A stretch of 34,532 nucleotides of DNA from Chloroflexota bacterium (GTDB taxonomy: Bacteria > Chloroflexota > Ktedonobacteria > Ktedonobacterales > Ktedonobacteraceae): assembly GCA_902810755.1 (NCBI GenBank), contig CADDYT010000063.1:1-34532 (forward strand), read 5' to 3'. Of the stretch, positions 1-34,532 are shown in pieces; positions within the stretch are counted from its first letter, which is position 1, and each line of letters begins with the position of its first letter. Position numbers and translations under genes: made by a program. Below the pieces are notes generated by a model that worked only from the letters and a program-made list of their open reading frames with translations, made no database searches and was not told the origin of the DNA.

Positions 1-37
1 TCAGCATGACGTGTGCCAGTTGCTTTTCAATGGCATG
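1..37 (-). repeat. Interspersed palindromic repeat, copy A truncated by the window start
   Basis: On the minus strand, CATGCCATTG (37-28), a 16-base spacer and CGTCATGCTGA (11-1) match the left box and core of the repeat family; the rest lies outside the window. The remaining sequence to the first gene (38-248) shows no clear promoter. Confidence 0.6.
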
Positions 38-248
38 CTGTGCTTAACATATTCCTGTACTTAAAATGAGCAATCTTCACACATTATAAGAGCCGGGGAA
101 GAGAAATGCAAAGGAACGGTGTTTTATCAGACCGATAACCTGCTTGCTCTCCTTTCCTCATTCTGAAAATCCCCCAGGCGTGGCTGTGTCAGCGTTTATC
201 TTGGTAGATTAATGTGTCGTAGTGCGTCTATTTTGGATGGAGAGTTAC

Positions 249-2609
249 ATGCCGCGTAAGTTTGTACACAGGCTTGTGATTGCTGGCGTTGCGCTGCTTC
301 TGGTTGGAGTGAGCATCCTCAGTGTCCAGCTCATTGCCCATGCCACGCTGCCACAGCGCGTTGCCCTGAGCGGGCAGACCGTTCCCCTTGTCAGCCATGC
401 CACCATGCTTGGCGCTGCCAGTAGCCAGCAGCAGTTGAGCCTTTCGGTGGGCTTGCAGTTACGCAACCGGCAGGAACTGGCGAACCTGCTGAGCAATCTG
501 TATGACCCACGCTCACCAATGTATCATCATTTCCTGACCCCTCAACAGTTTGACGATGAATTTGCCCCCACTGCCGATCAGCAGCAGCAGGTGATCAGCT
601 TCCTGCGCAGTCAGGGCTTCAGCGTCACGCACGTCTCCCCCAATGGCTTGCTGATCGATGCCAGCGCGACGGTGGCGCAGGCTGAGGCCGCCTTCCAGGT
701 CAGCATCAACAACTACAAAGTGGGCGCGAACACCTTCTTTGCCAATGCCAGCGCCCCGACCATCCCCGCTTCGTTGTCTTCACTCATCCTCTCAATCGGT
801 GGTCTTGACAACAGCACGCACTGGAAGCCGATTCTGGCGTCGAGCCTGAGCCAGCAGAAGCAAATGCTTGCTTCCAGCACGTCGCGTAAAGCGCAGGCCA
901 CGCCGAGCGGCTACGGGCCGTCTGACCTGCTTGGCGCCTATGATGGCAATCCGCTGCACCAGGCGAATATCCTGGGCGATAACCAGACGGTTGCCGTCTT
1001 TGAACTGGATGGTTACCAGAGCAGCGACATCACGCAGTATCTTCAGAACTACAATCTCGGTACGCCCAACATCAGCAATGTGCAGGTTGATGGTTTCAAC
1101 GGCTCGGCGGGGCCGGGCGCGATTGAAGTGGAACTGGACATCGAGGTGGTGGCGGCGATGGCCCCGCATGCCAACCAGATTGTCTATGAGGGACCCAACA
1201 CGACCCAGGGCGTCAACGATACCTACAACAAGATCGTGACCGACAACCGCGCGCAGATCACCACCATCAGCTGGGGTGAGTGCGAGGCGCAGTCTGGCGC
1301 ATCCGAGTTGCAGACGCTGGATAGCATTTTCCAGCAGGGAGCTGCGCAGGGGATCGCCATGTTCGCCGCCGCTGGCGACTCTGGCGCCTATGACTGCGGC
1401 AATGGCACGCTCTCCGTCGACTCGCCAGCCGGCGACCCCTACATTACCGGTGTGGGCGGTACAAACCTGCGACTCAACAACGGCGCGTATGGCAGCGAGA
1501 CAGTATGGGGCAATTCCAGCAATAACGAGGGTGGCGGCGGCGGTATCAGCAACACCTTTAAGATGCCGAGCTGGCAGGTCGGCCCCGGTGTGCAGAACCA
1601 GTATAGCAACGGCAACCGCGAGGTTCCCGATGTCTCTGCCGATGCCGACCCCGCTAGCGGCTATGCCGTCTATTGCACGGTGAGCGCCGCCGGTTGCTCG
1701 TCAAGCGGCTGGATCGTCGTTGGCGGCACCAGCGCCGCCGCTCCGCTCTGGGCAGGCAGCACGGCTTTGATTAACCAGTATCTGCAACAGCAGGGCAAGT
1801 CGCGAGAGGGTTATGCCAATCCTGCCCTCTACGGGTTGGAAAACGCGCAGGAGCCGTACACGCCGTTCCATGATATCACAAGCGGCAACAACCTCTACTA
1901 TCCTGCTACGGCTGGCTATGACGAGGCCAGCGGCTGGGGGTCGCCCGATATCTACAATATCGCTCGCGATCTGGCAGGCAGCGCAGGTCCCGGCCCGACG
2001 CCCACGCCGTCGCCAACGGGAACGCCCTCCCCGACGCCATTGCCCACACAGACGGCCACGCCCGGCCCCTCGCCCACAACTACCAGCACGCCGCCGCCCA
2101 CTCCAACGACGACGGCCACGCCCGTTCCGCCTTCCGGCTCGCTGATTCAGGATGGCGGCTTCGAGGACGGCTCCGGCGTCTGGCAGGAATCTTCTGCCGC
2201 TGGCTACGAGTTGATCGATACGTCGAATCCGCATAGCGGCCAGTACAGCGCCGACCTTTGCGGCTACAGCTATTGCGATGATGTCATCGGCCAGGATTTC
2301 ACTGTGCCGGATAACGCTTCCAGCATTACGCTGAGCTACTGGTGGTATGGGGTGACGAATCGCACGGCCAGGTCCTGCCGCGATACTTTCACGGTTTCCC
2401 TGCTCGATAGCAACGGCAACCTGATCGGAACGGTGAAGAAAGCCTGCAACACCAACGCCAACCGGCAGTGGCAGCAGGTCAACGTCGATGTGAGTAGCCT
2501 TCTCGCCGGTTATGCTGGCCAGACGGTCACGGTTGTCTTCGAGGCAAAGACCTCTGGCACGCAGGTGACTTCCGAATTTTTCGTTGATGATGTGAGTGTC
2601 AATGGTTAG
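249..2609 (+). CDS. Secreted S53 (sedolisin/kumamolisin-type) serine-carboxyl peptidase with C-terminal beta-sandwich domain
   Basis: This is an extracellular endopeptidase of MEROPS family S53, which typically acts at acidic pH. The ATG at 249 is preferred over GTG 222 or ATG 237 because GGAG at 239-242 lies 6 bases upstream; it gives 786 residues. Visible in order: a signal peptide or N-terminal membrane segment (about 5-31); a pro-kumamolisin activation domain (about 40-190) with the YHHFLTPQQF type of motif; the S53 catalytic domain (about 215-570); a Thr/Pro-rich linker (about 580-630); and a C-terminal beta-rich domain (about 635-785) starting LIQDGGFEDG, which resembles carbohydrate-binding or MAM-like modules. 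Catalytic residues fit Glu293 and Asp297 (EVELD), oxyanion Asp377 (AAGDSG) and Ser495 (GGTSAAAP). The gene stands alone and is followed by a terminator. Family assignment is firm; the role of the C-terminal domain is inferred. Confidence 0.93.
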   Translation: MPRKFVHRLVIAGVALLLVGVSILSVQLIAHATLPQRVALSGQTVPLVSHATMLGAASSQQQLSLSVGLQLRNRQELANLLSNLYDPRSPMYHHFLTPQQFDDEFAPTADQQQQVISFLRSQGFSVTHVSPNGLLIDASATVAQAEAAFQVSINNYKVGANTFFANASAPTIPASLSSLILSIGGLDNSTHWKPILASSLSQQKQMLASSTSRKAQATPSGYGPSDLLGAYDGNPLHQANILGDNQTVAVFELDGYQSSDITQYLQNYNLGTPNISNVQVDGFNGSAGPGAIEVELDIEVVAAMAPHANQIVYEGPNTTQGVNDTYNKIVTDNRAQITTISWGECEAQSGASELQTLDSIFQQGAAQGIAMFAAAGDSGAYDCGNGTLSVDSPAGDPYITGVGGTNLRLNNGAYGSETVWGNSSNNEGGGGGISNTFKMPSWQVGPGVQNQYSNGNREVPDVSADADPASGYAVYCTVSAAGCSSSGWIVVGGTSAAAPLWAGSTALINQYLQQQGKSREGYANPALYGLENAQEPYTPFHDITSGNNLYYPATAGYDEASGWGSPDIYNIARDLAGSAGPGPTPTPSPTGTPSPTPLPTQTATPGPSPTTTSTPPPTPTTTATPVPPSGSLIQDGGFEDGSGVWQESSAAGYELIDTSNPHSGQYSADLCGYSYCDDVIGQDFTVPDNASSITLSYWWYGVTNRTARSCRDTFTVSLLDSNGNLIGTVKKACNTNANRQWQQVNVDVSSLLAGYAGQTVTVVFEAKTSGTQVTSEFFVDDVSVNG

Positions 2610-2630
2610 CAGGTAAATTGCTATACCGGC

Positions 2631-2684
2631 GCAAAAAAAGAGAACGCTCAGAGAAGCTTTGCTTTACGAGCGTTCTCTTTTTGC
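2631..2684 (+). terminator. Rho-independent terminator after the S53 peptidase gene
   Basis: AGAGAACGCTC at 2639-2649 pairs with GAGCGTTCTCT at 2668-2678, and the pairing extends into the A-run upstream and T-run downstream. The T-tract follows the right arm directly. The symmetric A/T flanks mean it could work in both directions. Confidence 0.85.
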
Positions 2685-2872
2685 GAAGTGGTCATCTAAC
2701 TCCAGAACGAGCATTACTACGAAGAACTTCCTTCCGGCTATGTCATGCTTCGTGTTGCCTGCACTCCTTAAAAATGTGGGATATACTACTCTTATGGAAG
2801 TGTTTTTGCCGTAAGTTCCGGGCGGGTGAGAGATGCTTACCCTTTATCACAGTCTGACAGTAAGGAAAAGCC

Positions 2873-4324
2873 ATGACAATTGATATGAAACGAGAAGATT
2901 TAGTGCTTGGCGGGGAGCGGGTGCCTGCGGCTGATGGCAGGGCGTTTGAGGTGATTGAGCCGGGGACGGGCCAGCCGTTTGCCGGGGTGGCCGAGGCCGG
3001 GCGTGAGGATGTCGAGCGGGCGGTGCGCGTGGCGCATCGCGCTTTTGAAGAGGGTGCGTGGCCGCGTATGAGCGCGACGGCGCGTGGGCGTATCCTGTTG
3101 CAGGCGGCGGCGCTGCTGCGGCAACGGCTGGAAGAGCTTGCCACGCTTGAGGCGCGCAATGCCGGCAAGCCGGTGCGCGATGCACGCGACGAGGTCGGGC
3201 TGGCCGCGAACGTACTGGAATACTGGGGCGGCGCGGCCAACAAAATCTTCGGCGAGACCATTCCGGTGCAAGATGCCGGTCTCGAAGTGACGCTGCGTGA
3301 GCCGGTCGGCGTGTGCGCGCTGATTACTCCCTGGAACTTTCCCCTGGTCATTGCCTGCTGGAAGATTGCCCCTGCCCTGGCCTGTGGCAATACAGTGGTG
3401 GTGAAACCGGCGCAACTCACCCCCCTTTCGACGCTGGCCCTCGCCGCTATTTTGATGGAGGCAGGATTACCGCCCGGCGTGATCTCTGTCCTGCCCGGCC
3501 CCGGTTCGACCGTTGGCAATGCGCTGGTCACGCATCCGCTGATCTCAAAGGTCTCGTTTACCGGCTCGACCGAGGTTGGCTCGCAGATCATGCGGCTGTG
3601 CGCCGACAATATTACCCGCGTCTCGCTGGAACTCGGCGGCAAGGCGGCAAACGTTGTGTTCGCCGACGCCGATCTTGATCGCTGTATCGCATCATCCATC
3701 TTTGCCGTCTTCGGCAATTGCGGGCAGGATTGCTGCGCCCGCGCTCGCATCCTCGTTCAGCGCCCCATCTACGATGAGTTTGTGCAGCGGTTTGCCAGCC
3801 GCACGGAGGCGCTGCACGTCGGTCAGCCTCTTGACGAGCAGACGGAGGTTGGGCCGCTCATTTCGGCGGGACAGCGCCAGCGCGCGCTCGATTATGTCGC
3901 GCTCGGTCGGCAGGAGGGCGCCCAGCTTGTCAGCGGCGGCACGATTCCCGCGAACGCAGGCGATGGCTATTTCCTGCAACCTGCCATCCTTACCGATGTT
4001 GCTAATCGTATGCGTGTGGCTCAGGAAGAGATTTTTGGCCCGGTTGTCTGCATCCTGCCGTTTGATACGGAAGAAGAGGCCGTGCGGCTGGCGAACGATG
4101 TGCCATATGGTCTGGCCGGGTCGCTCTGGACGCGCGACCTGGGCCGTGCTATTCGTGTGGCAAAGGGCATTCGCGCCGGCGTTCTCTCCGTCAATTCAAA
4201 TCACAGCGTGCATACCGAAGCGCCTTTCGGCGGCTATAAGAGAAGCGGCATCGGGCGCGAGATGGGTATGCATGCCGTCCAGCTTTATACAGAGGTCAAA
4301 AGCGTCTTCTTCTCTCAAGAGTAG
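2873..4324 (+). CDS. NAD(P)+-dependent aldehyde dehydrogenase (betaine/aminobutyraldehyde-dehydrogenase-like)
   Basis: This cytosolic enzyme of the ALDH superfamily oxidises an aldehyde to the acid with NAD(P)+. It has 483 residues, the normal family length. The family motifs are all visible: the PWNFP segment (TPWNFPLVIACWKIAPAL), the FTGSTEVG cofactor loop, the general-base Glu253 in LELGGK, the nucleophile Cys287 in GQDCCA, and EEIFGPV near residue 386. The start ATG at 2873 has AAGGAAAAG just upstream. The gene is monocistronic between two terminators. A TATACT hexamer at 2782-2787 could be its -10 box, but no good -35 sits at the right distance. The substrate cannot be read from sequence. 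It is not the CoA-acylating IolA type, which is encoded separately at 20015, because it keeps the catalytic Glu. Confidence 0.93.
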   Translation: MTIDMKREDLVLGGERVPAADGRAFEVIEPGTGQPFAGVAEAGREDVERAVRVAHRAFEEGAWPRMSATARGRILLQAAALLRQRLEELATLEARNAGKPVRDARDEVGLAANVLEYWGGAANKIFGETIPVQDAGLEVTLREPVGVCALITPWNFPLVIACWKIAPALACGNTVVVKPAQLTPLSTLALAAILMEAGLPPGVISVLPGPGSTVGNALVTHPLISKVSFTGSTEVGSQIMRLCADNITRVSLELGGKAANVVFADADLDRCIASSIFAVFGNCGQDCCARARILVQRPIYDEFVQRFASRTEALHVGQPLDEQTEVGPLISAGQRQRALDYVALGRQEGAQLVSGGTIPANAGDGYFLQPAILTDVANRMRVAQEEIFGPVVCILPFDTEEEAVRLANDVPYGLAGSLWTRDLGRAIRVAKGIRAGVLSVNSNHSVHTEAPFGGYKRSGIGREMGMHAVQLYTEVKSVFFSQE

Positions 4325-4343
4325 GAGATCAAACGGGCGCAAA

Positions 4344-4377
4344 GTGAGCCAGGAATGTTGCTCCTGGCTCGCTTTTC
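4344..4377 (+). terminator. Rho-independent terminator after aldehyde dehydrogenase gene
   Basis: GAGCCAGGA at 4346-4354 pairs perfectly with TCCTGGCTC at 4362-4370, with a 7-base loop and a GCTTTTCGTTT tail. Confidence 0.88.
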
Positions 4378-4429
4378 GTTTCGGCAAGCGGGCAATTGAA
4401 ACCATCCGAGACGGCCAGGCGTTGATATG

Positions 4430-4457
4430 TTGACATGTGCCTGCAAGGCAGTATTAT
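4430..4457 (+). promoter_or_regulatory. Sigma70-type promoter of the GH5 lipoprotein gene
   Basis: A perfect -35 box TTGACA (4430-4435) is followed after 16 bases by TATTAT (4452-4457). The predicted start of transcription is about 4464, giving a leader of roughly 40 bases before the ATG at 4506. Confidence 0.72.
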
Positions 4458-4505
4458 AAGATACATACTTTGCTATAAAAAACGTTGCACGGAGGTTTCG
4501 ATCAT

Positions 4506-5723
4506 ATGTCAGCTAAGTTGAAGAAAGCCCGGCTCTTCTCACCTGAAGGCATGAGTCTCCTATGCATCATGCTTCTGGTGCTGGCCCTTACCGGCTGTTC
4601 GTTTTTCGGGAGCAATGCGACGCCCACGCCCACCCTGGCTCCTACATTCTATGCGCCATCCGGTTTACTGCACGTACAGGGGACGCAACTTGTGGATGCG
4701 AACGGGCATACCGTTGTGTTGCGCGGAGCGGATATAGGCACTCCATTTAGCAATATGAAGGGCTGGCAAAGCGGCAAGCGCCCGACCAATATGATCAATA
4801 GCGGTACGTTTGCCGCGATGGCGCAGTGGCATATGAACGCGCTGCGCTTGCAAGTTTCCAACTGGATTTACGCAAAGTATCCCTCTGATTTCCTCAGCCA
4901 GCTCGATCAGATCGTGCGGGAGGCAAATCAGGCCGGTTTGTATGTCGTCATCAACCTGGAAGACGATGCGAAGGGAGGCTCTCCCTACCCGAGCAGGAAC
5001 AGCATTATTCCGAAGACCGAGGACATTACCTTCTGGAAGGCGATTGCTGCCCACTATAAATCCGACCCGATGGTCCTGTTTGATCTCTATAATGAGCCGC
5101 AGGAGCCGGACTGGAATACATGGCTGCATGGCGGCGGCACAACGCCGGACGGCGCAACCATCGTTGGCTTTCAGGACCTCGTCAATGCCGTGCGCTCGAC
5201 CGGCGCGCAACAAATCGTGATTCTTGAGCCTGGCTCCGCCGGTCACAATGCCAGCGGGCAGAATGGCACCGCCGCAGCAGAGGAGGGCGGCTGGACAACA
5301 TTTCCTTTGAGCGACGCCATTAAAGACCCCGATACCATGTATTCGCTGCATGTGTACCAGACTATCATCCAGCCAGCTTCCGCGCAATCTGCGAAGTGGG
5401 GGCCAATCCTCAACCGCTACCCGCTCTTTTACGGGGAATGGGCCTTCCTGACCAATGGCACCGGCAAGTCTGCTGCCGCTCATTGCCAGGGCCTGCCCAC
5501 CAATGGTAATCAGGCCAATCAGGTGGTCGAAAACTTCTTGAACTACATGGCTTCGATTCACGCGAACTGGACGGCCTGGCAGTTTGCGCAGGCGAGTCTG
5601 GTGCAAAATACCAGCACCTATACCCCGACCACCTTCCCTGCGACACTCCAGTGCGGCAACAGCCAGGCCAATGTTGGCATGGGCGCCGTCGTCAAACAAT
5701 ATCTGGCTACACACCCCGCATAA
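4506..5723 (+). CDS. Glycoside hydrolase family 5 (cellulase-fold) lipoprotein
   Basis: This is a surface-anchored endo-type beta-glycanase candidate of the GH5 (clan A) TIM-barrel fold. The ATG at 4506 is chosen over TTG 4485 because GGAGG at 4491-4495 lies 10 bases upstream; the product has 405 residues. A lipoprotein signal with lipobox LTGC puts the lipidated Cys at residue 31. The acid/base Glu is visible in LYNEPQEP (Glu197) and the nucleophile Glu in FYGEWAF (Glu311), the usual spacing for GH5. An early segment, VDANGHTVVLRGADI, is typical of the GH5 N-terminus. The gene has its own promoter and a long hairpin terminator, so it is a single-gene unit. Substrate (cellulose, mannan, xyloglucan) cannot be decided from sequence alone. 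Confidence 0.9.
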   Translation: MSAKLKKARLFSPEGMSLLCIMLLVLALTGCSFFGSNATPTPTLAPTFYAPSGLLHVQGTQLVDANGHTVVLRGADIGTPFSNMKGWQSGKRPTNMINSGTFAAMAQWHMNALRLQVSNWIYAKYPSDFLSQLDQIVREANQAGLYVVINLEDDAKGGSPYPSRNSIIPKTEDITFWKAIAAHYKSDPMVLFDLYNEPQEPDWNTWLHGGGTTPDGATIVGFQDLVNAVRSTGAQQIVILEPGSAGHNASGQNGTAAAEEGGWTTFPLSDAIKDPDTMYSLHVYQTIIQPASAQSAKWGPILNRYPLFYGEWAFLTNGTGKSAAAHCQGLPTNGNQANQVVENFLNYMASIHANWTAWQFAQASLVQNTSTYTPTTFPATLQCGNSQANVGMGAVVKQYLATHPA

Positions 5724-5726
5724 ACT

Positions 5727-5803
5727 GTTGTGGCAGATGGGTTGGCAGGTCATGTTACGCGGTCGCGCGAGATGACCTGCCAACCCCTTTTCTCTGCCAC
5801 AAC
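5727..5803 (+). terminator. Nested long hairpin, probable terminator after the GH5 gene
   Basis: The inner stem is 15 bp (5739-5753 with 5772-5786, perfect) around an 18-base GC-rich loop and is followed by CTTTTCTCT. An outer 11-bp arm (GTTGTGGCAGA at 5727-5737 with TCTGCCACAAC at 5793-5803) encloses it, so the T-rich tract becomes a 6-base bulge when the whole structure folds. The left outer arm begins 4 bases after the stop codon. Confidence 0.75.
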
Positions 5804-6002
5804 AAAATCTCAACCGGACAGGCATATTTATCATCATTTCTTAACCACTTTGCTACTCTCAAATCAGCATTTTTATTGATACACTTGGAGAGTTCAATGG
5901 AATTCTCTTCTGGTTCGTCAGGTCTCGCACATGCCCGCAGCAGCATATGGTGCGGCCTCGAGCGAGATATGCTGCTTCCTGGAAAGGGGAAAAGAGATTC
6001 AT

Positions 6003-8192
6003 ATGCAGAAGTATCTTCGGCGGCCTCTCCTGATAGGCGTAGCCTTTCTGGCTATCATCGTGATATCAGTATCATGGTTGCTTCCGTTGGGCCTCCGAGC
6101 CTCGGCGTTTCAGCCGGGCGCAACGACCACACCGATTAAGCACGCCGTCTTTATCATGATGGAAAATCACACGTTTGACAATATGTTTGGTACGTTCCCC
6201 GGCGCCAATGGCGTCACCGAGCCGGAGGGACCCAATCCTGTGCCGCAAGATTATATCCATGACGGCACCTCTGCCATTGCGAACATTGATGGCGGCAAGA
6301 TGGATAAGTTCCCGGCTGAAGGCCATGTGCAGTACACGCAGGCCGATATTCCTAATTACTGGAGCTACGCACAACATTTTACCCTCGGTGATGACTTCTT
6401 CACCTCCCTGGCCACGAGCAGCACCCCTAACCATCTCTCGATGGTTTCTGCGCAGGACAGCGGCATCTTCGAGACCTCCGCTCAGAAAGGCTGCGCCTCT
6501 ACAGCCAATGCCGATGTGCCGTCCAGACAGACCTCCGGCACCGGCTACTATTCCTACCCGTGCTACAATATCCCCAATATTCTTTCAGAACTGGATAGCA
6601 ATGGCATCAGCTGGCGCTACTATACCGAAACATCCATCTGGGATGCGCCCGCGCTCATCCAGGGCTATACCAGCTCGCCCAACGATGTCAGTACGACACA
6701 GTTCATTCCCGATGTGACCAATCACCATCTTCCCAACGTTTCCTGGATTACGCCGCCCAATGATAGCAGCAATCACCCGCCGCAGATGTGGGAGCCGGGC
6801 GAGAATTTTGTTACCGGCATCGTGAACGCAATTATGAACAGTTCCTACTGGAGCAATACCGCTATTTTCCTGACCTGGGACGATTTTGGCGGTTTCTACG
6901 ATCACGTGGCTCCTCCTGTTCTCGATGGGCTGGGGCTTGGCCCGCGCGTTCCTTTGATCGTGATCTCTCCCTATGCCCGCTCAGGGGTGGTCGTTCATAG
7001 CGAAGGCGAGTTCAGTTCCTTTGTCAAATTTATCGAAATGAACTGGAGCCTGCCCTCCCTGGGGCAGCGTGACGCGCTTCCGCAGATCGATAATCTGAAG
7101 GACTACTTCAACTTCCAGCAAACGCCCTTGCCGCCCTTGATACTCCAACCGGTCAAATACTCTACCGCCCTCATCGTCCCTGTCGGCACCAAACAGGTAG
7201 GGCGCGCCTACCAGATTCATGGCGCGGTAAACTATCTGCTCGGCTCGTCGAAGCAGGTGTTCGTTTACAGCGTGATCTATACGCTTTCGACCCCGCCAAC
7301 GCAGCATGATGTGGTCATCGATAACGTTCACTACGCGATGAGTCCCGTAACCACCTATTCGGGCGGGACGCTGTATCAGTATAAGGCGAAGCTGGCACCC
7401 GGCAATCATAGCTTCACCTTCTCTTTCTCTGATGGCACCAACACCTATGTCCTGCCCAATAATGGCGTTCCCTTTAGCGGCCCCCAGGTTGAGGCTTTCC
7501 AGGTTTCGCATGGTGTTAAACCTTCGTTCGCTCTGCCTGGACAGACTGTAACTTATACTGCCAAATACGTCTCCTTCACCAACACTGCCCCTACCGAAGC
7601 GTTGGTTGAGATTGATGGCGTCGATTATCCGATGCAAAAAACATCAGGCACCAGCTACTCGACCGGCGTGACCTATACCTACAAGACTAGCTCGCTTTCG
7701 ATCGGTGAGCATAACTACCACTTCATCTTCGACGATGGCTCTGGCGTTGGCCCGGCTGAAGATGAGGGCGGCGGGCGGCCCGTTATCACCACCACCCTGC
7801 TGACCAACTCTTCGGTCAGCGCAACATCGGGGACCAATACGACTCCCTTTACCTTCCAGACCACCTATACCGACTCGAACAATCTGGCGCCGACGACGGC
7901 TCTGCTCTATGTCGATTCCACTTCCTATCCTTTGCAGGAGGTAGGTAGTGGCTCGTACAGTAGCGGCGTGGTCTACCAGACGACCATTACTCTGCCCAAC
8001 GGCCATCACAAGTTCTTCTTTGCCTTCGCCAACGCGAATAACTACTGGGCCGATCCCATGTCGCCGCTCTATTATGCTGGCCCCGTCGTAGGTGCGAACG
8101 CTCAACCGATCGCGCCCGGTACACTCGTTCAGCCCGATACCGGCAATGACGACAATCCCTTCCCCTCTCTCGACTTAAACTCCGACATATAG
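6003..8192 (+). CDS. Secreted phosphoesterase (phospholipase C/acid phosphatase family) with C-terminal beta repeats
   Basis: This is a member of the bacterial phosphoesterase family (Pfam PF04185) that includes non-haemolytic phospholipase C and AcpA-type acid phosphatases. It hydrolyses phosphate mono- or diesters outside the cell. The ATG at 6003 is preferred to ATG 5931: it follows a purine-rich GGAAAGGGGAAAAGAGA and opens directly on a hydrophobic signal segment (about residues 6-31). Product 729 residues. Family motifs visible are [12 protein letters not shown] (Glu54, Asn55, Asp59), SSTPNHLSM near 140, and [10 protein letters not shown] (Asp293, Asp294, Asp300, His301). The enzyme core ends near residue 395. 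About three repeats of roughly 100 residues follow (about 400-500, 500-600, 600-700), each with a VxIDxxxYPM-type strand, SYSxGxxYxY and a GxHxFxFxF pattern, resembling Ig-like adhesion or spacer modules. Phospholipase versus phosphatase activity is open. Confidence 0.88.
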
Positions 8193-8215
8193 CTTGAGAG
8201 CGGGAAAGACAGGGC

Positions 8216-8255
8216 AAAAAAGAAGGCCTCCGATAGCACCGGAAGCCTTCTTTTT
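8216..8255. terminator. Bidirectional terminator between convergent genes
   Basis: GAAGGCCTCCG (8222-8232) pairs with CGGAAGCCTTC (8240-8250) with one mismatch. An A-run lies on the left and a T-run on the right, so it can end both the phosphoesterase transcript (+) and the cupredoxin transcript (-). Confidence 0.8.
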
Positions 8256-8264
8256 CGCTTGGCG

Positions 8265-8663
8265 TCATTGCACGATGATGGTTAATTGCATGCCTGGATG
8301 CACACTACAGTACAGGTGGAAAGTGCCTGCCGTGTTGAATGGGCCGATCACCTTGCTTTCACCCGAGCTGGTGAACTGGGCATTGTTCACCGTCGGCGCG
8401 CCTGGCTCTTTCCCCGGTTTGGCAACGCCATTGACCCACTGGCCGTTAGAGATAATATGCACCGACGACGTATCACTCACCAGCGTGACCGTGCCGCCTT
8501 TGCTGATTGTTACCGACGACTGATCAAAATTGGTCTGCCCCATATGCACGGTGGCGTTTCCGTTGCTACTGCCGGAACCAGTTCCAGTAGTAGTGCCACC
8601 ACATGCGACTACCAGCACGCTAATCATGCATAAAAACGCAAAAGCTAACAAGAGCTTTTTCAT
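8265..8663 (-). CDS. Small cupredoxin-like (blue copper) lipoprotein
   Basis: The product is a 132-residue membrane-anchored protein with a plastocyanin/azurin-like fold, probably an electron carrier or copper-binding protein on the outer face of the membrane. Its signal peptide ends in VVAC with the lipidated Cys at residue 21. A Gly/Ser/Thr-rich tether runs to about residue 35, then the cupredoxin domain (about 37-132). The likely type-1 copper ligands are His69 (SSVHII) and Cys119, His122 and Met125 in YCSVHPGM, the C-x2-H-x2-M arrangement. Start ATG at 8663 has GGAAGGA upstream on the minus strand. The physiological partner is not visible; no oxidase or denitrification gene lies nearby. 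Confidence 0.87.
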   Translation of the reverse strand: MKKLLLAFAFLCMISVLVVACGGTTTGTGSGSSNGNATVHMGQTNFDQSSVTISKGGTVTLVSDTSSVHIISNGQWVNGVAKPGKEPGAPTVNNAQFTSSGESKVIGPFNTAGTFHLYCSVHPGMQLTIIVQ

Positions 8664-8746
8664 TTCTTTATCCTTCCTTCCCTCCTTCTAAAAGCCGCAC
8701 AATAGAGTTTTTCTGTACAATATCAGCCCTTTTAAGAACAGGCTCT

Positions 8747-8777
8747 ATTATATTTTACATCCTGTAATCTATCTGAA
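8747..8777 (-). promoter_or_regulatory. Possible promoter of the cupredoxin gene
   Basis: A perfect minus-strand TATAAT is found at 8752-8747. The best upstream hexamer, TTCAGA at 8777-8772, is weak and 19 bases away, so this is tentative. It would give a leader of about 75 bases. Confidence 0.4.
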
Positions 8778-8867
8778 CAGGAAATAAACAAAGCCTTATC
8801 ATATTCCGAGCATAGCCTGATGATTGGGAGAATCAGAGAGAAAGTTTGAAAAACCCTGTGAACATGT

Positions 8868-8926
8868 CATGCCATGAGAATCGGCCTCGCACGTGTCATG
8901 CTGAGCGGCAGCGAAGCATGACACGT
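8868..8926 (+). repeat. Interspersed palindromic repeat, complete copy B
   Basis: The left box CATGCCATGA (8868-8877) is followed by a 16-base spacer, then TGTCATGCTGAGCG from 8894. The core is a palindrome with perfect 12-bp arms: ACGTGTCATGCT at 8891-8902 with AGCATGACACGT at 8915-8926. Six T residues lie at 8936-8941. Apart from the promoter near 8750, nothing else is seen in the 311 bases between the two minus-strand genes (8664-8974). Confidence 0.8.
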
Positions 8927-8974
8927 CAAGGGGCCTTTTTTACGGCATGCTTGTTGATTATCTGGAGTTTGCAC

Positions 8975-10402
8975 TCAGGCGGTCGTCCAGCCGACGATGG
9001 AGAGCTGCGAGCCGTCGGAGGCGGAGGCGAAGGTAGTGGGATTGCCGCCGCTCAGAGGGCCGAATTGCAGGGAGACGGCACCGTTGCTACTGTTGTGTTG
9101 CAGCGCGTACATGCTGCCGTCCAGCGAAACGTTCGACCAGGGGTACTGGCTGTACTGGCAGAACTCGCTCGGCCCTGCGCCCACGCCGCCGCCGTCGGTG
9201 GTCAGCCGCGTCAGCCCGGAGCCGTTGGTGTTGATCTTCCACAGCCCGTTCTGGCTCGTATCCACCTGGGTGGACGAGTAGCTCTGATTCTCGAACAGCA
9301 GCAGGAGTGTGTTGCTACTGATGGCGCGCACGGCAGAGATGGCCACGCTGGCGCTGGTGTAGAGGCTGGTGCCTGTGCCGCCGGTTGTCGGTTGAATACT
9401 GAGCGTGCTGGGGCCAACCCGTGTGTTTTCGCCCGGCCCGCTGCTGCTCATCGTCAGTGTGCATTGTGTGGTATAGAGATGTTGCCCATCGTAGCTGCTG
9501 TCGAAATCCCAGCACGGGTAGGTGCTACCCGTTGCTGTGTCCTCAAGCACTCGTGCCAGATTGCTCAACGGCTGGTTCGCGCCTCTGCCAGTATCGAGCA
9601 GGTAGAGGCTATCGGCAGGCATATCAATCGAAGGTCCGCGCAGGTAGACGCGCGTGTTGTCCAGCCAGGTAACGACGGGGTAGAGCTGCCCGCCTCTCGC
9701 CATCGCCAGTTCCGATTGCAGGCTGCCGCTCTGCGTATTGAGCAGCAACACCTGGTTATTGCCCCCGGCGGCGCTGCTATAGGTATAGCTGTTGAAAATG
9801 ATCAGCTTCTCATTGGTTGACCACTGTACGTTGCTCACAGCAGTAGAGCCATTCGCGCCGTTGGCAGGAGTCGAAGCGCAATACAACGTTTGCAGGTACT
9901 GCCCATCGCGGCGCACCAGCTGGAGTTTCGCCTGCTGGTTCTTAATGGCGACAAAGAGAATCCAGTCGCCAGAAGAAGAAAGTTCGGCGTCGGAGAGGTA
10001 GGTGCTGGAGAATGTGGCGATAGCTATGCTCTTGCCAGAAACGACATCATAGCGTTCCAGCGTCCCGGAGGTAGGACTGGTGCTGCTGCCTTTATTGATG
10101 ATGTAGACGATACTGGCCTGCGTACCTGCTGGCAGCGATGGCAGCACAGCCGCGCGGGCCGTTCCGTTTGCCGGGCAGGTGGTTGTCACTGTCGTTGTCG
10201 GATTGGAAGGGGTAGTTGTATTCTGGGCCGGTGTGCCGCTGCCCGTGACCGTCCCCGCGTTCCCCGGATTGTTGGAACCCTGCCCGTTGCCGCCGACCGG
10301 AGTAGAAGTTCCCCCCTGCCCGCAGGCTGCCAGCAAAAGCGAGAAGATGAGGCAACAGCCGAGCAAGAGCAAGAAAGGACGCTCATATTTCTTTTTCTGC
10401 AT
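8975..10402 (-). CDS. Beta-propeller-like (TolB/WD40-type) lipoprotein, function unknown
   Basis: The product is a 475-residue lipoprotein. The signal peptide ends in LLAACG, with the lipidated Cys near residue 27. A Gly/Ser/Thr/Asn-rich tether follows to about residue 70. The remainder shows repeating segments of the TolB/WD40-like propeller type: a short strand with a W-S-x-D/N-like turn and then a reporting strand, for example LSSSGDWILFVAI, VQWSTNEKLIIFNS and TWLDNTRVYLRG. No catalytic residues are recognised. AGGAGAG sits 6 bases before the ATG. Such proteins are often sensors, binding scaffolds or partners of surface enzymes, but no specific function can be assigned. It is divergent from the inositol cluster with 327 bases between. 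Confidence 0.75.
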   Translation of the reverse strand: MQKKKYERPFLLLLGCCLIFSLLLAACGQGGTSTPVGGNGQGSNNPGNAGTVTGSGTPAQNTTTPSNPTTTVTTTCPANGTARAAVLPSLPAGTQASIVYIINKGSSTSPTSGTLERYDVVSGKSIAIATFSSTYLSDAELSSSGDWILFVAIKNQQAKLQLVRRDGQYLQTLYCASTPANGANGSTAVSNVQWSTNEKLIIFNSYTYSSAAGGNNQVLLLNTQSGSLQSELAMARGGQLYPVVTWLDNTRVYLRGPSIDMPADSLYLLDTGRGANQPLSNLARVLEDTATGSTYPCWDFDSSYDGQHLYTTQCTLTMSSSGPGENTRVGPSTLSIQPTTGGTGTSLYTSASVAISAVRAISSNTLLLLFENQSYSSTQVDTSQNGLWKINTNGSGLTRLTTDGGGVGAGPSEFCQYSQYPWSNVSLDGSMYALQHNSSNGAVSLQFGPLSGGNPTTFASASDGSQLSIVGWTTA

Positions 10403-10420
10403 AGTGTCTCTCCTGATATA

Positions 10421-10444
10421 CTGTCAGAGCCTTTTCCCTGACAG
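10421..10444. promoter_or_regulatory. Inverted repeat in the leader of the propeller-like lipoprotein gene
   Basis: CTGTCAG (10421-10427) and CTGACAG (10438-10444) form a perfect 7-bp dyad 18 bases upstream of the minus-strand start. It may be an operator or an mRNA hairpin; its function is unknown. No convincing minus-strand promoter was found beside it. Confidence 0.35.
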
Positions 10445-10572
10445 ATAAACGACGCGCCAACCGCTTTCTGGAAAATGAAGCATGATCGTGTTGCTGCGCT
10501 CACCATACAGGAAAAACAGAAGAGATTCTGTGAAATAGCTAACACTTTGCAAGAATCCAGGCTGCAAAACCC

Positions 10573-10602
10573 TTGACAAAATCCTCTTCCGTCAGGTACA
10601 CT
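10573..10602 (+). promoter_or_regulatory. Promoter of the inositol catabolic cluster
   Basis: A perfect TTGACA (10573-10578) is followed by an 18-base spacer and TACACT (10597-10602). An operator begins 5 bases downstream and would cover the expected transcription start near 10609. It is the only strong promoter seen ahead of the 14-kb co-directional run of genes. Confidence 0.72.
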
Positions 10603-10606
10603 TATT

Positions 10607-10620
10607 TGCACACGTGTGCA
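10607..10620. promoter_or_regulatory. LacI-type operator O1 (TGCACACGTGTGCA)
   Basis: This perfect 14-bp palindrome lies over the predicted transcription start. Its CG-centred symmetry is typical of LacI/GalR-family operators, and the gene just downstream encodes such a regulator. Confidence 0.8.
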
Positions 10621-10649
10621 TAACTTTTGCGGGATAAGGAACCATATTT

Positions 10650-10669
10650 TAATGCACACGTGTGCATTA
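10650..10669. promoter_or_regulatory. LacI-type operator O2 (same 14-mer inside a 20-bp palindrome)
   Basis: The same TGCACACGTGTGCA occurs at 10653-10666. Here the symmetry extends by TAA/TTA to a perfect 20-bp palindrome. Its centre is 46 bases from O1, in the untranslated leader. Two identical sites suggest cooperative or roadblock repression with autoregulation. Confidence 0.8.
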
Positions 10670-10729
10670 CTGAGGGGATGGGCGAGACTGGACTGACTGG
10701 CTCTTGCGTGACGTAAAGAGAGGTGCGCC

Positions 10730-11764
10730 TTGCAGCGACGCGAAGTCTCTATTGCCGATATTGCCCAGGTGGCCGGAGTATCACATACGACCGTCTCACG
10801 CGCCCTGCGCGACAGCCCGTTGATCAGCGTGGATACGCGCGAGCGCATCCATCGTCTGGCCGAGGAGATGGGCTATACCCCTAATGCCATTGCGCAGAGC
10901 CTGCAAACCCGGCAGACGTACACGCTGGGCCTTGTTGTAACCTCAATTGCCGACCCGTTTCTCGGTGATGTTGTGAAAGGGGTCGAGGAAGTAGCGCGGG
11001 CTGCCGGTTTCAGTGTTCTGCTCAGCGCCTCTCACAACGATCCCGAACAGGAAATGGCGATCATCGAGACATTCCACCGGCGGCGCGTCGATGGTATTCT
11101 TGTTGCTTCCTCTCGCCTCACCAGTGATTATAAAAAGCGGCTTGACCGTCTCCGCGTTCCTACTGTCCTCATTAATGGTCAGGCCGAGGCGCAGGATGGC
11201 CTGTTGCACTGGGTAGCTGTGGATGATCGCGTGGGAGCGCAGATGGCCGTGCAGCACCTGCTCCAGCTTGGACATCGCGCCATTGGCTACATCGGCGCGA
11301 GCAGCCGTCCGCGCTCGAATCGCCAGCGCCTTGAGGGATATCGCAGCGCCTTAGAGGCGGCATCCATTTCTTTCGATGAAGCCAGGGTTGTTATGGCTCC
11401 AGGTATTGAGGCTTCTGACGAGGAGGATGTAGCTGCCGGAGAGGCATCGCTGCCTGCTTTGCTTGCTTGCGGCGTCACCGCTATCTTTTGCTACAACGAT
11501 ATGATCGCCGTCGGGGTGCAGGTGGCCTGCCGCGAGCGGGGCATTGTCATCCCGCGCGACCTGAGCGTCGTCGGCTTTGACGATATCCGCATGGCCGGTT
11601 ATGTCAACCCGCCGCTGACCACCATTCGCCAGCCAAAAGTGGAACTGGGCAGCCGGGCGGCGCAGCTCCTGCTGGATTTGCTCGATCGTCGTCCGGTACA
11701 AGATCATCTATTATCACCCGTCCTTGTGCATCGTTCCAGTACCGCTCCATTGACAGGCAGCTAA
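10730..11764 (+). CDS. LacI/GalR-family transcriptional regulator, probable repressor of the inositol cluster
   Basis: The product has 344 residues. An N-terminal helix-turn-helix (about 6-30, IADIAQVAGVSHTTVSRAL) and hinge helix (about 50-60, NAIAQSLQT) precede a periplasmic-binding-protein-like effector domain (about 63-335). The start is TTG 10730; AGAGAGG lies just upstream and no in-frame ATG fits the HTH better. His19 and Thr20 occupy the positions that set operator specificity in LacI (Tyr17, Gln18 there). It is the first gene behind two palindromic operators and lies 24 bases ahead of the dehydrogenase gene. Autoregulated repression of the inositol genes, relieved by inositol or an intermediate, is the natural inference. 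In Bacillus the equivalent regulator, IolR, belongs to the DeoR family, so this is an unrelated solution. Confidence 0.9.
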   Translation: MQRREVSIADIAQVAGVSHTTVSRALRDSPLISVDTRERIHRLAEEMGYTPNAIAQSLQTRQTYTLGLVVTSIADPFLGDVVKGVEEVARAAGFSVLLSASHNDPEQEMAIIETFHRRRVDGILVASSRLTSDYKKRLDRLRVPTVLINGQAEAQDGLLHWVAVDDRVGAQMAVQHLLQLGHRAIGYIGASSRPRSNRQRLEGYRSALEAASISFDEARVVMAPGIEASDEEDVAAGEASLPALLACGVTAIFCYNDMIAVGVQVACRERGIVIPRDLSVVGFDDIRMAGYVNPPLTTIRQPKVELGSRAAQLLLDLLDRRPVQDHLLSPVLVHRSSTAPLTGS

Positions 11765-11788
11765 TAGCGGGAAAGGAGTGCTTTGCCT

Positions 11789-12829
11789 ATGCCTGCCCTT
11801 TTGAAAATCGGCGTTATCGGTCTGGGTCGTATGGGCCAGTTGTATGCGCGCCTGCTCGCCACGCAGGTCAGCGGGGCCGCGCTCTATGCCGTCGCGGAAG
11901 TGGATGAGCGAGCGCGCGCAAAGATCGCCGCCGATTACGCTGTTCCCTGTGTATTTCCCGACGTTGAGGAACTGCTCGCCCTGCCTGAACTGGATGGCGT
12001 CATCATTGCTACGCCGACCGGCACTCATCCTGCGCTGGTGGCTGCGGCAGCCGGGGCGGGCAAGGCTATTTTCTGCGAAAAGCCGCTCGCTCTGAGCATC
12101 GAGGAGACGCGGGCCGTGCTGGACGCTGTTGCGCAGGCGGCAGTGCCATTACAGATTGGCTTCATGCGCCGTTTTGACGCCGGGTACCGGCGCGCAAAAG
12201 CGTTGATTGACGCGGGCCAGATCGGGCAACCTGTCATCTTCAAATCTATCGGGCGCGACCCCTTCTGCCCGGACTGCGCCTATGCCGATCCGGCGAAGAG
12301 CGGCGGCTTAATCATCGATATGGCTATTCACGACTTCGACCTGGCGCGCTGGCTGATGGGCAGCGAGGTGGAGCGTGTCAGCGCCGAGGGGACGCTCATG
12401 GTCTGCAACGAACTGGCCTCGGTTGGCGATATTGATAACGCCGTTGTCAATCTGCGTTTCGCGAGCGGCGCCCTGGGCAATGTCGAGGTCAGCCGCAACG
12501 CCTTCTACGGCTACGATATCCGTACCGAAGTGCTTGGCTCGGAGGGCGCGTTGATGATCGGCACGCACCAGCATACCCCCGTACTCCTGCTGACCCGTGC
12601 AGGCGCGCAATACGATGTAATGCCCTATTTGCTGGAACGTTTTGGCGATGCCTATCGTGCCGAGTTGCAGCACTTCGCCGATTGCCTGCGCGCCGGTCAA
12701 CCGCCCTCTGTCGGCGGCGCTGACGCCCTTGCCGCCTGTGAAATCGGCGTCGCTGCCGCCCGTGCCTGTCAGACCGGGCGACCGGTGACACTTGCTGAGA
12801 TCAGGCAGCTATCTGGACGTAGTTTATAA
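11789..12829 (+). CDS. Gfo/Idh/MocA oxidoreductase, inositol dehydrogenase paralogue
   Basis: This NAD(P)-dependent dehydrogenase oxidises an inositol or related polyol to its ketone. ATG 11789 is chosen because AAAGGAG at 11772-11778 is 10 bases upstream; TTG 11783 would be too close. The product has 346 residues. Visible: a Rossmann start GVIGLGRMG, catalytic Lys98 in FCEKP, QIGFMRRFD, and the Asp177/His181 pair in DMAIHDFD, matching the Lys-Asp-His set of IolG. Compared with the second dehydrogenase at 22467, it lacks the SxDPAPPP and LIDPAIGEAGD segments of canonical IolG. It also has an extra Cys-containing loop, FCPDCAYADP. It may handle scyllo-inositol, D-chiro-inositol or another isomer (IolX-like), but this is unproven. 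Confidence 0.85.
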   Translation: MPALLKIGVIGLGRMGQLYARLLATQVSGAALYAVAEVDERARAKIAADYAVPCVFPDVEELLALPELDGVIIATPTGTHPALVAAAAGAGKAIFCEKPLALSIEETRAVLDAVAQAAVPLQIGFMRRFDAGYRRAKALIDAGQIGQPVIFKSIGRDPFCPDCAYADPAKSGGLIIDMAIHDFDLARWLMGSEVERVSAEGTLMVCNELASVGDIDNAVVNLRFASGALGNVEVSRNAFYGYDIRTEVLGSEGALMIGTHQHTPVLLLTRAGAQYDVMPYLLERFGDAYRAELQHFADCLRAGQPPSVGGADALAACEIGVAAARACQTGRPVTLAEIRQLSGRSL

Positions 12830-12857
12830 AGAAGTGGTTGGAACAGGAGGGCAAGTT

Positions 12858-13760
12858 ATGAAACAGTACGATGCACAGAATCTCGTCGTTCATCCCGGCA
12901 ACGCGCCGGAGCAGGATGTGATCGTTGAGGTGACGCCGGAACTGGCGGGCTGGGACTACATCCGTTTCCAGGTGCGCCGCCTCGCGCCAGGGCAAAGCTG
13001 GGCATTCGCGACCGGCGATTACGAACTGGCGCTTGTCCCCTTCAGCGGTCGTCTCAGTGTTACCTCAAATCGCGGGCAGTGGTCGCAGGTAGGCGGGCGT
13101 GAAAGCGTCTTCAGCGGCCTGCCCCACGCGCTCTACCTGCCCCGGCAGACCGCGCTGACCGTCACTACCGAAGCCGGAGCGGAATTTGCCGTCTGTCTGG
13201 CTCCCGCCGAAGTGGACTATCCCGCCCAACTCGTCACGCCCCACGATATCGAGATTGAGATACGCGGCGGCGATCATGCCACGCGACAGATCAACAACAT
13301 CATCCCGCCCGGCTTTTCCTGCCAGCGCCTGGTGGTGGTCGAGGTCTATACCCCCGGCGGCAACTGGTCGAGCTATCCGCCGCACAAGCATGACATTCAT
13401 AAGGTCGATCAGCAGGGCAATATTCGCGAGGGCGATCTGGAAGAAGTCTACTTCTACAGGCTGGACAGGCCGGAGGGCTTCGCCTTCCAGCGCATTTATA
13501 CCGACTCCGAATCGCCCCTGCACCGCGCCGGCTATCCCATTGATGCGGTAGTGCTGGCGGGCCATAACGACGCCGTGCTGGTGCCAGAGGGTTACCATCC
13601 CGTCAGCAGCCCGCCCGGCTACACGACCTATTATCTCAATGTGCTGGCGGGCAGCGCGCAAACGCTGGCCAACAGCGAAGACCCGCGCTATAGCTGGGTC
13701 AAGGAAACCTACCGCGCTCGCGACCCGCGCGTACCGCTCTATGACATAGAACATCGTTGA
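12858..13760 (+). CDS. iolB: 5-deoxy-glucuronate isomerase (IolB)
   Basis: IolB converts 5-deoxy-D-glucuronate, the product of IolD, to 5-dehydro-2-deoxy-D-gluconate. It is a metal-dependent double-cupin enzyme. ATG 12858 has GGAGG 7 bases upstream and avoids overlap with the preceding gene; 300 residues, slightly above the usual 270-290. The second cupin shows YPPHKHDIH (His176, His178, His181), EEVYFYR with Glu195/Glu196, and EGYHPVSSPPGY near residue 250. These are family hallmarks and supply the metal ligands. It lies between the dehydrogenase and kinase genes, with 28 and 36 intergenic bases. Confidence 0.95.
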   Translation: MKQYDAQNLVVHPGNAPEQDVIVEVTPELAGWDYIRFQVRRLAPGQSWAFATGDYELALVPFSGRLSVTSNRGQWSQVGGRESVFSGLPHALYLPRQTALTVTTEAGAEFAVCLAPAEVDYPAQLVTPHDIEIEIRGGDHATRQINNIIPPGFSCQRLVVVEVYTPGGNWSSYPPHKHDIHKVDQQGNIREGDLEEVYFYRLDRPEGFAFQRIYTDSESPLHRAGYPIDAVVLAGHNDAVLVPEGYHPVSSPPGYTTYYLNVLAGSAQTLANSEDPRYSWVKETYRARDPRVPLYDIEHR

Positions 13761-13796
13761 TTGAGGTCACTGGTTGAGCAAGAACAGGAGCCGCGT

Positions 13797-14828
13797 ATGG
13801 ACACAGGAAACAGAACCTACGATGTGCTTGCGATGGGTCGCTCCTCGATTGACCTGTACTCAAACGATATTGGCGCGCCTTTCGAGGAGATTACCAGCTT
13901 CGCGGCCTACGTTGGCGGCTGCCCGACGAACATCAGTGTTGGCGCGCGCCGCCTGGGCCTGCATCCTGCCCTGCTGACGGCAGTCGGCGAGGATCAGGTG
14001 GGCAATTTCATCCTGCATTTCCTGCGTAAAGAGGGCGTGGAGACCCGCTTCATCCCGCGCAAGCCGGGCCATCGTTCCAGCGCCGTCGTCCTCGGCATCG
14101 AGCCGCCGGACCGCTTTCCGCTGACGTACTATCGCGACAACTGCGCCGATATCGAACTGACCATCGATGACGTGCTGGCTGCCCCCATTGCCGATAGCCG
14201 CGCCCTGCTGATTACCGGCACGGGCCTGAGCAGGGAACCGAGCCGCAGCGCCACGCTCTTTGCCGCCGAGATGGCGCGCCAGGCCGGGACGACCGTGCTA
14301 CTGGACATCGACTTTCGTCCCGACCAGTGGTTCGACCCGCGCGCCTTTGGCGTCATCCTGCGTTCGGCCCTGCGACTGGTCGATATCGTCATTGGCACGG
14401 AAGATGAGATCAACGCGGCCATGCTCACCGACCCGGCCCAGGTGCGCCTGACGCATTCGCAGGTCTCGGACGCTCATGTGAGCGGAGATATTGACGCGGC
14501 CATCAGGGCATTGCTTCGTCTGGGGCCGCGCGTACTGGTGCAGAAACGCGGCGCGGCTGGCGCTGCCGTGCATCTCGTGGCCGATGATGGCGCAATAGAG
14601 CAGGTGAACGTTCCCGGCTTCCCGGTTGAGGTGCGCAATATTCTGGGCGCGGGCGATGCTTTCGCCTCTGGCTTTCTCTACGGCTTCGTCAGTGGTTGGG
14701 ACTGGTATCGCGCGGCGCGACTGGGCAACGCCTGCGGGGCCATTCTGGTGACAGAGCATGGCTGCGCCAACTTCATGCCCACCCACGATCAGGTCATGCA
14801 ATTTATTCAAGAACACGGCGGCTTTTAG
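13797..14828 (+). CDS. iolC: 5-dehydro-2-deoxygluconokinase (IolC), PfkB family
   Basis: IolC phosphorylates 5-dehydro-2-deoxy-D-gluconate at C6 with ATP, the step before aldol cleavage. ATG 13797 has AGGAG 6 bases upstream; the product has 343 residues. PfkB features visible are the N-terminal GRSSIDLYSNDIGAPF segment typical of IolC, the GGCPTNISVGARRLGL motif near 42-57, and the ATP/catalytic motif GAGDAFASGF with base Asp287. The protein ends after the kinase fold, so it lacks the DUF2090 aldolase-like fusion found in many proteobacterial IolC proteins. A separate aldolase is therefore needed and is offered by the gene at 23504. Confidence 0.95.
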   Translation: MDTGNRTYDVLAMGRSSIDLYSNDIGAPFEEITSFAAYVGGCPTNISVGARRLGLHPALLTAVGEDQVGNFILHFLRKEGVETRFIPRKPGHRSSAVVLGIEPPDRFPLTYYRDNCADIELTIDDVLAAPIADSRALLITGTGLSREPSRSATLFAAEMARQAGTTVLLDIDFRPDQWFDPRAFGVILRSALRLVDIVIGTEDEINAAMLTDPAQVRLTHSQVSDAHVSGDIDAAIRALLRLGPRVLVQKRGAAGAAVHLVADDGAIEQVNVPGFPVEVRNILGAGDAFASGFLYGFVSGWDWYRAARLGNACGAILVTEHGCANFMPTHDQVMQFIQEHGGF

Positions 14829-14855
14829 ACGCGCAGTATCTGTGGGAGGAGAGAG

Positions 14856-16775
14856 ATGCAAACGCAATACATGACGATGGCCCAGGCTCTCATCGCCTTT
14901 CTGAAGAATCAGTATGTTGAACGCGATGGGGTTGAGCAGCCGTTTTTTGCCGGGTGCTTCGGCATCTTCGGGCATGGCAACGTGGGCGGCATCGGGCAGG
15001 CGCTGCAACAGATGCCCGATTTTCGCTACTACCAGGCGCGTAACGAGCAGGCGATGGTGCATATTGCCGCCGCCTACGCGAAGGTCAAGAATCGCCTGCA
15101 GACCTTTGCCTGCACTTCCTCGATTGGCCCCGGCGCGACCAACATGGTGACGGGCGCGGCCCTTGCCACCATCAACCGCCTGCCGGTGCTGCTGCTGCCG
15201 GGCGATATCTTCGCGCGTCGCAACGTCGCCCCCGTCTTGCAGCAACTGGAGTTCGAGCATTCGCAGGATATTTCCGTCAATGACGCCTTCAAGCCCGTCA
15301 GCCGCTACTGGGACCGCATCTCGCGGCCCGAACAACTGCTGACGGCTCTGCCGGAGGCCATGCGCGTGCTGACCAGCCCGGCGGAGACCGGGGCCGTCAC
15401 GCTGGCCTTGCCCCAGGACGTACAGGCCGAGGCTTTCGCATACCCCGCCGCTTTCTTCTCCCGCCGCCTCTGGCATATCCCGCGCAACCGTCCTGACCGC
15501 CATGCGCTGGAACAGGCGGCGGCGTTGATTCGCGCCAGCCAGCGCCCGTTGATTATTGCCGGGGGCGGCGTCATCTATGCCGGGGCCACAGAGACGCTGC
15601 GCCAGTTCGTTGACCGCACGGGCATTCCCGTTGGCGAGACGATGGCGGGCAAAGGCAGTCTCTCCTACGACCATCCGCTCAGCCTCGGCGCGATTGGCGC
15701 GACCGGCACCTTTGCCGCCAACCGGCTTGCCAGAGATGCCGACCTTGTCATCGGCATCGGCACGCGCTACAGCGACTTCACTACCTCATCAAAGACGGCT
15801 TTCCAGGCTCCCGACGTGCGCTTCATCAATATCAACGTGGCTGAATTCGATGCCGCCAAACACGCGGCCCTTGCGCTGACCGGCGATGCCAGGGCGACGC
15901 TGGAAGAACTGCTGCCCCTGCTGAACGGTTATCAGGCGGCGGGCGACTACCGTTCGCAGGCCGAACAGCTTCACGCCGCCTGGGATGCCGAGGTTGAGCG
16001 TATCTATGCTATGCGCCACGAGCCGTTGCCCTCGCAGGGCGAACTGATCGGCGCGGTGAACGAATTAAGCTCGCCGGAGGCGATCATGCTCTGCGCGGCT
16101 GGCAGCCTGCCTGGCGACCTGCACAAACTCTGGCGGGCGCGCCACCCGAAAAATTATCACCTCGAATACGGCTATAGCTGCATGGGCTACGAGATTGCCG
16201 GTGGCCTGGGCGCGAAAATGGCCGCGCCTGACCGTGACGTGTATGTGATGGTTGGCGATGGCTCCTATCTGATGATGAATAGCGAGATCGTCACCTCTAT
16301 TCAGGAGGGCTATAAGCTTATCATTGTGCTGCTCGATAATCAGGGTTTCAAGAGCATCGGCAGCTTGAGCCGCTCGCTCGGTCAGGATGGCTTCGGCACG
16401 CGCTATGTCTACCCGCAAAACGGCGTCTTGCCCGATGACACGGCAGGAAAGGATGTGCGAACGCTGCCTGTTGATCTGGCGGCCAACGCGCGCAGCCTGG
16501 GCGCGCACGTCATCGAGTGTAAGACCTATGCTGAGTTTGTGGCCGCGCTCGACGCCGTGCAGGCCGTGGAGCGCACCTCGGTCATCTACATTCAGAATGA
16601 CCGCTATGAGGGCGTTCCATCATACGATAGCTGGTGGGATGTGCCGGTGGCCGCTGTCAGCGATATGCCGCAGGTGCAGGCCGCCCACGCAGCGTGGGCA
16701 GAGATGCGCAAGCAGGAACGCTATTTCCTGGGTCAGGAGCAGCAGGCTGGCATTCCCACCACTACTCAAGCATAA
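14856..16775 (+). CDS. iolD: 3D-(3,5/4)-trihydroxycyclohexane-1,2-dione acylhydrolase (IolD)
   Basis: This thiamine-diphosphate-dependent enzyme opens the inositol ring, hydrolysing 3D-trihydroxycyclohexane-1,2-dione to 5-deoxy-glucuronate. It has 639 residues, the standard IolD length. The start has GGAGGAGAG just upstream. Motifs: catalytic Glu64 in RNEQAMVHIA, which activates the cofactor; FGHGNVGGIGQAL near 34-46; and the ThDP/Mg motif GDGSYLMMN with Asp468 and Asn475. It is 27 bases downstream of iolC and 163 bases upstream of the ABC importer genes. It is the most diagnostic gene of the pathway. Confidence 0.96.
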   Translation: MQTQYMTMAQALIAFLKNQYVERDGVEQPFFAGCFGIFGHGNVGGIGQALQQMPDFRYYQARNEQAMVHIAAAYAKVKNRLQTFACTSSIGPGATNMVTGAALATINRLPVLLLPGDIFARRNVAPVLQQLEFEHSQDISVNDAFKPVSRYWDRISRPEQLLTALPEAMRVLTSPAETGAVTLALPQDVQAEAFAYPAAFFSRRLWHIPRNRPDRHALEQAAALIRASQRPLIIAGGGVIYAGATETLRQFVDRTGIPVGETMAGKGSLSYDHPLSLGAIGATGTFAANRLARDADLVIGIGTRYSDFTTSSKTAFQAPDVRFININVAEFDAAKHAALALTGDARATLEELLPLLNGYQAAGDYRSQAEQLHAAWDAEVERIYAMRHEPLPSQGELIGAVNELSSPEAIMLCAAGSLPGDLHKLWRARHPKNYHLEYGYSCMGYEIAGGLGAKMAAPDRDVYVMVGDGSYLMMNSEIVTSIQEGYKLIIVLLDNQGFKSIGSLSRSLGQDGFGTRYVYPQNGVLPDDTAGKDVRTLPVDLAANARSLGAHVIECKTYAEFVAALDAVQAVERTSVIYIQNDRYEGVPSYDSWWDVPVAAVSDMPQVQAAHAAWAEMRKQERYFLGQEQQAGIPTTTQA

Positions 16776-16938
16776 AGCAATCGTGACTACTTTACAGGAA
16801 AGGAGGTAGTGTATCGCAAAAATCGGGCGACTCTGGTGGAAGATGGCAGGGGGCTTGCTCGCGGGGTAAGCCATTTGTGAATCGTCTTCAGGAAGTATCT
16901 TTGTCCACAATGTGGGTGGACAGGAACAGGAGAACAAC
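16776..16938 (+). other. Spacer between iolD and the importer genes, with an orphan Shine-Dalgarno and a short hairpin
   Basis: AAAGGAGG at 16799-16806 is a perfect Shine-Dalgarno, but it is followed only by a possible 23-codon frame (GTG 16809 to TGA 16880) with a 2-base gap, too close for normal initiation. Further on, TGTCCAC (16902-16908) pairs with GTGGACA (16916-16922), a 7-bp hairpin ending 5 bases before the AGGAG of the next gene. No promoter was recognised. Confidence 0.4.
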
Positions 16939-17931
16939 ATGCGCAGGCTTCTCACGTTCATCCCGATGTTGCTGCTGCTTTTTGCGCTGGTGGCCTGTGG
17001 AAATGGCACGAGCAACACCACGCAGTCGTCGTCATCGTGTCCGGCTTCGCGTTCGAGCCTCAAGTTCTACGTCATCACGCACGGCCAGGCGTCTGACCCG
17101 TTCTGGTCGGTGGTCAAGAAGGGCGTTGACCAGGCCGCCCATGATATGTGCGTCACCGCCATCTACGAGTCGCCTCCGACCTTCGACATGGTAGCGATGT
17201 CGCACCTGATTGATGCTGCCGTCGCGGCCCATCCGTCTGGACTGGTTGTCTCGATCCCTGACCCCAACGCGCTCGGTCCCTCGATTAAGGCTGCGGTCGC
17301 TGCGGGTATCCCGGTGATCTCGATCAACTCCGGGGCCGATGTTGCGAAGAGCCTGGGGGTGCTGGTGCATGTCGGGCAGACCGAATATCAGGCCGGTTTT
17401 GGCGGCGGTCAGAAGATGGCGGCTGCCGGTGTCACCAATGCCCTCTGCGTCAACCAGGAAGTTGGTAATGCCGCCCTGGAGCAGCGTTGCCAGGGCTTTA
17501 CCGACGCCATGAAGCAGGCAGGCGGCAAAGTGAAGGAGATCGGCGTCAACCTGAATAACCCGACGCAGACTCAGCAGACCATCGAGGCGGCTCTCCAGCA
17601 CGATCCCAGCATCAACGGCATCCTGACGCTTGGCCCGACCGGCGCGACACCCGCCCTCAAAGCCCTGCAAGACTTAAACAAGCTTGGTTCGATCAAACTG
17701 GCTACCTTCGACCTGTCGTCTGACGTGTTGAATGCGATCAAAAACGGGCAGATGCTGTTTGCCATCGACCAGCAGCAGTATCTCCAGGGATACCTGCCCA
17801 TCGTTCTGTTGACGCTGTACAAGACCAATCTCAATACCATTGCGAACGACGTTCTGCAAACTGGTCCTGGCTTTGTCACGTCGGCTAACGTGAATCAGGT
17901 GATCCAGTTGACGGCGCAGGGAACCCGCTAG
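16939..17931 (+). CDS. Sugar/inositol ABC importer substrate-binding lipoprotein (RbsB-like)
   Basis: This is the extracytoplasmic binding protein of a CUT2-type ABC importer, presumably for myo-inositol. ATG 16939 is chosen for AGGAG at 16928-16932; it yields 330 residues with a lipoprotein signal (LVAC, Cys20). The rest is a Peripla_BP_4 type-1 fold: [21 protein letters not shown] at the N-terminus, [11 protein letters not shown] near 130, and [18 protein letters not shown] near 217-234. The gene directly precedes the permease and ATPase of the same importer within the inositol operon, which is the basis for the substrate guess. Confidence 0.92.
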
Positions 17932-17942
17932 CATGTTGCCGG

Positions 17943-17982
17943 TTGGAGTCAGCAGGGCCAGCACTGGTTTTGCTGGCTCCAA
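17943..17982 (+). other. Intercistronic hairpin between binding protein and permease genes
   Basis: TTGGAGTCAGCA (17943-17954) pairs with TGCTGGCTCCAA (17971-17982) through 12 positions with one G-T wobble. No T-run follows, so it is more likely a 3'-end stabiliser or partial attenuator, raising binding-protein mRNA over permease mRNA, than a full terminator. Confidence 0.6.
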
Positions 17983-18009
17983 TCTGGCTAGAAGATCGGA
18001 GGGAAATCT

Positions 18010-19068
18010 ATGAGTGTAACACAGGGAAGCGCGGGCAATATCGCTCCCGGCGAGCGGATGTTGCGTGTGAATCCGCTGCGCAGATTGCTGGTGCGCCCGG
18101 AGACCGGTTCCGTCGTTGGTTCCATTGCCGTCTGGATTTTCTTCGCCATCGTCGCAGGCAGTAGCGGCTTCGTCAGCGTCAGAGGCACCTCAAGCTATCT
18201 GAGTGTGGCCTCGGAAATCACCATCCAGGCCGTGCCGGTGGCCCTGCTCATGATTGCAGGCGAATTCGACCTCTCGGTTGGCTCAACAGTTGGCGCGACC
18301 GGCATGATTATCGCCATTTTAACCACGCAATCTGGCTGGAACCTGTGGGCGGCTATCCTTGTGGCTCTAATCTTTGCCGTGCTGGTCGGCCTGCTCAACG
18401 GCTATCTCGTCCTGCGCACCGGCCTGCCGTCCTTCATCGTCACGCTCGGCACTGCTTACATCCTGCTCGGCGCGACAACCGGTATTACGTATATTGTTCT
18501 CAATGGATTGACACAGGTGGGCGGCGTCGATCAGGCTCCGGGTTATAAGCTGGCGCATGCCATTTTCGCGACCACCCTCAGCGGCAACCAGTTCCCCATC
18601 GAGATTGTCTGGGCGCTGCTGCTCGTTGCGCTGGCAACGTGGCTGCTGGTGGGGACGCCGTTCGGCAACTGGATCTTCGGCGTGGGCGGCGACCCCAATG
18701 CGGCGCGCAACGTGGGCGTGCCGGTCTGGCGCGTGAAAATGCTGCTCTTCGTGGCAACGGCTGTCTGCTCCTGCCTGCTGGCGATCATCCAGGTTGTCAC
18801 CTTTACCGGCGCCGATGTCCTGCGCGGGCAGAACAACGAGTTCATCGCCATCGTCGCTGCCGTCGTCGGCGGCGTCCTGCTCACCGGCGGCTATGGTTCG
18901 GCCATCGGAGCCATGTTTGGCGCGCTGATTTTCGGCATGGTCGAGCAGGGCATCGTCTTTGCCGGCGTGGATGCTGACTGGTACAAGGCCGTCGTTGGCG
19001 TTATCCTGCTGCTCGCGGTGCTGCTCAACAGTTATGTACGCAAGCTGGCGATGGAGGTGCGGCGATGA
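18010..19068 (+). CDS. ABC importer permease, RbsC/BPD_transp_2 family
   Basis: This is the membrane permease of the CUT2-type sugar importer, 352 residues with about 8-10 hydrophobic segments from residue 35 on. The start ATG 18010 has GGAGG upstream. Family signs include [16 protein letters not shown] near residue 79, [19 protein letters not shown] near 130, and [14 protein letters not shown] near 235 (the cytoplasmic coupling loop). The last four bases overlap the ATPase gene start (ATGA), pointing to coupled translation and one complex. Confidence 0.93.
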
Positions 19069-20018
19069 GTACCGTCAATACCGATACCCTGCCCCTGCTC
19101 GAAGTGCAGAACGTGTCAAAATACTTCGGCAGCGTGATCGCGCTGAAGGACATTTCCATGAAACTGTTCGCGGGCCAGGTGATGTGCCTGCTTGGCGACA
19201 ACGGCGCGGGCAAATCGACGCTGATCAAGATTCTCTCCGGCGTTCACCGTCCCAGCGAGGGCCAGTATCTCATTGAGGGGAAAGAGGTGCATTTCTCCTC
19301 GCCGCGTGATGCGCTGAATGCCGGTATCGCCACCGTCTATCAAGACCTGGCGATGATCCCGCTCATGGGTATCTCGCGCAATTTCTTCCTGGGTTCGGAG
19401 CCGACAAAGGGCTGGGGGCCGTTCCGCCGCTTCGACAAGAAGTTTGCTGACCGGGTGACGCGCGAGGAACTGGCGCGTATCGGCATCCAGATACGCGAGA
19501 CCTCGCAGCCGGTAGGGACGCTCTCCGGTGGTGAGCGCCAGTCTGTCGCCATCGCGCGCGCCGTCTACTTCGGGGCCAAAGTGCTGATCCTCGACGAGCC
19601 GACCGCTGCTCTGGGCGTCAAAGAGGCCGGCATCGTGCTGCGCTACATCGCGCAGGCGCGGGCGCGCGGGCTGGGCGTCATCTTTATTACCCACAACCCG
19701 CACCATGCCTATCCCATCGGCGATCACTTCACGCTGCTCAATCGCGGGCGCAGCATGGGAACCTTCGCCAGATCGGAGATCAGCCGTGAAGAATTGACCT
19801 CGATGATGGCGGGCGGCGAGGAACTGGAGGAACTGGGCCACGAACTGGCCGAGTTTGCGCGCACCGATGAGAAGGCCCGTGCAGCCCTGGCGGCTGCAGC
19901 GCAGCAATTTGAGGCGGAGGCGCAGCAGATGCACGTTGAGCAATTACCGGCGGCCTTCGAGGAGGCACAGCAACGCCTCGACCAGCCGGGTTCGACAGAT
20001 GGAAAGGGGAACACATGA
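19065..20018 (+). CDS. ABC importer ATPase, single nucleotide-binding domain with a long acidic Ala/Glu tail
   Basis: This is the energising subunit of the importer. It has 317 residues with one complete ABC domain: Walker [10 protein letters not shown] with Lys50, signature [10 protein letters not shown] at 153, Walker [11 protein letters not shown] with Asp177/Glu178, and H-loop His210 in ITHN. RbsA-type partners of RbsC permeases usually have two tandem ABC domains in about 500 residues, so this single-domain protein presumably works as a homodimer, as in FrcA-like systems. After about residue 245 comes a roughly 70-residue Ala/Glu/Gln-rich, probably helical tail ([20 protein letters not shown] and on) of unknown role. 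It overlaps both the permease and iolA genes by ATGA. Confidence 0.92.
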
Positions 20019-21493
20019 TTCAGGATGGACAACTTCTCAACTATATTGGCGGTAGCTGGAAACGGTCGCGGGCGAGCGCATATCTCGATGTGCGTAACCC
20101 TGCGACCGCCGAGACAATGGTGCGCGTGCCGCTCAGTCCGGCTGACGAGGTGGACGAAGCGGCGCGGCTGGCGCAGGCCGCTTTTGAAGACTGGCGGCGC
20201 ACCCCGGCGGTGGACCGCGTCCAGTACCTCTTCAAACTCAAGCAACTGCTGGAAGACCATTTCGACGAAATCGCCCGTCTGACGACGCAGGAGTGCGGCA
20301 AGACGCTGAGCGAGGCCGGGGGCGAACTGCGGCGCGGCATCGAAAATGTCGAGGTCGCGCTGGGCATCCCCTCGTTGATGATGGGCTATAACTCCGAGGA
20401 TATCGCGCGTGGCATCGACGAACACATGCTGCGCCAGCCGGTGGGTGTGGTAGCGGCCATCACCCCTTTCAACTTTCCCGGCATGATTCCCCTCTGGTTC
20501 ATGCCCTACGCCCTTGCCTGCGGCAACTGCTTCATCCTCAAACCGTCTGAAAAGGTACCGATGACGATGAGCCGCGTTTTTGACCTGATCGACCAGCTCG
20601 GCCTGCCGCCGGGCGTTGTCAGCCTCGTCAACGGCGGCAAAGAGACGGTTGATGCTCTGCTCGATCACCCGATTGTACGCGCGATCTCCTTTGTCGGCTC
20701 CTCGCCGGTGGCGAAGTACGTTTACAGCCACGCCGCCGCCAATGGCAAGCGGGCGCAGTGCCAGGGGGGCGCGAAAAATCCGGTGGTGATCCTGCCGGAT
20801 GCCGATATGGAGATGACCACGCGCATCGTTGCCGACTCGTCCTTTGGCTGTGCAGGCCAGCGTTGCCTGGCGTCCTCGGTTGCCATCACCGTCGGCGAGG
20901 CGCGCGCTCCTTTCCGCGAGCATATTGCCCATGCGGCAGAGACACGCCGGGTTGGCTATGGGCTTGACCCGCAGGTTGAGATGGGGCCGGTCATCAGCGC
21001 CGAGAGCAAGCAGCGCATCGAGTCGCTGGTCGATAAGGGGGTGAGTGAAGGGGCGAAGGTGCTGGTCGAGGGGCGCGGCGCGAAGATTCCCGGCTACGAA
21101 CGCGGCTACTTCATTCGCCCGACTGTGCTGGAGGAGGTGAATCCGCACGGCGAGATTGCCCGCACCGAAATCTTCGGTCCGGTTCTCAGCCTCATGCACG
21201 CGCAGACCATCGATGAGGCGATTGCTCTGGTGAACGAGGCTTCCTATGGCAACATGGCCTGCCTTTTCACCGGCAGTGGAGCGGCGGCGCGCAAATTCCG
21301 CTACGAGGTGCAGGCGGGTAATATCGGCATCAACGTCGGCGTGGCGGCTCCGATGGCTTTCTTCCCCTTCTCCGGCTGGAAAGATAGCTTCTTCGGCGAT
21401 ATGCATGCCCAGGGACGTGATGCCATCGAGTTCTATACACAGCAAAAAGTAGTCGTTGAGCGTTGGCCCCGCGAGTGGTCGCGCGCGTTTTAG
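20015..21493 (+). CDS. iolA: Methylmalonate/malonate-semialdehyde dehydrogenase, CoA-acylating (IolA/MmsA)
   Basis: The enzyme converts malonate semialdehyde plus CoA and NAD+ to acetyl-CoA, CO2 and NADH, the last step of inositol catabolism. It has 492 residues, as is usual. The catalytic Cys284 lies in [10 protein letters not shown]. The Glu of the ordinary ALDH motif ELGGK is replaced ([15 protein letters not shown]), which is characteristic of CoA-acylating MMSDH enzymes. [23 protein letters not shown] and [12 protein letters not shown] match the family. Start ATG overlaps the ATPase stop; a purine-rich GGAAAGGGGA is upstream. Confidence 0.95.
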
Positions 21494-21516
21494 CTGACAG
21501 GCCGGGAGTGATGACT

Positions 21517-22446
21517 ATGCGTCTTGCGAATGCCCCCTGCTCGTGGGGGGCGCTCGAATTTGAGGATGTGAAGGGTAAAGGCATCCCCTACGGGCAGATG
21601 CTCGACGAACTGCGCGCCACCGGCTACACCGGCACCGAACTGGGTGACTGGGGCTACATGCCCACCGAACCAGCTGCCCTCCACGCGGAACTGGCGCGGC
21701 GCGACCTGGCGATGGTCGGCGCGTTCGTTCCGGTGGCGCTGAAAAACGCGGAGGCCCATGCCGCCGGGGAGGCGCAGGCGCTGAAGGTAGCGCGCCTGCT
21801 GGCTTCCGTTGCTGACTGCGGCCAGAGCGAGACGTCCCCGCTCATCATTCTGGCCGACGATAACGGCGCAGATCCCCTGCGCACCCGTTTTGCCGGGCGT
21901 GTCACTACCGATCTGGGCCTGAACGCCGTCGAATGGGAAACTTTTGCGCGTGGAGCCGAGCGCATTGCCCACGCCGTCCGCTCCGCCACCGGCCTGCCCG
22001 TCGCCTTCCACCATCACTGCGCGGGCTACGTCGAGACGCCGCAGGAGATCACTCGCTTCCTCGACCTGACCGACGCCGATCTGATCGGGCTGGTCTTTGA
22101 TACCGGCCACTACCTCTACGGCTCCGGCAGCAATGATGGTCAAACCGTGCTGGATGGGCTGCGCCGTTTCGGCGATCGTATCTGGCACGTCCATTTCAAA
22201 GATTGCCAGCCTCAAATTGCTGCACAGGCGCGCCAGGAGGGCCGGGACTATTTCACGGCCCTGCGGCACGGCGTCTTCTGTGAACTGGGCAAGGGAGCTG
22301 TTCCCTTCGCAAGTGTCCTTGATAGTTTGCGTGAGCGTGATTATCGCGGCTGGATCACGGTGGAGCAGGATATTTTGCCGGGGATGGGCAGTCCGAGGGA
22401 GAGCGCGGAGCGCAATCGCGCCTATCTGCGTGCGATCGGGCTATAG
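21517..22446 (+). CDS. iolE: Inosose dehydratase (IolE-type), TIM-barrel
   Basis: This enzyme dehydrates 2-keto-myo-inositol (scyllo-inosose) to 3D-(3,5/4)-trihydroxycyclohexane-1,2-dione, the IolD substrate. It belongs to the xylose-isomerase-like TIM-barrel (AP endonuclease 2) family. ATG 21517 is preferred to ATG 21511 because the GGAG at 21505-21508 is then 8 bases away; 309 residues. Visible: NAPCSWGALEFE at the N-terminus, AFHHHCAGYVETPQE (metal-binding His region), GLVFDTGHYLYGSG, HVHFKDC, and GKGAVPFASVL...WITVEQD near the C-terminus, with the expected His/Asp/Glu metal ligands. The hydroxypyruvate-isomerase relatives share the fold, but the operon context strongly favours IolE. Confidence 0.9.
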   Translation: MRLANAPCSWGALEFEDVKGKGIPYGQMLDELRATGYTGTELGDWGYMPTEPAALHAELARRDLAMVGAFVPVALKNAEAHAAGEAQALKVARLLASVADCGQSETSPLIILADDNGADPLRTRFAGRVTTDLGLNAVEWETFARGAERIAHAVRSATGLPVAFHHHCAGYVETPQEITRFLDLTDADLIGLVFDTGHYLYGSGSNDGQTVLDGLRRFGDRIWHVHFKDCQPQIAAQARQEGRDYFTALRHGVFCELGKGAVPFASVLDSLRERDYRGWITVEQDILPGMGSPRESAERNRAYLRAIGL

Positions 22447-22466
22447 AGCAGGGAAAGGAGTGAACA

Positions 22467-23507
22467 ATGTCTGCGCGTTCGTTGGAGCTTGGCATTATCG
22501 GGGCCGGGCGTATCGGCCAGTTGCACGCCGAACACTTCAGACGGCGTATTCCATCAGCTGAGGTGGCCATGGTGGCCGATGTGGCCGAAGGGATGGCGAG
22601 AGCCTGCGCCGCGCGCTACAACATCCCCGCCTTCACCCCGGACTATCACGATATCCTGGAGCGACGAGATATCGATGCGGTGGTGATCTGCTCATCGACC
22701 GATACGCATGCGCGCATCATCGAAGAGGCGGCTGCGGCTGGCAAGCACATCTTCTGCGAAAAGCCCATCGCGCTCGATCTCCCATCCATCGACCGCGCGC
22801 TGGCGGCTGTGAGAGAGGCCAGGGTCAAATTGCAGATCGGTTTTAACCGCCGTTTCGATGCCAGCTTTCGCCGTGTGCGCCAGGTTATCGAGCAGGGGGA
22901 GATCGGGCGTCCGCACCTGCTGCACATCACCAGCTACGATCCCGCTCCGCCGCCGCTGGCCTACATTCGCGTCTCCGGCGGCCTCTTCCTCGATATGATG
23001 ATTCACGACTTCGATATGGCCCGTTTCTTAACCGGCAGCGAAGCAGAAGAGGTCTTCGCTCTGGCCGACGCCCTGATCGATCCCGCTATTGGCGAGGCGG
23101 GCGATGTGGATACGGCCATTGTGACGCTGCGTTTTATGAATGGCGTGATCGCCACCATCAGCAATAGCCGCCAGGCCAGCTACGGCTACGATCAGCGCGT
23201 GGAACTGCTGGGGAGCAAGGGGGCCATCGCCATCGATAACAACTATCCCAACACCGCCATCATCAGCGATGCCCGGAGCGTCCGGCGCGATGTGCCGCTG
23301 CACTTTTTCACTGAACGCTATAACGAAAGTTTCGTTGCCGAGATGACCGCCTTTGTCGAGGCTGTGCTACATGACGCGCCCGTTCCCGTCACGGGCTACG
23401 ATGGGCGCGTGCCGGTCGTCATGGCCCTGGCGGCAAAAAAATCTCTGCTGGAACATCGTCCCGTGCGCCTGCATGAAGTCGAGCAGGCAGTAGAGGATAT
23501 GCCATGA
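22467..23507 (+). CDS. iolG: myo-Inositol 2-dehydrogenase (IolG)
   Basis: This is the first enzyme of the pathway: NAD-dependent oxidation of myo-inositol to 2-keto-myo-inositol. It has 346 residues with AAAGGAG upstream. It shows the GIIGAGRIG nucleotide-binding loop, Lys99 in FCEKP, GFNRRFDASFRRVR, TSYDPAPPP, SGGLFLDMMIHDFDMARFL with Asp176/His180, LIDPAIGEAGDVDTA and GYDQRVELLGSKGAI. These segments are the ones shared by well-studied IolG proteins, so this, not the paralogue at 11789, is the canonical copy. Its stop codon overlaps the start of the aldolase gene by four bases. Confidence 0.93.
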   Translation: MSARSLELGIIGAGRIGQLHAEHFRRRIPSAEVAMVADVAEGMARACAARYNIPAFTPDYHDILERRDIDAVVICSSTDTHARIIEEAAAAGKHIFCEKPIALDLPSIDRALAAVREARVKLQIGFNRRFDASFRRVRQVIEQGEIGRPHLLHITSYDPAPPPLAYIRVSGGLFLDMMIHDFDMARFLTGSEAEEVFALADALIDPAIGEAGDVDTAIVTLRFMNGVIATISNSRQASYGYDQRVELLGSKGAIAIDNNYPNTAIISDARSVRRDVPLHFFTERYNESFVAEMTAFVEAVLHDAPVPVTGYDGRVPVVMALAAKKSLLEHRPVRLHEVEQAVEDMP

Positions 23508-24532
23508 AATTCGAGCTTACACGAGGGAAATTTGAACGTCTCAACGCCTGCTCCAACGCGCAGGGCATCATCGCCGCGCTGGCCGTCGATCATCGCGGCA
23601 ACCTGCTCGACGCCATTGCCGCCGCTCGCGGCCCGCATGGCCAGGCAACGGCTGAAGATATGCACGCCTTCAAAGCCGCCGTCACGAGAGTCCTCACGCC
23701 CTACAGTAGCGCCATCCTGCTCGACCCCGAATACGGCCTGACAGCCCTCAACAGCCGCGCTCCTGGCACCGGCGTCATGCTCGCCTATGAAAAATCCGGC
23801 TATGACATCGCCACCCGGGGCCGCCTGCCCGATCTGCTGCCTGAATGGAGCGTGCGCCGCCTGCTTGAGGCCGGGGCGCAGGCCATCAAAATCCTGCTCT
23901 ACTACAATCCGTTCGATGAACAATGGATCAACCGCGTCAAACAGGCGTACATCGAACGCATCGGCGCGGAATGCAGCGCGCTTGACATTCCCTTTTTCCT
24001 TGAGCCATTAGTTTACGACGACGCCCTCGGCGATGAGAGAAGCCTGGCCTTTGCCCGCAAAAAGCCGGAATACGTCGCGCGCGTCATGGAAGAGTTCTCT
24101 CAACCGCGCTATGGCGTAGACATCCTCAAAGTCGAAATGCCCGTCAACCCCGCCTACGTCGCCGGAATCCGCGCCTTTAACAGCGAAGAGGCTGCTTACT
24201 CGCGGCAGGAAGCCATAGCCCATTTCCGCACCGCCGCCGATGCCGCAGGCAAGCCCTTCATCTACCTCAGCGCGGGCAGCGGCAACGAAGTCTTCTGCGA
24301 AATGCTCGAACTGGCAGCCGAGGCAGGCGTCAACTACGCTGGCGTTCTCTGTGGCCGCGCCACCTGGCAGGACGCCATCGCCATCTACGCCACCGGTGGC
24401 ACCCCGGCCCTCGAAAGCTGGCTGGCCGACCGGGGCGCGCAAAACATTGAGGCCATTAACGCCATTTTAGCGCAGAGCGCGTCTCCCTGGTGGAATTTTT
24501 ATGGCGGGAGAGACAATATAGTGGTTATCTGA
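23504..24532 (+). CDS. LacD-like class I aldolase, probable 6-phospho-5-dehydro-2-deoxy-D-gluconate aldolase
   Basis: The 342-residue product belongs to the tagatose-1,6-bisphosphate aldolase (LacD) family of Schiff-base aldolases. Schiff-base Lys209 is in DILKVEMPV and a second lysine, Lys129, in AIKILLYYNPFD; both are displaced by four from the known LacD lysines (125 and 205, from memory). Glu167 in FFLEPLVYD matches the proton-shuttle Glu by the same offset. AVDHRGNL near residue 29 and YLSAGSGNEVF near 250 also fit. It is translationally coupled to iolG and is the last gene of an otherwise complete inositol cluster that lacks the class II aldolase IolJ. It is therefore the best candidate for cleaving the IolC product into DHAP and malonate semialdehyde. 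The family is certain; the substrate is inference. Confidence 0.85.
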   Translation: MKFELTRGKFERLNACSNAQGIIAALAVDHRGNLLDAIAAARGPHGQATAEDMHAFKAAVTRVLTPYSSAILLDPEYGLTALNSRAPGTGVMLAYEKSGYDIATRGRLPDLLPEWSVRRLLEAGAQAIKILLYYNPFDEQWINRVKQAYIERIGAECSALDIPFFLEPLVYDDALGDERSLAFARKKPEYVARVMEEFSQPRYGVDILKVEMPVNPAYVAGIRAFNSEEAAYSRQEAIAHFRTAADAAGKPFIYLSAGSGNEVFCEMLELAAEAGVNYAGVLCGRATWQDAIAIYATGGTPALESWLADRGAQNIEAINAILAQSASPWWNFYGGRDNIVVI

Positions 24533-24576
24533 TATACTGAACCGGGATGAGCAGGCAAATGATTGAGAGGTTCCAG

Positions 24577-24701
24577 ATGAAAGTACAGATCAAGCATTTA
24601 GGTGTTATAGACGAAGCTGAGATGACGCTTAAACCGCTGACCGTTCTGGTTGGCCCCAAATAATGCGGGCAAAACATGGTTAGCTTATGCCATCGCGGGC
24701 C
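24577..24701 (+). pseudogene. Frameshifted, truncated N-terminus of an AAA-family (OLD/AAA_15-like) ATPase
   Basis: From ATG 24577 (GAGAGG upstream) the frame reads MKVQIKHLGVIDEAEMTLK, then PLTVLVGPK, and hits TAA at 24661. Removing one A from the AAA at 24658-24660 restores GPNNAGKTWLAYAIAG, an intact Walker A. The start matches the first strands and P-loop of AAA_15/OLD-type ATPases. Homology ends after about 42 codons, exactly where a 15-bp-arm palindromic repeat begins. It therefore looks like a dead 5' remnant of a gene lost by deletion or repeat insertion. Confidence 0.75.
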
Positions 24702-24737
24702 TGTCATGCTGAGCGGGAGCGAAGCATGACAGGCCCG
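24696..24737 (+). repeat. Interspersed palindromic repeat, core-only copy C
   Basis: Perfect 15-bp arms, CGGGCCTGTCATGCT (24696-24710) and AGCATGACAGGCCCG (24723-24737), flank the 12-base GAGCGGGAGCGA. The copy separates the ATPase remnant from the convergent GH4 gene and may serve as a transcription barrier. The upstream ATGCCAT belongs to ATPase codons, so no true left box is claimed here. Confidence 0.8.
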
Positions 24738-24758
24738 AAAGATTCCTCTCCTGTTTAT

Positions 24759-26063
24759 TTACCCCTCAAACGCCTGCAGATACTCTCTCTCTGCCTCCCA
24801 CATCTCGTCAAACAGCGCGCTGATCTCAGCCGGTGAGCAGACAGCCGCCGTCAGAGGGTCGAGCAGGAGGGCGTAGCGGGCGGCTTCTTTGTTTCCTGTG
24901 AGCAGGGCTTCGCACATGAGGGAGTGGATCGACATGTGGCTGCGGTTGAGGGCGGCGAGTTGTTCGGGCAGGGGGCCGAAGTGGCAGGGCTGGATGCCGT
25001 TGCGGTCGACGAGACAGGCCACCTCGACGCATCCGTCGGGCAGGTTGTCGATCAGACCGGTGTTGCGCACGTTGCCGTAGATGACGGCTGGCCGGTTTGT
25101 GGTCATGGCTTCGATGATGTAGGAGCCGTATTCGTGGCTGCGCGTGAAGGGAGTCTCGCGTGTGCCGTCCAGCATGGCGCGGATCGAGGCGTCATTTTGC
25201 TCGCGCCAGGCAGGCCAGTTATTGGCATAGAAGCCGGTCTCGCCCCGGTAGCCCGCCCGGCAATAGCGTTCGATGAGGTCAGGGCGTTTGCGGAAGTAGG
25301 GGACGTATTCGGAAAAGTGGCCGCTGCTCTCCGTGACGAAGGCGCCGAAGTAGCGCATCATCTCGAAGCGGACGGGGTCGCGTTCGTAAATTTCGGGTTT
25401 CTCGGCTTGCTGGCGCAGGCGCGGGTACATGTCCTGTCCGTGATAGCGCAGTTCGGTAAACCAGGTATTGTGGTTGATACCGGCGCAGCGCCACTCCAGT
25501 TCGTCGTAGGGAACATCCAGATAGCTCGCCAGTTGTTTTGAGGTTCCCTGCACGCTGTGGCACAGGCCGACGGTACGCATCGTTGTTCCCTTAAGAGCGG
25601 CCAGCGTGAGCATTGACATGGGATTGGTATAGTTAAGGACCCAGGCTCGCGGGCAGAGTTCCTCCGCGTCGTGCAGGATGTCGAGCCAGGCAGGGCCGGT
25701 ACGCAGAGCCTTGAAGATGCCGCCGGGGCCGATGGTATCGCCAATGCACTGGTTGATGCCGTACTTCATGGGAATATCGAAGTCGTGGCGTACATTGGCC
25801 AGACCGGCTACCTCGATGCTGTTGATGATAAAATCGCTGCCCGCCAGCAGTTCGCGGCGCTCGGTGGAAGCGTACACGCTCCAGCGTTTGCCGCTCAAAG
25901 CGACAAGTCGTTCTGCTATCTGTCGCGCCAGTTCCAGCCGTTCGGCATCGATATCCACCAGCGCAAAACAACCCTCGTCCAGCCCCTCGATCTGCAAGAT
26001 GTCGGTGATGAGCTGGCGCGCAAAAACGGTGCTACCGGCACCCAGAAGAGTAATATATGGCAT
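24759..26063 (-). CDS. Glycoside hydrolase family 4, alpha-galactosidase (MelA)-like
   Basis: GH4 enzymes hydrolyse glycosides by an NAD+- and metal-dependent redox elimination mechanism in the cytoplasm. The 434-residue product has the Rossmann start LLGAGSTVFARQL, the NYTNPMSM motif near 142-149, Cys168 in CHSVQGT and His198 in GINHNTWF (the metal-binding Cys/His pair of the family). The segment TIGPGGIFKALRTGP near 110-124 is typical of the alpha-galactosidase/glucosidase branch rather than the 6-phospho-glycosidases. The gene lies 5 bases after the LacI-type regulator on the same strand, with an AAGGAG inside that gene's end. It is presumably induced with the ABC importer transcribed divergently from 27501. 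Alpha-galactoside specificity is probable but unproven. Confidence 0.9.
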   Translation of the reverse strand: MPYITLLGAGSTVFARQLITDILQIEGLDEGCFALVDIDAERLELARQIAERLVALSGKRWSVYASTERRELLAGSDFIINSIEVAGLANVRHDFDIPMKYGINQCIGDTIGPGGIFKALRTGPAWLDILHDAEELCPRAWVLNYTNPMSMLTLAALKGTTMRTVGLCHSVQGTSKQLASYLDVPYDELEWRCAGINHNTWFTELRYHGQDMYPRLRQQAEKPEIYERDPVRFEMMRYFGAFVTESSGHFSEYVPYFRKRPDLIERYCRAGYRGETGFYANNWPAWREQNDASIRAMLDGTRETPFTRSHEYGSYIIEAMTTNRPAVIYGNVRNTGLIDNLPDGCVEVACLVDRNGIQPCHFGPLPEQLAALNRSHMSIHSLMCEALLTGNKEAARYALLLDPLTAAVCSPAEISALFDEMWEAEREYLQAFEG

Positions 26064-26068
26064 TGGTA

Positions 26069-27100
26069 CTATAACTCCTTAACAGGTGCTGTCGATTGGC
26101 GAATAATAAGCTGCGTTGGCAGGACCAACGGCGATACCTCTTCAGTTTCTTCTATGAGCGCGACGAGTCGCTTCACTGCCCCACGTCCCATCGCAACGCG
26201 ATCCTGCCGCACAGTGGTGAGCTGCGGGACGGTATACTGGCAGAAATCGATATCATCAAAGCCTATCAGAGAGACATCTTCTGGGACGCGCAGCCCTTGC
26301 TCGGCGAGGGCGCGCAGGATGCCGATGGCCATGAAATCGCTGCCGGCCACGATAGCGGTAAAGTCACGACGTTCGGCCAGCAGTGTTCGGGCGGACTCGT
26401 AGGCTTCATCGACATTCCAGCCTGATTGTCGTACCAGACCGGTATCCGGGGTAATCCCCGCCAGCGCCAGCGCCTGCTGGTACCCAAGCAAGCGTTCCAG
26501 ACCGGCCAGGTCGGTGGTTAGCCCGGTCAGCAGAGCAATACGCCGGTGTCCAAGCGCGAGCAGGTGTCCGGTGGCCTGCCGCGTGCCGTCGATATTATCC
26601 GATTTGACATACGTGGCATGGCTGCCCTGGCTCACCCTGTCAATGAACACAACAGGAAGATTTGCATGAATGAGCGCCTGTGTTCGTGCCTCCGTTGCGT
26701 GGAGTATAATGACTCCGGCTACGCGCCGTGTTTGCAAACTGCGTATGTAATTTTCTGGAGACTTGCCGAGAGGGTGGGAAGGCAGGAGTAGATCATAGCC
26801 TGCCGCGATTGCCTCTCGCTCGATGTTTTCCAGCACGCCCAGATAGAAGTAACGCGACGTTTGACCGAGGTGCGAAAGGGGCAGTTCCTCTCCTTCAGGA
26901 AAGAGCGAGACGGCAATTACCCGTGAGCGTTGGCGCACCAGGCTCTGCGCAACCACGTCCGGTTCATATCCGAGCCTGGCGATGGCGGCCAGGACCCGTT
27001 CTTTTGCCTCATCGCTCACACGCGCCGATCCATTGAGCACACGTGAAACGGTTGCTCGCGAAACCCCTGCTAAGCGGGCAACCTCTTCACTTGTGGCCAT
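26069..27100 (-). CDS. LacI/GalR-family transcriptional regulator of the alpha-galactoside locus
   Basis: The product has 343 residues. The ATG at 27100 is chosen over the upstream in-frame start at 27130 because a perfect GGGAGG lies 6 bases before it and the HTH then begins at once (MATSEEVARLAGVSRATVSRVL). The hinge (VVAQSLVRQRS) and the sugar-binding effector domain (about 60-335) follow. Arg15 and Ala16 occupy the LacI specificity positions, unlike His/Thr in the inositol regulator. It sits between its own promoter/operator and the GH4 gene and faces an ABC importer operon with matching operator sites. It most likely represses both directions until its sugar is present. Confidence 0.92.
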   Translation of the reverse strand: MATSEEVARLAGVSRATVSRVLNGSARVSDEAKERVLAAIARLGYEPDVVAQSLVRQRSRVIAVSLFPEGEELPLSHLGQTSRYFYLGVLENIEREAIAAGYDLLLPSHPLGKSPENYIRSLQTRRVAGVIILHATEARTQALIHANLPVVFIDRVSQGSHATYVKSDNIDGTRQATGHLLALGHRRIALLTGLTTDLAGLERLLGYQQALALAGITPDTGLVRQSGWNVDEAYESARTLLAERRDFTAIVAGSDFMAIGILRALAEQGLRVPEDVSLIGFDDIDFCQYTVPQLTTVRQDRVAMGRGAVKRLVALIEETEEVSPLVLPTQLIIRQSTAPVKEL

Positions 27101-27120
27101 GTAAAACCTCCCTGCGATAG

Positions 27121-27138
27121 ATGTATACACGTGTTCAT
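27121..27138. promoter_or_regulatory. LacI-type operator 1 of the divergent region
   Basis: The site contains ACACGTGT (27127-27134) with a right half GTGTTCAT identical to site 3. The left half matches at 6 of 8 positions. It lies just downstream of the predicted minus-strand transcription start, ahead of the regulator gene. Confidence 0.65.
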
Positions 27139-27149
27139 CTTTATACCGT

Positions 27150-27178
27150 AGTATGTCTTAGAAATGACCCTTTGTCAA
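27150..27178 (-). promoter_or_regulatory. Promoter of the LacI-GH4 operon
   Basis: On the minus strand, TTGACA (27178-27173) is followed by 17 bases and CATACT (27155-27150). Transcription would start near 27143, just before operator 1. Confidence 0.6.
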
Positions 27179-27251
27179 GAGAAAACCGGGTGTTCTACCG
27201 GGCATTTATCGCAGAAAAGGCGTTTTCTTTCGACATTCCGTTCCCTCCAGA

Positions 27252-27267
27252 ATGTACACGCGTTCCA
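27252..27267. promoter_or_regulatory. LacI-type operator 2 (auxiliary, degenerate)
   Basis: ATGTACACGCGTTCCA matches site 3 at 14 of 16 positions. It lies midway between the two promoters, 129 and 140 bases from the outer sites, a spacing suited to DNA looping. Confidence 0.5.
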
Positions 27268-27351
27268 ACCGGTGAGCGATAACAGATACCCTTCATGCCT
27301 GTTCTTCTATAAATCACGCTTGATTGAACGAAATTTTCCTCGCTTTACCAC

Positions 27352-27380
27352 TTGACAACGATCAAAATGGCTGGTAATAT
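27352..27380 (+). promoter_or_regulatory. Promoter of the ABC importer operon
   Basis: TTGACA (27352-27357), a 17-base spacer and TAATAT (27375-27380) are close to the sigma70 consensus. Operator 3 starts 11 bases after the -10 box. Confidence 0.78.
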
Positions 27381-27391
27381 TGCTTTATGAA

Positions 27392-27407
27392 ATGTACACG
27401 TGTTCAT
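27392..27407. promoter_or_regulatory. LacI-type operator 3 (ATGTACACGTGTTCAT)
   Basis: This near-perfect 16-bp palindrome, with one mismatched pair, overlies the expected start region of the importer transcript. It is the best of the three sites. Confidence 0.72.
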
Positions 27408-27500
27408 AACTGAGTGGTGTAGTTTCTTCGGTGATTGTTGGTCAAGGCCCGTGTGTATCTTTCATAGTGCGTACCCATATTCATTGAGGAGTTCTGGCAT

Positions 27501-28469
27501 ATGCAAAGAATCAGACAGGATGGGGGTCAAAGCACGGCGGGTGTGGCAGTCATGGACCGGTCCGGGGCGGTGAAAGGGCGTCGCCTGTTCAAAGCTGAAA
27601 GAGTTCTCGCGCTGCAGGCATATGCATTCCTTCTGCCCAGCTTTCTTGGCCTGCTGGTATTTTCGCTTATCCCCATCGTCGCGGTCGCCGTCATCAGCTT
27701 CTTCAACTGGGGACTGATCGGGCAGCCCACTTTTGTCGGTTTGAAGAATTACAGCTTGATGTTCGGCAGTTCCTCCTTCTGGCATTCCCTGTTACTGACC
27801 CTCTATTATGTCCTGCTCAACATCCCGATGCAGACCGTTTTTGCGTTGTTGCTCGCCTTGCTGCTCAATCAGAAGCTTCCGGGCCGAGGGTTTTTCCGCA
27901 CCCTCTTCGTAGTACCCTGGATGGCAACGGCGGTAGCGATGGGCATTGTCTGGCAGTGGGTTTTCGATCCTCAGTATGGCACGCTCAACACCTTCCTGAG
28001 CCTGTTCCACATCACCGGCCCGGCCTGGCTCTCCTCGACGGCGTGGGCAATGCCATCCATCGCAGCAGTCAATATCTGGCAGTACACGGGCTACAATATG
28101 CTCTTCTTCCTGGCCGGTCTGCAGGGCATTCCACCCGATTTCTACGAAGCTGCCTCCCTGGATGGGGCCGGTCCGGTGCAGAAGTTCTTTACCATTACGC
28201 TGCCGCTGTTGAGTCCCACCATGTTCTTCGTGCTTGTGACCGACATCATCGGCTCTGCGCAGGTCTTCGACACCGTCTACGTCATGACTCAGGGCGGTCC
28301 GGGCAACGCTACTACCGTTCTCAACTTCACCATTTTTCAGCAAGCGTTTGAGTTCTTCCATGCCGGCTATGCGTCGGCGCTTTCCATGGCACTCTTCGCG
28401 CTCCTGCTCATTGTCACCTTGATACAGGTGCTGTTCTTCCGTAGCCGTACTATTTACGATCTGAGCTAG
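27501..28469 (+). CDS. Carbohydrate ABC importer permease 1 (MalF-like)
   Basis: This is an inner-membrane permease of a CUT1-type importer, 322 residues with about six membrane segments starting near residue 35. The EAA coupling loop is clear: FYEAASLDGAGPVQKFFTIT near residues 213-232. GAGGAG lies about 10 bases before the ATG. It is the first gene of a three-gene operon and is 50 bases ahead of its partner permease. With the divergent GH4 enzyme and LacI regulator, it likely imports an alpha-galactoside or similar oligosaccharide. Confidence 0.93.
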   Translation: MQRIRQDGGQSTAGVAVMDRSGAVKGRRLFKAERVLALQAYAFLLPSFLGLLVFSLIPIVAVAVISFFNWGLIGQPTFVGLKNYSLMFGSSSFWHSLLLTLYYVLLNIPMQTVFALLLALLLNQKLPGRGFFRTLFVVPWMATAVAMGIVWQWVFDPQYGTLNTFLSLFHITGPAWLSSTAWAMPSIAAVNIWQYTGYNMLFFLAGLQGIPPDFYEAASLDGAGPVQKFFTITLPLLSPTMFFVLVTDIIGSAQVFDTVYVMTQGGPGNATTVLNFTIFQQAFEFFHAGYASALSMALFALLLIVTLIQVLFFRSRTIYDLS

Positions 28470-28519
28470 CTCTCTGGCTCATTTCTGCGAGCCTTCTTCC
28501 AGGAAGGAGGGAATCCGTT

Positions 28520-29413
28520 ATGACCTCGGTAAGTACCGAACTGGCGTCGAGTAAAGCTGTGGCGACCGAGAGAGAGGCGAGAATACGCTCTTTTCGCAGG
28601 ATGCCGGCCTACGTGGCTGCCTATATCATCCTGATTCTGGGCGTGGTCGTCTCGCTCTTCCCCTACTTTCTCGCGCTGATGACCGCGCTGAAGGCTCCTG
28701 ACCAGATCTTCTCTTCATCGGCGTGGTCCCTGCCGCACCCGGCGACCTTGCAGAACTTCATCGACGTGGTGGTGAAGTACAACTTTCTGGCCTTTATCTG
28801 GCACACGCTGATCTACGCCGCTGTCCTCACCATCGGCCAGCTCATTTTCAGCACGCTGGCGGCCTATGCCTTTGCGCGCATGAAGTTTCCGGGACGCGAT
28901 CAGATCTTCTGGCTTTACCTGGCAACGCTTATGGTGCCGAATATCGTCACGCTGATCCCGCTCTTCATTATCTTGCGCACTTTCGGCCTTGTGAACACCT
29001 GGGTCGGCCTCGTGCTGCCCTTTGTGCTGGGTACACCCTTTGGCATCTTCCTGATGCGGCAGTTCTTTCTCACCATTCCCAGAGATCTGGAGAATGCCGC
29101 CCGCATTGATGGCGCCGGAACCATGCAGATTCTGTTTCAGGTGATCCTGCCTTTAAGCCGACCTATTATGGCGACGCTGGCCATCATTACGTTCGTGCAG
29201 GCATGGAACACCTTCCTCTGGCCCCTCATCGTGACCGACACCGGTGATATGCGTGTCCTCACCGTTGGTATAGCCGCGTTCCAGTCGAACTATGGGACAC
29301 AGTGGAACCTGATGATGGCTGCCACCTTCATTGCCCTCGGCCCATTGCTGATCCTGTTCTTCCTGTTCCAGAAGCATATTGTTCGCTCGATTCATCTCAG
29401 CGGATTCAAATAG
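28520..29413 (+). CDS. Carbohydrate ABC importer permease 2 (MalG-like)
   Basis: This second CUT1 permease has 297 residues and six predicted membrane segments (first near 27-50). The EAA-type loop is ENAARIDGAGTMQILFQVILPL near 192-213, and FGIFLMRQFF precedes it. The start has AAGGAGGG 8 bases upstream. It pairs with the MalF-like protein to form the channel. No ATPase gene follows, so the energy subunit must be encoded elsewhere, as for MsmK/MsiK-type shared ATPases. Confidence 0.93.
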   Translation: MTSVSTELASSKAVATEREARIRSFRRMPAYVAAYIILILGVVVSLFPYFLALMTALKAPDQIFSSSAWSLPHPATLQNFIDVVVKYNFLAFIWHTLIYAAVLTIGQLIFSTLAAYAFARMKFPGRDQIFWLYLATLMVPNIVTLIPLFIILRTFGLVNTWVGLVLPFVLGTPFGIFLMRQFFLTIPRDLENAARIDGAGTMQILFQVILPLSRPIMATLAIITFVQAWNTFLWPLIVTDTGDMRVLTVGIAAFQSNYGTQWNLMMAATFIALGPLLILFFLFQKHIVRSIHLSGFK

Positions 29414-29471
29414 GCGTATGATGCCGGATGCACCTGCCGGCGCGAGTGTCACTCTGAAAGGGAGGACAACG

Positions 29472-30902
29472 ATGAAGAACACTATCTGGTACGGACGTTT
29501 GGCTTTTGTAGAGCGTAGGCTTATGCAAAGAGATGCGCGCAACCGCTCTTTGTCGCGGCCTCTGGCCTGGTTCTCTATGGGTATTGTCGCTCTGATGCTC
29601 CTGGCCGTGTTAGCTGCCTGTGGTGGCGGCTCGAGTTCGTCAGGCAGCAACGGCCCGGTGAATCTGACGTATGCGCTGTGGGATCAGAATGAGCAGGTGG
29701 GCTATCAGCAATCGATCAATCAATTCATGAAGCTCCACCCCAACATTCATGTGACCATCGAGCAGACGCCCTGGGCTTCGTACTGGCAGAAACTGAGTAC
29801 GGAATTTGCTGCCGGTAATGCCCCGGATGTCTTCTGGGATCATCTGGCCTACTTCCCGCAGTTCGTACAGCAGGGGCAGTTGATGAACCTGTCCCCGTTG
29901 ATCCAGCAGAACAAGATTGATATGTCGCAGTATTACCCGGCGCTGGTCAAAGAGTGGACCTATCAGGGGAATGTCTACGGGCTGCCGAAGGACTGGGATA
30001 CCATTGCCATTCTGTATAACAAGCAGATGTTCCAGCAGGCCGGTCTGCCTGCTCCCACCAGCATGACCTGGAATCCAACGGATGGCGGGACATTCTTGCA
30101 GATTGCCGAGAAACTCACGGTGGATCAGAATGGCAAACATCCTACCGACCCCGGCTTCGATGCCAGCCATATCAAGCAGTACGGGTTTGTATCGGAGAAC
30201 AATGCCCAGGAGGGCTTCTGGAACTTCATCGCTATGAACGGCGGTCAGATCCTGGACAAGCAGTTTGGTCAGAATTTCCTGCTCAACCAGCCTTCCGCTC
30301 AGCAGGCAATGCAGTTCCTGGTCGATCTGATCAATAAGTATCATGTCTCCCCTTCGGCGACCGAGACCAATAACAACGGCGGGGTCGCGGAACAGTTGTT
30401 TGAGGGAGGCAAGGCCGCGATGATCGCCGCCGGTTCCTGGGAGCTGAACCCGGTTTCGCAGCAGACAAAAATTCCCTGGGGGGTGGTTCAGTTGCCAGCC
30501 GGGCCGAACGGTGTGGTAAGCGTCTTCAACGGTCTGACCGATGCCATCTATGCAAAGACCGCGCACCCTCAGGAGGCATGGGAGCTGGAACAGTGGCTTG
30601 CTTCTTCACAATCCGAGCATATTATGGGCAGCGGTGGCTATGTCTGGCCCGCGATTCAGAGCGAAGATCAGTCGTTTGTGCAGTTCTGGCAGGGGAAAGG
30701 AATAGATGTCAGCGCCTATCTCAAGGAGGCGCAGGGTACAACAATTCTCTTCCCCATCACCTTTGGCTACAATGAGGCGTCTACCGACATCAATAACGTC
30801 TTTAACCAGATGTACCTGGGTCAGATAGCGGTACCCCAGGCGACCAACCAGGCAGTTCAGCAGGCAAACCAGGCCGTACAATCGGCCTCTGCAGGCGGCT
30901 AG
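29472..30902 (+). CDS. Carbohydrate ABC importer solute-binding lipoprotein (SBP_bac_1 family)
   Basis: This is the extracytoplasmic sugar-binding protein of the CUT1 importer. ATG 29472 has GGGAGG just upstream and gives 476 residues with an unusually long basic N-region (about 33 residues) before the hydrophobic core and lipobox VLAAC (Cys50). A later internal start (Met18 or Met36) is possible. Typical family segments are NLTYALWDQNEQVGYQQSIN, FMKLHPNIHVTIEQTPWASYW, GNAPDVFWDH and GLPKDWDTIAILYNKQMF. It is last in the operon, 58 bases after the second permease, and followed by a strong terminator. Confidence 0.92.
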   Translation: MKNTIWYGRLAFVERRLMQRDARNRSLSRPLAWFSMGIVALMLLAVLAACGGGSSSSGSNGPVNLTYALWDQNEQVGYQQSINQFMKLHPNIHVTIEQTPWASYWQKLSTEFAAGNAPDVFWDHLAYFPQFVQQGQLMNLSPLIQQNKIDMSQYYPALVKEWTYQGNVYGLPKDWDTIAILYNKQMFQQAGLPAPTSMTWNPTDGGTFLQIAEKLTVDQNGKHPTDPGFDASHIKQYGFVSENNAQEGFWNFIAMNGGQILDKQFGQNFLLNQPSAQQAMQFLVDLINKYHVSPSATETNNNGGVAEQLFEGGKAAMIAAGSWELNPVSQQTKIPWGVVQLPAGPNGVVSVFNGLTDAIYAKTAHPQEAWELEQWLASSQSEHIMGSGGYVWPAIQSEDQSFVQFWQGKGIDVSAYLKEAQGTTILFPITFGYNEASTDINNVFNQMYLGQIAVPQATNQAVQQANQAVQSASAGG

Positions 30903-30929
30903 ATAACTGGACTTGCGCGTGTTGCAACG

Positions 30930-30966
30930 GGACGGTGATCTCTTAGAGATCACCGTCCTTTCTTTA
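30930..30966 (+). terminator. Strong rho-independent terminator of the ABC importer operon
   Basis: GGACGGTGATCTC (30930-30942) and GAGATCACCGTCC (30946-30958) form a perfect 13-bp stem with a 3-base loop, followed by TTTCTTT. Confidence 0.95.
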
Positions 30967-30987
30967 GAGAGGCATACCCGGACATGC

Positions 30988-31043
30988 CATGCCATGAACC
31001 GGTGGCCGGAACCTGTCATGCGGAGCGCGAGTAAAGCATGATA
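30988..31043 (+). repeat. Interspersed palindromic repeat, degenerate copy D
   Basis: The left box CATGCCATGA (30988-30997), a 16-base spacer and TGTCATGCGGAGCG (from 31014) are followed by an imperfect right arm AAGCATGATA. Arm decay (G for T, TA for CA) marks it as an older copy. Confidence 0.7.
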
Positions 31044-31076
31044 TGTACGGAGTCAATTTTTCCTTATCATTCCATA

Positions 31077-31105
31077 TTGTATTATTCAGCTTCATATTGT
31101 ACTAT
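31077..31105 (+). promoter_or_regulatory. Probable promoter of the zinc-ribbon protein gene
   Basis: TTGTAT (31077-31082), a 17-base spacer and TACTAT (31100-31105). Both boxes lie in two adjacent imperfect copies of a TTC(C)ATATTGTAYTAT repeat (31070-31105). Confidence 0.55.
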
Positions 31106-31147
31106 ATCGCCAGGGATAGGTGTTAGTATTGTTAGGAGGGTTTAGCT

Positions 31148-32305
31148 ATGTATTGCACTAATTGTGGAGCTTCACTTTCTACCGGCACGCCGACATGTCC
31201 CGCCTGTGGGGCAGCTACATCTGCCGGTGCAGGGGCGTCGAGGCCGGATATGACGCTGCCGGTTTCCAGCCCTATTTCTTTTCCCCCCGTCGAGCCATCC
31301 TCGTCTGAAGCGACGCTGCTGGCTTCTCCACGTCCAGAATCAACTCCGGCGACGGTATATGGAGAGAACGCGCCTGCTGCTCCAGCCTCTTCTGCAGGTC
31401 AGCAGCCAGCACCCTTTACGCCACCGCTAGCCGCTGCTGACGCATTTGATCCGTATAGTGTGCCGCCGCCACCGCCGCCGACACCCTTTCCGGCCAATCA
31501 GCAGTCAGGCGGTCAGCCATATTATCCTGCTCCGCAGGCCCCTGGTTCTCCCACACAGCGGCGTCGGCGCTTTCCGGCATGGCTGATCGCGCTGGTGGCC
31601 TTGCTGGTCATCGTGCTGATCGCCGGTGGAGGAAGTCTCATCTACTATGCCGCCGTCTACCAGCCCCATCAGCGGCAGGTGCAGGCCACTGCTACCGCTC
31701 AGGCACACGCGACGGCAACAGCCCATACGCAGGCTACCGCTGCGGTAGAGAATCCCTACACGCACAGTGGCACGCTGGTCTTTACTGATCCACTGACGGC
31801 GAATAATCAGGGACACCGGTGGGATGAGAACAGCAATTGCGCCTTCAAGGATGGCACATACCACGCTATAGCCCCGGACCCGCATTATTCTGATTACTGT
31901 ATCGCCAATGCTACCGACTTCAGCAATTTTGCCTACCAGGTGAATATGACGGTTCTCAAAGGCGACGGCGGCGGCATGCTCTTCCATGTGGAGAACACCA
32001 ACCCGAATGAGTATTACGAGTTCGATGTAGCCCAGGATGGCACCTACGGCCTCTACAAAGCCGACGCGGGCCAGTTTACCACAATGACCGGTGGGAGTAA
32101 CCCGGCGATTCATCGGGGATTGAATCAGACCAACGTGATGGGTGTAGTTGTGCAGGGCAGCAAGATCACCCTCTATGTCAATGGCCAGCCAGTTGATACG
32201 GTGACCGATAGCACCTTCAGTCACGGGCAAATTGGCGTCTCGGCCTCTGTTTACAACCGGGTCACAGAGGCATCCTTCACTAACCTGAAGGTCTGGAAGT
32301 TGTAA
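31148..32305 (+). CDS. Zinc-ribbon, single-pass membrane protein with jelly-roll-like outer domain; function unknown
   Basis: The product has 385 residues. The N-terminus is a zinc ribbon with Cys3, Cys6, Cys17 and Cys20 (CTNC and CPAC). A Pro/Ser/Ala-rich disordered stretch (about 25-138), an Arg-rich stop (TQRRRR) and one transmembrane helix (about 142-170) follow. Next comes a low-complexity ATATAQAHATATAHTQATA linker (about 178-200). The C-terminal domain (about 205-385) has repeated beta strands with YYEFDVAQDGTYGLYK and KITLYVNGQPVDTVTD, resembling concanavalin-like/DUF1080 jelly rolls that bind glycans. The ribbon should be cytoplasmic and the jelly roll outside. AGGAGGG lies 8 bases before ATG. 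A surface sensor or glycan binder is plausible; no enzyme motif is seen. Confidence 0.8.
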   Translation: MYCTNCGASLSTGTPTCPACGAATSAGAGASRPDMTLPVSSPISFPPVEPSSSEATLLASPRPESTPATVYGENAPAAPASSAGQQPAPFTPPLAAADAFDPYSVPPPPPPTPFPANQQSGGQPYYPAPQAPGSPTQRRRRFPAWLIALVALLVIVLIAGGGSLIYYAAVYQPHQRQVQATATAQAHATATAHTQATAAVENPYTHSGTLVFTDPLTANNQGHRWDENSNCAFKDGTYHAIAPDPHYSDYCIANATDFSNFAYQVNMTVLKGDGGGMLFHVENTNPNEYYEFDVAQDGTYGLYKADAGQFTTMTGGSNPAIHRGLNQTNVMGVVVQGSKITLYVNGQPVDTVTDSTFSHGQIGVSASVYNRVTEASFTNLKVWKL

Positions 32306-32309
32306 CAAA

Positions 32310-32422
32310 CATGCCATGAGAAACCAGCGCAGACGTGTCATGCTGAGCGACAGCGAAGCATCTTGCGTGGGCCATGCCGCCCGGTTGGCAACCAGAGATG
32401 CTTCGCTTCACTCAGCATGACA
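32310..32422. repeat. Interspersed palindromic repeat, complete copy E plus an inverted core
   Basis: Left box CATGCCATGA (32310-32319), 16-base spacer, then a core from TGTCATGCTGAG (32336) to AAGCATCT (32363). An inverted second core (AGATGCTTCGC... to CAGCATGACA) lies at 32396-32422. The two cores can pair over about 27 bases with a few mismatches to make one long hairpin. It fills the 152-base gap between convergent genes and may stop transcription from both sides. Confidence 0.8.
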
Positions 32423-32457
32423 TGGATTTCCTGCCTCCGTCTGCCAAAGTTCCGTTA

Positions 32458-34050
32458 TCAATACCCGTGAGTCATGATGGCCATGTATTTTTGTGATTCG
32501 AGGAAGGCCTTTCTGCCCTCTTCAGTGGAGGGGGCCTTGAGCGCGCTGGAAAGGTTCAGGCCGAGGGAGGCCAGGCTGATCATGGCCAGGGTGAACATAA
32601 TAAGCGCCGTCAGCGGGTGGGAGAAGACGAACATGGCGAGGACGCCGGTTTTGTTGAAGCCGAGCAGGCCGCCGAAGACGAGCGTGCCAATGGCCTCATT
32701 GCTGCCTACCTGCCCCGGCGGCGTCGGTAAGATGGTGAACATGTTGAAGGTGGTGTAGCCGAAAATGGCCTGCCCGAAGTTCATATAGACGCCGACCGTC
32801 CAGAAGGCAAACATGGCGAACAGGCCGTCGCAGCAAAGAGCCAGGCAGGTCAGCAGCAGCGCGGGTAGAAAGGTTTTTGGTCTGCTCGCGCTCGCCAGCA
32901 GCGAATCGACGAAGCCAATGGCAAAGCCCTCGATCTTCTGCGCAATTTTTTTTGGCACCAGGCGCAGCATTGTCTGGATGAAACGCACCGCAAGGGAGCG
33001 ATTCCAGGCGGCCAGGGCGACCACGATAATCACGCCGATGAGGATACTGCTGACGAGGGCCAGGATGAACCAGAGAACCGGGCTCATGTGAATGCCGGGG
33101 ATAAACGGCACGATGGACAGAATCACCAGTGCGGGCATCAGGTCAAGCGACTTATCCATTGCCACCGTTGGTAGTGATCGGCTGACCGGGGTGCCGGTGA
33201 TGCGCTTGAGCAGCAAGCTTTTCGCTACTTCGCCGCCCTGGATAGGGAGAAGCACGTTGATGAAGATCCCCACCCAGTAAATCTGGATGGCCTTGATCGG
33301 GCTGATGTTCGTAATCGGTCGCAGAAAGAGCCGCCAGCGGCTGGCGCGAATGCTAAAGGCGGTGATAAAAGCTGCGCTTGCCAGCAGTGCGTAAGTGATG
33401 CCCTGCGGCGTTGCCAGATGCTGGCGGAGGATAGCGATGGTGGTGGGAAAATTGACGAAATGGGCGACGAGGAAGAGCAATGCGATACCGATTGCCCCGC
33501 CCAGGATCATCTTCACGACAGGCGATTGTAAGAAGGTCTTTTTCTTTGCCGGGGCCTGTTCCTGAACAGCAAGCGTTGGGGGGGGCGTGGAGGGCAATGC
33601 TGACCGCCCTGGCGCCTGCATATAACTTCCGGGCCATCCCTGTGCAGTCTGCGTCGTGCTGCCGCCGGGCCACGTTTCCCACGTTGCAGGCGTGTTGCCA
33701 TTGCTGCTCACCGGGTCGGCTGGCGTCCTCATCTCCGGTACGCGCACCGCTCGCAGCATGCCGCTCAGTTGCATGAGTCTCATTGTACCCATGCTACTCA
33801 GATCCAGATCAGCCGTTAATTCCTCATCCAGTTGCTCGAAAGGGCGAAGTTCTTCTGATGTGAGCATGATTCGCGGCTGTTTGCGCGTTGGCATCTGCGC
33901 GATATCAAGTTCGTATTGCCTGTGCAAACCGTCCCCTGCGGTTTCGTCCGGCGAATAGAACGGCTGCGGTCGCTTCAACAGTCTGCCCCGCGCGTGAGGT
34001 GGGGATGGACGCTGCCCTGTTTGAAGCGAAGACCGGTAATCAGGTTGCAT
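32458..34050 (-). CDS. Flippase-like/lysylphosphatidylglycerol-synthase transmembrane-domain protein (UPF0104 type)
   Basis: This is an integral membrane protein of the family (Pfam PF03706) that forms the flippase part of MprF and many stand-alone proteins of unknown substrate. ATG 34050 is chosen for GAGG 5 bases upstream rather than TTG 34068; 530 residues. The first 165 or so residues are polar, Pro/Gln/Arg-rich and probably disordered in the cytoplasm. About 7-8 membrane segments follow from residue 178. Family signs: GITYALLASAAFITAFSIRASRWRLFL, VGIFINVLLPIQGGEVAKSLLLKR, and the PTPPGQVGSNEAIG loop near 440. It lacks a glycosyltransferase or LPG-synthase domain. No lipid-synthesis neighbours indicate the cargo. 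Confidence 0.87.
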   Translation of the reverse strand: MQPDYRSSLQTGQRPSPPHARGRLLKRPQPFYSPDETAGDGLHRQYELDIAQMPTRKQPRIMLTSEELRPFEQLDEELTADLDLSSMGTMRLMQLSGMLRAVRVPEMRTPADPVSSNGNTPATWETWPGGSTTQTAQGWPGSYMQAPGRSALPSTPPPTLAVQEQAPAKKKTFLQSPVVKMILGGAIGIALLFLVAHFVNFPTTIAILRQHLATPQGITYALLASAAFITAFSIRASRWRLFLRPITNISPIKAIQIYWVGIFINVLLPIQGGEVAKSLLLKRITGTPVSRSLPTVAMDKSLDLMPALVILSIVPFIPGIHMSPVLWFILALVSSILIGVIIVVALAAWNRSLAVRFIQTMLRLVPKKIAQKIEGFAIGFVDSLLASASRPKTFLPALLLTCLALCCDGLFAMFAFWTVGVYMNFGQAIFGYTTFNMFTILPTPPGQVGSNEAIGTLVFGGLLGFNKTGVLAMFVFSHPLTALIMFTLAMISLASLGLNLSSALKAPSTEEGRKAFLESQKYMAIMTHGY

Positions 34051-34527
34051 GTATACCTCATCCAGCAAAATATATTTCTAAAATCAAGAGATAGAAATCT
34101 CTCTATTAACAGCGCGGTTCCCCTGCATTGAGCTGCCTGACGAGGGAGGGTAGGGGCGAGCCTGGTGGTCGCCCTGCTCAATCTTACGAACCTCGCTTCA
34201 GATGTCAGATAAAAAGGTCTTGCAAAGAATATTTTTCTTCTGCCTGGCTTCATCAGCAAGCCAGGCAGTATTCTGCAAGCGCGTTATACCTTTCTCAAGC
34301 ATAGCATACAGGAGCGGGTACGGCAATATAAAGAGCAAAAAATACTATCGGCAGGCTACGCATTTTTATGGAGCCTGGAAACCAGTCTGTAGAAAACCAT
34401 TGTGCTCATGGCATGCCATGACCGGGGCCTCGTGCTACGATTTCACCATGTGAAACGGGGCGCTTGATTTTCGCCCTTTGCCCCCGTATAGTTTACATTG
34501 TTGGGGTATTTATCGCGGAGAAGCTCT
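34051..34527. other. Divergent intergenic region with hairpins and a partial repeat
   Basis: Contents: AGAGAT/ATCTCT hairpin (34087-34102) in the leader of the flippase-like gene; a perfect 11-bp stem CTGCCTGGCTT/AAGCCAGGCAG (34240-34250 with 34258-34268), lacking a T-run on either exit side; and the palindrome CATGGCATGCCATG (34407-34420). The latter contains the left box of the interspersed repeat family but is not followed by its core. No coding frame here is convincing. Confidence 0.5.
34464..34492 (+). promoter_or_regulatory. Promoter of the gene cut by the right window edge
   Basis: TTGATT (34464-34469), a 17-base spacer and TATAGT (34487-34492). An inverted pair ACGGGG (34455-34460) and CCCCGT (34482-34487) brackets the -35 box and touches the -10 box, a possible operator. 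Confidence 0.6.
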
Positions 34528-34532
34528 ATGCC
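34528..34532 (+). CDS. First codon of a gene truncated by the window end
   Basis: An ATG at 34528 preceded by GGAGAAG (from 34518) lies about 30 bases after the predicted transcription start. Only ATGCC is inside the window, so nothing can be said of the product. Confidence 0.45.

Follow-up and report, generated by a model that had tools for sequence, protein, structure and literature searches.

A LacD-family class I aldolase linked to inositol catabolism genes in Chloroflexota, a probable stand-alone aldolase for 2-deoxy-5-keto-D-gluconate-6-phosphate

In many inositol users the pathway has a gap at the aldolase for 2-deoxy-5-keto-D-gluconate-6-phosphate (DKGP), EC 4.1.2.29. In the study of Price et al. 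(2022), 18 of 26 inositol users carried either a fusion of IolC with a DUF2090 domain (16 bacteria) or IolJ (two bacteria), and IolJ of Bacillus subtilis together with a similar protein of Phaeobacter were, to those authors' knowledge, the only characterised DKGP aldolases (PMC9007349). The DUF2090 domain fused to IolC was reported there to play an important part in the use of myo-inositol by nine bacteria, to be related to LacD and to retain the catalytic Lys126 and Glu164, and the fusion was proposed as a LacD-related class I DKGP aldolase (PMC9007349). A survey of inositol clusters from the same year does not count IolJ among the core genes; the term 'DUF2090' is absent from its main text, which mentions Chloroflexi a single time, in connection with the gene order BCDE (PMC9430895). 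Our own literature search for a stand-alone LacD-type DKGP aldolase, with most subscription papers outside its coverage, returned only the DUF2090 proposal. The idea of a LacD-related DKGP aldolase is not new, and the type described here is a second, stand-alone lineage.

The window, by which we mean the whole stretch of 34,532 nucleotides that was analysed, harbors an inositol cluster in the order LacI, IolG, IolB, IolC, IolD, substrate-binding protein, permease, ATPase, IolA, IolE, IolG, LacD, with all genes on the forward strand. It begins with a LacI-family regulator (10730..11764, by Pfam), followed by iolG1 for an inositol 2-dehydrogenase (11783..12829; TIGR04380, 370.5 bits, cut-off 355), iolB for 5-deoxy-glucuronate isomerase (12792..13760; TIGR04378, 339 bits, cut-off 205), iolC for the kinase (13761..14828; TIGR04382, 398.5 bits, cut-off 300) and iolD (14856..16775; TIGR04377, 918 bits, cut-off 715). 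Next come genes for a substrate-binding protein closest to the rhizopine type (16912..17931; NF052284, 339 bits, below the cut-off of 420), an ABC sugar permease (18010..19068; matches below NCBIfam cut-offs), for which the gene context suggests inositol as substrate, and an ABC transporter ATPase (19065..20018, by Pfam). The last part encodes the (methyl)malonate-semialdehyde dehydrogenase IolA (20015..21493; TIGR01722, 569 bits, cut-off 448.5), the inosose dehydratase IolE (21463..22446; best family match TIGR04379), a second inositol 2-dehydrogenase, IolG2 (22467..23507; TIGR04380, 465 bits, cut-off 355), and the aldolase. The true starts of iolB and iolE probably lie downstream of 12792 and 21463, respectively. 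A sequence-only reading of this DNA had recognized IolG, IolE, IolD, IolB, IolC and IolA, and all of them were identified, IolG (twice), IolB, IolC, IolD and IolA above their curated NCBIfam cut-offs but IolE only below its own (180 against 290 bits). The window thereby contains an iolBCDE cluster, defined as at least three of iolB, iolC, iolD and iolE together (PMC9430895). The same reading had stated that IolC lacks the DUF2090 fusion and that the cluster has no class II IolJ, and both statements hold, since PfkB is the sole Pfam match of IolC and a scan of 10 cluster proteins gave no match to PF01116. Further along, facing the iol operon, the region 24759-30902 encodes a family 4 glycosidase (GH4), a LacI regulator, a sugar-binding protein and two presumed permeases.

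The aldolase gene (23504..24532, forward strand) encodes a full-length LacD family protein of 342 amino acids with the putative catalytic residues K129, E167 and K209. Its scores of 149 bits against the DeoC/LacD family PF01791 (cut-off 23.8) and 443 bits against NF009498 'tagatose 1,6-diphosphate aldolase' (cut-off 184) agree with the earlier assignment to the LacD-type class I (Schiff-base) aldolases, as does a search of the PDB, where LacD structures rank highest (3myo, 325 bits) and the 'DUF2090 domain-containing protein' 8tnf is more distant (132 bits). The protein stays below the strict lacD equivalog TIGR01232 (326.5 bits against a cut-off of 432.2) and matches neither PF01116, the class II family of IolJ, nor PF22649, the family of Cgl0159. 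Its nearest named database matches come from Ktedonobacteraceae MAGs, which makes an origin of the window in this group of Chloroflexota probable. Linkage to the lacABC genes of the tagatose-6-phosphate pathway was not found, the neighbors being iol genes; at the two contrast loci, L214 and L215, lacA, lacB and a kinase precede lacD. The start of the gene overlaps the stop of iolG2 in ATGA (23504..23507, forward strand), as had been noted before, and this overlap suggests translational coupling.

To see how this arrangement is distributed, we refer to a sample of 400 genomes from the phylum of the Chloroflexales MAG G001, with genomes labeled G and loci labeled L. At an E-value of at most 1e-40, 71 of the 400 encode a relative of the aldolase, and at one of at most 1e-100, 102 encode IolD; from 79 of the latter we fetched 80 IolD neighborhoods, many of them interrupted by contig ends. 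At least three of iolB, C, D and E are present in 47 of the 80, and a window-type LacD relative in 13, of which 12 have at least three of these genes. A fourteenth genome, G165, carries iolE-iolG-lacD on a short contig (L002). In the 13 genomes where iolG is readable, lacD comes next on the same strand, 10-116 bp away (from the stop to candidate starts); L079, where lacD comes after iolA, yielded no iolG. The check on aldolase types in Chloroflexota that the sequence-only reading had proposed thus places the LacD type in the iol cluster of 14 genomes, all within a single clade (see below). The clearest negative case is G335 (L076), with a cluster closely resembling that of the window but lacking lacD. 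A scan of genome contigs with the window protein gave a single relative, L001 (in G001), which is not in any iol cluster.

Other iol clusters of the sample present a varied picture. Among the 47 clusters, seven contain a member of the Cgl0159 family, two a distant LacD-like protein and 26 no candidate, and the class II and DUF2090 queries gave no match in any of the 47, a count in which distant members may be missed because the queries were single sequences. The 26 clusters without any queried kind of DKGP aldolase include, for example, L076, L090 and L093, and no DKGP aldolase is annotated near the iol cluster of Deinococcus psychrotolerans (L216) either. The Cgl0159 family (PF22649, PDB 3fok) was seen at L087:6692-7627 and L089:11652-12629 and, by similarity, at L109, L123, L125, L126 and L139; it looks like a class I aldolase and may be another candidate DKGP aldolase. 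Nine further loci (L128-L130 and L132-L137) encode IolD-like proteins about 62-63% identical to IolD, with iolB, iolC and iolE unmatched in the fetched stretch, and probably represent a different use of the IolD family, although two of their contigs are short.

In an unrooted maximum-likelihood tree of 89 rows, with L122 left out and the bootstrap still slightly short of convergence, all 15 iol-linked LacDs, that of the window included, form one set (97/100) with eight proteins added from the 120 nearest database proteins. Outside it are 64 ungrouped rows and the two Carnobacterium LacDs, and the sole iol-linked row among the 64 is the distant L100 (35% identical). At 63 rechecked lacD loci without iol linkage, iolB, iolD and iolE have no match within the fetched stretch (which for five loci reaches just 1.5 kb per side), and merely weak dehydrogenase and kinase resemblances were seen. 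Where G322, G329, G341, G347, G359 and G365 encode a second LacD, it lies outside the iol set. Among the LacDs without iol linkage, L207 is flanked by two phosphofructokinases, and L171 and L167 have as neighbors a 1-PFK/LacC-type hexose kinase and a gene resembling SIS-type isomerases (below cut-offs), neighborhoods that fit bisphosphate enzymes; a scan of the neighbors of L178 gave no hint of function. Three of 59 such rows (L001:9995-11014, L176 and L179, second copies in G001, G199 and G095) have Met in the place of the Schiff-base lysine, and these paralogues may thus form a lineage that lacks catalytic activity or has a regulatory role. The iol-linked LacDs of L073 (G365) and L074 (G359) share a 42-residue insertion after window residue 80, which the close relative L007 does not have.

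The alignment bears out the catalytic Lys129, Glu167 and Lys209 named in the earlier reading, since these residues, together with S256, G284 and R285, are conserved in 15 of 15 iol-linked rows, and the three are also kept in the window protein and the 120 best relatives listed for it. K129 and E167 correspond to the catalytic Lys126 and Glu164 of LacD, and K209 is the counterpart of its Schiff-base lysine, Lys205. What sets the iol clade apart from other LacDs is the loop after the first strand, where DQRGSLKK has become DHRxNL (DHRGNLLD at residues 29-36 of the window protein). Position 30 is His in all 14 readable iol rows versus Gln in all 58 readable other Chloroflexota LacDs and in both Carnobacterium LacDs of lac operons, which are lacABC-linked. 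The same rows have Asn (14 of 14) versus Ser (58 of 58) at position 33, Leu or Ala (14 of 14) versus Lys (46 of 58) at position 35, and Gln (11 of 14) versus Lys (52 of 58) at position 36. His30 and Asn33 are found in 121 of 121 sequences when the window protein is taken with its 120 best listed relatives, in which position 36 is usually Glu, Gln or Asp. Beyond the clade, His stands at the equivalent of position 30 in three of three IolC-DUF2090 fusions and in the iol-linked L100 and L122, while the equivalent place reads DH in two iol-linked Cgl0159 proteins and DQ in two class I fructose-1,6-bisphosphate (FBP) aldolases. Four distant LacD-like proteins, L187-L190, likewise have His30 with no iol linkage seen; we have for this reason rejected His30 as specific to DKGP enzymes and retained it as a correlate. 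Two stand-alone DUF2090 proteins with His at this place also speak against a simple rule.

Taken with the operon and the clade, these residues make it probable that the window gene encodes a dedicated DKGP aldolase of the LacD family that acts in the place of IolJ. In the predicted reaction, K209 would condense with the C5 ketone of the IolC product to form a Schiff base, the phosphate on the dihydroxyacetone phosphate (DHAP) side would be seated in the conserved site of S256-G258 and G284-R285, and cleavage of the C3-C4 bond, aided by E167 and K129, would yield DHAP and malonate semialdehyde, the latter being presumably converted to acetyl-CoA by IolA from the same operon. The other end of the substrate is where the iol clade may have been remodeled. 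Going by class I aldolase structures, we place residues 30-36 at the distal end of the substrate and take this loop to be the meeting place of the far-end phosphate and the C4 hydroxyl of a bisphosphate. The lysines lost from it would be expected to hold that distal phosphate, and their loss fits DKGP because its far end is a carboxylate, not a phosphate. The clade would thus function like IolJ and the DUF2090 domain, yet it belongs to neither. If this is true, a stand-alone LacD lineage fills the DKGP aldolase gap for part of the Chloroflexota, the automatic name 'tagatose 1,6-diphosphate aldolase' is misleading for its members and can be corrected, and genomes with both an iol-linked and another LacD offer matched paralogues for studying substrate change in class I aldolases.

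The class I FBP aldolase NF006704 was found in all 14 iol-lacD genomes with at least 503 bits (cut-off 277), which led us to reject LacD as their sole FBP aldolase; it was not found in G335, G353 and G001, none of which is among the 14. PF00274 had no match in 20 genomes, with the control equally silent, and PF01950 had none in 20 genomes, with the control matched in 3 of 14. PF01116, the IolJ family, is without a match in 11 of the 14 genomes; the remaining three are G322, where a class II aldolase is encoded 1 Mb away from the iol genes, and two genomes whose weak matches fall on contigs other than that of the cluster, G347 and G359. For the G322 protein, the closest models are those of class II fructose/tagatose aldolases, although it stays under the cut-off of most, and the class II models do not separate IolJ from the rest, because the class II aldolase of a Ruegeria iol cluster scores alike. 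A search of 80 iolD genomes for PF01116 gave matches in 33, none near iolD by coordinates, and only in G322 and G326 (more than 200 kb away) does the match share a contig with iolD at all. DUF2090 exceeds its cut-off in seven of the 80, including five of the 14 iol-lacD genomes (G329, G341, G347, G359 and G365), where the genes are stand-alone and either separated from iolD by 250 kb or more or located on different contigs. In eight of the 14 iol-lacD assemblies, which come without completeness values, neither PF01116 nor DUF2090 reaches the cut-off. In the six others (G322, G329, G341, G347, G359 and G365), the aldolases of other families mean that another enzyme could cleave DKGP.

A first alternative is that the enzyme is a generalist LacD under iol control that cleaves DKGP as well as bisphosphates, which we consider somewhat unlikely in itself but which overlaps with a DKGP aldolase as proposed, so that the two are not exclusive. 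LacD reportedly discriminates poorly between stereoisomers (LowKam et al. are said to have described this in 2010), and the retention of all catalytic residues and of S256, G284 and R285 would be in line with such breadth. Nevertheless, the conserved loop residues have changed together in the iol clade, as specialization predicts, and each of the 14 genomes already has a separate FBP aldolase, although both observations are compatible with a side activity on bisphosphates.

It could also be that an ordinary tagatose/fructose-1,6-bisphosphate aldolase is found by chance at the end of the iol operon, serving the GH4/sugar ABC cluster at 24759-30902 or glycolysis, with DKGP cleaved elsewhere. The best named family of the protein is indeed tagatose 1,6-diphosphate aldolase, a GH4 gene, a LacI regulator and a sugar-binding protein are immediately downstream, and the LacDs of L207, L167 and L171 do adjoin sugar phosphate genes as described above. 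However, the GH4 gene, the two permeases and the binding protein recur at none of the 13 other iol-lacD loci tested (within the fetched stretches and with L002 left out), on account of which we rejected the aldolase gene as part of the downstream cluster. No lacA, lacB or lacC family was detected among the window proteins scanned, NF006704 already provides an FBP aldolase in every one of the 14 genomes, and in the iol clade Gln30 and Ser33, conserved in the other LacDs, have been lost along with the usual Lys35 and Lys36, all of which makes a chance placement quite improbable. A non-catalytic paralogue with a regulatory role, of the type of LacD.1 of Streptococcus pyogenes, is hardly credible, since L001, L176 and L179 show that loss of the Schiff-base lysine occurs in the family but K129, E167 and K209 are retained in all 15 iol-linked rows and in the 120 relatives listed for the window protein.

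A dedicated DKGP aldolase of the LacD family thus remains the preferred reading, which raises the question of its history. The sequence-only reading had a LacD-type enzyme replacing IolJ, and the part of this that concerns a dedicated LacD-type enzyme is supported by the 14 genomes and the clade; replacement, on the other hand, is only one possible history, and there is no evidence that IolJ was ever present, because no IolJ-type gene was found in the 80 iolD neighborhoods. More tentatively, and with some doubt on our part, class I TIM-barrel aldolases may have taken up DKGP cleavage several times, as IolC-DUF2090, the iol-linked LacDs, L100/L122 and Cgl0159, with His after the first-strand Asp where the bisphosphate-linked enzymes (LacD of lac operons, NF006704) have Gln, a pattern in which Cgl0159 and FBP aldolase are represented by just two sequences each and L187-L190 have the His without iol linkage. 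Were this so, the switch from Asp-Gln to Asp-His and the altered loop would be a readable sign of a carboxylate-ended as against a phosphate-ended substrate, by which the naming of many proteins as 'tagatose 1,6-diphosphate aldolase' could be corrected.

Compared with the known systems, the window aldolase has the same predicted reaction and pathway position as the class II IolJ of Bacillus subtilis and Phaeobacter (PF01116). IolJ belongs to a metal-dependent family unrelated to LacD, whereas the window aldolase has no PF01116 domain, and none was found near iolD in the Chloroflexota examined. Closer to it is the IolC-DUF2090 fusion (PF09863; NF047869), a related class I aldolase that shares the catalytic Lys and Glu and has a role at the same pathway step; the window aldolase is, in contrast, a separate, unfused gene product and scores only 15 bits against PF09863, under the cut-off of 27, versus 149 bits against PF01791. 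Cgl0159 (PF22649), deposited as 'uncharacterized protein Cgl0159' (PDB 3fok) and present in 7 of the 47 other Chloroflexota iol clusters, has DH after the first strand as the window aldolase does and, by eye, a similar K/E/K pattern, but belongs to a different Pfam family. LacD itself (NF009498, TIGR01232; PDB 3myo, 5f2l and others) is of the same family over its full length and has the catalytic K, E, K and the GR site in common, with the LacDs of the two Carnobacterium lac operons being 48-49% identical to the window aldolase. The latter differs from LacD in falling under the TIGR01232 cut-off, in carrying DHRxNL rather than DQRGSLKK, and in being linked to iol genes rather than to lacABC.
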